Assembly (NCBI RefSeq): GCF_900115195.1
Contig: NZ_FOVO01000005.1
Span: 1-64,000 of the forward strand
Origin: Xenorhabdus japonica
GTDB taxonomy: Bacteria; Pseudomonadota; Gammaproteobacteria; Enterobacterales; Enterobacteriaceae
Direction: 5' to 3'
Length of the DNA stretch: 64,000 nt
The position numbers and the translations under genes are program-made. Numbering within the stretch: the stretch's first letter is position 1; each line of letters opens with the position of its first letter. Below the pieces are notes generated by a model that saw only the letters and a program-made list of their open reading frames with translations, ran no database searches and had not been told where the DNA came from. Of this stretch, positions 1 through 64,000 are shown piece after piece.

Positions 1-334
1 TATAGGCCATAGCGCATTTTCCTTTGGCGAGAAAGATGCCTACTATAGCAACTGACCACCTTTTTCAGAAATTGCACCTATCATGCGAATCCAAGTTTTA
101 TAATCTATGAAGCAGCTCAGAAAGGTAATGCGCCATCAGCGATTATTTGTAACAATGTAGATCCCATCTTATTTGAATCTGCAATGATTATTGATATTCC
201 CTGATTTGATCAATTTCAAGATAATGTATTAAATATTTTTAGTAATAATAGCACCGTAATCATCAACGGTAAATCAATAGAAACTTTCTGAATAATCTCT
301 GATACAGTTACAAATTGGTTGTTCTACAACTAAT
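1..334 (+). pseudogene. decayed coding remnant, unidentified
   Basis: No intact gene is visible. Positions 2-52 read as a short open stretch in one frame (GHSAFSFGEKDAY...), and from about 90 to 291 another frame reads NPSFIIYEAAQKGNAPSAII followed by an in-frame stop and then more protein-like sequence ending STVIINGKSIETF. The switch of frame and the internal stop suggest a gene broken by small indels, entering from the left edge. I do not recognise the family. It could also be chance open sequence in AT-rich DNA. Confidence 0.3.
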
Positions 335-694
335 CTACAACATATTACTTTGTAATATCTGACTCTTAACCCAATATTTTTCTTGACATATATTATGAAA
401 ATTCTTTTCGCGCGGAGTAATTAAAAATCCGTTACTATCCAGTACCTTATAACTCATCCATTTCTCTTGGCATAACTCTTCAGAAGATTCATTATCCTCT
501 TTTTCAGACTCTTCCAGATAAAGAATACTTACCCCGTTATCAAACATATAAACAACTTCCTTATCTTCAAGGATCAAGTTTTCATCCGTTAAAAAATTAT
601 TTTTTTCATTTTTTGAAATGATCTTAACAGGCGAAGATAATGATTTTATAGCCAAAATATAAATTAATAAAGATTGCGTCATTTCACTATCCAT
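335..694 (-). CDS. hypothetical protein, 119 aa
   Basis: This is a small acidic protein of 119 residues that I do not recognise. It starts at an ATG preceded by a purine-rich AGAGAG, which could serve as a ribosome binding site. There is no clear signal peptide. The first 20 or so residues are hydrophobic (QSLLIYILAIKSL) but lack a lipobox or a positive N-terminus. Two CQEK motifs recur in the C-terminal half (CQEKWMSY and CQEKYWVK), which hints at an internal repeat. It is divergent from the UGSC-like gene across a 171-bp gap. Its AT-rich composition matches the rest of the accessory block. No function can be assigned. Confidence 0.5.
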   Translation of the reverse strand: MDSEMTQSLLIYILAIKSLSSPVKIISKNEKNNFLTDENLILEDKEVVYMFDNGVSILYLEESEKEDNESSEELCQEKWMSYKVLDSNGFLITPREKNFHNICQEKYWVKSQILQSNML

Positions 695-865
695 CTCTCT
701 AAAATTTTTAATAGTATATCATACTAAAATTGGAAACATAACTTCATGTTAAATTAAGTGATGTCAGATGTCAGATATTTGATACATTATGACAGAATTT
801 AGATATTAATTAAGATAGCGTTATTCTACGATACTGTAAAAGATAAAAACAATTTGGAGACGATC

Positions 866-2548
866 ATGACTAATGATAATGATTATTGGACTTATGATCC
901 TAGAGGAAATCTGGCTTGTGAAGTTATTAAACTGGCTAAGAGAGTTAGTATTTCAGAACACAAAAACAGAGAGATATTATTTTTTGATAATACCAAACTT
1001 AGTTTTTGCAACTATAGCCAAATTTACAAAAGCATTATAAACATTTTCAAAGAAAGAGACATAATAAATATCAAATACGTCTGCCAATCTGTTCGAGGAA
1101 CCATGACGCAACAGATTAGAGAGCTGGCTTCAGAATTATCAAAGAATAACTACTCTGCTGCAATAATCGCCCTGGCAGATATGGGAACTTCAGTAATGAC
1201 AACCATTCTGGCTGGTGAATTAGAGAAAAAAGGAATACCCGCATTATTAATTACTTCACCTCCAGGCAATTATTTAGCAGAACATGTCGCATTTTATCGA
1301 TTTGGTAAGTTGTGTATTTGCCATATAGATATATATCAAGCAAGTAAAATAGAAGAAATAGAGAATGAAATTGAGAAACAAAAAGAATATATCATTAGTT
1401 CTCTGACTAAAAATGAAGTTGAATTAGATAAGTTATCCATATTAAAACCTAAAATGGATTTAGATAAAGTAAACTCAGATAAAAAAGAAATCCGACTTAT
1501 AAACTCAGATGAATTAATGAAGGAATATGATAATCTTTCTATTGGTGATGGATTACCTATAATACCACCGACACAGGAAAGATATATCCAAATGCAGCAA
1601 TATTGCCAGGAGCCAGTAGACAAAGTAGTTATTCCGGAAGCTGGCCCCTCAGGACAGAATATTACTATTAATGATATTATTATTAACAGTATTCTGGCAG
1701 GTTGTGAACCTCAATATTTACCTATTATCATTGCAACATTTTATGCAATGGCAGAAAGTAAATTTAATTTCCAGCAATCAATTACCACTTCTTACAACGG
1801 TGGAAACCTTGTTCTCGTCAGTGGGCCAATAGCCAAAGAAATAGGAATGAATTCGGGGCAAGGATGTTTAGGACCGGGATTTCGGGCAAATGCCACCATC
1901 GGAAGAGCAGTTAATTTAACAATTTTAAATGTCTGTCGGGCTTACCCGGGAAAAGCTGATTTAGGTTGTTTGGGATCTCCCGCTGAATTTACCTATTGTT
2001 TTGCAGAAAGTATAGAGAATAGCCCATGGGAAACCATCAATGAAGAAAATTATGACAAGGAAATTACAACGGTTTATCTCATGAAGGGAGAACCTCCTAC
2101 AGATGTTGTGGATTTCTTAAGTCAGGATGCCGATAGTTTATTATCTGTCATTATTGATAGTGCAACTCATCTTGGGCGAATGAATGCCTATGTACCGGGT
2201 CGGATAATGGTTATTTTGACACCTGACCATGTTAAAATTTTAACGAACTCAGGATGGACAAAAAATGGTCTTCGACAATATTTACATGAGGAAATTTATA
2301 ATCTCCGTTCTGATGTTGATGGAAAAGGAATAGTCCCTGTCAGACCAAAGCAATTCTCTGAGCGAGAGAAAATACCCGCAACACGCTCACCACTTGATAT
2401 TGATTTAGTTGTTGCCGGAGGTCGTGGGGGGCATTCAGCCATTATTGCCAGTTGGGGGCTTTATTGTGATGCAGTATTAAAACCATTAACTTTACCTTCA
2501 GGAAAATTAGCAAAATCCATTACTGACTTTTACGTTCAAAAAGACTAG
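866..2548 (+). CDS. UGSC-like two-domain protein, possibly redox-related
   Basis: About 560 residues. The N-terminal half (about 1-170) resembles the UGSC domain known from some bacterial selenoproteins: a DNTKLS segment early on, then a central ALADMGTS segment followed by the helix TTILAGELEKKGIPALLITS. The C-terminal half begins with GDGLPIIPPTQERY and includes NSGQGCLGPGFRANATIGRA and GSPAEFTYCFAE, which match the second domain often fused to UGSC proteins. In the family the central motif is usually D-(U/C)-G-S-C; here it is D-M-G-T-S, so the redox pair is absent. ATG 866 is chosen because GGAGA lies 5 nt upstream; an in-frame TTG at 854 has no such site. The enolase-like gene follows after 12 nt, suggesting one operon. 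The biochemical role of the family is not known to me. Horizontal acquisition is inferred from AT-richness. Confidence 0.6.
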   Translation: MTNDNDYWTYDPRGNLACEVIKLAKRVSISEHKNREILFFDNTKLSFCNYSQIYKSIINIFKERDIINIKYVCQSVRGTMTQQIRELASELSKNNYSAAIIALADMGTSVMTTILAGELEKKGIPALLITSPPGNYLAEHVAFYRFGKLCICHIDIYQASKIEEIENEIEKQKEYIISSLTKNEVELDKLSILKPKMDLDKVNSDKKEIRLINSDELMKEYDNLSIGDGLPIIPPTQERYIQMQQYCQEPVDKVVIPEAGPSGQNITINDIIINSILAGCEPQYLPIIIATFYAMAESKFNFQQSITTSYNGGNLVLVSGPIAKEIGMNSGQGCLGPGFRANATIGRAVNLTILNVCRAYPGKADLGCLGSPAEFTYCFAESIENSPWETINEENYDKEITTVYLMKGEPPTDVVDFLSQDADSLLSVIIDSATHLGRMNAYVPGRIMVILTPDHVKILTNSGWTKNGLRQYLHEEIYNLRSDVDGKGIVPVRPKQFSEREKIPATRSPLDIDLVVAGGRGGHSAIIASWGLYCDAVLKPLTLPSGKLAKSITDFYVQKD

Positions 2549-2560
2549 TTGAGAATATTT

Positions 2561-3796
2561 ATGGCTAAAATAATTGATATTATTTCACGCGAAGTATTTG
2601 ACTCAAGAGCAGATATTACGTTAGAAGTTGAAGTAATCCTTAATACAGGAAATAGAGGTCGCGTAATTATTCCAACAGGAAGTTCAATAGGAAAATATGA
2701 AGCAATTGAAGTTCGTGACAATGATAAAAATAGATTTGATGGAAAAGGAGTAAAATGTGCCATTGATATTATTAATAAAATAATTAAACCAAAAATATGT
2801 GGTTTATCGCCTTTCGAACAGGAATCAATTGATAATATTTTAATTGAACTGGATGGAACTAATAATAAAAGTCACTTAGGTGCCAATTCTATTTTAGGTG
2901 TCTCTTTAGCTGTAGCTCAATCTGCTGCGATTGAGAAAAACGTTTATCTCTATGAATATCTTAAGAAAGATGACGATCTTTTTATTCCTCAACCAATTTT
3001 TTCTATGCTGTCTGGGGGAAGGCATGGTGATGGGAATTGTGATTTTCAAGATTTTCAAATTATTGTCTCAAATAAAACAAATTTAAAGGATTCCATGCAG
3101 ATTGGAAAAAACATCTATCTTAAACTTCGTGATATTCTGCTAAAAAGCAACATGTGTATAGGCGTTTCTGGTACAGGTAGTTTTATGCCCTCATTAAAAT
3201 CGAATGAAGATGGCTTATTATTACTAATGGAAGCTATATATAATGCAGGTTATGAAGTTGGAAAAGAAGTCAATTTAAGCATGGATATTGCCGCTGAAAT
3301 GTTTTTTAAAAATGGGAAATACCATCTTGCAACCGACGGTAATATTCTATCCACAGATGATTTTGTTACTTATTTAAAAGATATTTGCAATAAATTTCCT
3401 ATTTCATTAATTGAAGATCCTTTAGCTGAAGATGATTTCAAAGGATGGATTGCTCTTTCACAGGCTGTTGGTAAAAGAATTGAACTAGTTGGTGATGATT
3501 TATTCACAACCAACATTGAGCGATTTAAAGACGGTTTATCTAAAGGTATCGCTAATTCTATACTAATTAAACCCAATCAGATTGGAACAGTAACTGAAAC
3601 AATTAACTTGGTATCTTATGCTAAACAAGTTGGTTATAAGACTATTCTTTCCAGACGTTCTGGGGAAACAGAAGATACAAGTATAGCCGATTTAGCGGTA
3701 GCTTTAAAAACAGATAAAGTTAAATTTGGTTCTTTTGCCAGAACAGAGTCTCTGGCTAAATACAATCGCCTATTAAGAATTGAAGAAAAACTATAG
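2561..3796 (+). CDS. enolase-superfamily paralogue with altered active site
   Basis: 411 residues, close to the usual enolase length. The fold signatures are clear: EVFDSRADITLEVEV near the N-terminus, metal ligands in MDIAAEMFF, LIEDPLAEDD and LVGDDLF, the lysine in LIKPNQIGTVTET, and RRSGETEDTSIADLAVA. Compared with the housekeeping enolase at 15355-16656, the catalytic acid segment GDEGGYAP is replaced by SGTGSFMP, the active-site His in SHRSG is Arg, and GGEHADNN is GGRHGDGN. Mg2+ binding is probably retained but ordinary 2-phosphoglycerate dehydration is doubtful. Known enolase paralogues with other chemistry include carboxyphosphonoenolpyruvate synthase of phosphinothricin biosynthesis. 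ATG 2561 aligns with the enolase N-terminus; TTG 2549 is less likely. It is probably co-transcribed with the upstream UGSC-like gene. Confidence 0.8.
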   Translation: MAKIIDIISREVFDSRADITLEVEVILNTGNRGRVIIPTGSSIGKYEAIEVRDNDKNRFDGKGVKCAIDIINKIIKPKICGLSPFEQESIDNILIELDGTNNKSHLGANSILGVSLAVAQSAAIEKNVYLYEYLKKDDDLFIPQPIFSMLSGGRHGDGNCDFQDFQIIVSNKTNLKDSMQIGKNIYLKLRDILLKSNMCIGVSGTGSFMPSLKSNEDGLLLLMEAIYNAGYEVGKEVNLSMDIAAEMFFKNGKYHLATDGNILSTDDFVTYLKDICNKFPISLIEDPLAEDDFKGWIALSQAVGKRIELVGDDLFTTNIERFKDGLSKGIANSILIKPNQIGTVTETINLVSYAKQVGYKTILSRRSGETEDTSIADLAVALKTDKVKFGSFARTESLAKYNRLLRIEEKL

Positions 3797-3850
3797 TATA
3801 TATAGCTATTATAGCGGGAATGATAATGTTTTAGAGCTGCTTATTTTTGT

Positions 3851-3882
3851 TAAAATGATTATGTAACCACATAATCATTTTA
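3851..3882. terminator. bidirectional terminator between enolase-like gene and araC-type gene
   Basis: A perfect inverted repeat with two 14-bp arms (TAAAATGATTATGT and its complement) around a 4-base loop, flanked by T/A runs on both sides. It lies between two convergent genes and probably ends both transcripts. Confidence 0.75.
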
Positions 3883-3892
3883 ATGATGACCT

Positions 3893-4747
3893 TTATGAAT
3901 TCAATTTCTTATATCTGCTTGGCGTAATATTTAATCTTTCTCTAAAAAAGGAAATAAATGCGCTAGTTGATGAAAAGTCTAAAATATAAGCAACCTCTGT
4001 TATTTTCTTACCTGAAAGTAATAAATTTATCGATAGAGTCAATCTATATTTTTGACGCCATTGTTGATAATTCATTCCCGTTTCTTTGATAAATAATCTA
4101 TGAATAGTTCTTTCTGAGGCTCCAACGATAGTTATAAATTTATTTAATTTTGGGGGTAATAGCTCTTTTTTAATAAATGAAGAAAGTATATTATTAACTC
4201 TATAATCATGTGGGATTTCAGGAAGTTTATTTTCTTTTATAATTGAAGATAAATTTTTTATTAAAATGGACTGCAAATGATATTCTATTCCTACATTCCA
4301 ATTAGAATTGAATGACATGTCACATATTGATTCAATAATCTCGTGCATAAGCGACGTGGCATTGTAAATTTTCACTTCTTTAGGAAGTTGGGGGAAAATT
4401 TCCTGATCAATATAAATTGCTCTGAATTCAGCTTCATTTTTTAAAGTAACTTCGTGAGGAGTACCAGCAGGTACCCATACGATTTGATTAGCTAAAATAT
4501 CATATGTGGTGTCTGTTAATATTAGTTTTGCCATACCACTATTTAGAGATATCAACATTCCTTTTTGATGTGTGTGTATTTTGTCTCTTAATGATCGACT
4601 ATCTTTACTAATAAATTTAGCTCGGATCGGTACAATGCAGGCAGTTATAGTATCGGGATCAAAATATTCATTTAGTAGTTCTGGATTGTTAAATATTTGT
4701 TTGGATATTTTTGCCACTTTTAACCTCACAATATCGTTTAACATCAT
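3893..4747 (-). CDS. AraC-family transcriptional regulator
   Basis: 284 residues. The N-terminal half is a cupin-type sensor domain: HTHQKGMLISLNSG and WVPAGTPHEV are typical of the beta-barrel. The last 100 residues form the double helix-turn-helix: ASERTIHRLFIKETGMNYQQW, then GKKITEVAYILDFSSTSAF and FRERLNITPSRYKK. The architecture matches the NimR/YeaM type of AraC regulator with a cupin sensor. Two ATG codons lie at 4747 and 4744, after a GTGGGA; either may be used. It is convergent with the UGSC-like/enolase-like pair and is a plausible regulator of that pair, although no operator was identified. The 255 bases upstream (4748-5002) show no other gene. Confidence 0.85.
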   Translation of the reverse strand: MMLNDIVRLKVAKISKQIFNNPELLNEYFDPDTITACIVPIRAKFISKDSRSLRDKIHTHQKGMLISLNSGMAKLILTDTTYDILANQIVWVPAGTPHEVTLKNEAEFRAIYIDQEIFPQLPKEVKIYNATSLMHEIIESICDMSFNSNWNVGIEYHLQSILIKNLSSIIKENKLPEIPHDYRVNNILSSFIKKELLPPKLNKFITIVGASERTIHRLFIKETGMNYQQWRQKYRLTLSINLLLSGKKITEVAYILDFSSTSAFISFFRERLNITPSRYKKLNS

Positions 4748-5002
4748 TCCCACATAAAAAATTTTTCATACCACTCTTCTGTCAGATTTACATTATTTTT
4801 TAAAAAAATCTACTAACTGTTTCAAATAATAATGAAATGGCATCAGAATAGTGGTATCAGAAAAAATAATGGAAATATATTTATGAGAAGATTGCAAATA
4901 TAGATAACAAATAGCCATTCAAAGCCAAAGTATTGGCTAAGAGCTTGACTAAGAATGACTATTAGTGAAGGTCAATTAATGAAGGTTAATAACTAATAAA
5001 GA

Positions 5003-6907
5003 TTACTCATCTTCCAAATAAGTGTAACCATATAAGCCGTTTTCAAACTCTTGCAGGAACTGTTCCTGTAAATTTTCGTCCAGATCAGCCGATTTCACCT
5101 GATCACGGAAACGAGTCAACAGTATCTGCGGCTCAAGTTTGACGTATTGCAGCATATTGGCGACAGAATCACCTTCTTCGCTTTGCTGATAAGTTACTTC
5201 ACCATTTTCTGCAAAATAAACATCAATGGCTGCTGTATCACCAAACAAGTTATGCATGTTGCCCAGAATTTCCTGATAGGCCCCGACCATAAAGAAACCG
5301 ATCAATGGCGGGTTTTCTGGATCATAAGCGGGCATTGGCATTGTTGTCGCCACACCATCACCATCAACATAATGGTCAATCGTACCGTCAGAATCACAGG
5401 TGATATCCAACAGAACGGCACGGCGATCCAGCGGCTTATCCAGCCCTTCAATCGGCAAGACCGGGAAAAGCTGATCAATTCCCCACGCATCCGGTATTGA
5501 CTGGAATAACGAGAAGTTCACGTAAAATTTATCTGCCATGCGCTCTTGTAATTCATCAATGATCGGACGATGGGCACGATTGCTTGGATCAAGATCCTGC
5601 TGAATATGGCGACAGATATTTAAATACAGTTCTTCCGCCCATGCACGCTCTGACAGATTCAACATACCGTGAGCATACTGAGTATGAACATCATGCAGAT
5701 CAAACTGGCTATCATGCAACCATTCACGCAGGGAGCGGCGGCTGCCGTCAGATTGCATCTCCGTCCATGTTTTCCACAGACTGGTCAGGGGACGCGTTGC
5801 ATTTTCTGCCGGTGGCGTTGTTTCAGTGAATTCATTGCGTTCAACCCCAATCACATTGGAGACCAAAACTGTATGATGAGCTGTCAATGCACGACCGGAT
5901 TCCGTAATAACTGTCGGGTGAGACAGGCCGTGTTCTTCACATGCATCACCAATTCCCCAAATAACGTTATTTGCGTATTCATTCAAACCGTAGTTAACCG
6001 AGCATTCTGACTGAGAGCGTGTGCCTTCATAATCGACACCTAATCCACCACCTACGTCGAAGCACTGAATATTGACACCCAGTTTAGACAGCTCGACATA
6101 AAAGCGTGCAGATTCACGTACACCCGTTGCCACATCACGAATATTCGCCAATTGGGAACCCAAGTGGAAATGCAGCAATTGCAAACTATCCAAGCGCCCT
6201 ACTGCACGCAACATCTCAACCAATTGCAATACCTGCGCCGCAGCCAAACCAAACTTGGATTTCTCTCCACCACTGGACTGCCATTTTCCCGCTCCTTGTG
6301 AAGCCAAACGTGCCCGCACCCCAAGACGTGGTATCACATTGAGGCGCTCAGCCTCTTCCAGCACCATAGCGATTTCAGACATCTTCTCGATAACCAGATA
6401 CACCTTGTGTCCCAGCTTTTCACCGATCAGCGCCAGACGAATATATTCCCGATCCTTATAACCATTGCAAACAATCACAGTACCTGTCATGCCTGCATGA
6501 GCCAAGACTGCCATTAATTCCGCTTTGGAACCTGCTTCCAATCCAACTGGTTCATCAGCGTTTGCTAATGTTTCAATGACACGGCGCTGCTGGTTCACCT
6601 TAATCGGGTAAACAAGGAAGTAATCCCCTTTATACCCATAAGATTCACGGGCGCGCTTAAACGCCCCATTAATCGAACGCAAACGATGTTGCAAGATCTG
6701 GGGAAAACAAAACAATGCCGGCAAACGCAATTGTTCTTTTTCTTCCTGAACTTTCTTCACCAGATCGGCGAGTTCAATTTGAGCTCCCGGTAAATCAGGG
6801 TTTGGGCAAACACTGACATTACCCAGATCATTGACATAGTAATAGTTGCCGCTCCAGTATGCGATGTTATAGGTCTGACGCATTTTGCGAGCGATATTAT
6901 CATTCAT
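5003..6907 (-). CDS. speA: biosynthetic arginine decarboxylase
   Basis: Pyridoxal-phosphate enzyme converting arginine to agmatine, the first step of the agmatine route to putrescine. The protein (634 residues) matches E. coli SpeA almost throughout: [17 protein letters not shown] contains the PLP lysine, HFHLGSQ and [12 protein letters not shown] bind cofactor phosphate, and DITCDSDG plus [12 protein letters not shown] lie in the C-terminal barrel. It ends [11 protein letters not shown] like E. coli. ATG 6907 is chosen because AAAGGAG lies just upstream; the open frame reaches a TTG at 6955 without a comparable site. The gene is divergent from metK across about 670 bp, as in other Enterobacterales. 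Confidence 0.96.
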
Positions 6908-7517
6908 GGCAGTCTCCTTTATGGAGTCGAGGTTTGCCTTCACCTGTAAGGTCAATAACCCAAGACACTATTTTATCGTGCGTATCTTGCGCATTAAAAA
7001 ATGTCAGGGAACAGCATGCTCTTAAATTATAAGGACGTTTAGAGAGTACTAAACAATATATTTACTGTGTGATATTTACTGTGTGGCTATATGAATGATG
7101 CCAACTCAATATTACCCACTTATGTGTTACGAGTAACATCGGAATGAGAGTATATTCAAAAGGAAGGAATAAGATGTGAAGACATCAATGACATAATGTG
7201 GCTGTTGGCCGTTAACAATCAGCAGATAATGGTTCATAACCCCATTCACCCCACATGGCTTACTTGCAGCAAGCCGTTTCTCAATTGAGAAGCAGGACAC
7301 GCATACATTTCCTGCAAACACCTGTAACTTTAAGTACAAAAATTAACTTATGTTACGCGCGCAGTTTATACCTGTAATCCAATAAAATTGCAAAATGAAA
7401 TTGACCTAAATGAAACGAGTACCTCCATCCTTTTCAAAGGGGAAAGCTAAAGTGTCACGCACCGAAAGATATTTAAAATTAAAAAAACTGGTAACCTTGG
7501 CAAGAGTAACTTAAAAT
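6908..7517. other. speA-metK intergenic region
   Basis: About 610 bases between two divergent genes. It must hold both promoters, but no convincing -35/-10 pair could be picked by eye. A 70-codon open frame on the minus strand (7127-7339) starts with TTG and has no ribosome binding site, so I do not call it. YqgB, a small protein found here in E. coli, was looked for but not recognised. Confidence 0.5.
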
Positions 7518-7533
7518 AGCCGTCTAGATGGTA
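7518..7533. promoter_or_regulatory. candidate MetJ operator (met box) upstream of metK
   Basis: Two adjacent 8-mers, AGCCGTCT and AGATGGTA, lie 48-63 bp before the metK start. The first matches the met-box consensus AGACGTCT at 7 of 8 positions; the second matches only 4 of 8. MetJ with S-adenosylmethionine represses metK in enterobacteria through such tandem boxes, so location and the good half support the call. The weak half keeps confidence moderate. Confidence 0.5.
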
Positions 7534-7580
7534 AAACATCCGCCCTTAAACCAAGATTATATTTAAGGTAATAAAATATA

Positions 7581-8735
7581 ATGACTACACATCTTTTCAC
7601 TTCTGAGTCTGTTTCAGAAGGACATCCAGACAAAATTGCCGATCAGATTTCCGATGCCGTTCTAGATGCAATTTTAGAGCAAGATCCTAAGGCTCGAGTT
7701 GCCTGCGAAACTTATGTTAAAACAGGCATGGTGATGGTTGGAGGCGAAATCACCACTAGCGCTTGGGTGGATATTGAAGAAATTACTCGCCGTACTGTAC
7801 GTGAAATCGGCTATACCAGTTCCGATATGGGATTTGATGCCAGCTCATGTGCCGTTATCAGCGCAATAGGTAAACAATCTCCTGATATCAATCAGGGTGT
7901 TGATCGTGCAGATCCTCTGGAGCAAGGTGCAGGAGATCAGGGCTTGATGTTTGGTTATGCAACCAACGAAACTGATGTTCTCATGCCAGCACCTATCACC
8001 TATGCACACCGTTTGGTTGAGCGTCAGGCTGAAGTGCGTAAAAACGGTACTCTACCGTGGTTGCGTCCTGATGCAAAAAGTCAGGTAACCTTCCAGTACG
8101 ATAATGGCAAGATTGTTGGTATTGATGCAGTTGTACTTTCAACCCAGCACTCCGAAGATATCGCTCAAAAAGCGCTACAAGAAGCTGTGATGGATGAGAT
8201 CATCAAGCCTGTACTGCCTACTGAATGGCTTACTCCGATGACCAAATACTTCATTAACCCGACAGGTCGCTTCGTGATCGGTGGTCCAATGGGTGACTGT
8301 GGTCTGACTGGTCGTAAGATCATTGTTGATACCTATGGTGGTATGGCTCGTCACGGTGGTGGTGCATTCTCAGGTAAAGATCCATCCAAAGTTGACCGTT
8401 CAGCAGCCTATGCAGCACGTTACGTTGCTAAAAATATCGTTGCGGCAGGTTTGGCTGATCGCTGTGAAATCCAAGTGTCTTACGCCATCGGGGTTGCTGA
8501 ACCGACATCTATCATGGTGGAAACATTCGATACAGAGAAAATTCCAACCTCAACACTGACTCAATTAGTGCGTGAATTCTTTGATCTGCGCCCTTATGGT
8601 CTGATTAAAATGTTGGATCTGTTACACCCAATCTATCGCGATACCGCAGCCTACGGACATTTTGGTCGTGAACAGTTCCCTTGGGAAGCAACAGATAAAG
8701 CTGAAATTCTGCGCTCAGCAGCAGGATTGAAATAA
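7581..8735 (+). CDS. metK: S-adenosylmethionine synthetase
   Basis: Makes S-adenosylmethionine from methionine and ATP. At 384 residues it equals the usual length. Family motifs are intact: [16 protein letters not shown] at the N-terminus, the ATP-binding [12 protein letters not shown], and the P-loop-like [36 protein letters not shown] matches the common N-terminus, and AAGGT precedes the ATG. It stands alone, divergent from speA, and is followed by a strong terminator. Confidence 0.97.
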
Positions 8736-8752
8736 TTCTTTGCTAATATATG

Positions 8753-8777
8753 AAACCCGCAGCACTGCGGGTTTTTA
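8753..8777 (+). terminator. rho-independent terminator of metK
   Basis: Hairpin AAACCCGCA / TGCGGGTTT with a 4-base loop followed by a T-run, 17 bases after the metK stop codon. Confidence 0.9.
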
Positions 8778-8807
8778 TTATGATTAAAAAAACAGTATTC
8801 CGCCGCA

Positions 8808-9305
8808 ATGAAATTCGTTAGAGTTCCCCTCTCCTTACAGCAAACTGTTATGCACACCATGCGACAAAAATTAACTCAGGCGAGTTATTTTTGGCAGCAA
8901 AATTTTCCTGAACCCCACATAACCTATCAGCAACGAGGAACAGCTGCCGGCACTGCCCGACTGCAAGATTGGGAGATCCGCCTGAATCCTATTTTGTTAA
9001 TCGAAAATCAACAAACATTCATTGATGAAGTTATTCCACATGAATTGGCGCATCTATTGGCTTATCATCAATTTGGCAAGGTTGCCCCACACGGAAAAGA
9101 GTGGCACTTTATCATGGAAACAATATTTAAAGTAAAAGCCAGCCGGACACATCAGTTCCCTGTACATTCTGTCCGCAGTAAAATATTCATTTATTGTTGC
9201 AGCTGTCAGCAACATGAGCTGACAATAAGACAGCACAATAAAATTCTCAGAGGAAAAAATTGCTATGTTTGCCGACAATGTGGAGAAAAGCTAATATTAT
9301 TGTGA
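8808..9305 (+). CDS. sprT: SprT family zinc metallopeptidase-like protein
   Basis: 165 residues, the same length as E. coli SprT. The zinc protease motif HELAHLLAYH is present in IPHELAHLL, followed by KVAPHGKEW. The C-terminal part is a zinc ribbon with cysteines in YCCSCQQHEL and CYVCRQCGEK. The N-terminus MKFVRVPLSLQQTVM aligns with MKTSRLPIAIQQAVM of E. coli. SprT follows metK in E. coli after galP; here galP is missing. Its cellular role is poorly defined; homologous Spartan/Wss1 proteins cleave DNA-protein crosslinks. Confidence 0.93.
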   Translation: MKFVRVPLSLQQTVMHTMRQKLTQASYFWQQNFPEPHITYQQRGTAAGTARLQDWEIRLNPILLIENQQTFIDEVIPHELAHLLAYHQFGKVAPHGKEWHFIMETIFKVKASRTHQFPVHSVRSKIFIYCCSCQQHELTIRQHNKILRGKNCYVCRQCGEKLILL

Positions 9306-9447
9306 CAAATTTAATGGAATAAACTTAGCTAAAACCACAAAATGCCCTTCAATCAGGGCACCTTGATTAAAGAATTCGAGGCAATATCAGCGCAAGTACA
9401 TTATTGTTATCAAATGCACTATGTTATCAGGTACATTTATAATACAT

Positions 9448-9795
9448 TTATCTTTTAATTATATTCGCTGCTTTAATTTTTTCAGCTTCTTCAATGACTT
9501 GATCAGCAGTTTTTCCATGAAGGGATTGAAAAAATCTCTGTTCCAACTTTTGTATATCTCCATATTGGATATTCCCATCTTTGTTATCCTTAAACAAATC
9601 ATCAAAGTCGATACTATTGGTCATGGCAACATTCAATGAATCATCAAATTGTAATTTTTTATCTTCTGATAAAGTATCTCTGATTTTTTCAATGGATGTT
9701 TTTACAGCAATTTCATTTGTTCCATCAATTCTGAGTTGATTATCACATCCAACCAATATAAATCCCAATAAACAAACTGTTAACAATTTTCTCAT
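9448..9795 (-). CDS. small lipoprotein, DUF6694-like
   Basis: About 115 residues. The N-terminus MRKLLTVCLLGFILVGCDN is a lipoprotein signal peptide with lipobox LVGC; Cys would be lipidated, and the following D at +2 would favour inner-membrane retention. The mature part is polar and helical, with EIAVKTSIEKIRDTL and a C-terminal KTADQVIEEAEKIKA that recalls the DUF6694 lipoproteins. ATG 9795 is preceded by GGGG at a good distance. It is isolated and convergent with sprT, with no operon partner. Confidence 0.75.
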   Translation of the reverse strand: MRKLLTVCLLGFILVGCDNQLRIDGTNEIAVKTSIEKIRDTLSEDKKLQFDDSLNVAMTNSIDFDDLFKDNKDGNIQYGDIQKLEQRFFQSLHGKTADQVIEEAEKIKAANIIKR

Positions 9796-10338
9796 GATCA
9801 ACCCCACCGATTACCGATAAAGCAATAATAGCAGAAGTAGAGCATATAAATCGTTTTAAGGAAAATTTTTATTACTAAATCAGGAATATTTATAACTTGA
9901 TTATTTATTACTTTATGTCATTAATAAGCGTTTACTTCTAGCTCTTGTTTTATAAGCATAAAAGTCACACCCGTTATTTTAAATGGCAACCTGATACCGT
10001 AGCTTTCTGCTAGTCATCCTCCCAACAATGACATTATCGCTGCGAAAAAAGCAACCGATCTCCGTACCATTTCCGTTAGTATCGAATTCATCGGATACAA
10101 TACTGAAATATTTCAATATGATTCCTCCAATTCTATTATTAATTTATCTTTAACATTTAGATATTTTTTCGAAAATATAATTTTATATATTCAGATTAAT
10201 TTTCAACTGTAAATTTTCAGCTTATAGGTTATATGAAATAAATCTTCCTTTTATTATAAAAACACCCCATCAAATTGTTAAAAAATTGTGATTTAAAAAC
10301 AGCTTTAATAGACATTTATAAATTCAGATTATGCCTTC
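9796..10338. other. gene-free AT-rich stretch with a possible remnant
   Basis: No intact gene. On the plus strand around 10003-10212 a stop-to-stop frame reads SHPPNNDIIAAKKATDLRTI and continues SVSIEFIGYNTEIF before degenerating into AT-rich sequence. It has no start codon and may be a gene remnant. I cannot name its family. Confidence 0.3.
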
Positions 10339-10480
10339 TATACCCAATGGATTTCAAGATGCGTCGCGACGGCAAGGGAGCGAATCCCCGGGAGCATAGA
10401 TAATTCTATGTTCATAACAACAGTGACCGGGGTGAGTGAGCGCAGCCAACAAAGAGGCAACTTGAAAGACGAAGGGTATA
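10339..10480. repeat. MITE-like palindromic intergenic repeat
   Basis: 142 bp bounded by inverted ends TATACCCAATGGATTTCAAG and CTTGAAAGACGAAGGGTATA. Inside are GGCAAGGGAGCGAATCCCCG, GGAGCATAGATAA and GACCGGGGTGAGTGAGCGCA. I recall near-identical elements as abundant intergenic repeats in Xenorhabdus and Photorhabdus. It has no coding capacity and the transcript could fold into a long hairpin. A short derivative with the same ends lies at 41915-41975. Confidence 0.85.
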
Positions 10481-10574
10481 ATGATGGTGACGCCATAACC
10501 GATTGTTATTAAATTAAAAGCGTAAAGGTTAAAATTTTTAGCCTAATAAAGTGTAAAAATAGTTGATTGACTTG

Positions 10575-10593
10575 AATAATAACTATTATTATC
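10575..10593. promoter_or_regulatory. candidate Fur box
   Basis: AATAATAACTATTATTATC matches the 19-bp Fur consensus GATAATGATAATCATTATC at 14 positions and is close to palindromic. It lies about 60 bp before the binding-protein gene at 10650, where a promoter would be expected. Iron regulation of that gene is an inference. Confidence 0.55.
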
Positions 10594-10649
10594 TATTTTA
10601 AACTGAAATAATACAAAGACTCTTCAATATGCCCTCCTAAGGAGAAACA

Positions 10650-11786
10650 ATGCCTGCCATTCATTACTCCATAAAATACTTTCTGTCTATGTTATTCATA
10701 TTATTACCATTATATGCTCAAGCCGAAAAAATTATGGTTAAAGATGTCGCAGGGCGTGAAGTGACGGTCAATGCACCTGTTAAACGAGCCATGCTAGCAG
10801 ATAGCCGAGTGGTTATTGCCCTGAATATCCTGCATCCCTCTGAACCTTTGAAAGGCATTGCAGCGTGGGATAATGCACTGGAGAAAAAAGCCCCTGATCT
10901 TGCAACAGCTTATGAAAAGAAATTTCCTCTGTTAAAAAAAATCCCGGTCTTCCCTAATCCTTATACCAGTGATTTCAGCGTCGAAAAAGCCATGACTTAT
11001 CATCCTGATATGGTTATTTTCGATATTGGTTTGAAACCAAAACTGGATAGCAGCAATACAATTAACTTATTGGAGAAAATAGGTATTCCTGTCATTTTCA
11101 TCGATTTTCGCCAACACCCTTTAGCCAATACTGTTCCCAGTATGAGATTATTAGGCAAAGTCTTCAGACAGGAAGAAAATGCCAACAAATTCATTCAGTT
11201 TTATGAAAATCGTCTATCCATGATTACTAAACGTATTGCGGCATTATCCTCTAAGCAAATCCCCAGCGTTTTTATTGAACGCCATGCAGGAATGTTAGGT
11301 GCTGAAGATTGTTGCAATACTTTTGCCAGCAATAATTTCGGCGAGTTTGTTACTGCCGCAGGCGGTGATAATATAGGTAGCAAATGGTTTTCAGGTATGG
11401 GAGGAAAAATTAATGAAGAGCAATTATTGGCTACTAATCCCGATTATTATCTGATGACGGTGGCAGATTGGGACACTGTTCATTCAAACAGCCAATCTGT
11501 TCCATTAGGTTATACTGGTGATCTGACAACATCCGAAAAACGTTTCCAAAAATTACTCTCTCGCCCCAAGCTGAAAGTTCTGAAATCGTATCGTGAAAAA
11601 CACGTTATGGCTATTTATCATCAATATTATGATACTCCATTTAATATTATTGCTGTAGAAGCCATTGCAAAGTGGTTACATCCCGAACTTTTCAAAGATA
11701 TTGACCCTCAAGCTGATAATATTTATGTCCATAAAACATTTACCGCACTTGATGGCAGTGGTGCTTTCTGGATAACCGCAAAATAA
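10650..11786 (+). CDS. periplasmic ABC-transporter substrate-binding protein, siderophore/cobalamin type
   Basis: 378 residues. A Sec signal peptide covers about residues 1-25 (KYFLSMLFILLPLYAQA, cleavage after AQA). The mature protein begins with KIMVKDVAGREVTVNAPVKR, the typical start of the FecB/BtuF/TroA-like binding proteins, followed by a first lobe with YHPDMVIFDIG, a long linking helix around QEENANKFIQFYENRL and a second lobe with ATNPDYYLMTVADW. The family delivers ferric siderophores, haem or cobalamin to an inner-membrane importer, but no permease or ATPase gene is adjacent, so it must use distant partners. An AAGGAG site lies before the ATG and a Fur-box candidate further upstream. 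The substrate cannot be assigned. Confidence 0.8.
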   Translation: MPAIHYSIKYFLSMLFILLPLYAQAEKIMVKDVAGREVTVNAPVKRAMLADSRVVIALNILHPSEPLKGIAAWDNALEKKAPDLATAYEKKFPLLKKIPVFPNPYTSDFSVEKAMTYHPDMVIFDIGLKPKLDSSNTINLLEKIGIPVIFIDFRQHPLANTVPSMRLLGKVFRQEENANKFIQFYENRLSMITKRIAALSSKQIPSVFIERHAGMLGAEDCCNTFASNNFGEFVTAAGGDNIGSKWFSGMGGKINEEQLLATNPDYYLMTVADWDTVHSNSQSVPLGYTGDLTTSEKRFQKLLSRPKLKVLKSYREKHVMAIYHQYYDTPFNIIAVEAIAKWLHPELFKDIDPQADNIYVHKTFTALDGSGAFWITAK

Positions 11787-11800
11787 TTTTTATCCTGAAT

Positions 11801-11819
11801 CCCACTCATTTTGAGTGGG
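11801..11819 (+). terminator. hairpin terminator after binding-protein gene
   Basis: CCCACTCA-TTT-TGAGTGGG, a perfect 8-bp stem 14 bases after the stop codon. The downstream T-run is weak. Confidence 0.65.
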
Positions 11820-11854
11820 TATTCTCGTTATTTATTTTAGATCGTTATTTATTT

Positions 11855-11949
11855 TGGTATAGACATACCATCATGGAAATAAATCACAGTCGGAAAAAAT
11901 TCATTTATATAGTTGTTTTACCTATTAAGAATTGTTTTATCTATTAAGG
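11855..11949. promoter_or_regulatory. operator-like repeats upstream of aldehyde dehydrogenase
   Basis: The 256-bp gap before the aldehyde dehydrogenase contains a short palindrome TGGTATAGACATACCA (11855-11870) and two near-identical 18-mers, TTGTTTTACCTATTAAGA (11913-11930) and TTGTTTTATCTATTAAGG (11932-11949), spaced by 19 bp. Such phased direct repeats often bind a regulator. No regulator gene is adjacent. Confidence 0.4.
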
Positions 11950-12075
11950 TTTATATTTATTGATATAGAACTGTTATATTTTATTTCAACTTCAGTGAAA
12001 ATTAAGAATTAACCGGATAATCACCTTCAAATATATATCCTAGTATACTTAAAATCAAAATATCCGGAGAATATA

Positions 12076-13560
12076 ATGAAAAAACTACATAATATTGAGA
12101 AAGAATTATTGCCTTGTAAATCTTATAAGATGTTGATTAATGGTGAATGGGTTGATAGTGTTTCAAAAAATACGCTGCAAAGCTACAACCCTGCAACAGG
12201 TGAATTACTGACAGAATATGCAGCAGGTAATGTCGAAGATGTTGAGCTTGCTGTCAAGGCTGCTCAAAAAGCCCTGCCAGCATGGGGTAAAACCTCCGCG
12301 TCTGAAAGACAATCTCTATTATTGAAAATTGCCGACCTGCTGGAAGCAGAAGCTGAGCGCTTTATCGTCCTTGAGGCTCTAGATGGTGGTAAAACTCAAA
12401 CCCTGTGCCGTCATTTTGATATTCCTTTTTCTGTTGATCATTTCCGCTATTTTGCCGGGGTTATCCGTGCTCATTCTGATGCTAGTGATGTCATCGATAA
12501 CGACACACTGAGCTTAGTAATCAGAGAACCCATTGGTGTGGTAGGGCAGATCATTCCCTGGAATTTCCCGTTATTGATGGCGGCTTGGAAACTCGCACCT
12601 GCTCTTGCTGCCGGTAATACTATTGTTATTAATCCTGCAAGCTTAACCCCAATAACTCTACTCGAATTGGGGCGTATCATGAGTCAAGTTCTGCCACCGG
12701 GCGTTGTCAATATTGTCACGGGGCGTGGTTCAGTTGTGGGTCAAGCGATCCTCGACCATGAAGGCATTGACAAGGTAGCCTTTACCGGCTCAACTGAAAT
12801 CGGCTACAACGTTGCCGCAGCAGCAGCGAAAAGACTCATTCCTGCAACTCTGGAATTGGGCGGTAAATCTGCCAATATCGTCTTCCCTGATGCCAATATG
12901 AAAAAGGCAATCAAATATGCTGCTAATGCTATTTTGCTGAATCAAGGGCAAGCCTGTGAATCCGGTGCCCGTCTGTTCCTGCATAAAGATATTCACGATA
13001 ACTTCCTGAATTCACTGAAAACTGTGTTTGAATCAGTCAAGGTGGGAGACCCCATGCTGGCAGAAACAGAAATGGGCAGCCAGGTTAGTGAAGAGCAGAT
13101 GAATACTATTTTGAGTTACATCGACCTTGCCAAACAGGAAGGTGCAACCATCCTGACAGGTGGAAAACGCATGACAGGAGCGGGATATGATGATGGTTTC
13201 TTTATCCAGCCGACAATTCTTGCCAATGTGACTAATAATATGCGGGTTGCGCAGGAAGAAATTTTCGGGCCAGTGCTATGTGTCATTCCATTCAGCAATG
13301 AAGAAGACGTTATCGAAATGGCCAATGATTCCGAATATGGTCTGGCAGGTGCGGTATGGACGCAAGATATTAATCGTGCTCTTCGTGTAGCGAAAGCGGT
13401 AAAAACAGGCCGTATGTGGATCAATACCTATCACGAGCTGCCCGCCCACGCTCCTTTCGGAGGCTACAAGAAATCAGGACTTGGGCGCGAAACCCATAAG
13501 ATGATGCTGGATGCTTACACTGAAGTGAAAAACATCTATATCAGTACTAAAGAAGACTAA
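12076..13560 (+). CDS. NAD(P)-dependent aldehyde dehydrogenase
   Basis: 494 residues, normal ALDH length. Oxidises an aldehyde to the acid. Visible signatures: PWNFPLLMAAWKLAPALAAG in the cofactor domain, FTGSTEIG as the nucleotide-binding loop, the general-base glutamate in TLELGGKSAN, the catalytic cysteine in NQGQACESGARLF, and EEIFGPVL near the C-terminus. The usual cofactor-contacting lysine of the KPAE motif is Asn here (INPASLTP), as in a DhaS/AldA-like subgroup where Gln is also seen. The exact substrate is unknown. The start ATG follows CCGGAGA. It is monocistronic with its own terminator and faces the DASS transporter convergently. Confidence 0.9.
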   Translation: MKKLHNIEKELLPCKSYKMLINGEWVDSVSKNTLQSYNPATGELLTEYAAGNVEDVELAVKAAQKALPAWGKTSASERQSLLLKIADLLEAEAERFIVLEALDGGKTQTLCRHFDIPFSVDHFRYFAGVIRAHSDASDVIDNDTLSLVIREPIGVVGQIIPWNFPLLMAAWKLAPALAAGNTIVINPASLTPITLLELGRIMSQVLPPGVVNIVTGRGSVVGQAILDHEGIDKVAFTGSTEIGYNVAAAAAKRLIPATLELGGKSANIVFPDANMKKAIKYAANAILLNQGQACESGARLFLHKDIHDNFLNSLKTVFESVKVGDPMLAETEMGSQVSEEQMNTILSYIDLAKQEGATILTGGKRMTGAGYDDGFFIQPTILANVTNNMRVAQEEIFGPVLCVIPFSNEEDVIEMANDSEYGLAGAVWTQDINRALRVAKAVKTGRMWINTYHELPAHAPFGGYKKSGLGRETHKMMLDAYTEVKNIYISTKED

Positions 13561-13566
13561 AAAAAC

Positions 13567-13592
13567 AATCGCCACCCTTGTAGGTGGCGATT
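13567..13592. terminator. terminator between ALDH and DASS transporter
   Basis: AATCGCCACC...GGTGGCGATT, a strong 10-bp stem with a short loop, preceded by an A-run after the ALDH stop codon. It lies between convergent genes and may act both ways. Confidence 0.8.
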
Positions 13593-13615
13593 CTCACATG
13601 ATTTTATTCCAATTA

Positions 13616-15001
13616 TTACATCCAGAAGAACCAGGCAACCACAGAAATAATGGCAATACATGCCAAGTTCAACACCATACCCACTTTGACCATTTCTATT
13701 TGTTTGATATAGCCGGAACCATAGACAATCGCGTTAGGTGGGGTTGCTACAGGCAACATAAATGCACAGGATGCACCGATACCAATTATCATGGTTAAAG
13801 CCATAACTGGCATTCCCAAAGCTTCTGCAACTGTGGCAAAAATAGGCACAAGTAACGCAGCACTCGCGGTGTTACTGGTGAATTCTGTCAGGAAGATAAT
13901 AAACGCAGTAACCGCAATGATGATCACAAACCAAGGGCTTGCACCAAAAGCTGTGGCCATGCCATTCGCCATAACTTCACTGGCACCAGAATTTTTCAAG
14001 ACAGCACTCAGTGTCAGACCACCACCGAATAGCATCAACACGCCCCATTCTGTATTATTTTGAATCTGTGACCATGTTGATACACCAGTGATACCAATCA
14101 GAATCGCAGCACTCACTGCAATAATCGTATCCAGATCTTTGACACCGCCCAGAGCATCACTGATCAATGAACTGAAAATCCAGCATACTACTGTTAACAG
14201 GAAGATAGTCATGGCAATAACACGCTTACCATTCCATTCCAAATGTTCCAATTCCAGATCAAATTTGTGATTTAGATTTGGACGCAGCATGATGTACATT
14301 ATCCCAACCATAACAGGCAACAGAATAATCACCATTGGCACGCCGTACTTCATCCATGTAAAGAAATCCATACCCAGCTGTGCGGCAGCAATGGCATTTG
14401 GCGGACTGCCTACCAACGTCCCCAAACCACCAATACTGGCGCTGTATGCAACCCCTAACAGTACAAATACAAAGGTATTGCGTTCAGTGCGAACATCCAG
14501 ATTTGCCAGAATACCAAGGATGAGTGGCAACATCATTGCTGCAGTTGCAGTATTGCTGATCCACATGGAAAGTAGCGCAGTAATACCAAATATCAGCAAT
14601 ACCGCCACAGATAAGCGCCCGCGGGCAATCATCAGCAAACGATTAGCTATCAACCTGTCCAGACCTTGGATATGCAGCGCCGTTGCTAGAGCAAAGCCAC
14701 CAAAGAACAGAAAGATTATCGGGTTTGCGAAAGATTTCAGCGCGTCACCGGTATTCAGCAATCCCATACCAACAGCCAGAATAGGAATACACAGTGCAGT
14801 AATGGTGACGTGAATGGCTTCCGTTAACCATAACACACCAACAAATGCCAGTAATGCCAAGCCTGCATTCGCTTTTTCTCCATAAGGCAAAAACTTAAGC
14901 AATGCTACAAGCAAGATGATATCCAGCGCGAGAATAATTAAGCCTCTTTTATTTGAGGGTGTAGGCCCAACCGCTGGGGTTAAAGATTCAGAAGCGTCCA
15001 T
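13616..15001 (-). CDS. DASS-family (SLC13) anion:sodium symporter
   Basis: 461 residues, inner-membrane protein with around a dozen hydrophobic segments. The two diagnostic Ser-Asn-Thr motifs are intact: SNTATAAMMLP in the first half and SNTASAALLVP in the second, each at a re-entrant hairpin that binds Na+ and dicarboxylate or sulfate. GTLVGSPPNAIA and ATPPNAIVYGSG are further family markers. Members carry C4-dicarboxylates, citrate or sulfate into the cell; sequence alone does not tell which. ATG 15001 has GGAG seven bases upstream, so the in-frame TTG at 15019 is not preferred. The gene lies downstream of eno on the same strand but separated by a terminator and over 300 bp. Confidence 0.9.
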   Translation of the reverse strand: MDASESLTPAVGPTPSNKRGLIILALDIILLVALLKFLPYGEKANAGLALLAFVGVLWLTEAIHVTITALCIPILAVGMGLLNTGDALKSFANPIIFLFFGGFALATALHIQGLDRLIANRLLMIARGRLSVAVLLIFGITALLSMWISNTATAAMMLPLILGILANLDVRTERNTFVFVLLGVAYSASIGGLGTLVGSPPNAIAAAQLGMDFFTWMKYGVPMVIILLPVMVGIMYIMLRPNLNHKFDLELEHLEWNGKRVIAMTIFLLTVVCWIFSSLISDALGGVKDLDTIIAVSAAILIGITGVSTWSQIQNNTEWGVLMLFGGGLTLSAVLKNSGASEVMANGMATAFGASPWFVIIIAVTAFIIFLTEFTSNTASAALLVPIFATVAEALGMPVMALTMIIGIGASCAFMLPVATPPNAIVYGSGYIKQIEMVKVGMVLNLACIAIISVVAWFFWM

Positions 15002-15280
15002 GAAGACTCCATAAAACAATGAAACATAACTCTGTAATGTAAAAAAGAATAATTAATGAATCATTGCTATAAATGTTAAAGAATTACATTACATGTGAAA
15101 TAATAAGGAGTATTAACAAGGAAGAAAATATGAGTTACATAATTTTGGGATCTAATACGTGGGATTTGTTAATTTATTAATAAATAGTTCAGAAAAGGAA
15201 CAGGACTTTTGTTGTCATATCACACTTTTGTACTGTTACGGTGTAAATAATCACCATAAGAAATAAAATTTTCTTTTATT

Positions 15281-15312
15281 AAAAAGGCGAAAAAGTATAC
15301 TCCCTTTCGCCT
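15281..15312 (-). terminator. rho-independent terminator of eno
   Basis: On the minus strand AGGCGAAA...TTTCGCCT forms a stem followed by TTTTTAATAAAAG, 43-74 bases after the eno stop. The rest of the 353-bp DASS-eno gap shows no gene. Confidence 0.75.
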
Positions 15313-15354
15313 AAACATAAATAATATTTATTTTTTAGAGGAAACAGTCGACAA

Positions 15355-16701
<1,347 letters not shown>

Positions 16702-16756
16702 CTAAAGCGATTATGTTAAAAGCGATTAGCTTAACTCCAATCCATTGCCCCATATC

Positions 16757-18457
<1,701 letters not shown>

Positions 18458-18654
18458 CTAACCTTAATTTCGCTACAAACCATCTAAACAGGGTAAAGTG
18501 CCACATAATCAGCAACCCCCAGAAAAAACCACACTTCTTTCTCTTTAAATTCATTGAGTTATTAGTATGAAATTTTTTCACACAACTTAGGTTATTCAGC
18601 CATTTAATTGACATCCTTCTCACTATTTCCGTATATTTTTGCGTGATTGCAGCG

Positions 18655-19446
18655 CTATACCTTCTGATTTTTCACCCGCTGCCACATTTCTTCCATCTCA
18701 TCCATTGTAGCAGTTTCCAATGACAAGCCTTTGTCTAGGATCAGTTTTTCGACATTGCGGAAACGGTTTTCAAATTTTTGACAGGCTTTTTGTAGTGCCA
18801 TCTCCGGTTTATGCCCCAAATGACGGGATAAATTGACTACCGAAAACAGCAAATCACCCACTTCTTCTTCCAATCGGTCTTTATCAACCACCGCTTGCTT
18901 CGCTTCGTCCATTACTTCATCAATTTCTTCGTAGACTTTGTCCAGCACTGGCCCAAGTGTATCCCAATCAAAACCCACCGAAGCACAGCGCTTCTGGATC
19001 TTATAGGCTTTCATTAGAGCCGGCAGGCTGGCAGGAATATCGTCCAGCACTGAATGCTGATTTTTTTCTGCCCTTTCTGCGGTTTTGCGCTGTTCCCAAC
19101 TTCCTATCGCCTCTTCGCTGCTGATACCTGCTTGCTGATTGAAAATATGGGGATGGCGGCGTTCCAGTTTGTCACACACCGTCTCACAGATATCGTCAAA
19201 ATCGAATTGTTGCTGCTCTTGAGCCATTTGGGCATAAAACACGATATGAAACAGCAAATCCCCCAATTCTTCTTTCAGGGCGTTAGCATCATTGCGCTCA
19301 ATCGCATCGAGCACTTCATAAGTTTCTTCCAGCGTATAAGGGGCAATCATCGCAGAGGTTTGTACTTTGTCCCAGGGACAGCCGTTCTGGGGATGGCGCA
19401 ACTGCGCCATAATCCCCTTCAGTCGTTCAATAGAGATAGGTTTCAT
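18655..19446 (-). CDS. mazG: nucleoside triphosphate pyrophosphohydrolase MazG
   Basis: Hydrolyses NTPs to NMP and pyrophosphate and in E. coli moderates the stringent response. The tandem MazG domains are visible: NGCPWDKVQT and LEETYEVLDAIE...EELGDLLFHIVFYAQMA in the first half, and VYEEIDEVMDEAKQA...EEVGDLLFSVVNLSRHLG in the second. ATG 19446 gives MKPISIERLKGIMAQLRH, which aligns with the E. coli start; the frame extends to a TTG at 19467. It lies 45 bp after relA. In E. coli the mazEF toxin-antitoxin genes sit between them; here they are absent. Confidence 0.95.
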   Translation of the reverse strand: MKPISIERLKGIMAQLRHPQNGCPWDKVQTSAMIAPYTLEETYEVLDAIERNDANALKEELGDLLFHIVFYAQMAQEQQQFDFDDICETVCDKLERRHPHIFNQQAGISSEEAIGSWEQRKTAERAEKNQHSVLDDIPASLPALMKAYKIQKRCASVGFDWDTLGPVLDKVYEEIDEVMDEAKQAVVDKDRLEEEVGDLLFSVVNLSRHLGHKPEMALQKACQKFENRFRNVEKLILDKGLSLETATMDEMEEMWQRVKNQKV

Positions 19447-19491
19447 CTTAATCCATGCTTTAATCAATTATTGCTTTAATTACTGCTTTAC

Positions 19492-21729
19492 TCAGTTACC
19501 GTGCAAACGTCTGGCTTCAATCACATCAGGTAACTGATTGAGCTTAGCCAATACCCGCCCAAGCACTTGCAAGTTATAAATCTCAATGTTCATATCAATG
19601 GTCGCAAGCTGTTGCTTAACATCACTGCGGCTACTGACGCCCAATACATTGACTTTTTCATTGGCGAGGATGGTCGTGATATCACGCAATAATCCACTGC
19701 GATCATTGGCAAGGACTCTTACCACAAGTGAATAGCCCGTGGAATAACTCTCACCCCATACCGCTTCGACTATCCGCTCCGGTGAACTAGCTTCAAGCTC
19801 CGCCAGTTGATCACAATCAGCACGGTGAATGGAGATTCCCCGCCCACGAGTAATGAATCCAATGATTTCATCACCAGGGATAGGCTGACAGCAACGAGCA
19901 ATGTGGTGCATTAAGTTGCCAACCCCCTCAACGACAATACAGCCATTATCTTTGCTTGTATTGCGTGGTGTATAGGTTTTGTTCTCCAGATTGCGAAGCG
20001 CTTCGCGATCCTCTTCTTCTGCTGTGGTTTTGTTGAATTTGTTTTGCAGGAAGTTTGTTAACTGATGGATGCGGATATCACCGACACCAATGCCTGCCAG
20101 CACTTCTTCCAGCGAATGGACGTTATAACGGGCAATCAGTTCTTTTTCCGCTTCCTTGACCGTGATACCTAAATGTGCCAATTCATTGTCCAGCATTTGG
20201 CGACCCGCAATGATGTTTTTGTCACGATCTTGCTTGCGGAACCAGTTGTGGATTTTCGCGCGTCCACGGCTGGTCGTCACATAACCGAGGTTAGGATTCA
20301 ACCAGTCACGGCTTGGGTTAGGCTGCTTTTGAGTGATGATTTCAATCTGATCGCCCATCTTAAGCTGATAGCTGAACGGTACAATACGTCCGCCAATTTT
20401 TGCCCCAATACAGCGATGACCGACATCACTGTGAATATGATAAGCAAAATCCAACGGCGTAGAGCCAATTGGCAAATCAATGACATCCCCTTTTGGCGTA
20501 AAGACATAAACGCGATCATCAAATACCTGACTGCGCACTTCATCCAGCATCTCGCCGGTATCCGCCATTTCCTCCTGCCATGCGATCAATTTTCGCAGCC
20601 ATGCAATACGGCTTTCATAACTGCCGGATTTACCACCGCCAACCGCAGTGCCTTCTTTATATTTCCAATGCGCCGCTATTCCAAGTTCCGCATCATCATG
20701 CATCTGACGAGTACGGATTTGGATTTCAAGAGTTTTACCGTTCGGTCCCAAGACAACGGTATGAATGGATTGATAACCATTCGGTTTCGGATTGGCAACG
20801 TAATCATCGAATTCATCCGGCAAATGACGATAGTGAGTATGTACTATCCCCAATGCTGCGTAGCAATCCTGCAAACGATCGACGACAATCCGCACAGCAC
20901 GCACATCAAATAATTCATCAAAGGCCAGAGATTTCTTCTGCATTTTGCGCCAAATGCTGTAAATGTGCTTCGGACGCCCATAAATTTCAACGCTGATCCC
21001 TTCTTTCAGCATGTAATTACGCATTTTTGTCACAAATTTTTCGATATATTGTTCACGATCAATTCGGCGCTCATGCAGCAACTTGGCAATTTTCTTATAT
21101 TCATCGGGATGCAGGTAACGGAAACAAAAATCTTCCAGTTCCCATTTTAGCTGCCCAATTCCCAGCCGATTAGCAAGGGGAGCATAGATATTGGAACACT
21201 CTTTGGCTGCCAGCACTCGCTCATCTTCACTGGCATCTTTCACTTCCCGCAAGTGGGCAATGCGTTCTGCCAGCTTGATAATCACACAGCGAAAATCTTC
21301 CACCATCGCCAGCAGCATCCGACGAACATTATCAACCTGTGCCGAACAAGTAGAGTCAGTATGAGTGGCTTTCAGTTGGCGAATGGCGTCCATTTCCAAT
21401 ACACCATTCACCAAATTCGTGATGGTCTTACCAAATGTTTCTGTCACTGTTTCGCTATCGAGTAGCTTAGCATCAAGGATGGGAAAGAGCAGCGCAGCGC
21501 GCATACTGTCATTATCCATGCTCAATGTGGACAGGATCTCCACCATTTCCACACCGCGCCATAACAACAGTTCCGCATCGGGGTGACCTTGGACTTTTTC
21601 GTGACAGTATTGCCAGGTTTTGACCAATTTTTCACTGGATTGTGGGTTAGTGATGTTTAAACTTGCGATCCACTTATCAACAGCAAATTCACCTGCCGGT
21701 GTGAGATGCGCACTTCTTACCGCAACCAT
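19492..21729 (-). CDS. relA: GTP pyrophosphokinase, (p)ppGpp synthetase I
   Basis: Ribosome-associated alarmone synthetase of the stringent response. 745 residues, one more than E. coli. Domains in order: degenerate HD hydrolase-like region (about 30-180), synthetase with YGRPKHIYSIWRKMQKK and NPKPNGYQSIHTVV, TGS domain starting VYVFTPKGDVIDLP, the zinc-finger region with ARCCQPIPGDEI, and a C-terminal ACT domain (LVVRVLANDRSGLLRDIT). N-terminus MVAVRSAHLTPAGEF matches the family and GGGAG precedes the ATG. It follows rlmD closely on the same strand. Confidence 0.97.
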   Translation of the reverse strand: MVAVRSAHLTPAGEFAVDKWIASLNITNPQSSEKLVKTWQYCHEKVQGHPDAELLLWRGVEMVEILSTLSMDNDSMRAALLFPILDAKLLDSETVTETFGKTITNLVNGVLEMDAIRQLKATHTDSTCSAQVDNVRRMLLAMVEDFRCVIIKLAERIAHLREVKDASEDERVLAAKECSNIYAPLANRLGIGQLKWELEDFCFRYLHPDEYKKIAKLLHERRIDREQYIEKFVTKMRNYMLKEGISVEIYGRPKHIYSIWRKMQKKSLAFDELFDVRAVRIVVDRLQDCYAALGIVHTHYRHLPDEFDDYVANPKPNGYQSIHTVVLGPNGKTLEIQIRTRQMHDDAELGIAAHWKYKEGTAVGGGKSGSYESRIAWLRKLIAWQEEMADTGEMLDEVRSQVFDDRVYVFTPKGDVIDLPIGSTPLDFAYHIHSDVGHRCIGAKIGGRIVPFSYQLKMGDQIEIITQKQPNPSRDWLNPNLGYVTTSRGRAKIHNWFRKQDRDKNIIAGRQMLDNELAHLGITVKEAEKELIARYNVHSLEEVLAGIGVGDIRIHQLTNFLQNKFNKTTAEEEDREALRNLENKTYTPRNTSKDNGCIVVEGVGNLMHHIARCCQPIPGDEIIGFITRGRGISIHRADCDQLAELEASSPERIVEAVWGESYSTGYSLVVRVLANDRSGLLRDITTILANEKVNVLGVSSRSDVKQQLATIDMNIEIYNLQVLGRVLAKLNQLPDVIEARRLHGN

Positions 21730-21738
21730 AATTTCTCC

Positions 21739-23076
21739 CTACTCGATATCCATTAGCCCACTACTAAATAGAGCCATGGATTCCAGATGGCCTGTGTGCG
21801 GAAACATATCCAACATCCGCACACTGACTAGATGATAACCAGCCTCCAGCAAGACTTTGCTGTCCCGTGCCAGTGTCGTGGGATTACAGGAAACGTAAAC
21901 CACTTTTTCGGGAGCCAGTTTTACAATATGTACCATAACACCCGCCGCACCAGCGCGAGCGGGGTCCAGAAGCACTTTATTGAACCCTTGTGCGGCCCAA
22001 GGCTGCTGGTGAATATCTGATTCCAGATTTTCATGAAAAAAATCAACGTTATTAAGTTCATTGAGCCGGGCGTTATATTGCCCACTCGCCACCAGCGCAG
22101 TAACCCCCTCCACACCAACTACTGTCTGTACTTTAGTGGCAATCGGCAAAGTAAAATTCCCCATGCCACAAAACAGATCCAATACCCTGTCTGTTGGTTG
22201 TAAATCCAGCCATGCCAACGCCTGTGCCACCATTTGTTGGTTAACTTCATCATTAACCTGAATAAAATCTTGTGGGCTGAATACCAGTTTTAACCCATCC
22301 ACCTGATACCACGGTGCTGGTTGCCTCGCTATTAATGGCTCAAGGGATTTTTCATCACCAAGCAGATAAAACGCTACATTGTACTGCACCGAAAAAGTGC
22401 ACAGTATTTCCTTATCTTCATGCTTAAGTGGATCAAGATGGCGCAGCACAATTAATGGGCCACTGTCAGCCAATACCAACTCCACATGCCCCAAGCGTTT
22501 TACTGCATTCAGACTATTCAGGCACTGATGCAGCGGCTGCAATAATTGTTCCAATTCAGGACGCATAACAGGGCAGTGTTTAATATTGACCAAATCGTTG
22601 GTCTGGCTCTGGCGGAATCCCATCAATAAATTGCGTTGTTTGGTGTGATATTGCAGACCGAGTCTGGCTCTGCGCCGATAACCATATTCCGGACTGTGAA
22701 TAATGGGATGTGCGCTGATACTGACACCCGTTTCCCGCTGGATCAAGTGTTCCAGTACACTGGCCTTAGTGTTAACTTGTAGCTCAGTGGTAACGTGCTG
22801 CTGCTGACATCCGCCACACACTTTAAAGTGTGGACAATGGGGATCTACACGATGCGGGCTATCTGAGAGCCTCTTCACTACTTTAGCCTTAGCAAATTGG
22901 CGTTTTTCCTCTGTCAGTTGGATCTGTGCCTGCTCACCCGGCAATAATCCTGGAATAAAAATAGTTTTTCCCTGATGACGAGCAATGCCTTGCCCTTGTG
23001 CATCAAGATTATCTGCGGTAACGGAAATAATGCCTCGGTTTACGAAGCAGCGATTTGGGGAGTAAAATTGCACCAT
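21739..23076 (-). CDS. rlmD: 23S rRNA (uracil-1939-C5)-methyltransferase
   Basis: Methylates U1939 of 23S rRNA using S-adenosylmethionine. The N-terminal TRAM domain is followed by the iron-sulfur cysteines in [14 protein letters not shown] and KHCPVM; SAM binding is in [13 protein letters not shown] and the catalytic cysteine in [16 protein letters not shown] 23076 gives [17 protein letters not shown], matching E. coli MAQFYS; the frame continues upstream to 23118 without a better site. About 445 residues, slightly longer than E. coli. It is divergent from barA with only 53 bp between them, as in E. coli. Confidence 0.96.
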
Positions 23077-23129
23077 GATTCTGACTGACTTTGAAAAATT
23101 GAGTTTTGATTTTCCCACAATGGACGCCT

Positions 23130-25490
23130 ATGACCAAATATAGCCTACGCACCCGTATGATGAGCCTGATATTGGTTCCTGTTTTACTGGTCGGAACGCT
23201 TGTAAGTATATCATTTATCTCATACCGCTATTACGAGTTGAAGAAGCTGATAGTCCTCAGCGGGATCAGTATTATTGAACCGTTGTCCATCGCCAGCGAA
23301 ATTGGCATTAATCTGGACAATCGCAAGCGAGTCAACTCACTGATAAATAACCTGCATCGCCATAATTCTGAAATTGTAAAGGTCATTGCCATTTTTGATG
23401 AGCGGCATAAATTATTTGAAATTTCTAATGACAAATATGATGTGAATCAGCTACGGCTCAGTCCAAATGCCCCTATTCCGACAAAACTGACGAAGGAAGA
23501 GGATAGTAACAGCATCATCCTGAAAATGCCGATTATCCCGGAAACCACCTCTTCCCATAAATGGTTCAATACGACCAACAATAGTGAACCTATCGGATAT
23601 ATTGCCATTGATTTGGATCTACAAGCTGCACAACTTCAGCAATACAAAACCATTACCACTTCTATCATGCTGTTAATCCTCAGTCTCGGGGGAACAGCTC
23701 TGTTTGCCCATATTCTGGTACGTAAAGTCACAGAGCCTCTGGAGTGCATGGTAAAAGCGGTTAACCGCATCCGGCAAGGACAATTGAACAGTCGAATAAC
23801 CGGTGCCATGCCTGGGGAGTTGACTGCTCTGCAGAATGGTATCAATACGATGGCGGAATCGTTGTCTAAATATAAAAACGAGATGCAATTACATATTGAT
23901 CAAGCGACTTCCGACCTGCAAATTACGATGGAGCAGTTAGAGATCCAAAATGTTGAGCTGACTATCGCTAAAAAACGTGCACAAGAGGCAGTCAGAATCA
24001 AAACGGAATTTCTGGCTAATATGTCCCATGAATTACGCACACCACTTAATGGAGTCATTGGCTTCACCCGCCAGATGTTAAAAACCTCCATTACGCCACA
24101 ACAGATGGAATATCTATATGTCATTGATCGCTCAGCCAATAATCTACTAAAAATCATCAATGACATTCTGGATTTCTCACGGCTGGAATCCAATAAACTG
24201 GTATTGGATCAAGTGCCTTTTCTACTACGGGATACCGTCAATGAAGTTATTGAACTGCTGACTCCTGCTGCCAGTGTGAAAAACCTTCCTCTGCATCACC
24301 ATATTAATGAAAAGTTACCCAACCTGATGATTGGCGATCCCATCCGCTTGCAGCAAATACTGACTAATCTCATTGGCAATGCCATTAAATTTACTGACAA
24401 AGGCAGCGTGACGCTGGATATCACATTACACCAGCAGCAACATCATCTTGTACAGATCGGTTTTACCGTGACCGATACCGGTATCGGTATCAAACCGGAA
24501 TATCGTCCGATTCTATTCCAAGCCTTCAATCAAGCAGATGCGAGGATTACCCGTCATTACGGGGGAACCGGGTTGGGATTAAGCATCACTAAGCGGCTGG
24601 TCAATGAAATGAAAGGAGAAATTGACTTTACCAGTGAAATCGCTAAAGGCACGGTATTTTATTTTGATATCTGGCTGGAAAAAGAAGAATACTTATTCGG
24701 CTCATTTCCAGTAGATCTGCCAATTTCTTCGGCATCACCGCGTTTACCTATGACCGTGATGGCTGTGGACGATAACCCCGCTAACCTGAAATTGATCGGC
24801 ACATTGCTGAATGAATTAGTTGAAAACACCTTACTGTGCAGCAGCGGAATCGAAGCGCTGAAAATGGCGCGAAAACATTCGCTGGATCTCATTTTGATGG
24901 ATATCCAGATGGCAAATATGGATGGTATCCAAACATCTGAGCAGATCCATTACTTACCCCAACATAAAGAGACACCCGTTGTTGCTGTTACAGCTTTTCC
25001 CTGCCATGAGGCAAAAAATACACCGTTTATCGACTGTCTTTCCAAGCCCTTGGATGAAAACCGTTTAAAAACATTGCTGAACCAATATTGCCAGCAGAAA
25101 AAACCACAAGCCATTGATTGGGATATGGCTTTGGAACAAACCGCCGGGAAAGAGTCATTAGCACGGGAAATGCTGGGGATGCTGGTGCAATCGTTGCCCG
25201 ACATGAAGAACATGATTGAACAAGCCTTAACCATTGACGGAGAGGCAACCCGCAAACACTTTCAGCTTCATGTCCATCAATTGCACGGTAGTTGCTGCTA
25301 TAACGGTGTCCCTAAACTGAAAGCAATTTGCGAATTTGTTGAAAAACAACTTCGACAAGACATTGCTCTGGCCGATCTGGAGCCAGAATTGCTGGAATTT
25401 ATAGACGAGATCAATCATGTAATGGCAGCGGCTCCTGACATACTCAGAGTCACCAGACTATCCAAGACAACCGAATCCGTTACTTTGTGA
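23130..25490 (+). CDS. barA: hybrid sensor histidine kinase BarA, shortened
   Basis: Membrane sensor that phosphorylates UvrY and so controls the Csr system; in Xenorhabdus and Photorhabdus relatives it affects virulence and motility. Domains in order: N-terminal membrane segment ([17 protein letters not shown]), periplasmic region, second membrane segment near residue 185, HAMP, HisKA with the phosphorylated His in [12 protein letters not shown], HATPase ([36 protein letters not shown]), one receiver with Asp in DLILMDIQM and Lys in LSKPLDE, and an HPt domain with His in [10 protein letters not shown]. It has 786 residues against 918 in E. coli: the degenerate receiver-like segment between the ATPase and the true receiver is missing, and the receiver is also slightly shortened near [12 protein letters not shown] 23130 gives [11 protein letters not shown], as in E. 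coli. Confidence 0.93.
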
Positions 25491-27006
25491 CCATAAACTT
25501 ACGATATTCTTCATAAGCGTAATGGTCTGTCATGCCGCTGATATAATCCTGAATAAGACGTGCCCGATAATAAAATTCGATCATATCTTTTTCGGCTTCA
25601 TCAGTGGCAATAATTCCCTCCACTGCCTCACCATAAGCCAAACGATGCTTGGTCGAAAGTTTGTGTAGCAGGCGCGTTTCAATAAAGTATTTTTTGTGAA
25701 AATTATTCTGATTCAATTCCATGAAATCCTGTCGGGACAGTTCCAGCAAAGGGTTATACACATCCAACAATCCGGTAATAATCCGGTATCCCTGTAATTC
25801 CAATTCTTCCACTTCAGGATGATTAAAAACCCGTTTACGTGTGACACTTTTCAAGGTTTTCAATAAACGATGTTCATCTCCATTTCCTTCCAACAGGGCG
25901 TGATTAAATGTGCCTGCATAAATTTCTGGAAGATATTCAATAAACAGTTTAGCGGTATAAGGCACTAGTTTCCCGGTGATAAATACCCGCAAATACATGA
26001 AAAACTGTTCGTGGGCATTACGGCGAGCTTCGTTATTGGCTGTTTTCTTATAGGCTTGTGCCACTGTAGATTCGAACAAATCACCCTTTTTGTGCCCGCC
26101 ATTTTCTTCCCACTCTTTTTTCAGGTATTCCACCAACTGAGCGACATTGAAAATACCCTTTTCAACAGCATCGTCCAAATCAGCAATGCAATATGAAATA
26201 TCATCTGCGGCTTCCATAATGTATGTCAGCGGGAAACGACAAAAATCTCCCATTTGCAATTCTTTTCTCAATTCACGGATAAAACTCTCTTCTGACCAGT
26301 AATAGCCTTTTTTCTTCATCAGATAACTGAATTCAGCCGGAGCTTCTTCCAGACGATAGGCCGGACACGTATATTTCAATACACAGCCAATCTGGGCATA
26401 AGTGAGATTCAAGCGCAACAGATTATGTGCCAGACGGATAGCTTGGGCATTGCCCTCAAACTGGCATAAATCTTTACGCAATTGCCGCCGGAATAAATCT
26501 TTTTTTTCTTCCCCCGTCAGACATAACGCCGCGACTTTACAAGTATCCCGCGACCCTTCCGTTTTAGGTGAATAATCAGGAGTCAATCGGCGGGAGAACC
26601 AATCTCTAATTGCAGCCTCACCAAAATGCCCAAATGGGGGATTGCCGATATCGTGCATCAGGCAAGCCATTTCAATCAGACTTTCAAAAGCAAGTAAGCG
26701 ATCACTCAGCCCATATTTTTCCAATAAGTTTTGCTTTGCCAGCTCCGCAATAATCGTTTTTGAAATATATCGTCCTATTTGCTGTACTTCGAGCGAATGC
26801 GTCAACCGACTGCGTACAGCGGCATTACGTTCCAGAGGAAATACCTGTGTTTTTTGCTGCAAACGCCGAATGGCGGCTGAATTGATGATCCGTCCCCGAT
26901 CGCTTTCAAACTGGCGGTTTACTTGCTCTTCATCATCGGAATGAATGGAAGATTTACTGAACTTACGTTGGTAATTCAACTTCTGCTTAAAATCAATCTT
27001 AGACAT
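25480..27006 (-). CDS. dgt: deoxyguanosinetriphosphate triphosphohydrolase
   Basis: Hydrolyses dGTP to deoxyguanosine and triphosphate. 508 residues. HD-domain ligands are intact: [32 protein letters not shown] and [30 protein letters not shown] is the conserved N-terminal part. ATG 27006 follows GGGGG and gives [16 protein letters not shown], like E. coli MAQIDFRKKINW. Its 3' end overlaps the convergent barA end by 11 bp. It is divergent from mtnN, as in E. coli, but degP, which follows dgt in E. coli, is replaced by barA, so the junction is a rearrangement point. Confidence 0.96.
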
Positions 27007-27117
27007 TAATCCCCCATACCAAATGAAATGACTATTTAGAATTGGAATCTCTAGTAAATGGCTATTCAATGATACACTTCCCGATTAAATCAGCCTTTTA
27101 ATAGCGAGTATGACACA

Positions 27118-27816
27118 ATGAAAGTAGGTGTAATAGGTGCAATGGAACAAGAAGTGACCTTGCTGCGTGACCAGATCGAAGGTCTGCAAACATTGTCACG
27201 AGGTGGGTGTGAAATCTATACCGGCAAGCTGAATGGCGTGGATATCGCCTTGTTAAAATCCGGTATTGGCAAAGTCTCTGCCGCACTTGGAACCACCTTG
27301 TTGATTGAACATTGCCAGCCAGATATCGTGATTAACACGGGTTCAGCAGGTGGGCTTGACCCTAAGCTGAAAGTGGGAGATATCGTGGTTTCCGAAGAAG
27401 TTCGCTACCATGATGCCGATCTCACTGCCTTTGGCTATGAGCCGGGACAAATGGCACAATGCCCTCCTGCTTTTGTTGCCGACGATAAATTAATCACTCT
27501 GGCAGAAAAATGCATCCAATCCCTCAATCTGAATGCCGTTCGCGGTCTGGTTTGCAGCGGTGATGCCTTTATCAATGGTTCTGAACCATTGGCACGCATC
27601 CGGGCTACTTTCCCGAAAGTTGCTGCTGTTGAAATGGAAGCTGCGGCCATTGGTCATGTTTGCCATCAATATAAAGTCCCCTTTGTTGTCGTTCGTGCTA
27701 TTTCTGACGTTGCTGATCAAGAATCCCATATCAGTTTTGATGAGTTTTTGGTTGTCGCGGCGCGTGAATCCACGCGGATGGTCAATACCATGCTGATCGA
27801 AATCAGTAAACAGTAA
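27118..27816 (+). CDS. mtnN: 5'-methylthioadenosine/S-adenosylhomocysteine nucleosidase
   Basis: Cleaves methylthioadenosine and S-adenosylhomocysteine to adenine and the thioribose; needed for methionine salvage and autoinducer-2 precursor supply. 232 residues as in E. coli. Catalytic Glu in [10 protein letters not shown], ribose-binding Glu in [13 protein letters not shown], and catalytic Asp in [13 protein letters not shown] are all present. Followed after a short gap by btuF on the same strand, the conserved order. Confidence 0.97.
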
Positions 27817-27850
27817 ACAGTAAACCATGATTAAAAGTGGAGCATTGATA

Positions 27851-28732
27851 ATGAAACCATTCTTGAAAAGAATCTCCCATCGATCCGTTTGGCTAACATT
27901 CTCATTCCTTTTGTATGTTTTCAATGCTCCACTTTATGCAGCAGCTTCCCGTGTTATTAGTCTTGCGTCATCAACGACAGAACTGGCATATGCTGCGGGG
28001 CTGGGCAATCAGCTAGTCGCAGTTAGCGCTTATTCCGATTATCCCGAAGCTGCTAAAAAGCTGGAGCAAATCGCTGACTGGCAAGGTATCAATGTAGAGC
28101 GAATCATTGCCCTGAAACCCGACCTAATTCTGGCATGGCGTGGCGGTAACCCTCAACGCCCTCTGGAACAACTCGCTGCTTTGGGCATTCCGATTTTTTA
28201 TTCTGATATAAAAAAAGTAGAAGATGTTACCACAGAACTGGAACGGCTTGCTGCCTATAGCCCACATCCCGAAATAGCTAAAAAATCAGCCGCAGATATT
28301 AGAAATAAATTCAATAAATTAAAACAAGATTATGCCAATCCGAATCCTACGCCTGTCTTCTTGCAATTTAGTATGAATCCGATTTTTACTTCATCCAACC
28401 ACACTATCCAAAGCGAAATTGTCTCCGTATGTGGTGGTAAAAATATTTTTGCTGACAGCCCCGTTCCGTGGCCGCAGGTTAATCGTGAGCAAGTACTTAC
28501 CCGCAAACCAGAAATGATTGTAATAGGTGGAACAGAAGAACAAAAACAGCGAGTTGCGGATTTTTGGCAGTCACAAATGAACGTCAGTATTATCGCACTG
28601 AACGATGACTGGTTTAGCCGCGCGGGGCCGAGGATTATTCTGGCGGCAGAGCAACTTTGTCAACAGTTAAATTATCCTGAGAAAAAAGCAACTGCTCAGG
28701 CGAATAATCTCATTCGCTATCCTCATAATTAA
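27851..28732 (+). CDS. btuF: vitamin B12 ABC transporter, periplasmic binding protein
   Basis: Binds cobalamin in the periplasm and delivers it to BtuCD. About 293 residues. A signal peptide ends near LYAAA, then [19 protein letters not shown] opens the TroA-like fold. [22 protein letters not shown] and [20 protein letters not shown] match E. coli BtuF closely. ATG 27851 is preferred because GGAG lies about 8 bases upstream; an in-frame ATG at 27827 lacks a binding site. It follows mtnN as in E. coli. yadS, the usual next gene, is not intact here. Confidence 0.93.
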
Positions 28733-28819
28733 CGAGTACTAAATCTATTCATAGGGGAAACGTTAGGATGGCTGGGAACACTGGGAACGGCTTTCGTCAT
28801 TGCAATAGATGCTACAAAA

Positions 28820-28850
28820 TAGCCTCCCAAAAAGGAGGCCATTATTTCTA
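28820..28850. terminator. terminator between btuF and erpA
   Basis: GCCTCC-CAAAAA-GGAGGC hairpin followed by a T-rich stretch, located between convergent btuF and erpA. On the minus strand it is followed by TATTTTG, so it may act in both directions. The 183-bp gap also contains a TGGCTGGGAACACTGG segment that might be a scrap of yadS. Confidence 0.75.
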
Positions 28851-28915
28851 TTTATTAAAACAACCAATATCTTATTAAAACAACCAACATTTTATTACAA
28901 CAGCTAACGTTCCAC

Positions 28916-29260
28916 TCAGACACTGAAAGAAGAGCCACAACCGCAAGTCGTTTTTGCATTCGGATTGGTAACGATAAAACGGGATCCTTCCAATCCTTCC
29001 GTGTAATCCACACAACCGCCTACCAGATATTGCAGACTCATTGGATCAACCACCAGCTCAACTCCTTGTTTCTGAATCGTCAAATCGCCTTCGTTCATTT
29101 GGTCATCAAAAGTGAAACCATACTGGAAGCCGCTACAACCACCGCCTGTAATATAGACCCGCAGGCGCAGGTTCGGGTTATCTTCATCAGCAACCAGTAC
29201 TTTTACTTTGTTAGCTGCGGCATCAGTAAACTGCAAAGGCAGGGTAGCATCATCGCTCAT
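28916..29260 (-). CDS. erpA: iron-sulfur cluster insertion protein ErpA
   Basis: A-type carrier that delivers [4Fe-4S] clusters to apoproteins such as IspG. 114 residues, equal to E. coli. The three conserved cysteines are in [12 protein letters not shown] and [13 protein letters not shown] precedes the ATG. It is divergent from hemL. clcA, which lies between them in E. coli, is absent; the 239-bp gap holds the hemL promoter. Confidence 0.97.
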
Positions 29261-29499
29261 ATTTTTACTCCAGTCCGGTTTTCCGGTAAAAATTCCCGGA
29301 AAGTCGTTTTTATGCTTTCTGATCAGTTAGCCGCGATTATCTAATACCTGACTGATTCGTTCAAGTTTTGCCACACAAATGCAACAGCACATATTTCTCT
29401 CTCCATATTTCCCACCATATGATGATTTGGCTTCCCCATCGGGGTACTTTAGAATGGCATTCCCATATCTATACCTTTGTCTTTCAGGAGCTTTTATTA

Positions 29500-30783
29500 A
29501 TGAGCCAGTCCGAAACGCTTTACTCTCAGGCAAAACACGTAATTCCCGGTGGTGTCAATTCACCTGTACGTGCTTTTAACGGTGTTGGTGGTACACCTGT
29601 CTTTATCCAACGTGCCGATGGTGCCTACCTTTATGATGTTGATGGCAATGCTTATATTGATTATGTTGGTTCATGGGGTCCGATGGTTCTCGGTCATAAC
29701 CACCCTGCTATCCGCAATGCTGTTATTGAAGCCGCTGAGCGTGGATTAAGTTTTGGTGCACCAACTGCTGCTGAAGTGGAAATGGCAAAACTGGTTACCG
29801 AACTGGTGCCTTCCATGGATATGGTGCGCATGGTGAACTCAGGTACAGAAGCCACCATGAGCGCCATTCGTCTGGCTCGCGGTTATACCCAACGTGACAA
29901 AATCATTAAATTCGAAGGTTGCTACCACGGTCATGCCGATTGTTTGCTGGTAAAAGCTGGTTCTGGTGCCCTGACTATCGGCCAACCAAACTCTCTGGGT
30001 GTTCCTGCTGATTTTGCTAAACACACTCTGACTTGTGTTTACAATGACCTGAACTCCGTTCGTGAAGCCTTCGAAAAATATCCGGAAGAAATCGCCTGTA
30101 TTATCGTCGAACCCGTCGCAGGTAACATGAACTGCATTCCACCACAGCCAGAATTCCTGCCGGGTCTGCGTAAATTATGTGATGAATTTGGTACCCTGCT
30201 GATTATTGACGAAGTGATGACTGGTTTTCGTGTCGCCCTGGGTGGCGCACAAGAGTACTACGATGTTAAGCCCGACCTAACGTCTCTTGGCAAAATCATC
30301 GGCGGTGGTATGCCTGTAGGCGCGTTCGGTGGGCGTCTGGAAATCATGGAAAAACTGGCACCAACAGGCCCTGTTTATCAGGCGGGAACCCTTTCTGGCA
30401 ACCCAATCGCTATGGCTGCTGGTTTGGCTTGCCTAAAAGAAGTTGCCCAAGTGGGTATTCATCAACGCTTGAGCGAACTGACCGATAAACTAGCTACAGG
30501 TTTAAAAAATGCGGCATCAGAAGCCGGTATTCCTCTGGTTGTTAACCACGTCGGCGGTATGTTCGGTATTTTCTTTACCGATGCGGAAAATATCACCTGC
30601 TATCAGGATGTCATGAAGTGCGATGTAGAACGCTTCAAGCAATTCTTCCACTTAATGCTGGATGAAGGTATCTATCTAGCTCCTTCTGCGTTTGAAGCAG
30701 GATTTATGTCCATCGCTCACTCAGATGAAGATATCCAGCGCACAGTTGATGCGGCAGAACGTTGTTTCGCAAAACTGAAATAA
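29500..30783 (+). CDS. hemL: glutamate-1-semialdehyde 2,1-aminomutase
   Basis: PLP enzyme that makes 5-aminolevulinate for tetrapyrrole synthesis. 427 residues. Conserved parts include [49 protein letters not shown] and the PLP lysine in [20 protein letters not shown] 29500 has CAGGAG ten bases upstream and matches the family start; the frame runs further upstream to 29368 without any family similarity. It ends in a strong bidirectional terminator. Confidence 0.97.
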
Positions 30784-30828
30784 AATATTTCTCAGATGCC
30801 GCAATTCTGTGGCATCTGAGAAATATTT
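30783..30828. terminator. bidirectional terminator between hemL and TSUP permease
   Basis: A perfect 18-bp inverted repeat (AAATATTTCTCAGATGCC and complement) around a 10-base loop, with A/T ends giving a T-run in either direction. It touches the stop codons of both convergent genes. Confidence 0.9.
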
Positions 30829-31600
30829 ATATCAAAGTGCGTATTGCCTGAATGGTCGACACCATTGCCAGAATACCTAGTAGAATCAGCACCAACCAAC
30901 GAAAATGCTGTAGACTGATACAGGATCTTAAGCGCGTACCGATAAAGAGGGAAAGCAGGGATAAAGCCGTTAATATCACTACCGAGCATAGATAATCAGA
31001 GGAAAATAGTTCAAATGCTTCATGACGTAACACCAATAACTGACTGATCTTTCCAAGTAAAAAACACAAATTCGCTGCCCGCGCAATTTCATGGCGATCA
31101 TTGCTCATTGCTAATAGGCACATAATCAGGATAGGTGACATAGCATTAGTTGCACCACCAATAATTCCAGCGGCTAAACCAAAAAATGACAAAATAATTG
31201 GATTTTCCGGTAAATGAAAATGGCTGCTACACGTATTATTAATAATGTAAAATACAATTACGCCACTCAATAATAATTGCAAGTAGGCAGGATTCATTAA
31301 GAATAAAAGTTTTGCACCAAAAAAACTGCCGACTAGAGAAAAAAATGCCAATAATCCATATTTATATAATATCTTACTAATCCTCCCGCCAAATATGACA
31401 CTCAAGACATTAACCAATAACGTTGGCCATAAAGCTAATACGACCGCTTCTTTTAATGGCATAAATAGACTTAATGCAGTTGTACTGGCTATCGGGAAGC
31501 CGATCCCACTAATGCCATGCAATAATGCAGCGATAATAAAAAGCAAGGATAAAATAAGGATATTCAAAATATCATGTCCCCCTAATTCAATACTGTTCAT
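30827..31600 (-). CDS. TSUP (TauE/SafE) family permease
   Basis: 257 residues with about eight membrane segments. The pattern ALLHGISGIGFPI near the N-terminus and GLAAGIIGGATNAMSPIL in the middle are the two glycine-rich repeats of the TauE/SafE family. Members export sulfite, sulfoacetate or other anions; the substrate is unknown here. The ATG follows GAGTAAAACC. It is convergent with hemL and has no operon partner. Confidence 0.85.
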   Translation of the reverse strand: MNSIELGGHDILNILILSLLFIIAALLHGISGIGFPIASTTALSLFMPLKEAVVLALWPTLLVNVLSVIFGGRISKILYKYGLLAFFSLVGSFFGAKLLFLMNPAYLQLLLSGVIVFYIINNTCSSHFHLPENPIILSFFGLAAGIIGGATNAMSPILIMCLLAMSNDRHEIARAANLCFLLGKISQLLVLRHEAFELFSSDYLCSVVILTALSLLSLFIGTRLRSCISLQHFRWLVLILLGILAMVSTIQAIRTLI

Positions 31601-31737
31601 TGGTTTTACTCCATTAAATAATTTCTTACTCTAAAAATTAAAACTTATTTTTATTCCAATAAAATTAATTGAATATCAATATTAAAATCACCTGAACAGC
31701 TAAAATAAAAACCCAAAAAAATAGAAATTTAAAATAA

Positions 31738-32034
31738 GAAGAGTATATAAATGAAATAACTGATGGACAACATGTTGAAGTTAAAACCATAGGAAAGGCT
31801 CTTTTCAGCACTTTAAAGTCTTACACAGTAAGATTACAAGACAATCTAACTAATGCGGAGAAATCCCAGCTTAAAGCGGTTGTGACTATTCACAAAGGAC
31901 AGTTGGAGCCAACAAAAATCACTAAATTAGCCATTCCTGATGTAAAGGCTATATGTGCACATACAGGGCTTAAGCAAAAAGAATTTGCAAGCATGGGAAC
32001 AACACCGAAGACCCCCCCGCAAGTAGCAGTTTAA
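31738..32034 (+). pseudogene. truncated antitoxin-like XRE gene remnant
   Basis: A frame open from 31738 to TAA at 32032-32034 with no usable start codon. It reads SYTVRLQDNLTNAEKSQLK and then AIPDVKAICAHTGLKQKEFA, which matches the first helices of a HigA/NadS-type antitoxin HTH (normally PDVKAIREKTGLSQAEFA). It then runs into KTPPQVAV beside a run of seven C and stops before the rest of the domain. No toxin partner is visible. The remaining bases of the 31601-32109 gap hold nothing recognisable apart from a small CCCTACC hairpin at 32049-32071. Confidence 0.55.
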
Positions 32035-32109
32035 AACTCTTGTGTATAAGCCCCCTACCCGTTTTTGGTAGGGAGCCGCATTCTATCAGTAGTAACTTAT
32101 TACTGACTG

Positions 32110-34584
32110 TTACTGACCAAACATCTCGCGCAGCCAGCCGGGAGCTTCTTCTTGATTCTCTTTTATGGGCTGTTGTACAGATTGCTGACACAATCCCTGT
32201 GGATCATCAGTCCAAACCGGTAATACCCTAATACCGCCGCCCTCACAGTTGAAACTGCCGTCTTCATTGACTGACATATCCACAATACCTTCCGGTGGAC
32301 GGTTATTCAGCATCAATGGTGTTTCATTTTCCAGATAACGACGGTAAATCGTCAGTGCGCCCGTCGCTCCGGTCAATTTGGTTGGGCCATTGTTATCACG
32401 CCCAGTCCAGACAACCGCTACTTCTTTGCCATCAATGCCGGTAAACCAGCTATCGCGAAGATCATTGGTCGTTCCGGTTTTACCCGCCAGAGTGTATTTA
32501 CCATATTTACCACTCAGTGAGCGTCCTGTACCTCTCTCCATAACCTGCTGCATACCGTATAGTGTCAGATAGGCAGCCTGTGGCGGTACAACATGCTCTG
32601 CCTGCGGGTAGCTCTGGTAAACCACTGTACCATCTTCGGTAATAATAGAGCGCAACGCTGAGAGTTTTGCCCGATTACCGCCGCTGGCTATGGTCTGGAA
32701 CTCCTGCGCCATTTCCATTGGGGTCAGGCTAATTGCCCCTAACAGCATAGAAGGAATCTTTTGGATCTCTTTAGCAGGAATCCCCAATGAAACTAAGGTA
32801 TTGGAAATACGATCCAGCCCAATATCCATTCCCAAATTTACTGTCGGAACATTCATCGAACGCGCTAACGCGTCGATCAACATGACACGCCCACTAAAAG
32901 TACGACTAAAGTTTTTCGGCTCCCAAGGCTTGCCACCCGCCTGAGGGATAGAGATAAGTTCATCCGCCAGCCAAGTGTTCAGACGATATTTATCCGGCTG
33001 ACTCAATGCCGTCAGATAAGTAGCTGGTTTAGCCAAGGAACCAATCAAACGACGGGCATTCAATGCTCGGTTAAATCCGGCATATTGTGGTTGGGAACCA
33101 CCAACCATTGCACGAACTTCACCAGTGAAACGGTCAACAACGACCATCGCCCCTTCCAGATCACTAACCTTGCGTGTTTTTCTCAGAGCAGCAACGCCCT
33201 CTTCAACGGATTTTTCCGCAGCATCCTGTGCAACAGGATCGAGGGTAGTAAAGATCTTCACGCCTGACAGGTCATTGGTTTTATCGCCCAGCTTTTCCTG
33301 CAATTCCTGACGCACCAATTGCATAAAAGCAGGTTGCGGTGTAATCGATTCATTTTTCGGTTTTACACCCAATGGACGGGCACTTAGCAAATCATACAGT
33401 TCCTGATCGATGATTTTTCGGTCCTGGAGGATTTTCAAAACAATATTACGTCGCTCCAGCGCAGTCTTAGGATTGCGCCATGGATTATACCACGAGGCTC
33501 CCTTGACCATTCCCACCAGCAACGCTTGCTGATCCAAACTCAGCTCATCAACCGGACGCCCGAAATAGTACAAACTCGCCAGCGGGAAGCCATGGATCTG
33601 CTCATCACCACTTTGCCCCAGAAAAACTTCGTTCAAGTACAATTCCAGAATACGATCTTTGCTATAGCGTGCATCCATCAGCACCGCCATATATGCTTCA
33701 TTCGCTTTACGACTCAAAGTACGTTCATTGGAGAGAAACAGGTTTTTCACCAATTGCTGTGTCAGAGTACTTCCTCCCTGAACCGTATGTCCTGCCGTCA
33801 GGTTAGCTAAAACAGCACGGGCAATGGAAAGCGGCCTGACGCCATCATGTTCATAAAAATAGCGATCTTCTGTTTCCAGTAAAGTCTTCACCAGTAAATC
33901 AGGAAAGCCCGAATACGGCACAAACAGACGCTGTTCACCGTTCGGCGACTGCATCATGGTGATCAATTTTGGATCAAGGCGGAAAAAACCAAATTGACGA
34001 TGGTTTTCCATATTTTCAATACTGGAAAGATGATTATTATCAAAAGTCAGCCGTGCCTGAATTTGCTCTTCTTTACCGTCAGGGAAATCAAATGGGCGGC
34101 GTAGCATCTCAATACTATTACCCCTGACCACAAATTCACCTGCCCGGGTGATTTTGGTTACCTTCCGATACTGCATACCTTCCAGCAAACGAATCATTTC
34201 GACCTTACTGTAATTCATGCCCGGTTCAAGGCTGACCACCCGACCATACACCGCAGCCGGTAAATCCCAGACTTTGCCGTCGATACGATGGCGAATTTTG
34301 TTATCCAAGTAGAAGCCATAAATAACAATGAGTACTGCCAGTACAATAAAAATTTTCAACAGCAGCCACAAAAACCTGTGCCCACCGCTTTTAGATTGGC
34401 GAACCTTAGACCCGCGGGAGTTCTTCCCCTTGTTAGTCATGACTTCATCCTCATCGTCGTCAAAATCATCATTTTCATAATCATCATAATTATCCCGCCG
34501 ATTGCGTTTTTTAGATGTTCGCCCACGACGAAGTCCTGATTTTTTACCCTTGCGTCCGATTGGCTGACGATCATCATCAGACAT
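32110..34584 (-). CDS. mrcB: penicillin-binding protein 1B
   Basis: Bifunctional peptidoglycan glycosyltransferase/transpeptidase. 824 residues. A basic and acidic cytoplasmic tail is followed by a single membrane anchor (LLLKIFIVLAVLIVIYG), the UB2H domain that contacts LpoB, the GT51 domain (TEDRYFYEHDG, QGGSTLTQQLVKNLFLS, KANEAYMA) and the transpeptidase with Ser in GSLAKPATY, SMN in ARSMNVPTV and KTG in LAGKTGTTND. The tail after the transpeptidase domain is shorter than in E. coli, lacking the Gln-rich stretch. It sits next to hrpB, the conserved order. The fhu genes that follow mrcB in E. coli are absent. Confidence 0.97.
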   Translation of the reverse strand: MSDDDRQPIGRKGKKSGLRRGRTSKKRNRRDNYDDYENDDFDDDEDEVMTNKGKNSRGSKVRQSKSGGHRFLWLLLKIFIVLAVLIVIYGFYLDNKIRHRIDGKVWDLPAAVYGRVVSLEPGMNYSKVEMIRLLEGMQYRKVTKITRAGEFVVRGNSIEMLRRPFDFPDGKEEQIQARLTFDNNHLSSIENMENHRQFGFFRLDPKLITMMQSPNGEQRLFVPYSGFPDLLVKTLLETEDRYFYEHDGVRPLSIARAVLANLTAGHTVQGGSTLTQQLVKNLFLSNERTLSRKANEAYMAVLMDARYSKDRILELYLNEVFLGQSGDEQIHGFPLASLYYFGRPVDELSLDQQALLVGMVKGASWYNPWRNPKTALERRNIVLKILQDRKIIDQELYDLLSARPLGVKPKNESITPQPAFMQLVRQELQEKLGDKTNDLSGVKIFTTLDPVAQDAAEKSVEEGVAALRKTRKVSDLEGAMVVVDRFTGEVRAMVGGSQPQYAGFNRALNARRLIGSLAKPATYLTALSQPDKYRLNTWLADELISIPQAGGKPWEPKNFSRTFSGRVMLIDALARSMNVPTVNLGMDIGLDRISNTLVSLGIPAKEIQKIPSMLLGAISLTPMEMAQEFQTIASGGNRAKLSALRSIITEDGTVVYQSYPQAEHVVPPQAAYLTLYGMQQVMERGTGRSLSGKYGKYTLAGKTGTTNDLRDSWFTGIDGKEVAVVWTGRDNNGPTKLTGATGALTIYRRYLENETPLMLNNRPPEGIVDMSVNEDGSFNCEGGGIRVLPVWTDDPQGLCQQSVQQPIKENQEEAPGWLREMFGQ

Positions 34585-34683
34585 ACCGAATTCTCCAAAT
34601 GTTCATTAAATACAGGCTCATAACTTCACAAGTGCATAATTTTACAAGCACATGACTTTACACAAGTACACGATTTCAAATAA

Positions 34684-37200
34684 TTACATATGTTTTTTTA
34701 CACGCCTCGTCGGTGCTGTGTTAGCAGGATCATCTGGCCATAAGTGTTTGGGGTAACGCCCTTTCATCTCTTTTTGCACCTCACGATAAGTTCCCTGCCA
34801 AAATGCAGCGAGATCTTGTGTGATCTGTAATGGTCGATGGGCAGGAGATAACAGCTCAATGACAATCGGAACTCGTCCTTTCGCCAATACTGGATTTTGC
34901 TGTTCTCCATACATTTCCTGCATTCTGACTGCCAATACAGGAGGCTTATCGCTGAAATATTGGAGAGTGATCCTGCTCCCAGTTGGCACAGTGTAATTAG
35001 TAGGCAATTCATTATCCAGTATTTGCCGTTGCTGCCAATCAAGCAAACCCATCAAACAAGATGACAGCTCAATCTGGCGCAATCCCTTTAAATCCTCAAC
35101 ACCGACCAAAGCAGGCAGCAACCATTTTTCAAGGGAATTCAACAACGCTTCGTCATCAACCGCTGGCCATTCCACTTCCGGTAGCCATTCTGTTGCCCTT
35201 TGCAAACGAGTGCGCAACTGCAATGCTTCCTGTGACCAATTTAACGTCGACAAGCCTTCCTGCCTAACCCAGTTCAGCAAGGCTTCCTGTAATTCCGATT
35301 CTGAAGGTTTTGCCAATGGCTGTGCTTTGACAATCAATCGCCCACATTGCAAGCGCTTCCATGCCCGTAGTGAACCTTTATTCTCATCCCACTCAACGGC
35401 TGTATTTTCACTAAACAGAAGAGAATGTTGCTTTATGGTTTGTTCAATATCCAACGGACAAGCGAGCAGAACGCGGGCATCAGGATGGCTATTTCCTTGC
35501 TGAAATGAAGGAATAACTAACCAAGCCTCTCCCGAAAGTGGCTCTTCACGTTCCATTGCCACCCCCAAACCATTGGCCAACTGAAAACGCCCAAGATTAT
35601 CACGGTTTTTGGCGATCCGATCTGGGAATCCCTGCACTAATAGCTCAGGTACAAGATCCAGTCTGATGTTTTCAGAATTGTTTTCAGAATTGCTTTCAAC
35701 GCGCTGTTTCTTACTTTTATCTGCTTGTCTATTTGCAGCAAATTTATCGGCAAGATTCCTGATAAGCTGATTGGTTCGTTGCTGCCAATGACGCTGATTC
35801 GTCATCATCCAATAAAGAAGATCTGGCTGCCTACGACGTGGTGGCTCTTCCAGAATCGCAACCAATTTTACTGCCGTTACCAAGGCTGCACGGCTTTGTT
35901 CCTTCTCCTCACGCTCTTTACCCGAACATAATATCGCCGCCAAACGCGGCTCACTGCCAGATTCCGCCATTTGCCAGCCACGGGAAGTCAGTTGCTGATT
36001 ATCATCCAATGCCCCCAGCCGCAATAACAGGGATTCCGCGACAGCCAATGCAGGCTTTGGTGGATTGTCCAACCAACGAAGTTGGGTGCTGTCACGACAT
36101 CCCCACTGCAATAAAGAAAGCAACAAGCTACTGAGATCTGAATGCAAGATCTCCGGTTCGCTGTGTTCTCTGGCTCTTTCTGCTTGTTCCTGACTAAATA
36201 AGTGCCAGCAAATACCTGTCTCCAATCGTCCAGCGCGTCCAGCCCGTTGAACCATTGATGCTTGGCTGATGCGCTGGGTGATCAAGCGTGTCAGGCCACT
36301 TTTCGGTTCAAATCGACTGCTACGTTCCAGCCCACTGTCTACAACCAAACGGATACCTTCAATCGTCAAGCTGGTTTCTGCAATATTGGTAGCCAGCACA
36401 ACCTTTCGCATACCTACTGGAGTTGGCGCTATTGCCTTGCGTTGATCTGATAACGACAATGCACCATACAACGGACACAGAAGCGTATCGTCATTGACCT
36501 TTCCTTCTAATTGCGACAATACCCGTTGGATTTCACCAACACCTGGCAGAAACAACAACAACGATCCCGTCTCCTGCTGCAATAACCGCAATACTACCGA
36601 TGCAACTGATTGTTCAAACGGTTGATGAGGAGAAAGTGGATGGTATGATCTCATTACCGGATAGCTACGCCCTTCTGACACAATCACAGGTGCATCTGGT
36701 AATAACGAGGAAAGGCGCTGATTATCCAATGTCGCAGACATCACCAAGATACGCAGATCATCACGCAACCCTTCCTGTACATCCAGTAACAGTGCCAATG
36801 CAAGATCGGCCTGTAAACTACGTTCATGGAATTCATCAAGGATTACAAGAGAAACATCACTCAATTCCGGATCTTGTTGAAGCATTCGTGTTAGTATCCC
36901 TTCGGTCACGACTTCAAGGCGTGTAGAAGCACTGACTTTGGTCTCCGAGCGCATCCGATAACCAACGGTCATACCAACAGGTTCATTGAGTTGTTCAGCC
37001 AGTCGCTCAGCCACACTGCGGGCAGCAATTCGCCTCGGTTCCAGCATAATGATGCGCCCCGCCAACTGTGCCTGATGCAAAATCATCAATGGCAACCCAG
37101 TTGATTTTCCCGCTCCCGTTGGCGCATGTAATAACACTTGTTTTGACGTTTGTAACTCAGCAATTACTGACTCCACAACGTCATGAATTGGTAATGACAA
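34684..37200 (-). CDS. hrpB: ATP-dependent RNA helicase HrpB
   Basis: DEAH-type helicase of 838 residues. Walker A is in APTGAGKSTGLPL, the DEAH-equivalent is DEFHERS, motif III is SATL, and motif VI is QRAGRAGR. The C-terminal HrpB-specific region ends VWPDD-like LWPDDPANTAPTRR, as in E. coli. The only start that matches the family N-terminus is TTG at 37200 (SLPIHDVVESVIAELQ). Its cellular role is not well defined. It is divergent from sfsA with 91 bp between; thpR (ligT), found between these genes in E. coli, is absent. Confidence 0.94.
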   Translation of the reverse strand: MSLPIHDVVESVIAELQTSKQVLLHAPTGAGKSTGLPLMILHQAQLAGRIIMLEPRRIAARSVAERLAEQLNEPVGMTVGYRMRSETKVSASTRLEVVTEGILTRMLQQDPELSDVSLVILDEFHERSLQADLALALLLDVQEGLRDDLRILVMSATLDNQRLSSLLPDAPVIVSEGRSYPVMRSYHPLSPHQPFEQSVASVVLRLLQQETGSLLLFLPGVGEIQRVLSQLEGKVNDDTLLCPLYGALSLSDQRKAIAPTPVGMRKVVLATNIAETSLTIEGIRLVVDSGLERSSRFEPKSGLTRLITQRISQASMVQRAGRAGRLETGICWHLFSQEQAERAREHSEPEILHSDLSSLLLSLLQWGCRDSTQLRWLDNPPKPALAVAESLLLRLGALDDNQQLTSRGWQMAESGSEPRLAAILCSGKEREEKEQSRAALVTAVKLVAILEEPPRRRQPDLLYWMMTNQRHWQQRTNQLIRNLADKFAANRQADKSKKQRVESNSENNSENIRLDLVPELLVQGFPDRIAKNRDNLGRFQLANGLGVAMEREEPLSGEAWLVIPSFQQGNSHPDARVLLACPLDIEQTIKQHSLLFSENTAVEWDENKGSLRAWKRLQCGRLIVKAQPLAKPSESELQEALLNWVRQEGLSTLNWSQEALQLRTRLQRATEWLPEVEWPAVDDEALLNSLEKWLLPALVGVEDLKGLRQIELSSCLMGLLDWQQRQILDNELPTNYTVPTGSRITLQYFSDKPPVLAVRMQEMYGEQQNPVLAKGRVPIVIELLSPAHRPLQITQDLAAFWQGTYREVQKEMKGRYPKHLWPDDPANTAPTRRVKKHM

Positions 37201-37291
37201 TGGATCACCATAATGAATTAACTTTCAATGGGTGCCATTGTAGCATTAGCACCTTTGATTTCATTCGCCCACTGGTTATGAAGGAAAGTTT

Positions 37292-38002
37292 ATGGAATTT
37301 TCACCGCCCCTGAAGCCTGCTACCTTAATCCGCCGCTATAAACGCTTTCTTGCGGATGTCCTCACGCCAGAAGGAGAAACACTCACTATACACTGTGCCA
37401 ATACTGGTGCCATGACAGGATGTGCCACGCCAGGAGATACCGTGTGGTATTCCACATCAGATAATCCGAAACGCAAATACCCGAATAGCTGGGAATTGAC
37501 GCAAACCCAAGATGGTCACTGGATTTGTGTCAATACTCTCAGAGCCAATGACTTGGTCTATCAAGCCATCGACAAAAATATTATTTCGGAATTATCTGGA
37601 TATGAGCACATTAGTCGTGAGATTGGCTATGGAAAAGAGAAAAGCCGTATAGATTTATTATTACAGTCAAAACAAAGAGTTAATTGCTATATTGAAGTCA
37701 AGTCAGTGACATTATTACAGGAAAAATATGGATATTTTCCTGATGCAGTCACAATTCGGGGGCAAAAACATTTACGTGAGCTATCATTGATAGCACAACA
37801 AGGCCAGCGTGCTATCTTGTTATTTGCTGTTTTACATTCTGGGATCAGTCAGGTTGCGGCAGCAAAACATATTGACCATGATTATGCTTTTCTTTTGGAA
37901 CAAGCATGTAAATCAGGAGTCGAAGTAATTTGTTATAAGGCTTGCATGACAGAAAACAGGATGGTTCTGGGTGACAAATTGCCTTTTGTATCAATGGGAT
38001 AA
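37292..38002 (+). CDS. sfsA: SfsA family DNA-binding/nuclease-like protein
   Basis: 236 residues, matching the usual length. SfsA was named for stimulating maltose fermentation; it has an N-terminal OB-like domain ([26 protein letters not shown]) and a C-terminal PD-(D/E)XK-like core ([22 protein letters not shown]), which suggests nuclease activity. AAGGAAAG precedes the ATG. It lies upstream of dksA in the usual enterobacterial order. Confidence 0.95.
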
Positions 38003-38031
38003 TTTGTAAACAGATCATGCTGATGAGCGTT

Positions 38032-38085
38032 GTTTTGCAACATATTTAGACAGTAAACATGTCTGTCTTCACACCATTGCAAAAC
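38032..38085. promoter_or_regulatory. nested inverted repeats in sfsA-dksA gap
   Basis: An outer 9-bp repeat GTTTTGCAA/TTGCAAAAC (38032-38040, 38077-38085) encloses an inner AGACAG/CTGTCT pair (38048-38053, 38063-38068). It lies about 115 bp before dksA and could be the sfsA terminator or a control site for dksA. There is no T-run. Confidence 0.4.
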
Positions 38086-38198
38086 TAATGGCAGGAACAA
38101 TTGCCAACCTCGCAGTCATCTGCTATTTATAGCGGCCTATTTTTTCCCTCCTACTGTTGGAGGGGTCGTGTGATAGTGCATGTGTAAGGAGAAGCATT

Positions 38199-38654
38199 AT
38201 GCAAGAAGGGCAAAAACGTAAAACCTCGTCCTTGAGCATTCTCGCCATCGCTGGGGTAGAGCCTTACCAGGGAAAACCAGGCGAAGAATACATGAACGAT
38301 GCCCAGTTAGAGCATTTCAAGCTGATTCTGGAAGCATGGCGCAATCAACTCAGGGATGAAGTAGACCGTACTGTATCTCATATGCAAGATGAGGCAGCAA
38401 ACTTCCCTGATCCAGTTGACCGTGCGGCGCAAGAAGAAGAGTTCAGTCTTGAATTACGTAATCGGGATCGTGAGCGTAAATTGATCAAAAAGATCGAAAA
38501 AACGCTGAAAAAAGTTGAAGACGAGGACTTTGGCTATTGTGAGTCCTGTGGGGTTGAAATCGGCATCCGCCGTTTAGAAGCTCGCCCAACAGCCGATTTA
38601 TGTATTGACTGTAAGACGTTGGCCGAAATTCGCGAAAAGCAAATGGCTGGCTAA
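38199..38654 (+). CDS. dksA: RNA polymerase-binding transcription factor DksA
   Basis: Binds the secondary channel of RNA polymerase and works with ppGpp on rRNA and amino-acid promoters. 151 residues, nearly identical to E. coli. The coiled-coil tip has [12 protein letters not shown] and the zinc finger is [17 protein letters not shown]...CIDC. ATG 38199 ([15 protein letters not shown]) with AAGGAG upstream is the correct start; the frame extends further upstream to 38157. gluQ follows in the same direction, as in E. coli. RelA, which makes its partner ppGpp, is encoded at 19492. Confidence 0.98.
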
Positions 38655-38668
38655 CGAATAGGGTTAAG

Positions 38669-38690
38669 TACGGCGCTATCCGGCGCCGTA
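38669..38690 (+). terminator. hairpin between dksA and gluQ
   Basis: TACGGCGC-TATCCG-GCGCCGTA forms an 8-bp GC-rich stem 15 bases after the dksA stop, with no T-run. It may attenuate read-through into gluQ, as described for the dksA-gluQ pair in related bacteria. Confidence 0.55.
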
Positions 38691-38711
38691 TGCCCCTATA
38701 TTGAACCTGTT

Positions 38712-39593
38712 ATGACTCAACCTGAACATTCCTCGTTATATATTGGGCGCTTCGCTCCATCTCCTTCCGGCGATCTCCATTTTGGTTCCCTAGTGACTGC
38801 ACTGGGTAGTTATCTGCAAGCTCGTGCCTGCCTCGGAAAATGGCTGGTGCGTATTGATGATATTGATCCTCCGCGGGAAGTTCCCGGCGCTGCCGACCGA
38901 ATATTAAAAGCCCTTGAACATTACGGACTTTACTGGGATGGCGAAGTGCTCTATCAATCCCAGCGCCATGACGCTTACCGCGCCATCCTCGATCAATTAA
39001 AACAGCAAGGAGATAGCTATTGCTGTACCTGTACCCGCCAATACATTCAACAAATAGGCGGCTTTTATAATGGTCATTGCCGACATTTACACCTCCCTGA
39101 TCATAACGCAGCTGTTCGTATAAAACAGCACCATCCGGTTTATGGTTTTTACGATAAATTGCAAGGACACATCACTGTGTCCACTGAAATGGCTGAGGAA
39201 GATTTCATTATTTATCGCAAAGACGGTTTATTCGCCTATAATCTTGTCGTTGTTATTGATGATAACTATCAAGGCGTCACTGAAATTGTCAGAGGAGCGG
39301 ATTTAATTGAACCAACGGTTCGTCAGCTATCTCTGTATCAGCATTTGAATTTTACAACGCCAGATTATATGCATTTACCTCTCGTACTAAATAAAGAGGG
39401 AAATAAACTTTCTAAGCAAAATCATGCCCAACCGATCCCATTGGATGATCCAAGGCTATTGATTAGTGATGCGTTATCATTCTTGAATCAACCCACTATT
39501 GCAGGCTGGCAGGATCTCACTACAGATCAACTGCTACAGCAGGCTATCGTCGGTTGGAATATATACACAGTTCCGCCAAAAAAATATTGCTAA
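38712..39593 (+). CDS. gluQ: glutamyl-Q tRNA(Asp) synthetase
   Basis: Attaches glutamate to queuosine in the anticodon of tRNA-Asp. 293 residues; it resembles the catalytic half of GluRS and lacks an anticodon-binding domain. The HIGH-like motif is [12 protein letters not shown], the KMSKS-like motif NKLSKQNHA, and zinc ligands are in [10 protein letters not shown] and HCRH. It is a little shorter than E. coli at the C-terminus, ending after a poorly conserved tail. It follows dksA. Confidence 0.95.
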
Positions 39594-39713
39594 TAGATAA
39601 AGTTAAATAAAGTCTTTCTATTGATACTGTAAGCATTCTCAAAAAATGTTCAGTAAGTTATGATTGGCAGCTGTTTTTTTGTTTTAATTGATTAGTCACT
39701 ATCGAGGTGTACC

Positions 39714-41258
39714 ATTTTTAACCGAGTAGCAACTTTCTGCCGTAATTTGCTAATCCGCGATAACAGGGTAAAACGCAACACACAGGCAGTCAGTGAAAGG
39801 CCAGTCACCGTATCTGACCAATCTGCTCAAATAGAGGGCAGTTCTCTGCGTAAACGTCGCAGGGATAATCATTCATCTTCATCATATGCCAAAAGCGACA
39901 AAATGAAGAAAAAATCCGCAAAGGCAAAGCCTTCGGACTCCCAGATCACGGTGATCCCACGAGAGCAACACCCAATTTCACGCAAAGACATTAGTGATAA
40001 TGCCCTGAAGGTTCTGAATCGCCTGAATAAGTCAGGGTTTGAAGCTTATCTGGTCGGTGGTGGCGTTCGCGACCTACTGCTGCATAAAAAACCCAAAGAT
40101 TTTGATATAGCAACCAATGCTACACCCGAGCAAGTTCGTACACTGTTTCGTAACTGTCGCCTTGTCGGCCGCCGCTTTCGCCTTGCCCATATCATGTTCG
40201 GGCCTGATGTGATTGAGGTTGCTACCTTCCGTGGGCCACATGATCAAATTGAAAGTAATGACCGGAATCAGTCACATAAAGCTCAAAGCGGCATGTTACT
40301 GCGTGATAATATTTTTGGTTCAGTAGAAGAAGACGCCGCTCGTCGCGATTTCACAATCAATAGCCTCTATTATGGCATTGAGGATTTTGCCCTGCGGGAT
40401 TACGTTGGTGGAATGGCAGATCTGAACGCAGGTATCATTCGCCTGATTGGTGATCCAGAAACCCGCTATCGGGAAGATCCCGTGCGTATGCTGCGTGCTG
40501 TCCGCTTTGCCAGCAAACTGGACATGACCATCGAACCAGCCACTGCTGAGCCTATCTCGCGTCTTGCATTTCTGTTAAAAGATATTCCACCAGCACGCTT
40601 GTTCGAAGAATCCCTGAAACTGTTACAGTCGGGACAGGGTTACAAGACCTATAGACTGCTGCGAAAATATCATCTGTTCCAGCCATTGTTCCCACTTATT
40701 CAACGTGGTTTCACCCAGCATGGTGATACACCGATGGAGAAATTGTTGGTACAAGTGCTGAAACATACTGATTTTCGTTTGCAAAACGATAAGAGAGTTA
40801 ACCCCTCTTTCTTATTTGCAGCCATGCTGTGGTATCCAATGATTGAACATGCGGAACAATTGAATCAGGAAAGTGGATTACGGTATAAAGAAGCCTTTTC
40901 GGTAGCAATAAATGATATTTGCATGAAACAATGCGGCTCCATCGCGATACCGAAACGCCATACCACAACCATGCGCGAGATCTGGTTACTTCAGCTTAGC
41001 CTGCCGAATCGTCACGGAAAACACGCGAATAGACTGATGGAACATCCGAAGTTCCGTGCAGCGTATGATTTACTGGAATTGCGTGCCAATATTGAGTCCC
41101 GTAATGATCTGAAAGAGCTAGTACAATGGTGGACGGAATTCCAACAGTCAACACCGACACAGCAGCGCGGAATGATAGCAAAACTGGGCAACAGACCCAT
41201 TCGCCGCAAAACACGCCATCGTGGTAAATTTACTCGTCAAAACAGGGACGGTGATTAA
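39714..41258 (+). CDS. pcnB: poly(A) polymerase I, AUU start
   Basis: Adds 3' poly(A) tails that target RNA for decay and controls ColE1-type plasmid copy number through RNA I. 514 residues. Nucleotidyltransferase motif: [23 protein letters not shown] in two halves ([20 protein letters not shown]); [20 protein letters not shown] and [11 protein letters not shown]-like [15 protein letters not shown] follow. The C-terminus is basic. Translation from ATT at 39714 gives (M)[16 protein letters not shown], aligning residue for residue with E. coli MFTRVANFCRKVLSRE, whose gene is known to start at AUU; GAGGT lies 7 bases upstream. The next alternative, TTG 39747, would remove the conserved N-terminus. 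folK begins 1 nt after the stop. Confidence 0.93.
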
Positions 41259-41259
41259 T

Positions 41260-41742
41260 ATGACCCGAGTCTATATCGCCATTGGCAGTAATCTGGCCAA
41301 CCCTTTGCAGCAAGTCGATAACGCACTTGCTGCTCTGAAAAAGATCCCTGATACCACTTTGGTTGTTCGATCATCTTTTTACCGAACTAAGCCAATGGGG
41401 CCACAAGATCAACCAGATTACCTTAACCTTGCCGTCGCATTGGAAACCCAATTATCACCAGAAACATTGCTTGATCACACCCAATCGATCGAACTGGAAC
41501 AAGGGCGTGTCCGCAAAGATGAACGCTGGGGGCCCAGAACGATCGATTTAGATATCATGCTGTTTGGCAACCAAATCATCACTACTGAGCGTCTGACCAT
41601 TCCTCACTATGGGCTAAAACAGCGTGAATTTATGCTTTATCCACTTGCAGAAATTACACCGAACCTTGTATTCCCCGACGGAGAGACATTAGCAGAACGA
41701 TTGAAACAAGTTCCAGAAAATGGCCTGACGCTTTGGTTATAG
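41260..41742 (+). CDS. folK: 6-hydroxymethyl-7,8-dihydropterin pyrophosphokinase
   Basis: Folate pathway enzyme transferring pyrophosphate from ATP to hydroxymethyldihydropterin. 160 residues against 159 in E. coli. Conserved motifs: VYIAIGSNLANPLQQ, YRTKPMGPQDQPDYLN, and ERWGPRTIDLDIMLFG containing the Mg2+-binding aspartates. ATG 41260 follows the pcnB stop codon by one base, so translation is probably coupled. Confidence 0.97.
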   Translation: MTRVYIAIGSNLANPLQQVDNALAALKKIPDTTLVVRSSFYRTKPMGPQDQPDYLNLAVALETQLSPETLLDHTQSIELEQGRVRKDERWGPRTIDLDIMLFGNQIITTERLTIPHYGLKQREFMLYPLAEITPNLVFPDGETLAERLKQVPENGLTLWL

Positions 41743-41863
41743 CCAATTTAAGTTATAACTAATTTGAGTTATAGTGCATCATTTTAGTTATCGTTGTAAC
41801 ACGACAGTTTTATGAAGGAAAAGTAATCCAATATCTCATACAGCTATGGCCTATTTCTGGATA

Positions 41864-41912
41864 ATTGGGGCCTATCCTATCGGATATTTTGGGAGTCCCC
41901 AATAGGATAGGC
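41864..41912. promoter_or_regulatory. overlapping alternative hairpins upstream of panB
   Basis: Two hairpins share bases. A 7-bp stem pairs ATTGGGG (41864-41870) with CCCCAAT (41897-41903); an 11-bp stem pairs GCCTATCCTAT (41870-41880) with ATAGGATAGGC (41902-41912). They cannot both form fully. This could be a folK terminator or a switch for panB. There is no T-run after either. Confidence 0.45.
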
Positions 41913-41914
41913 TC

Positions 41915-41975
41915 TATACCCAATTAAATTTCAAATTGCAGACAACAAAACAGCCATTTGAAAATAAAGGGTATA
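41915..41975. repeat. short derivative of the MITE-like repeat
   Basis: 61 bp with the ends TATACCCAATT and AAAGGGTATA and inner TTTCAAATTGCA / TTTGAAAA matching the terminal parts of the 142-bp element at 10339-10480. The GC-rich centre is missing. Its right end is only 7 bases from the AGGAG site of panB, so it forms part of the panB leader. Confidence 0.7.
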
Positions 41976-41993
41976 ACTATTCAGGAGATAATA

Positions 41994-42788
41994 ATGAAAC
42001 CAACAACCCTGGCTGACCTGCGTCAGTTAAAAAAAGAAAAACGCAAGTTCGCTACTATCACCGCTTACGATGCCAGTTTCGCCCATCTTTTCGCCGAACA
42101 AGGCATCAATGTCATGTTAATTGGCGATTCACTTGGCATGACTGTGCAGGGATTCGATTCAACCTTACCTGTCACGTTGGAAGATATTGCTTACCATACT
42201 CGTTGCGTTCGCGCAGGTGCCCCTAATTCTTTCTTAATCGCAGATATGCCATTCATGAGTTATGCCACACCAGAGCAAGCTTGTGAGAATGCAGCCAAAT
42301 TGATGCGTGCCGGTGCTAATATGGTAAAAATTGAAGGTGGAAGCTGGCTCAGTGATACAGTGAAAATGTTGACCGAGCGTTCTGTTCCTGTCTGTATTCA
42401 TTTAGGCCTGATGCCACAATCCGTCAATATCCTTGGGGGTTATAAAGTTCAGGGACGTGATGAATCATCAGCCAATCAATTGATTACCGATGCTATCTCA
42501 CTAAAAGATTCAGGGATGCAAATGCTGTTGTTAGAATGCGTTCCTTCCGGACTGGCGCGTCAAGTTACCGAAGAACTAACCACAATTCCAGTGATTGGCA
42601 TTGGTGCCGGTAACAGTACTGATGCTCAGATTCTGGTTATGCACGATGCTTTAGGCATCACCGCAAAACCGCCCAAATTTGCCGAAGACTTCCTCAAAGA
42701 AACTGGCAATATCAGGGATGCCATCCGCCTGTACATTGAACAGGTAGAAAGTGGAGCCTATCCCGACCAGGCACATTCATTCAAATGA
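41994..42788 (+). CDS. panB: 3-methyl-2-oxobutanoate hydroxymethyltransferase
   Basis: First committed step of pantothenate synthesis, making ketopantoate. 264 residues as in E. coli. [25 protein letters not shown] and [19 protein letters not shown] are the metal- and substrate-binding motifs. ATG 41994 ([17 protein letters not shown]) has AGGAG eight bases upstream. The frame continues into the MITE-like repeat upstream, which is not part of the protein. panC follows after 39 bp; panD, which completes the E. coli cluster, is not next to it. Confidence 0.97.
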
Positions 42789-42827
42789 TTATTCTCCAGC
42801 ATGACTGCTAATTAAAGGAGTACAGCA

Positions 42828-43685
42828 ATGCTGATTATAGAAACGATCCCAATTTTACGCCGGGAAATCCGCCGCTGGCGTCAAGCGGGCAAGCGTATTG
42901 CTTTTGTCCCCACAATGGGAAACCTGCATGATGGTCATATGGCGTTAGTTGATACCGCCAAAGCACAGGCTGACGTCGTTATCGTCAGCATTTTCGTTAA
43001 TCCAATGCAATTTGATCGAGAAGACGATCTGGTCAATTATCCCCGCACATTACAGGAAGATTGTGAAAAACTGAGCCGTCGCAATGTCAAGCTAGTGTTT
43101 GCCCCCAACGCTAACGAAATGTACCCGGATGGCTTAAACGGCAACCAAACTTTTGTCGAAGAGCCAAAATTTTCCCATATACTTGAAGGTGCCAGCCGAC
43201 CGGGACACTTCCGTGGTGTCATTACCGTTGTCAGTAAATTGTTTAATCTGATCCAACCAGATCTGGTTTATTTCGGCGAAAAAGATTTCCAGCAATTGCA
43301 AATCATCCGCAAAATGATCGCTGATATGGCTTACGATATTACATTGGTTTCCGTACCTATCGTCCGTGATAAAAATGGATTAGCACTCAGTTCACGTAAT
43401 AATCTTCTGTCCGTTGAAGAGAGAGAAATTGCGCCTTTGCTAAATAAAGTTATGCAGTGTGCAGCTGAAAAGCTGAAAAATGGCGAACGGAATACAGAAC
43501 ATCTCATTGAACTGATATCTGCACATTTGCGTGAAGAAGGCTTTATGCCGGATGAGTTATTTATTCGTGATGCAGAAAACCTAATGCCATTGACAGAACA
43601 AAGCAAAAAAGCCGTGATCTTGATGGCGGCATGGTTAGGACAAACACGACTGATTGATAATCAGCAAGTTGATTTGGCTGACTGA
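42828..43685 (+). CDS. panC: pantoate-beta-alanine ligase
   Basis: ATP-dependent condensation of pantoate with beta-alanine to give pantothenate. 285 residues. The HIGH-type motif is in [15 protein letters not shown], and KMSKS-like residues are in [27 protein letters not shown] is a further family block. AAAGGAG precedes the ATG. It is the last gene of the folK-panB-panC run. Confidence 0.97.
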
Positions 43686-44304
43686 TTTTAATTATGAGAT
43701 ATATGTGTTACTGGAATGATAATAGTAATGCATATATCCCTAAGCAATATTTATAATAATTCTCCCATTAATTCCACCATCCTATTTAATTAATCAATAA
43801 TTAATGCATATTTACAGAATAAAATGACCTCAAGTCATTTCGATAATGATCAAAATCTTTTCCATTAAGATATCGTTAAAAATATAACTTTATTAAGATA
43901 ATAATGTGACAAAGATCACTTTTTTAAAATGATCATGATATTTTTAAATCAAAAAAATATCTTTTTATTGTAAATCAATAAAATAAAAAACAAGAAACCC
44001 AAACAAGCCAGATGAATGCTTTTTGAAAGCATAAAAAATTAGATTATAAATCCAAATTAGCAATAATTTTAACTTTTTATCCCTGTGATGCTGGATAATG
44101 AAGTTCATTTTGTTTAGTTTTATTTTATTTTCACTTAAATGTCATTTAATATTCATTACTATTTTTTAGTAATAGATGAACTGAATTATTTATTTCAGTA
44201 GAAATTTTTTGTCTGCAATTATCATGCTGTTTATTCTATAAGCAACTATTTTTCGAATAAGAGTTAAAAACTTCACGAAGAACATCTTCCATTAAGTACC
44301 GAAC
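43686..44304. other. gene-free AT-rich gap before T6SS island
   Basis: 619 very AT-rich bases without any credible reading frame. This is where composition switches from the core genome to the GC-richer type VI secretion island. No tRNA or direct repeat was recognised that would mark an insertion site. It probably contains the promoter for the island genes. Confidence 0.5.
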
Positions 44305-44319
44305 TTGCAAGAGGTAATT

Positions 44320-46056
44320 TTGGATTTATTTGAATCTTATTTCCAGCAGGAACGTCATTACCTGCGACAACTCGAACAACTGACCGCTGAAGAAAAACCG
44401 CATCTGGCGGACAGCCTCAGCGGCCATGACCCGGATATTGAGCGGCTGAATGAGGGCTTTGCGGCATTAATGGGTCGTCAGCGCCAGAAAATCGATGATG
44501 CCTTCCCTGAAATCACGCTGCCCTTGTTGCAACGTTTGCAGGCCCAGACTGTCAAGGGCATTCCTGCTACCAGTGTGGTGCAATTTGACGGCGGAACCGA
44601 TGTTGATTTTTCCTGTACCCTGCCGCGGGGCACCACAGTCACAACAAGCAGTGGTGTACCGTTTATCACCAGCCGGACCTGCGCGATTGAACCGCTGGCT
44701 CTGGTGGCGCGGCATTTAACCCATCAGCTGGACACCACCCGCCTGACCCTGACCTTTCAGTACATCGGCAAGGAAGACCACTGGCCGATTAAACCCTTGA
44801 GCCTGTTTCTCAGTCCCGATGAAGCCGTGGCGGATACGCTGATGTTGGCTCTGTGCCACCATTTCAGAAACGCCGAACTACACCACAACGGGCAGGTCTG
44901 GCCGGCTGAACCGCTGGGTTTTTCACCATTGTCAGGCACTGACCGGCTGGTGCTTTCTCCGCCGATTGCCGTTGCCAGCAACTGGGCACCGCAGATGCTG
45001 ATGGAATCCCTTTACCTACCGCATGTGCACCATTTCCTGACGCTGGCTTTGCCCACGGTGATGAGCAGTCGCCTGTCCATGACAGAAAGCCAACAGTTCA
45101 GTATTACCCTTATCTTCGATGATATGTTGCCGCTGTCTGAATCGCAGCTGGCAGAGGCCTTCCGGCTGCACTGTGTGCCGGTAGTAAATCTGGAACGCAA
45201 AGCACAAGTCACGTTCCCCTTTGCCCCAGAAACAGCCCGCTACCCACTGCCCTTACCAAACGGACAAGCGCTATTGCACGTCACCCGTCTGGAACTAAAA
45301 GATGAACCGGAAGAAGCGCGCGGGCAGCGCTGCACCTTTGCCCCCATCAGCCAGCTCAGCCATTTTGTCCGCGACACAGGGGAAGAACAGTGGTTCTATG
45401 CCCTTGATATCACCCGAGATGCGCTGGGGCGTCTGGAATATGCGCTGGTATTCTACGACAGCCACGCCCGGCTGATGGCACAACCCCCGGAACGGGAATT
45501 TACCTGCCATTTTGTGGCATTTGACAGCCGTCTGCCGGAGCTGGTTGCGGGCGATATCTGCCACGCGGATGAAAACATTCCCGATGGCTTGCAGGTCAAA
45601 AATCTTACTCCCTGCTCACTGAGCTATCCGCCGGTGACCGACAGCCACCGCCATTGGGCGCTGCTGTCCCATTATTCCGCCAGCCTGTTCTGGCTGCATT
45701 CAGTGGACGCGCTCCGGTAGCTTTTACGGGATTACGATTTTTATCCCGACCTTGATCGGCCGATCCACCGTGATATCCAGCGCATGACCGCCGCCATAAT
45801 GGCGATTCAGTCTACGCCCGGAGACCGGATTTACCGCGGTCAGCCCTATCGCTGCCTGCATATTGAACTGAGCCTAGATGATAGCACTTTCGCCAGTGCC
45901 GGTGAGTTGTTTCGCTTTGCCAACACCCTGTACCAGTTTTTACCGTTCTGCCTCTCACAGGATATGCGTCTGCGGATGACGGTCACCGGCACCTCCTCCG
46001 GTACCGTCTGGTGTCTGTCTCCCAGCCCCCTTCAGGGCTATCGTCCCATCATGTAA
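44320..46056 (+). pseudogene. tssF: T6SS baseplate protein TssF, interrupted by amber codon
   Basis: TssF is a wedge component of the type VI secretion baseplate. The frame from 44320 to 46056 (about 578 codons) matches the family: DLFESYFQQERHYLRQLEQ, DPDIERLNEGFAALMGRQRQ, DDAFPEITLPLLQRL at the N-terminus, and after the break PGDRIYRGQPYRCLHIEL, FANTLYQFLPF and an MTVTGTSSG end. A single TAG at 45718-45720 splits it between HSVDALR and LLRDYDFYPD with no shift of frame. A TTG at 44320, preceded by AAGAGG, best fits the start. Its usual partner tssG and other structural genes are not present. It is probably a decayed remnant of a cluster that left vgrG and its cargo. Confidence 0.85.
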
Positions 46057-46068
46057 GGAAACGTAATA

Positions 46069-47958
46069 ATGGATGGATTAGTCTTTACCTGCCAGATTGG
46101 CTCGCTCACCCCAACCACCTTTCAGGTGGTGGATTTCAGTTTACAGGAAGGGTTGTCCCAGCTTTATCACCTAAGCCTGAACGTGGTCAGTGCCCTTGAT
46201 AACATCGTCCTCAATGACCAGTTGGGTGCCTATGCCTCACTCGCCATTTTGCGCAACGGCAAAGTGGAGCGCACCGTCAACGGCATTGTGGCCGGAGCCT
46301 CACAGGGCAATACCGACGGGCGGCAAACGTTTTATTCCTTTATCATCCGTCCGGAAATGTGGCGCATGACCCTCAATCAGGACAGCCGCCTGTTCCAGCG
46401 CCTGTCCGTACCGGATATCCTGAAGCAACTGCTCAAAGAGCACCGCATCAAGTCGGGCAACAAGTTCTATGACGATGCCGACCACCATCCGGTGCGGGAA
46501 TACACCACCCAGAAACGCGAGTCAGCCTATGATTTCTGGTGTCGGCTGGCCGCCGAAGAAGGGATGATTTTTTGGTTTGAAGAAGAGCAGTTGTTTTACA
46601 GCGACTCCCATCTGGGGATGACCGCCGGTCTGACCCTGACCTACAACGCCCAGCACAATACCGATGATACCGACACAACCGCATGGCAGTGGCAATACGG
46701 TGAATTCCTCTGTCCGGATGAGTATCTCCACAAGGATTACAACTACTTGCGTCCTTCCCAGCCCCTGCAACCCAAATCAGTATTGCCGAACGGTGCCGGA
46801 CACCCGGTATTTGAAAGCTACGGCCGCTTCCCGTGGAGCAAAGAAGGCCAGCCGCTCGGGGATACACGGTTAAATCAGCTTAACAGTGAAAGCAAGCTCG
46901 GCTCAGCGAATACCAACTGTATTCAGTTGCGCCCCGGTAAAATCTTTACCCTACAATCCCACCCTGTTGCCGCCATGAATGACCGCTGGCAGGTAGTGAC
47001 CGTGACCCATCACGGCTCACAGCCTCAGGCCGCTGGTATTGCGGGAGAAGGCACAACCCTGACCAACAATGTCACCTTTATTCCCGGGCGAGATGACTGG
47101 CGTCCGCCGTACCGTTACAAACCGATGGCAGACGGGGATGAACTGGCAACAGTCGTCGGCCCTGAAGGGGAGGAGATTTTTGTCAACGAACACGGTGCGA
47201 TTAAGGTGCACTTCCACTGGAACCGCTACGACCAACCGGGGGATGGTTCTTCCTGCTGGGTGCGAGTGGCACAGGGCTGGAACGGCAACGGCTTTGGTTT
47301 TATGGCTATCCCCCGTATCGGGCAGGAAGTGATTGTCTCTTATCTGAATGGCGATATTGACCGCCCGATAGTAACTGGCTGCAACTACAACGGGCGCAAC
47401 CGCCCACCATTGGATTTACCGGCCGAGAAAACCCGCACCACCCTCAAAACCCACACTCACAAGGGCGAGGGCTTCAACGAACTGCGTTTTGAGGATGCGA
47501 AGGGCAGCGAAGAAGTGTTTATCCATGCCCAGAAGGACATGAACACCAAAGTGCTCAATGACCGTGACACGCATGTACTGGCGAACCACAGCGAAACCGT
47601 GGAGAAAAACCAGACCATTAAGGTTAACCAGCACAAGCAAGAAACGGTGAAGCTGACCAGCAATGAAATCGTCGGCATCTCCCGTACCCTGACAGTCGGT
47701 GCCGGTTATGCCATTACCGTCGGGGCAGGCATGAATACCGCCGTGGCCTTAAGCCAGACAGAGCAGGTCGGTAGCCACAAGTCCATTACCGTCGGCAATA
47801 CCCTGTCCATTAATGCCGGTGACGTGATTGAACTGACATGCGGCAAAAGCACCCTACGCATGGACAGTGCCGGACGCATCACCATTCAGGGCAGCGAATT
47901 CAAGTTTGAGGCCAGCGGCCCGGTACAAATCACTGGCAAGGATATTGACCTGAACTAA
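46069..47958 (+). CDS. vgrG: type VI secretion tip protein VgrG (TssI)
   Basis: Trimeric spike that carries effectors at the tip of the secreted Hcp tube. 629 residues. Order: N-terminal gp27-like region (FTCQIGSLTPTTFQVVDFSL; YTTQKRESAYDFWCRLAAEE; GMIFWFEEE), OB-fold/gp5-like region (VVGPEGEEIFVNEHGAIKV, SCWVRVAQGWNG, IPRIGQEVIVSYLNGDIDRP), then a beta-helix (NHSETVEKNQTIKVNQHK, TVGNTLSINAGD). It ends after the helix, so there is no evolved C-terminal effector domain. The cargo is probably the PAAR-like and Rhs proteins encoded downstream. Confidence 0.95.
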   Translation: MDGLVFTCQIGSLTPTTFQVVDFSLQEGLSQLYHLSLNVVSALDNIVLNDQLGAYASLAILRNGKVERTVNGIVAGASQGNTDGRQTFYSFIIRPEMWRMTLNQDSRLFQRLSVPDILKQLLKEHRIKSGNKFYDDADHHPVREYTTQKRESAYDFWCRLAAEEGMIFWFEEEQLFYSDSHLGMTAGLTLTYNAQHNTDDTDTTAWQWQYGEFLCPDEYLHKDYNYLRPSQPLQPKSVLPNGAGHPVFESYGRFPWSKEGQPLGDTRLNQLNSESKLGSANTNCIQLRPGKIFTLQSHPVAAMNDRWQVVTVTHHGSQPQAAGIAGEGTTLTNNVTFIPGRDDWRPPYRYKPMADGDELATVVGPEGEEIFVNEHGAIKVHFHWNRYDQPGDGSSCWVRVAQGWNGNGFGFMAIPRIGQEVIVSYLNGDIDRPIVTGCNYNGRNRPPLDLPAEKTRTTLKTHTHKGEGFNELRFEDAKGSEEVFIHAQKDMNTKVLNDRDTHVLANHSETVEKNQTIKVNQHKQETVKLTSNEIVGISRTLTVGAGYAITVGAGMNTAVALSQTEQVGSHKSITVGNTLSINAGDVIELTCGKSTLRMDSAGRITIQGSEFKFEASGPVQITGKDIDLN

Positions 47959-47973
47959 GGAGCATATACCGAG

Positions 47974-49194
47974 ATGGAATTTCGTAACCTGACGCCCTTT
48001 GCGGTGATGAACTACCAGATGTTTGATATCGAAGATACCGAGCATCACGTCGCAGTGATGAAAATGGGTTACCAGTTATTGCCCGCCGGACAGGGAGAAT
48101 ATCTCGCCGAGCTACTGCCCGCACCACCTTTATGTTTACAGGATGAATACCGCGGACAGATGAATTCTTCACAGGTGCTACAGGAAAGTGATCTTGCACC
48201 GTTTAAACCACGCTGCGATGTGATTGTTAACGGCACAGCGTATACGCCTGACGGTCGCCCCTGTACTGAATTTCCCGTGCGATTGCAGGTAAAGAACAAG
48301 CAGGGTCAGACTCTGCTCGACAAAACCCTGACCGTCACCGGTGAACGGGAATTTATCCGTGACATCAACGGCAACTGGAAACTGACTGAGCCAAAACCCT
48401 TTACTACTCTGCCGCTGGATTATCGCTACGCCTTTGGTGGTGAATGCAAAATTCATGCAGATGATAAGGCCAACGAATACCTCAAGGAAAGTGATCGGCT
48501 GACACCAGAACAACGTCAGCAGTATCCAGACGGGGAAAATGCGCCTGTTGCTCATGCGGTTTGTGAGACCAATCCACTGGGAACGGGGTTTATCACACCG
48601 TGGTACGCTAACGCCAAACAACCCACCCGTTACCCTGCGCCACGCATTATCCGACCGGATGCCCCCTTCACTGCCCAGCATTTTGCGTCTCAACTGACCG
48701 ATACATTATCGGCTGATACGCCGGCTTGTCAGCCACAAGGAATGGGATTTATCGGCCGTCCGTGGCTACCCCGCCGTCAGCTTGCCGGCACTTACGATGC
48801 CGAATGGCTGGAGCACCGCCATCCTTATCTGCCGAAAGATTTTAACTTTGGCTACTGGAACGGTGCACCGGCTGACCAGCAGATTGACTGGACTGAAACC
48901 GATATCGCCATCACCCTGAGCGGCCTGACACCCAACGGAGACTTACATATCACCCTGCCGGGGCATCGTCCGTTTATCCTGCTGCGAATGCACAACGGCA
49001 TGCTGCTGCCCATTCCGATGCGCCCTGACACCCTCATTATCGACAGCGAAGCAAGGACGCTGCATATGACCTGCCGATTGAGCTTCAAAGCATCCCTACC
49101 CGTACGGGTCGCCGAAGCCCGGTTTGAAATCAACCCGGATGCCCCTTTGCTCAAACTGGCACCACTGGAAGAGGAGAATACGCATGGCGGATAA
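47974..49194 (+). CDS. DUF2169 T6SS accessory/adaptor protein
   Basis: 406 residues. The N-terminus MEFRNLTPFAVMNYQMFDIE and later PLDYRYAFGGE, NPLGTGF and APRIIRPD are typical of DUF2169, a family found between vgrG and PAAR-type effector genes. Members act as chaperone-like adaptors for loading effectors onto VgrG. AAGGAG precedes the ATG; the end overlaps the PAAR-like gene by 11 bp, indicating tight coupling. Confidence 0.88.
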   Translation: MEFRNLTPFAVMNYQMFDIEDTEHHVAVMKMGYQLLPAGQGEYLAELLPAPPLCLQDEYRGQMNSSQVLQESDLAPFKPRCDVIVNGTAYTPDGRPCTEFPVRLQVKNKQGQTLLDKTLTVTGEREFIRDINGNWKLTEPKPFTTLPLDYRYAFGGECKIHADDKANEYLKESDRLTPEQRQQYPDGENAPVAHAVCETNPLGTGFITPWYANAKQPTRYPAPRIIRPDAPFTAQHFASQLTDTLSADTPACQPQGMGFIGRPWLPRRQLAGTYDAEWLEHRHPYLPKDFNFGYWNGAPADQQIDWTETDIAITLSGLTPNGDLHITLPGHRPFILLRMHNGMLLPIPMRPDTLIIDSEARTLHMTCRLSFKASLPVRVAEARFEINPDAPLLKLAPLEEENTHGG

Positions 49195-49540
49195 CTACAT
49201 CGCCCGTACCGCCGGCACATGGATGATTATCGGCATGCTGCCGGACGTGTGCAAAACCCCAATGGGTTCCTCCACACCACCGATTCCCTATCCAGTGGTG
49301 GCGAAACTGGCAGACAGCTCAGCCCCGGAGAAAACCGTGCGCGCCAACGGCAAACCCGTGGTGGTCTTTGCCCAGAGTTTTGTACCGCAGACCCTCGGTG
49401 ATCAACCCGGTGTGGCGAATGGCGTTAAAAGCGGCACGGTGGGGGGTAAGTGCCACCCGAAAGATCACACCCGCACGGTACGCGCCGGCAATAAACTGGT
49501 GCTGCGCCACGGGGATAAGTTTTGGATGAATGGGGCATAA
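49184..49540 (+). CDS. PAAR-like (DUF4150) spike-tip protein
   Basis: 118 residues. MIIGMLPDVCKTPMGSSTPPIPYPV and KCHPKDHTRTVRAGNKLVLRHGDKFWMN, split here as motifs PDVCKTPMG, PPIPYPV and VLRHGDKFWMN, are characteristic of DUF4150, the PAAR-like protein that caps VgrG. ATG 49184 has GAGGAG upstream and overlaps the end of the DUF2169 gene. The separate PAAR gene explains why the following Rhs protein has no PAAR of its own. Confidence 0.88.
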   Translation: MADNYIARTAGTWMIIGMLPDVCKTPMGSSTPPIPYPVVAKLADSSAPEKTVRANGKPVVVFAQSFVPQTLGDQPGVANGVKSGTVGGKCHPKDHTRTVRAGNKLVLRHGDKFWMNGA

Positions 49541-49552
49541 GGAAGAGAAACC

Positions 49553-52500
49553 ATGTCAGAAAGGATTATTGTCACACTGAATAGCGCCGATGTTAAAGCC
49601 GAAAAATATTGTAAAGAATTTAACATCCGCACACAGGCTGAGGCGGAGCAAGCATTAAACAATGCTGATTCGTTATACCGACAAAGTTCTCGCTTTTACG
49701 GTGATTACGGAAACGATCCCGAATTAGACGTTTACTATAATCAGGCAGACGCTGACTTCGAAGCCCAATCTTTTAAAAAAACAGCTCAAGATACCGTTGA
49801 AAAATTCAAAAGCGGTGAGTTTCCAAAGAAAGAATGGGAAGAAGAGAAAGAAGAGGACGATCATCCCGGACCCAATGCAGCGTTGCCTAAAAAGCCACGA
49901 GACGACAGCCAGACCGGTGAAGGTAACACGCTGGGTAGTGTTGTCGGGCAAGCTGGTGCCGCCCAAAACACACCTCATGATGCTAATCCCGCCGTTAAAC
50001 CTGAGGCTCCGGCGGAAAAAGGGATGTGGGATAAAACCGTTGACTGGTTTCAGGAAACCGCCGATGACATCAAAAAATGGGCTAATGAGAGTAAACATAA
50101 CCTAGAGGCGGCTTGGGATAATCCGGGAGCAGCCGTTATCGGAGCAGGAAAAGAGCTATGGAATACCATTCCGGAAATGGCAGAACTCCTTGGCAAAGGA
50201 GCGATTATAGCCGCAACAACCCCCTCCGTTGTAGTTGAACAGGCATTGGGATATATGGGAGTCGCTCCTGTCGGAATTTCTGACCTTCAGCAAAAGGCAG
50301 TTGATATGGTCAATGCTGATGCAATTAAGATGGAAATGAAAAGCGATGCCGAGGAAGGTGGTGCCTTGATCCTTACTGGAGTTTCTTCTGCTACAGGCAT
50401 TGGCGGATTTATCAAAGGGGATGCTAAAGCAGGAGCCAAAGTGGGGACAAAAATCAAAAAACCATTACAAAACAAAAAACAACCGCAAAAAGAGACTCAA
50501 CAACATAATGATGACGCTACCCCGTCAGGCAACAAAGAAGGCAGTTGCAATGGCACCTGTAACGTAAAAGGTGAACCTGTCGATATGGCCACCGGTGACT
50601 TCCTGCAAGTCTGGCCGGTTATTGCCATTCCGGGTTTATTGCCCATTACCCTAACCCGCACCTATCGCTCCACTTCTAGGTTCAATGGCCTGTTTGGCCC
50701 TAAATGGGCTGATGACTGGTCACGCCAGTTGGTACTAGCCGACGGTAAAGTAAATTTCACTGATGCAGACGGGGTGATCTATGATTTCAACACTCCGGAT
50801 AATCAAGTACTCGCCCGTAACCAACATATTCCCCATTACCTGCTGACTGGAGAATTAACGGGTGAACTGAAACTAACCGATCGCCAGTCCCAGCTTACCT
50901 ACCATTTCAATCACGCCGTCGGGAACACCCGCAAACTGTCGGCTATCACCGATCGGCGCCAGAATGCTATCCGGTTTATCTACGATAAACAGTCACAACT
51001 GATTGAAGTGGCACGCACAGATGGTTTCCGTCTGATCTTCGGTTATCAGCGTCAACAGCTCCAGACGGTGGATTATCTTGAACAGCACAAGCAACAGCGG
51101 CTGGTGACCTGCCACTATGATCCACAGGGCTACCTGAACGAATGTGAGGCTTTTCAGCACAATCACCTGTGGCATGAATATGACTCTCAGGGACGGATGA
51201 TCCGCTGGCATGATACCGACCAGACCGATCTGAACCTCACTTATGATGAACAAGGGCGGGTTCTAAGTACAACTTCACCCAGTGGCTATTGGAACGACCG
51301 TTTTCTCTATGATGATAGCGCCCGTATCACTACTTATATAGATGTGGAGGGCGGTAAAACCCAACATCACTATGATCATAACGGACTGGTTCTCCGTGAA
51401 GTTGATCCATTGGGACGCATCACCCGCCGCCAGTGGCGTCACAGCCAAATCGTCTGGGAGTCCGATCCGTCAGGCGGTATCACCACGTTCGATTACAACC
51501 CCGATGGCGCCCTGACCGGAATAGTACTGCCGACCGGAGAAACCTTCGCGTATGGCTATGATGAACACGGGCAACTGACAGAGAGCATCCTGCCCACCGG
51601 GGAATGCTGGCAGTTTCATTACGATGAGCAGGGCAATCTGACAGCCCTGACCAATCCGCTCGGTCATAAAGAAGAGTACCAATACGGCATCCACGGTGAA
51701 TTACGCCAGTGCTTGTTGCCTGATAGTCGCCAGTGGCATTACGCCTATGACGAACAGCAGCGGCTGGCGGCGGTGATGACTCCGGACGGTCAAACAACCA
51801 ATCTGCAACTGGACGAACTAGGCCGTCTGCGTCAAATTACCGATGCCCTCAAGCACCAAACCCGTTACCGCTACAGTGACGCCCACGCCAGCCTCAATGG
51901 CAGCCTGACCGAAGTGGAACTGCCGGATGGTGCTACCCAGCAACTCACCTACGACAGTGAACGGCGAGTTGTAGCAGCTACCGATGGTGAAGGCCGTACC
52001 ACCCGTTACCAGTACGGGGCTTTTGACCTGCTTAATCAGGTTATCCGCCCTGATGGCACCATCCTGAAATTTGGCTATGACCGTTTAACCCGCCTTAGTA
52101 CGGTTACCGCCTCCACCGGTGAAACTTACCGCTATGAGCGGGATGTCGCCGGACAGATTATCCGCGAAACCGACTTTACCGGACGTACTATCGATTATCA
52201 GTACGATAAGCTGGGACGCCGCATTCAGGCACAATACCCAGATGGTCAACAGTTACGCTGGCACTACTCTGCCGCTGGTTCACTGGCTAAACAGGAAAGC
52301 TGGCAGCCGGAAGATAACCAGCTAGTACTCAAAGCAACCACAACCTACGAATACAATAACCGTCATCAGTTAGTTAAAGCCATCAATGATGATGCGATAG
52401 TGGAATATGAGTACAACAAAACCACTGGCCTGCCCACCTGCGAACGTATCAACGGACGAGAGATTACTCGCGAATGGGATAGCCTAACCGGACGCCCGGT

Positions 52501-54097
52501 CAGCGAGAGTATTGATGGCAACACCCTACACTTTGGCTATAATCTGCCGGGGGCGCTGAACCATTTTCAGTTCAACCAGCATGCGCCATTAACCTTTCAG
52601 CATGATGCGCTGGGACGGGAAACGGTACGTGAAAGTGCCAACGGCTTTATCCTTGCCAGCCGCTACACTGCGACGGGGTTGCTGGCGCACCAATCTGCGG
52701 GCCAGGCGACTAAACTGTTCAGGGAAACGCTGGCACAGAATGACCCGCACTTCCCGCCACAAGCAACCGCGGTAAACCGTAGCTGGCAATATGATCGTGC
52801 CCATAACGTCAGGGTGATTGATGACAGCCGCTGGGGACAAACCCGCTATCGTTACAACGTCAACGATCAGATATTGCATACCTTGTTCGATGGCTCCCGC
52901 CCGTATGAAGAACAGTTCCGTTATGATGCCAACGGTAACCTGAGCCAGCATATTCCGATGGCTGCTCAGGACGCGATGACACAAATTAACCAGCGCCAGC
53001 AGGCCGGACGGGTGGTACAGCGGGGCAATATTCGTTATCGCTATGATGACAACGGGCGGCTGGTCGAAAAAACCGAGCAGCGTGACGGTTTCCGCCCGCA
53101 AATCTGGCGCTACCGCTGGGATGTGCTGAATCAACTGACGCAATGTGAAACCCCGGACGGCTCGCGCTGGCACTATCAATACGATGCGTTTGGGCGGCGT
53201 ATCCGCAAGCTGAAAGTGCACGATGGGAAACTAGCGGCTGCTAATTTGCAGCGCTGGCTGAATGGTAAACCGGATTTGGCTCCCAAAGTCAATGCGACTG
53301 CTGGGTATGATTATCTGTGGAGCGGCGACCAGCTTATTGAGGAAACACCGCTTTATGCGGATGGCACGCCAGTGGAAGATCAGCGCATCCGCTGGCTCTA
53401 CGAACCGGGCACCCTGACACCGTCAGCACGTTTTGAGTGCGGCAAGCTACACTATATTGTCAGTGACCATCAGGGCACACCGCGTGAGATGTTGAACGAG
53501 GAAGGCGGGCTGGTCTGGGCACAGCGGCTGACCACATGGGGTAAGGCGGAACGTTCACAGGTCATTGCTTCCAATGATGCGGATTATCATGTTAACTGTA
53601 ACCTACGGTTTATGGGACAGTACGAAGATCAGGAAAGTGGGTTATACTATAACCGTTTTCGGTACTATGATCGGAATACGGGACAGTACCTGACCCCCGA
53701 CCCCATCGGGCTGCTGGGCGGGGTGAATCCGTATGGCTATGTCGATAATCCGGTCAATTTTGTTGATCCTTTCGGGCTGGAAAAATGTCCAACAATTAAA
53801 GACTCATTCGAGCAAGCAAGAAATAGGGCTTTAGCTTGGCTTACGGATAGAGGATTTAAAGCAGAAAAAGTGAATACTGGGAAATTCGGAGCTACAAAAA
53901 ACCAACCTGTAGGAATGACTACAATGGATGGAAAAACTGGTTTCAGGATTGAATATGATGAAAGAAGTGGTGCTCATATCAATGTCTTTAGTGGAAAAGA
54001 TAAAGGTGAACATTTCCTTTTTGATGCAACAGAAAAAACCGTTACTAAACTACAAAAATTATTTGATCACCCATCAAAACCACGGAGAGGATCATGA
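49553..54097 (+). CDS. rhs: Rhs-family T6SS effector with C-terminal toxin tip
   Basis: 1514 residues. Residues 1-340 are a variable N-terminal region with acidic coiled parts and a hydrophobic stretch (AIIAATTPSVVVEQALGYM). GEPVDMATGDFLQVWPVIAIPG marks the DUF6531 start near residue 340, and Tyr-Asp repeats run to about 1360, forming the cocoon that encloses the toxin. The Rhs core end reads YYNRFRYYDRNTGQYLTPDPIGL, with DPIGL and DPFGL flanking the autocleavage site near residue 1406. The last 105 residues (starting EKCPTIKDSFEQARNRALAW) are AT-rich and form the released toxin; DGKTGFRIEYDE, GAHINVFSG and GEHFLF with two conserved-looking His suggest a nuclease-like fold, but the family is not certain. 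The immunity gene overlaps the stop. It is probably loaded through the DUF2169 and PAAR-like proteins. Confidence 0.93.
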   Translation: MSERIIVTLNSADVKAEKYCKEFNIRTQAEAEQALNNADSLYRQSSRFYGDYGNDPELDVYYNQADADFEAQSFKKTAQDTVEKFKSGEFPKKEWEEEKEEDDHPGPNAALPKKPRDDSQTGEGNTLGSVVGQAGAAQNTPHDANPAVKPEAPAEKGMWDKTVDWFQETADDIKKWANESKHNLEAAWDNPGAAVIGAGKELWNTIPEMAELLGKGAIIAATTPSVVVEQALGYMGVAPVGISDLQQKAVDMVNADAIKMEMKSDAEEGGALILTGVSSATGIGGFIKGDAKAGAKVGTKIKKPLQNKKQPQKETQQHNDDATPSGNKEGSCNGTCNVKGEPVDMATGDFLQVWPVIAIPGLLPITLTRTYRSTSRFNGLFGPKWADDWSRQLVLADGKVNFTDADGVIYDFNTPDNQVLARNQHIPHYLLTGELTGELKLTDRQSQLTYHFNHAVGNTRKLSAITDRRQNAIRFIYDKQSQLIEVARTDGFRLIFGYQRQQLQTVDYLEQHKQQRLVTCHYDPQGYLNECEAFQHNHLWHEYDSQGRMIRWHDTDQTDLNLTYDEQGRVLSTTSPSGYWNDRFLYDDSARITTYIDVEGGKTQHHYDHNGLVLREVDPLGRITRRQWRHSQIVWESDPSGGITTFDYNPDGALTGIVLPTGETFAYGYDEHGQLTESILPTGECWQFHYDEQGNLTALTNPLGHKEEYQYGIHGELRQCLLPDSRQWHYAYDEQQRLAAVMTPDGQTTNLQLDELGRLRQITDALKHQTRYRYSDAHASLNGSLTEVELPDGATQQLTYDSERRVVAATDGEGRTTRYQYGAFDLLNQVIRPDGTILKFGYDRLTRLSTVTASTGETYRYERDVAGQIIRETDFTGRTIDYQYDKLGRRIQAQYPDGQQLRWHYSAAGSLAKQESWQPEDNQLVLKATTTYEYNNRHQLVKAINDDAIVEYEYNKTTGLPTCERINGREITREWDSLTGRPVSESIDGNTLHFGYNLPGALNHFQFNQHAPLTFQHDALGRETVRESANGFILASRYTATGLLAHQSAGQATKLFRETLAQNDPHFPPQATAVNRSWQYDRAHNVRVIDDSRWGQTRYRYNVNDQILHTLFDGSRPYEEQFRYDANGNLSQHIPMAAQDAMTQINQRQQAGRVVQRGNIRYRYDDNGRLVEKTEQRDGFRPQIWRYRWDVLNQLTQCETPDGSRWHYQYDAFGRRIRKLKVHDGKLAAANLQRWLNGKPDLAPKVNATAGYDYLWSGDQLIEETPLYADGTPVEDQRIRWLYEPGTLTPSARFECGKLHYIVSDHQGTPREMLNEEGGLVWAQRLTTWGKAERSQVIASNDADYHVNCNLRFMGQYEDQESGLYYNRFRYYDRNTGQYLTPDPIGLLGGVNPYGYVDNPVNFVDPFGLEKCPTIKDSFEQARNRALAWLTDRGFKAEKVNTGKFGATKNQPVGMTTMDGKTGFRIEYDERSGAHINVFSGKDKGEHFLFDATEKTVTKLQKLFDHPSKPRRGS

Positions 54098-54531
54098 CTC
54101 TTGATGAAGAAATTATAAATGAAATAAATCAACAGATTAATCCACCTACAATAATAAATGATTGGGAGAAACTTGCTGACTCTTTATCTGATTCTTTTGC
54201 ATGGAAAGGATCTAAGATAGATTGGTCAAAGACCCGTCATCATCAGACTTGTTTATATAAAAAACATGATGATTTAAAAGTATTAACAGACAAATTTATC
54301 AAGGAACATTCTATTGATGAACTTATCTCTAATAGTAACGTCATTTACTACATAAATGACTCATCTTTAGATTTTGCAATAGCTATGACTCCTGAACAAT
54401 TTGAGTCTATTTTTTTTATTGTTATCAATAAAGTACCACAACACCATTATTTTTTTAGTGATGATAAAAAATGGTGTTTTGTCATAAGTTCTGAAGGGTA
54501 TATAGATTTTGGTTTTTCAAGTCTAAGTTAG
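54094..54531 (+). CDS. presumed immunity protein for Rhs toxin
   Basis: 145 residues, AT-rich, starting in an ATGA overlap with the rhs stop, as is usual for toxin-immunity pairs. Acidic overall (LDEEIINEINQQ; DELISNSN), which suits binding a basic toxin. I do not recognise the family. Function is inferred only from position and coupling to the Rhs tip. A terminator follows immediately. Confidence 0.75.
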   Translation: MTLDEEIINEINQQINPPTIINDWEKLADSLSDSFAWKGSKIDWSKTRHHQTCLYKKHDDLKVLTDKFIKEHSIDELISNSNVIYYINDSSLDFAIAMTPEQFESIFFIVINKVPQHHYFFSDDKKWCFVISSEGYIDFGFSSLS

Positions 54532-54542
54532 AAAATACAAAA

Positions 54543-54581
54543 CCGGAAAGATCCCCGTGATCTTCCGGCTTTCTTCTTTTT
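54543..54581. terminator. terminator at start of first repeat copy
   Basis: CCGGAAAGATC-CCCGT-GATCTTCCGG followed by CTTTCTTCTTTTT. It ends the rhs-immunity transcript and, read the other way, lies just after the symE-like gene. It also marks the left boundary of the 6738-bp repeat unit. Confidence 0.85.
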
Positions 54582-54603
54582 AAGAGCGGCTCACTCCCTG
54601 CCC

Positions 54604-54927
54604 TTAGTTGCTGTTGTAATCGCCAATCAGTTCCCGCATCCGCAGCTTAATTTCGCTGAGCTGGTCTTGCTGGCGCTGGTACTGTTGTTTCATGGTGCGG
54701 GTGTCGTCACTGTCAGGAATAAGCACCAGACAGCCCTCCAGTATTTTGACGGTGAGTGTGCCACCAATATCAAAGCCTGCGGCCTTAAGCCATTGCCCTT
54801 TAAGATGGATTGCAGGCGGGGCATTGGCCTTGTCATTTTGCGGCACGTATCCCACGGTGTAATAACGTTCTGTTTTCGTCGCTTTATTTACGGCACGGTT
54901 TTGCTTAGAATGCGCCTTAGCCATCAT
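54604..54927 (-). CDS. SymE-like type I toxin family protein
   Basis: 107 residues. RYYTVGYVPQN, AIHLKGQWLKAAGFDIGG and VKILEGCLVLIP match SymE of E. coli (TMKGQWLEAAGF, VMEGCIVL), an AbrB-fold-derived protein that is SOS-induced and repressed by the antisense RNA SymR. AAGGAG stands just before two consecutive ATG codons (54927, 54924). The C-terminal tail is a charged helix not found in E. coli SymE. Such genes are frequent next to rhs loci. No antisense RNA could be defined here. A hairpin with TTCGGG/CCCGAA at 54964-54981 lies upstream. Confidence 0.82.
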   Translation of the reverse strand: MMAKAHSKQNRAVNKATKTERYYTVGYVPQNDKANAPPAIHLKGQWLKAAGFDIGGTLTVKILEGCLVLIPDSDDTRTMKQQYQRQQDQLSEIKLRMRELIGDYNSN

Positions 54928-55000
54928 TCAACTCCTTGGTAGTTGCTTGTGGTGAGCAGCGTGTTCGGGTGCCCGCCCGAATACGTTGCGTTAATCGTTT

Positions 55001-55375
55001 TTACTTCATCTTGGAAGACCAGCGTTCAGCTTCATACTTAATGATCATGCCTTCCAGTACTTCTTTTATCACCTGCCGCTGTTCCGGCTGCATATTGCTG
55101 ATCGCCTGAAACTGTAGAGCTAAATCGCTATCAGGTTGTAGCTCATCGTCTTCAAATATCAGTGAATCTGTCGTGACTCGCAATGTCTGCGCTATCTTCT
55201 TAACCGCTTCCAGAGACGGTAACGAAATCCCGCCCTCATAGCGTTTTACTTGTGTCACGTGAATGCCGATAGCATCCGCTAATGCCTGTTGTGATAAGCC
55301 TTTTTGCTTGCGCAGGGTGATGAGTCTGTTAGCAATACTCATTGAATTAAACCAGTCAGAGAAATTTGCCTTCAT
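55001..55375 (-). CDS. XRE-family transcriptional regulator
   Basis: About 124 residues. The helix-turn-helix is LRKQKGLSQQALADAIGIHVTQVKRYEGG, i.e. motifs GLSQQALADAIG and VTQVKRYEGG, followed by a helical tail with LALQFQAISNMQPEQRQVIK, a common phage-repressor-like C-terminus. ATG 55375 follows GGGGGAT; a second ATG near the HTH start (MSIANRLITL) is also possible. It is divergent from the primase-like gene across 97 bp, and the gap includes GGTATCCTATCGGATACT (55408-55425), a palindrome likely to be its operator. It probably represses the primase-like gene and itself. Confidence 0.85.
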   Translation of the reverse strand: MKANFSDWFNSMSIANRLITLRKQKGLSQQALADAIGIHVTQVKRYEGGISLPSLEAVKKIAQTLRVTTDSLIFEDDELQPDSDLALQFQAISNMQPEQRQVIKEVLEGMIIKYEAERWSSKMK

Positions 55376-55407
55376 TCTATCCCCCAAAAAATGCTTGCTT
55401 TATATCG

Positions 55408-55425
55408 GTATCCTATCGGATACTA
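55408..55425. promoter_or_regulatory. candidate XRE operator palindrome
   Basis: GGTATCCTATCGGATACT contains GTATCC/GGATAC arms with a 4-base centre, in the divergent gap between the XRE gene and the primase-like gene. The same site recurs in the second repeat copy at 62146-62163. Binding is inferred from position. Confidence 0.55.
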
Positions 55426-55472
55426 AATAAAAGAGCAATGGAATCTTGACGCAATTTTAGGAAGGTCACTTT

Positions 55473-58187
55473 ATGGCTCGCATTCCCGAAGCAGAGTTGC
55501 AACACCTGAAATCCGCCGTCTCCTTAGTGGCTGTCATTGAGCAGCAGGGGCGGCAGTTGTTTAAGCGCGGTAAGGATATGACTGTGCTGTGCCCGTTCCA
55601 TCAGGAGAAAACGCCCTCGATGATGATCACGCCCGCCAAAAATCTCTATCACTGCTTTGGCTGCGGGGCAGGCGGTTCGGTGCTCGACTGGGTAATGAAA
55701 ACCGAAGGGTTAAGTCTGCGCCATGCCGTGGAACGCCTGCGTGCCGTGCTGGGGCACAATCCGGCGATCGAGCCGCTGGTGCAGCCTGCGGAGCTGGCCG
55801 ATGAGACCCTCGGGCAACCGGTGCTGCTGTCACGGGTGGTTGCGTTTTATCACCATACGCTGCTGAATGCCCCGGAAGCACAGGCCTATCTGGCGAAGCG
55901 GCGACTCAACCATCCTGAATTAGTCGCGCAGTTTAAGCTGGGCTTTGCCAACCGCACGCTGGGCTACCGTCTGCCACCGAAAAAAGTCAAAGCCGGCGAG
56001 GAGATCCGCCGCCGCCTGATAGCGACCGGGGTGCTGCGGGAGAACGGGCGTGAGCATCTGCGTGGATCGCTGGTTGTGCCCGTTATCGGCGCTGAGGGGC
56101 AGGTACATGAGCTGTACGGGCGCAAAATCGGCGACGACCAGCGCCAGTCCATTATCCGTCATCTGTACCTGCCGGGGGCACATCAGGGGGTCTGGAATGA
56201 AGCGGCGCTGGGTGCCTCCAGAACGCTGATCCTGTGCGAATCGCTGATTGATGCGATGTCGTTCTGGGTGACGGGGCAGCGCAATGTGACAGCCGCTTAC
56301 GGGGTGAACGGCGTCATCGCGGATCACTGGCAGGCGTTCGAACAGCACGGCATTAAGCAGGTGCTGATCGCCTTTGATAATGATACCGCCGGCAATGATG
56401 CGGCCGTGAAACTGGCGGCAGCACTGGTTGCTAAAGGGATCACGCCCTTGCGCGTGGTGTTCCCGCCGGAAATGGATGCCAACGAATACCTGTGTCAGAT
56501 GGCCGAACCCGAATCGGCCTTTGCCCTGCTGATTGAGAGTGCTGTACCGATGCAGGATGCAGCGGATATGGTAGCCCTTGAGCGCCAGACGGCTGAGCCG
56601 GACACCGCGCCAGAACCCGCTTCCCCTTTAGCCGCTGGACCCGTACCCAGCGTGACGCCGAATGTCGTCTGTGAATCCGGTGAGCATGGCGAGCTGCTTA
56701 TCTCGATCGGCACACTCCAATGGTGCTTACGGGGCATGGGCGCAGTCAAAGCAGGCGCTGCCACGATGAAACTCAATGCGCAGGTGCTGGACACACAAAG
56801 CGGCGTCCTGTTCGCCGACGGGGTTGACCTGATGAGTGCCCGCAGCCGAAACAGCTATGCCAGACTGGCCGCCACCGAACTGGGGCTGGGAGAGGCTGAG
56901 TTGCGCCGTTCGCTGGGGCAGGTGTTACTGGCCGTCGAACAGGGGCAACAGCAACCCACCTCAGGCACCGAACCCCACGTACCGGCGATGGGGATCGCTG
57001 AACGGGAAGCGGCACTGGCCTTGCTGCAAGATCCCTATCTGACAGCACGAGTGACCGCTGACTTAGCCGCCTGTGGCGTGGTCGGTGAATCCACTAACTT
57101 ACTGGCGGGTTTTTTGGCGGCCGTGAGTCGCAAACTGCCCAAACCGTTAGCCGTCCTGATCCAGAGCAGCAGCGCCGCGGGAAAGAGCAGCTTAATGGAG
57201 GCGGTACTGAACCTGATACCGGAAGAAGAACGCATCCAGTACAGCGCCATGACCGGGCAAAGTCTCTTTTACCTCGGTGAAACCAATCTCCAGCATAAAA
57301 TCCTCGCCATTGCGGAAGAAGAAGGCGTGCGGCAGGCGGCCTATGCGTTGAAACTGTTGCAGTCGGATGGCGAATTAACGATGGCGAGCACGGGCAAAGA
57401 CGAAGCGACCGGAAACCTCGTTACCAAAAGTTACACGGTCAAAGGTCCGGTGATGCTGATGCTGACCACGACCGCCATTGATGTGGATGAAGAGCTGCTG
57501 AACCGCTGTCTGGTGCTGACGGTCAATGAATCCCGCGCCCAGACCGAAGCCATCCATGCGTTACAGCGCCAGAAGCAGACGCTCGAAGGCCTGCTGGCCG
57601 AGAACGAGCGGGACTATCTGACGCAGCTTCACCAGAACGCCCAGCGGTTGCTGAAACCGCTGAATGTCGTCAATCCGTATGCGCACCAACTGACCTTTAT
57701 GTCAGACAAAACCCGCACCCGCCGTGACCATATGAAATACCTGACGCTTATCCAGAGTATCGCCCTGTTGCACCAGTACCAGCGGGAAATCAAAACGGCA
57801 GAGCATCGCGGCAACACACTGGACTATATCGAAGTCACCAAAGAAGATATCAAATTAGCGAACCAGCTCGCGCATGAAATCTTAGGCCGGACGCTCGACG
57901 AGATGCCGCCGCAGACCCGCAAACTGTTATTGCTGATCCAGCAGATGGCGAACGACATGGCCGCGGCCGGGCAGCAGACGTTACGGGAAGTGCGCTTTAC
58001 CCGGCGGGATATCCGCGCTTACACGAACTGGAGCGACAGCCAGCTTAAGCTGCATTGCCAGCGCCTGAGCGACATGGAATACCTGCTGATCCACGGCGGC
58101 AGTCGCGGGCACCTGTTGCAATACGAACTACTCTGGGACGGTGACGGCGACAGTGCGCACTTAAGTGGCCTGATTGTCCCCGTATGA
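55473..58187 (+). CDS. CHC2 zinc-finger/TOPRIM/ATPase primase-like protein
   Basis: 904 residues. The N-terminal zinc finger CPFHQEKTPSM...YHCFGCGAGGSVLDW is the CHC2 domain of DnaG-type primases. A TOPRIM domain follows with the acidic Glu in LILCESLIDAMSFW and the DxD in IAFDNDTAGNDAA. The C-terminal half has a Walker A (SSSAAGKSSLME), an acidic ILAIAEEEG segment resembling Walker B, and TTTAIDVDEELLNRCL, like the helicase part of phage and island replication proteins. It is likely a fused primase-helicase for self-replication of a mobile unit. AAGG precedes the ATG. GC-rich relative to the flanking immunity gene. It reads towards the recombinase and has an XRE regulator upstream. Confidence 0.88.
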   Translation: MARIPEAELQHLKSAVSLVAVIEQQGRQLFKRGKDMTVLCPFHQEKTPSMMITPAKNLYHCFGCGAGGSVLDWVMKTEGLSLRHAVERLRAVLGHNPAIEPLVQPAELADETLGQPVLLSRVVAFYHHTLLNAPEAQAYLAKRRLNHPELVAQFKLGFANRTLGYRLPPKKVKAGEEIRRRLIATGVLRENGREHLRGSLVVPVIGAEGQVHELYGRKIGDDQRQSIIRHLYLPGAHQGVWNEAALGASRTLILCESLIDAMSFWVTGQRNVTAAYGVNGVIADHWQAFEQHGIKQVLIAFDNDTAGNDAAVKLAAALVAKGITPLRVVFPPEMDANEYLCQMAEPESAFALLIESAVPMQDAADMVALERQTAEPDTAPEPASPLAAGPVPSVTPNVVCESGEHGELLISIGTLQWCLRGMGAVKAGAATMKLNAQVLDTQSGVLFADGVDLMSARSRNSYARLAATELGLGEAELRRSLGQVLLAVEQGQQQPTSGTEPHVPAMGIAEREAALALLQDPYLTARVTADLAACGVVGESTNLLAGFLAAVSRKLPKPLAVLIQSSSAAGKSSLMEAVLNLIPEEERIQYSAMTGQSLFYLGETNLQHKILAIAEEEGVRQAAYALKLLQSDGELTMASTGKDEATGNLVTKSYTVKGPVMLMLTTTAIDVDEELLNRCLVLTVNESRAQTEAIHALQRQKQTLEGLLAENERDYLTQLHQNAQRLLKPLNVVNPYAHQLTFMSDKTRTRRDHMKYLTLIQSIALLHQYQREIKTAEHRGNTLDYIEVTKEDIKLANQLAHEILGRTLDEMPPQTRKLLLLIQQMANDMAAAGQQTLREVRFTRRDIRAYTNWSDSQLKLHCQRLSDMEYLLIHGGSRGHLLQYELLWDGDGDSAHLSGLIVPV

Positions 58188-58193
58188 TCTGCG

Positions 58194-58311
58194 CAAGTCT
58201 GGACAGGACTGAGGCAAGTCTATACCAAGTCTGCACCAAGTCTGGGCTAAGTCTGGGAAGCCAAAACCGCCCTAAAGCCATAGCCAGACAAGGTTCAGCG
58301 CCCGCAAGTCT
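58194..58311. repeat. iteron-like AAGTCT direct repeats
   Basis: CAAGTCT or TAAGTCT occurs at 58194, 58215, 58226, 58237, 58248 and 58305. Four copies (58215-58254) are spaced at exactly 11 bp, one helical turn, so a protein could bind them on one face. They lie between the primase-like gene and the recombinase, in a 218-bp gap without a gene. This is the pattern of a replication-initiator or recombinase accessory site. Confidence 0.7.
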
Positions 58312-58405
58312 GACAAAACGAAAAATCACTGTTCCGGCAACACAATAAAAACTTCCCGTCATACCGTAGTGCCGGATAGCTTCTATAACAAAAAGGACAA
58401 TCCGC

Positions 58406-59488
58406 ATGACCACTTCACACGCCAACCCGCTTATCACCTTACGGGCGCAACTGGACGCCTATCTGGATACACAGGCCGCACAGGGAAAAAGCCCGCGTAC
58501 ACGGGAAAGCTACCGGGAACGGCTGCTGCCTTTCGTGGACTGGTGCGAACAGCGCACCGTGCAGTATCCGGCTCAGGTGACGCTGGCGTTGCTGGAAAGC
58601 TGGCAGCGCTATCTGCGGGCTTACCGCAAGGCCGACGGCCAGCCTTACAGCCATAACGGCCAGCGGGAACGGTTGATCGCCCTGCGGCTGTGGTTCCGTT
58701 GGTTGTTGCAACGCCATCATATCCTCTACAACCCGACAGAGCAGATGGTGTTGCCGAAAGAAGAGAAGCGGCTGCCAGCCCAGATCCTGAGTGAACGGGA
58801 AACTGCGCAGGTGCTCGACAGCCTTGACGACCAAAGTATCTTGGGGCTTCGCAACCGGGTGATGCTGGAAGTGCTGTGGAGCAGCGGCATCCGGCGTATG
58901 GAACTGCGCCAGCTCCGGCGGGGGGATATCGACGTCGAACGCGGGGCCGTGGTGGTCAATCAGGGCAAAGGTCATAAAGACCGGGTGGTGCCCATCGGCG
59001 AGCGGGCGCTGGGCTGGCTGACACGTTATCTGGTGCAGGTCCGGCCCCGGCTGGCCGCGCACTATGACAGTGGCTACCTGTTTATCTCGCAAAAGGGCAG
59101 GCCGCTCAGTCCGGGGCACCTGACCCACATCGCCGCGAAAGCCATCCGGCAACAGGCTCAGCTTGACAAGCCGGGCGCCTGTCACCTGTTCCGGCATTCC
59201 ATGGCGACCCAGATGCTGGATAACGGGGCCGATATCCGCCATATCCAGGCGATGCTGGGACACGAAAAACTCAATACCACCCAGGTGTATACGCGGGTCG
59301 CTATCGGACACCTAAAGAAAGTGCATAAGCAAACCCATCCGGCCGAGCGTGACCCTCAGGCCTTGCCGGAAGTCGACAAGCCTGCCGAACCGCCGGAGAG
59401 CCGCTCAGCCCGTGCCAGCGGAAAGCCTGACACTGAACCGCCCCCCCGTGCACCGGACAGCCCGATCCTCCCCGTTGAGTCCGCTTAA
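58406..59488 (+). CDS. tyrosine recombinase, XerC/XerD-like
   Basis: 360 residues. The N-terminal SAM-like domain includes AAQGKSPRTRESYRERLLPF. Catalytic residues are visible: Arg in WSSGIRRMELRQL, Lys in NQGKGHKDRVVPIG, His-x-x-Arg in HLFRHSMATQML, the second His in MLGHEKLNTT, and Tyr in TQVYTRVAIGHL. After that comes a Pro- and Arg-rich tail of about 55 residues that is not typical of XerC. It could integrate or excise the surrounding unit. AAAAGGAC lies before the ATG. It follows the primase-like gene and the iteron-like repeats, and a GC-rich non-coding tract comes after it. Confidence 0.92.
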   Translation: MTTSHANPLITLRAQLDAYLDTQAAQGKSPRTRESYRERLLPFVDWCEQRTVQYPAQVTLALLESWQRYLRAYRKADGQPYSHNGQRERLIALRLWFRWLLQRHHILYNPTEQMVLPKEEKRLPAQILSERETAQVLDSLDDQSILGLRNRVMLEVLWSSGIRRMELRQLRRGDIDVERGAVVVNQGKGHKDRVVPIGERALGWLTRYLVQVRPRLAAHYDSGYLFISQKGRPLSPGHLTHIAAKAIRQQAQLDKPGACHLFRHSMATQMLDNGADIRHIQAMLGHEKLNTTQVYTRVAIGHLKKVHKQTHPAERDPQALPEVDKPAEPPESRSARASGKPDTEPPPRAPDSPILPVESA

Positions 59489-59618
59489 GTTCAGTGCGGG
59501 GGCAGACCGTGGCCGGACTGCCCGTCAGCTTCAGTGTCTGCGGGGGTACGTGGGCAATGGGCGGCCTGCACAGTTGTGTCCCCGTTAAACATATGCAGGC
59601 CGCCCAAAGCCCACTCAA

Positions 59619-59711
59619 CATAATGTAAGGGAATTATCCGCCCCTCACCGGGCGGCTCCGCGGCCCGAATCAACACTGTGCAGCGGTTCGCAGCGTATAA
59701 TTAACATTATG
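59619..59711. repeat. imperfect inverted repeat downstream of recombinase
   Basis: CATAATGTAAGGGAATTAT (59619-59637) faces ATAATTAACATTATG (59697-59711); both arms share CATAATGT and AATTAT in opposite orientation. The AT-rich arms stand out in GC-rich sequence and resemble recombinase core sites, though no crossover has been shown. The 59-bp centre is GC-rich. Confidence 0.5.
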
Positions 59712-60380
59712 TCTGTCGCCCCCGCTTATCGGCATCGCTGGGTGTGGCGCACAAGGCTGCGCCTTCTGCTGTCAGCGCCTGAGCCAGTCCTCGGCAAAAA
59801 CCCGTGTTCTGCTTTAGCTGCCATGCCACCGTCCGGCAAACAACCCTGAAAGCAGGTCGGCCTGCGGCCTCCGTGAATTTACCTCCCCCGCCCCAACCCT
59901 GCTGCACTGGCTGCGCCCGGCTCGCAGTCGCTGCGCTCCTCGCTCGTTGCCGTGCTCGCCATCTCCGCCCCGTGCAGCCCCCGCAGGGGGCTTCCCTTGG
60001 AAACACGGTGCGGTCATGCAAAGCCGTGCCCCATCTGAAACACCAGTGATCCCGAGCGTCGCAGGGCGCCGCTGGCAGGCTCTGTGCCGCCCGCACCCGC
60101 AGAACGGCCGCCCGCCGCCCAAGCAAGTTGGGCGACGTTCGCCCGTTGCTGAAAGTGAAAAACATCACAAAATCAGGCTGTTCACCAATCACAAGAAAAA
60201 AGGGGCGCTATACTGCACAATGGCTTGCGACAGTAGCCGGGCAAAAACGCACAGGGGCAAACGGGTTAAACCGCCCAAAAGTGCACTTCGGCGTTTTAGG
60301 TTCGCGGGCGTGAGCGAAACGGGTAAAAAGGGTTCTTTAATAAGCTGATAATCAAGGAAAAAATCGCTTAAAAAAGTATG
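59712..60380. other. GC-rich tract without a credible gene
   Basis: About 670 strongly GC-rich bases in which several overlapping frames stay open only because stop codons are rare. None has a ribosome binding site or a recognised product. There are GC-rich palindromic pieces, such as CCCCGCAGGGGG near 59979 and GGGCGACGTTCGCCC near 60131. It may be a structural or regulatory part of the mobile unit. The tract becomes AT-rich again at about 60330, where the Rhs tip begins. Confidence 0.5.
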
Positions 60381-60381
60381 A

Positions 60382-60918
60382 CCGCACCCGAACCCACCCT
60401 ATGACCCCATCGGACTTGAAGGGGGCTTTAACCCGTATTCGTATGTCCATAACCCTACAAATTGGATCGATCCATTAGGGTTAGCGAGTTGTGATCCTAC
60501 TGGATACCATAAACGCAAAGCTCTTCGAACAGATGTTTATAATGCTCAACGCCCTACTGCTGGTCGTCATGCAACAAAACATATCAATGCAAAAGATGTT
60601 ACTGAAGCTAAAAATCTGAGTGTAGGCAAAGGAAGCTTAGATAAAAGACCTGAAGCATCTTATTTCCCGGAATATGCAGGTAAGGTAGCTGGCTTTGAAA
60701 AACAAGCTGCATATGGAGCTATTCGGAATGGTCATGCGTTTGACCACGGTGGAACTCGATTCATGTTCTATAAAAACCCTACAGGTCATGTTGGATATAA
60801 TGAAGGAAAATTAACCGATTGGGTAAGAATTGAAATGACGAATGCACCTATTCCTACTATTCACAGTTTCCCCGCATCGTTGGAACAAGTCGGAAAATAC
60901 ATTCCAGGAGTTCGTTAA
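60382..60918 (+). pseudogene. orphan Rhs C-terminal toxin tip, no start codon
   Basis: The frame is open from 60382 to TAA at 60916-60918 but has no start codon near its beginning; an ATG at 60378 is one base out of frame. It begins [19 protein letters not shown] and [11 protein letters not shown], the Rhs core end with the DPxGL cleavage pair, matching YDPIGL-type sequence in the intact rhs at 49553. A unique toxin part of about 140 residues follows ([52 protein letters not shown]). I do not recognise the family. It is a displaced or spare tip rather than a free gene. Its presumed immunity gene starts within its stop codon. Confidence 0.8.
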
Positions 60919-61268
60919 TGAAAAAAGATATATGGAAGAATATTCAGCCCTTAAGAATACCGAGTAGGTGGGTAATTGATGTAAATAATTTCTATGACTA
61001 TGAGCCTACTAAAGAAAATATGGATTGGTTCTATGGATCAATTTTGATTAGTGGACATAATTCTCTTGATGGCCTTTGCTTTGATTCACGGTATGAACCA
61101 GAAGGAGACCCTAACGGTTTATTTGTGTTAGATTTTTTCATCATAAAAATAAATAAAAAGACAGGAAAAACAGAAGAGGAAAAATTCCTAGGTAGTAAGC
61201 AAACAAGAGATAAAACCATGTTCATTAACATGCTTGAAGAATTTATGTTTACTGGAAAATATGAATAG
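60918..61268 (+). CDS. presumed immunity protein for orphan Rhs tip
   Basis: 116 residues, AT-rich. ATG overlaps the last base of the tip's TAA (TAATG), typical of toxin-immunity coupling. It is unrelated to the immunity protein at 54094. Many aromatic and charged residues (WVIDVNNFYDYEP, NGLFVLDFFIIKINKK) but no recognised domain. An unpaired immunity gene would protect against siblings that carry this tip. Confidence 0.7.
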   Translation: MKKDIWKNIQPLRIPSRWVIDVNNFYDYEPTKENMDWFYGSILISGHNSLDGLCFDSRYEPEGDPNGLFVLDFFIIKINKKTGKTEEEKFLGSKQTRDKTMFINMLEEFMFTGKYE

Positions 61269-61280
61269 TTAAATTTAAAG

Positions 61281-61319
61281 CCGGAAAGATCTCTGTGATC
61301 TTCCGGCTTTCTTCTTTTT
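61281..61319. terminator. terminator at start of second repeat copy
   Basis: Same hairpin as at 54543 (CCGGAAAGATC / GATCTTCCGG, then CTTTCTTCTTTTT), with loop TCTGT instead of CCCGT. It ends the orphan-tip immunity gene. Confidence 0.85.
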
Positions 61320-61341
61320 AAGAGCGGCTCACTCCCTGCCC

Positions 61342-61665
61342 TTAGTTGCTGTTGTAATCGCCAATCAGTTCCCGCATCCGCAGCTTAATTTCGCTGAGCT
61401 GGTCTTGCTGGCGCTGGTACTGTTGTTTCATGGTGCGGGTGTCGTCACTGTCAGGAATAAGCACCAGACAGCCCTCCAGTATTTTGACGGTGAGTGTGCC
61501 ACCAATATCAAAGCCTGCGGCCTTAAGCCATTGCCCTTTAAGATGGATTGCAGGCGGGGCATTGGCCTTGTCATTTTGCGGCACGTATCCCACGGTGTAA
61601 TAACGTTCTGTTTTCGTCGCTTTATTTACGGCACGGTTTTGCTTAGAATGCGCCTTAGCCATCAT
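61342..61665 (-). CDS. SymE-like type I toxin family protein, second copy
   Basis: Identical in protein sequence to the gene at 54604-54927 (107 residues, LKGQWLKAAGF and VKILEGCLVLIP motifs). Same AAGGAG site and double ATG. Located after the orphan-tip immunity gene, convergent with it, in the second copy of the repeat. Confidence 0.82.
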   Translation of the reverse strand: MMAKAHSKQNRAVNKATKTERYYTVGYVPQNDKANAPPAIHLKGQWLKAAGFDIGGTLTVKILEGCLVLIPDSDDTRTMKQQYQRQQDQLSEIKLRMRELIGDYNSN

Positions 61666-61738
61666 TCAACTCCTTGGTAGTTGCTTGTGGTGAGCAGCGT
61701 GTTCGGGTGCCCGCCCGAATACGTTGCGTTAATCGTTT

Positions 61739-62113
61739 TTACTTCATCTTGGAAGACCAGCGTTCAGCTTCATACTTAATGATCATGCCTTCCAGTACTT
61801 CTTTTATCACCTGCCGCTGTTCCGGCTGCATATTGCTGATCGCCTGAAACTGTAGAGCTAAATCGCTATCAGGTTGTAGCTCATCGTCTTCAAATATCAG
61901 TGAATCTGTCGTGACTCGCAATGTCTGCGCTATCTTCTTAACCGCTTCCAGAGACGGTAACGAAATCCCGCCCTCATAGCGTTTTACTTGTGTCACGTGA
62001 ATGCCGATAGCATCCGCTAATGCCTGTTGTGATAAGCCTTTTTGCTTGCGCAGGGTGATGAGTCTGTTAGCAATACTCATTGAATTAAACCAGTCAGAGA
62101 AATTTGCCTTCAT
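61739..62113 (-). CDS. XRE-family transcriptional regulator, second copy
   Basis: Identical in protein sequence to the regulator at 55001-55375, with the same GGGGGAT before ATG and the same palindrome in the divergent gap (62146-62163). Two copies would share operators, so each could repress both primase-like genes. Confidence 0.85.
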   Translation of the reverse strand: MKANFSDWFNSMSIANRLITLRKQKGLSQQALADAIGIHVTQVKRYEGGISLPSLEAVKKIAQTLRVTTDSLIFEDDELQPDSDLALQFQAISNMQPEQRQVIKEVLEGMIIKYEAERWSSKMK

Positions 62114-62210
62114 TCTATCCCCCAAAAAATGCTTGCTTTATATCGGTATCCTATCGGATACTAAATAAAAGAGCAATGGAATCTTGACGCAATTTTAGGA
62201 AGGTCACTTT

Positions 62211-64000
62211 ATGGCTCGCATTCCCGAAGCAGAGTTGCAACACCTGAAATCCGCCGTCTCCTTAGTGGCTGTCATTGAGCAGCAGGGGCGGCAGTTGTTT
62301 AAGCGCGGTAAGGATATGACTGTGCTGTGCCCGTTCCATCAGGAGAAAACGCCCTCGATGATGATCACGCCCGCCAAAAATCTCTATCACTGCTTTGGCT
62401 GCGGGGCAGGCGGTTCGGTGCTCGACTGGGTAATGAAAACCGAAGGGTTAAGTCTGCGCCATGCCGTGGAACGCCTGCGTGCCGTGCTGGGGCACAATCC
62501 GGCGATCGAGCCGCTGGTGCAGCCTGCGGAGCTGGCCGATGAGACCCTCGGGCAACCGGTGCTGCTGTCACGGGTGGTTGCGTTTTATCACCATACGCTG
62601 CTGAATGCCCCGGAAGCACAGGCCTATCTGGCGAAGCGGCGACTCAACCATCCTGAATTAGTCGCGCAGTTTAAGCTGGGCTTTGCCAACCGCACGCTGG
62701 GCTACCGTCTGCCACCGAAAAAAGTCAAAGCCGGCGAGGAGATCCGCCGCCGCCTGATAGCGACCGGGGTGCTGCGGGAGAACGGGCGTGAGCATCTGCG
62801 TGGATCGCTGGTTGTGCCCGTTATCGGCGCTGAGGGGCAGGTACATGAGCTGTACGGGCGCAAAATCGGCGACGACCAGCGCCAGTCCATTATCCGTCAT
62901 CTGTACCTGCCGGGGGCACATCAGGGGGTCTGGAATGAAGCGGCGCTGGGTGCCTCCAGAACGCTGATCCTGTGCGAATCGCTGATTGATGCGATGTCGT
63001 TCTGGGTGACGGGGCAGCGCAATGTGACAGCCGCTTACGGGGTGAACGGCGTCATCGCGGATCACTGGCAGGCGTTCGAACAGCACGGCATTAAGCAGGT
63101 GCTGATCGCCTTTGATAATGATACCGCCGGCAATGATGCGGCCGTGAAACTGGCGGCAGCACTGGTTGCTAAAGGGATCACGCCCTTGCGCGTGGTGTTC
63201 CCGCCGGAAATGGATGCCAACGAATACCTGTGTCAGATGGCCGAACCCGAATCGGCCTTTGCCCTGCTGATTGAGAGTGCTGTACCGATGCAGGATGCAG
63301 CGGATATGGTAGCCCTTGAGCGCCAGACGGCTGAGCCGGACACCGCGCCAGAACCCGCTTCCCCTTTAGCCGCTGGACCCGTACCCAGCGTGACGCCGAA
63401 TGTCGTCTGTGAATCCGGTGAGCATGGCGAGCTGCTTATCTCGATCGGCACACTCCAATGGTGCTTACGGGGCATGGGCGCAGTCAAAGCAGGCGCTGCC
63501 ACGATGAAACTCAATGCGCAGGTGCTGGACACACAAAGCGGCGTCCTGTTCGCCGACGGGGTTGACCTGATGAGTGCCCGCAGCCGAAACAGCTATGCCA
63601 GACTGGCCGCCACCGAACTGGGGCTGGGAGAGGCTGAGTTGCGCCGTTCGCTGGGGCAGGTGTTACTGGCCGTCGAACAGGGGCAACAGCAACCCACCTC
63701 AGGCACCGAACCCCACGTACCGGCGATGGGGATCGCTGAACGGGAAGCGGCACTGGCCTTGCTGCAAGATCCCTATCTGACAGCACGAGTGACCGCTGAC
63801 TTAGCCGCCTGTGGCGTGGTCGGTGAATCCACTAACTTACTGGCGGGTTTTTTGGCGGCCGTGAGTCGCAAACTGCCCAAACCGTTAGCCGTCCTGATCC
63901 AGAGCAGCAGCGCCGCGGGAAAGAGCAGCTTAATGGAGGCGGTACTGAACCTGATACCGGAAGAAGAACGCATCCAGTACAGCGCCATGACCGGGCAAAG
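62211..64000 (+). CDS. CHC2/TOPRIM primase-like protein, second copy, cut by window end
   Basis: First 596 codons of a gene identical, as far as seen, to 55473-58187: CHC2 finger, TOPRIM residues and the Walker A SSSAAGKSSLME are included before the edge. Whether it continues to a second recombinase and another Rhs tip cannot be seen. Confidence 0.88.
   Translation, partial: MARIPEAELQHLKSAVSLVAVIEQQGRQLFKRGKDMTVLCPFHQEKTPSMMITPAKNLYHCFGCGAGGSVLDWVMKTEGLSLRHAVERLRAVLGHNPAIEPLVQPAELADETLGQPVLLSRVVAFYHHTLLNAPEAQAYLAKRRLNHPELVAQFKLGFANRTLGYRLPPKKVKAGEEIRRRLIATGVLRENGREHLRGSLVVPVIGAEGQVHELYGRKIGDDQRQSIIRHLYLPGAHQGVWNEAALGASRTLILCESLIDAMSFWVTGQRNVTAAYGVNGVIADHWQAFEQHGIKQVLIAFDNDTAGNDAAVKLAAALVAKGITPLRVVFPPEMDANEYLCQMAEPESAFALLIESAVPMQDAADMVALERQTAEPDTAPEPASPLAAGPVPSVTPNVVCESGEHGELLISIGTLQWCLRGMGAVKAGAATMKLNAQVLDTQSGVLFADGVDLMSARSRNSYARLAATELGLGEAELRRSLGQVLLAVEQGQQQPTSGTEPHVPAMGIAEREAALALLQDPYLTARVTADLAACGVVGESTNLLAGFLAAVSRKLPKPLAVLIQSSSAAGKSSLMEAVLNLIPEEERIQYSAMTGQ

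What the first reader, a model, noticed from the sequence alone, without database searches (positions are those of the whole stretch)
866..4747. UGSC-like protein paired with a catalytically altered enolase and an AraC regulator
Two adjacent genes on one strand, 12 bp apart, encode a UGSC-like two-domain protein and an enolase paralogue with a changed active site, with an AraC regulator facing them. The composition is far more AT-rich than the core genome. Enolase paralogues elsewhere perform specialised C-P or carboxylate chemistry, so the pair may define a small uncharacterised pathway. I know of no description of this combination.
Basis: partly seen in the sequence, partly recalled or inferred. 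Interest (0 to 1): 0.72.

Follow-up and report, generated by a model that had tools for sequence, protein, structure and literature searches.

The report
Mobile cassette with a repurposed enolase
Two side-by-side genes in this bacterium, one a copy of a sugar-burning enzyme with key catalytic parts swapped and the other a selenium-free relative of a little-known selenium protein, belong to a small gene package found again in marine bacteria, and they probably make or break down an unknown small organic acid.

Summary
Window 866-2548 and 2561-3796 encode, 12 bp apart, a UGSC-related two-domain protein and an enolase paralogue (EnoP). An AraC regulator (3893-4747) converges on them. EnoP keeps the enolase metal ligands, both lysines and the phosphate ligands. 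It has lost the residues that act on the 3-OH (yeast E168->D, E211->T, H373->R). The partner's N-domain is a UGSC domain whose Sec/Cys motif has become MGTS. Its ~340-residue C-domain belongs to a widespread unnamed family, mostly encoded beside UGSC selenoproteins.

The pair is not a one-genome oddity. It recurs in a sister genome (between speA and speB), on a Vibrio europaeus plasmid and in a fourth genome, presumably Vibrio. In the last two it is part of an 8-gene cassette: two-subunit aconitase X, small ORF, UGSC-like, EnoP, AzlC, AzlD and AraC. One copy lies between two IS6-type transposases. dN/dS is below 0.2 for all four window genes.

Best reading: a mobile, regulated pathway for a small carboxylate, in which EnoP still enolises its substrate but no longer dehydrates 2-phosphoglycerate. 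The substrate is unknown. Carbon-phosphorus chemistry is not supported. Automatic annotation misnames EnoP 'phosphopyruvate hydratase'.

The parts
335..694 (-). ORF119, small conserved accessory protein of unknown function
   Evidence: Homologues at the same place and orientation in G002 (89% identity) and on the V. europaeus plasmid (38%); also in L156. Pairwise dN/dS 0.17.
866..2548 (+). UGSC-like fusion protein, 560 aa
   Evidence: ORF; homologues over the full length at 95%, 64%, 47%, 45% and 35% identity in G002, V. europaeus, Sporomusa termitida, L015 and L017; dN/dS 0.106; AlphaFold2 pLDDT 85.4, pTM 0.87.
866..1450 (+). N-terminal UGSC domain without the Sec/Cys motif
   Evidence: hhalign against 16 UGSC sequences: probability 98.8, E 8e-17.
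1181..1192 (+). MGTS codons in place of UGSC
   Evidence: Sequence; alignment.
1496..2545 (+). C-terminal domain (CTD) of a widespread unnamed family; cysteines 280, 334 and 378 invariant in the 7 aligned Sec-free fusion rows
   Evidence: 584 confirmed relatives in the genome scan, best 80 kept; 69 of these 80 loci have a separate UGSC gene; AlphaFold2 of CTD alone pLDDT 94.0, pTM 0.93; invariant Cys (one of the 7 rows, L016, is partial).
2561..3796 (+). EnoP, enolase paralogue with altered acid/leaving-group side
   Evidence: Pfam/NCBIfam; residue table; dN/dS 0.062.
3050..3052 (+). codon for D164 (Glu in canonical enolase, yeast E168)
3173..3175 (+). codon for T205 (Glu in canonical enolase, yeast E211)
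3653..3655 (+). codon for R365 (His in canonical enolase, yeast H373)
3893..4747 (-). AraC-family regulator with cupin-like sensor domain; the conserved start may be the GTG at 4717
   Evidence: HTH_18 and AraC_binding; orthologues 95% in G002 and 45% in V. europaeus, both aligning from residue 11.

Best explanation
The window carries a reduced copy (4 of 8 genes) of a mobile metabolic cassette. SHOWN: the UGSC-like and EnoP genes form a conserved, selected pair with a small ORF and an AraC regulator. In two Vibrio-type genomes the same four genes sit with a two-subunit aconitase X and an AzlCD-type permease as one 7.7-kb block, once between IS6-type transposases. SHOWN: EnoP keeps the residues that in enolase bind metal, carboxylate and phosphate and pull a proton from C2, and has changed three residues that in enolase serve the 3-hydroxyl (residue roles recalled). 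INFERRED: EnoP therefore still makes an enolate intermediate but does not dehydrate 2-phosphoglycerate. The His-to-Arg and Glu-to-Thr changes make that side of the pocket more positive, so its substrate probably carries an anionic group (carboxylate, sulfonate or similar) where 2-phosphoglycerate carries OH. INFERRED: the UGSC-like protein is a selenium-free enzyme descended from UGSC/CTD selenoproteins. It acts on the same small carboxylate, with aconitase X supplying a dehydration step in the Vibrio version and AzlCD moving substrate or product across the membrane. AraC switches the operon on when the compound is present.
For: Pair adjacency in 4 of the 7 loci found with the Sec-free full-length fusion: G000, G002, V. 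europaeus plasmid, G1224; no enolase in the other three, L100, L015 and L017. Whole 8-gene block 97.8% identical over 7,717 bp between two genomic contexts; its left end is within 3 bp of the end of one IS, its right end about 85 bp short of the other. AcnX within a few kb of the fusion gene in 3 of those 7 loci, including Sporomusa, a different phylum. dN/dS 0.06-0.17. Residue pattern fixed in the EnoP copies and absent in 5 of 5 canonical enolases. A canonical enolase remains in the same genome (15355-16656). Wider CTD relatives often lie beside carboxylate/acyl genes: of 104 neighbour proteins scanned, TctC receptor 8, acyl-CoA dehydrogenase 6, CoA-transferase III 3, lactate racemase 2, 2-hydroxyacid dehydrogenase 2.
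Against: No substrate or activity is known. AcnX is absent over the cut-off from 30 of 30 genomes of the host genus, so the window version must work without it or use another supply. No enolase and no AcnX was found in any of the 80 wider CTD loci, so these links belong only to part of the Sec-free branch. The two AcnX proteins (Vibrio, Sporomusa) are only 28% identical and need not share a substrate. The neighbour counts are small and spread over 180 families. Enolase residue roles are recalled, not tested.
Confidence: 0.6

Rival explanations
1. EnoP and the UGSC-like protein are pseudoenzymes: EnoP binds PEP or 2-phosphoglycerate and acts as a sensor or scaffold, and the UGSC-like protein is its partner, with no new chemistry.
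For: Loss of E168 and E211 in EnoP and of Sec/Cys in the UGSC domain; these are catalytic or presumed catalytic in the parent families (recalled).
Against: Metal ligands, both lysines and phosphate ligands are all kept; three CTD cysteines are invariant in 7 rows; the cassette carries an unrelated dehydratase and a permease, which suits a pathway.
Confidence: 0.2
2. EnoP is a back-up or conditional glycolytic enolase.
For: NCBIfam 'eno' equivalog 488 bits over a cut-off of 300; annotated 'phosphopyruvate hydratase' on the V. europaeus plasmid.
Against: E168, E211 and H373 replaced in every EnoP copy compared; canonical eno present in the same genome.
Confidence: 0.06
3. The pair takes part in carbon-phosphorus (phosphonate) chemistry, EnoP being like carboxyphosphonoenolpyruvate synthase.
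For: That enzyme is an enolase homologue (recalled; my searches gave no paper that describes it).
Against: No PEP mutase over the curated cut-off in G000, G002 or G1224 (3 of 3 genomes; none of the 14 control genomes passed the cut-off either, so there was no positive control); no phosphonate gene among the 29 features listed around the cassette on the V. europaeus plasmid (that table is incomplete).
Confidence: 0.06
4. EnoP is a decoy or resistant enolase that protects against an enolase inhibitor of the SF-2312 type.
For: A natural phosphonate enolase inhibitor exists (PMC12288639, passages read); the cassette is mobile and carries a permease.
Against: A resistant enolase would be expected to keep catalytic residues; does not explain aconitase X or the UGSC-like protein.
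Confidence: 0.05

Closest known systems
Enolase (phosphopyruvate hydratase)
   Same: Both domains, three metal ligands, two lysines, phosphate-binding Arg/Ser; 43% identity to the window's own enolase, up to 47% to plasmid enolases
   Different: E168->D, E211->T, H373->R; linked to a UGSC-like gene, and to AcnX and AzlCD in the Vibrio-type copies
UGSC (seleno)protein family, PF24696/NF041046
   Same: N-domain homologous by profile comparison
   Different: Sec/Cys motif lost (MGTS); fused to CTD; NCBIfam score 16.7 against a cut-off of 125
UGSC/Unknown_1 fusion of the Global Ocean Sampling study (PMC2398784, passages read)
   Same: UGSC domain fused to a conserved unknown domain, possibly the same CTD (their alignment was not seen). 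Five more distant UGSC-CTD fusions with Sec or Cys at the motif were met here: three in G1084 (UGSC), one in G896 (USSC), one in G1089 (CGLC)
   Different: The window's branch has neither Sec nor Cys at the motif
[quoted passage not shown] PMC5144071, passages read)
   Same: Two-subunit AcnX in the Vibrio-type and Sporomusa versions of the locus
   Different: Absent from the window and, over the cut-off, from 30 of 30 genomes of its genus
Class I fumarate hydratase alpha chain
   Same: Top Foldseek hits of the CTD model, best E 1.1e-4; 7 of 7 hits at E<=0.001 are fumarate hydratases
   Different: For those hits TM-score at most 0.31 by query and 0.36 by target length, Z 5.0 or less for the fumarases in the second aligner; no sequence relationship (hhalign probability 0.1)

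Membership tests
Phosphopyruvate hydratase (enolase) | Enolase N and C domains | tested here: met
   Pfam PF03952 and PF00113
Phosphopyruvate hydratase (enolase) | Metal ligands (yeast D246, E295, D320) and lysines K345, K396 | tested here: met
   D242, E285, D312, K337, K388
Phosphopyruvate hydratase (enolase) | Acid side E168, E211, H373 | tested here: not met
   D164, T205, R365
Phosphopyruvate hydratase (enolase) | 2-phosphoglycerate dehydratase activity | not testable with these tools
   no assay
UGSC (seleno)protein family | Sequence homology over the UGSC domain | tested here: met
   hhalign 98.8%, E 8e-17; curated NCBIfam cut-off not reached
UGSC (seleno)protein family | Sec or Cys in the UGSC motif | tested here: not met
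   MGTS
Class I fumarate hydratase alpha | Fold of the alpha chain | tested here: inconclusive
   Foldseek E 1.1e-4 but TM 0.31-0.36 for the best hit, Z 5.0 or less
Class I fumarate hydratase alpha | Sequence profile match | tested here: not met
   hhalign probability 0.1 against 7 fumarase alpha sequences
Glycine/betaine reductase selenoprotein B (GrdB type) | Curated family score and Sec motif | tested here: not met
   The window protein has no GrdB hit at E<=0.1 and no Sec; only the separate UGSC gene of L003 shows weak sub-cut-off GrdB-type hits
Carboxyphosphonoenolpyruvate synthase | Close sequence relation to a characterised enzyme of this name | not tested
Phosphonate biosynthesis | PEP mutase in the genome | tested here: not met
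   TIGR02320: 121-123 bits against a cut-off of 319.55 in 3 of 3 genomes; no positive among the 14 control genomes

The most novel reading that the evidence does not exclude
A mobile cassette has recruited glycolytic enolase itself, not only the wider enolase superfamily, into a new pathway. With its acid side rebuilt around an arginine, it adds or removes an anionic group other than water at C3 of a PEP-like molecule, working with a selenium-free UGSC fusion enzyme and aconitase X to make and export, or to consume, an undescribed small acid.
Probability: 0.35. Interest if true: 0.8.

Novelty: new variant of a known kind. Interest (0 to 1): 0.62.

Why it matters
UGSC proteins are among the most abundant selenoprotein families in marine samples (PMC2398784, passages) and are listed among selenoproteins whose functions remain largely uncharacterised (PMC13188914, passages). 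This cassette offers a selenium-free version in a small, movable, regulated unit next to better understood enzymes, which makes the function of both UGSC and its CTD partner testable in ordinary laboratory strains. It also shows an enolase lineage with a consistently rebuilt active site that automatic pipelines annotate as glycolytic enolase.

Tried and rejected
Viral contigs: scans with the fused-protein and EnoP alignments gave 53 and 43 pattern matches and no confirmed relative. Fold of the full-length UGSC-like model: no Foldseek hit at E<=0.001; the second aligner lists common Rossmann-like arrangements for residues 28-194. CTD as a fumarase relative: weak fold hint, no sequence support, so not claimed; the rest of the PDB lists shows no clear family. 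CTD profile against PDB sequences: one hit at E 0.22, thioredoxin reductase, taken as chance. Enolase or AcnX next to the general CTD family: 0 of 80 loci; flanks were at most 7 kb and often shorter. An AcnX-like match near the CGLC-type fusion of G1089 (27% over 114 residues, E 1e-4) lies in a 161-aa ORF that does not look like aconitase X by eye; not counted. Shared promoter element between window and V. europaeus upstream of the UGSC-like gene: only short matches, including the ribosome-binding region; nothing claimed. Tandem repeats in 1-5100: none at the default score. Papers: all ten searches were seen as listings, and none lists a paper on the combination; a V. europaeus mobilome paper has no mention of enolase or aconitase in its main text (find only). 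AT-rich composition as proof of recent foreign entry: rejected, since dS between G000 and G002 is like that of the flanking genes.

Rows chosen and dropped: for the structure alignments I picked 43 of the 80 loci by hand; 41 passed the frame and stop check, and 36 and 40 of these were used together with the window, L015, L016 and L017. Of 139 neighbour proteins picked, 104 were scanned.
Full report
What is in the window. The window starts at a contig edge of a 3.56-Mb assembly; 30 genomes of its genus are held. Gene content suggests Xenorhabdus or a near relative; this name is my inference, no tool gave it. The names speA, speB, metK and sprT are also by eye. Four genes precede speA: a 119-aa ORF (335-694, minus), the UGSC-like gene (866-2548), EnoP (2561-3796) and a convergent AraC gene (3893-4747). 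The canonical enolase lies at 15355-16656.

EnoP. It is 43% identical to the window's own enolase and scores above the curated cut-off for 'eno', which is why pipelines name it phosphopyruvate hydratase. It keeps S42, H155, Q163, D242, E285, D312, K337, R366, S367 and K388, the counterparts of yeast S39, H159, Q167, D246, E295, D320, K345, R374, S375 and K396 (yeast numbers recalled), and has D164, T205 and R365 where enolase has E168, E211 and H373. All three changes are present in both Vibrio-type copies and in none of five canonical enolases held; the three solved enolases shown have the canonical residues. From recalled enolase mechanism, K345 takes the C2 proton and E211, E168 and H373 handle the C3 hydroxyl. 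So the enolising half is kept and the dehydrating half rebuilt.

UGSC-like protein. The N-domain is a UGSC domain by profile comparison with MGTS in place of UGSC. In 69 of these 80 loci a separate UGSC gene is found; in 66 of the 69 the matched stretch contains an in-frame TGA and 59 read UGSC exactly. UGSC selenoprotein and CTD are thus mostly a two-gene system. Fusions of the two also exist with the motif intact: three in G1084 (UGSC), one in G896 (USSC) and one in G1089 (CGLC), all about 27-28% identical to the Vibrio protein. The window protein belongs to a closer, Sec-free branch with full-length members in G002, V. europaeus, G1224, Sporomusa termitida, an alphaproteobacterial MAG (L015) and a Chloroflexi MAG (L017), whose motifs read MGTS, MGTS, MGTS, MGTS, MGVA and QGVT. 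A 2008 study reported a UGSC/unknown-domain fusion (PMC2398784, passages). The CTD model is confident (pLDDT 94.0). Its best fold hits are fumarate hydratases of the class I type, but TM-scores are low, the second aligner gives Z 5.0 or less for them and profiles show no relation, so this stays a hint.

Distribution. In the host genus 2 of 30 genomes carry EnoP (880-897 bits against 361 or less for the other enolases), the same two that carry the fusion gene (2 of 60 relatives). In G002 the four genes lie between speA and speB, a 5.2-kb gap. In 22 of the 28 genus genomes without the cassette speA ends within 1.5 kb of speB; in 6 it was not seen within that distance. Elsewhere it is rare. Of 394 genomes of the order only the window's own matched the fusion profile. 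Of 369 of the class six matched: the window's own, two with CTD-only matches (G853, G1067) and three with the distant fusions named above. Of 398 Pseudomonadota five matched the UGSC-like protein, four of them over the CTD only, and only the window's own reached EnoP level (889 bits, next 472). On plasmids, 1118 of 72,556 records hold some enolase match, 1 of them at 60% identity or more; 24 hold a UGSC-like match, 2 over the full length.

The 8-gene cassette. The V. europaeus plasmid carries aconitase X, its swivel subunit, the small ORF, UGSC-like, EnoP, AzlC, AzlD and AraC; the four window genes are there in the same order and orientation at 38, 64, 62 and 45% identity. A search of 196 genomes of the genus of G055, which I guessed to be Vibrio, found one more full copy, G1224 (a second match was a 57-residue fragment). 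There the same eight genes lie between two same-orientation transposase genes, 92% alike in DNA; the left one was scanned and is of the IS240/IS6 type (PF13610). A 7,717-bp block is 97.8% identical to the V. europaeus plasmid, its left end within 3 bp of the end of the left IS, its right end about 85 bp short of the right IS. Two contexts and one block mark the functional unit. In Sporomusa termitida the fusion gene lies near AcnX, with an FAD-dependent oxidoreductase and an MFS transporter. AcnX is missing over the cut-off from all 30 genomes of the host genus; two have short sub-cut-off matches. So the window copy is a reduced version. No enolase lies in the fetched stretches of the Sporomusa, L015 or L017 loci.

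Selection. Between G000 and G002 dN/dS is 0.106 (UGSC-like), 0.062 (EnoP), 0.119 (AraC) and 0.172 (ORF119), against 0.041, 0.018 and 0.166 for speA, metK and sprT; dS of 0.17-0.28 is close to the flanks' 0.13-0.20 (one pairwise comparison). The genes are maintained and were probably already in the common ancestor of the two species.

Mechanism. My best reading is a regulated pathway for a small carboxylate in which EnoP forms an enolate at C2 and eliminates, adds or isomerises something other than water. The new arginine suggests an anionic group. The UGSC-like protein is its pathway partner, probably using the CTD's conserved cysteines. Neighbours of the wider CTD family (TctC receptors, acyl-CoA dehydrogenases, CoA-transferases, lactate racemases, 2-hydroxyacid dehydrogenases) fit carboxylate metabolism, though each count is small and 104 of 139 picked proteins were scanned. 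AzlCD suggests export of a product more than import, from recalled family knowledge. Against this reading: no enolase or AcnX in any of the 80 wider loci, distant AcnX proteins (28% identity), and no direct functional evidence. Carbon-phosphorus chemistry lacks its key enzyme (without a positive control).

Verdict. A real, conserved, uncharacterised cassette; by its residues not expected to be a glycolytic enolase, and not a UGSC selenoprotein; interest moderate to high.

Noticed in passing
54533-57262 and 61271-64000: A 2.7-kb stretch holding much of a primase/helicase-like ORF (by eye) is present twice, 99.8% identical, the second copy cut by the window end; two copies of a mobile-element module.
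   Followed up: partly
44305-54097: Type VI secretion-like genes (TssF-like, VgrG-like) followed by a 1514-aa RHS-repeat protein, after panC; names are by eye, no family search.
   Followed up: no
1-271 and L125:1-840: In the window's genome the stretch between the cassette and speB differs from G002 and looks like degraded mobile DNA; the speB contig (L125) starts with what reads by eye like a transposase end.
   Followed up: partly
L042, L045, L054, L081 and 62 other genome-contig loci: UGSC genes with in-frame TGA near the CTD gene in many uncultured lineages: UGSC selenoproteins are mostly two-gene systems with the CTD protein, whose CTD had no Pfam match in the four proteins scanned.
   Followed up: yes
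L105 (L160), L109 (L161), L110 (L162), L106, L107 (L163): Distant UGSC-CTD fusions that keep Sec or Cys at the motif (UGSC three times, USSC, CGLC); G1084 holds at least three.
   Followed up: partly
L003:1048-2502: CTD protein with a thioredoxin-like N-terminal extension (sub-cut-off Pfam and NCBIfam hits); L005:1444-3027 looks similar by eye. Suggests redox coupling in unfused systems.
   Followed up: partly
L017:1-2758 and L100:20635-21732: Corrinoid/methyltransferase-type genes near two of the Sec-free fusions (L017 by eye, L100 by its annotation as uroporphyrinogen decarboxylase family).
   Followed up: no
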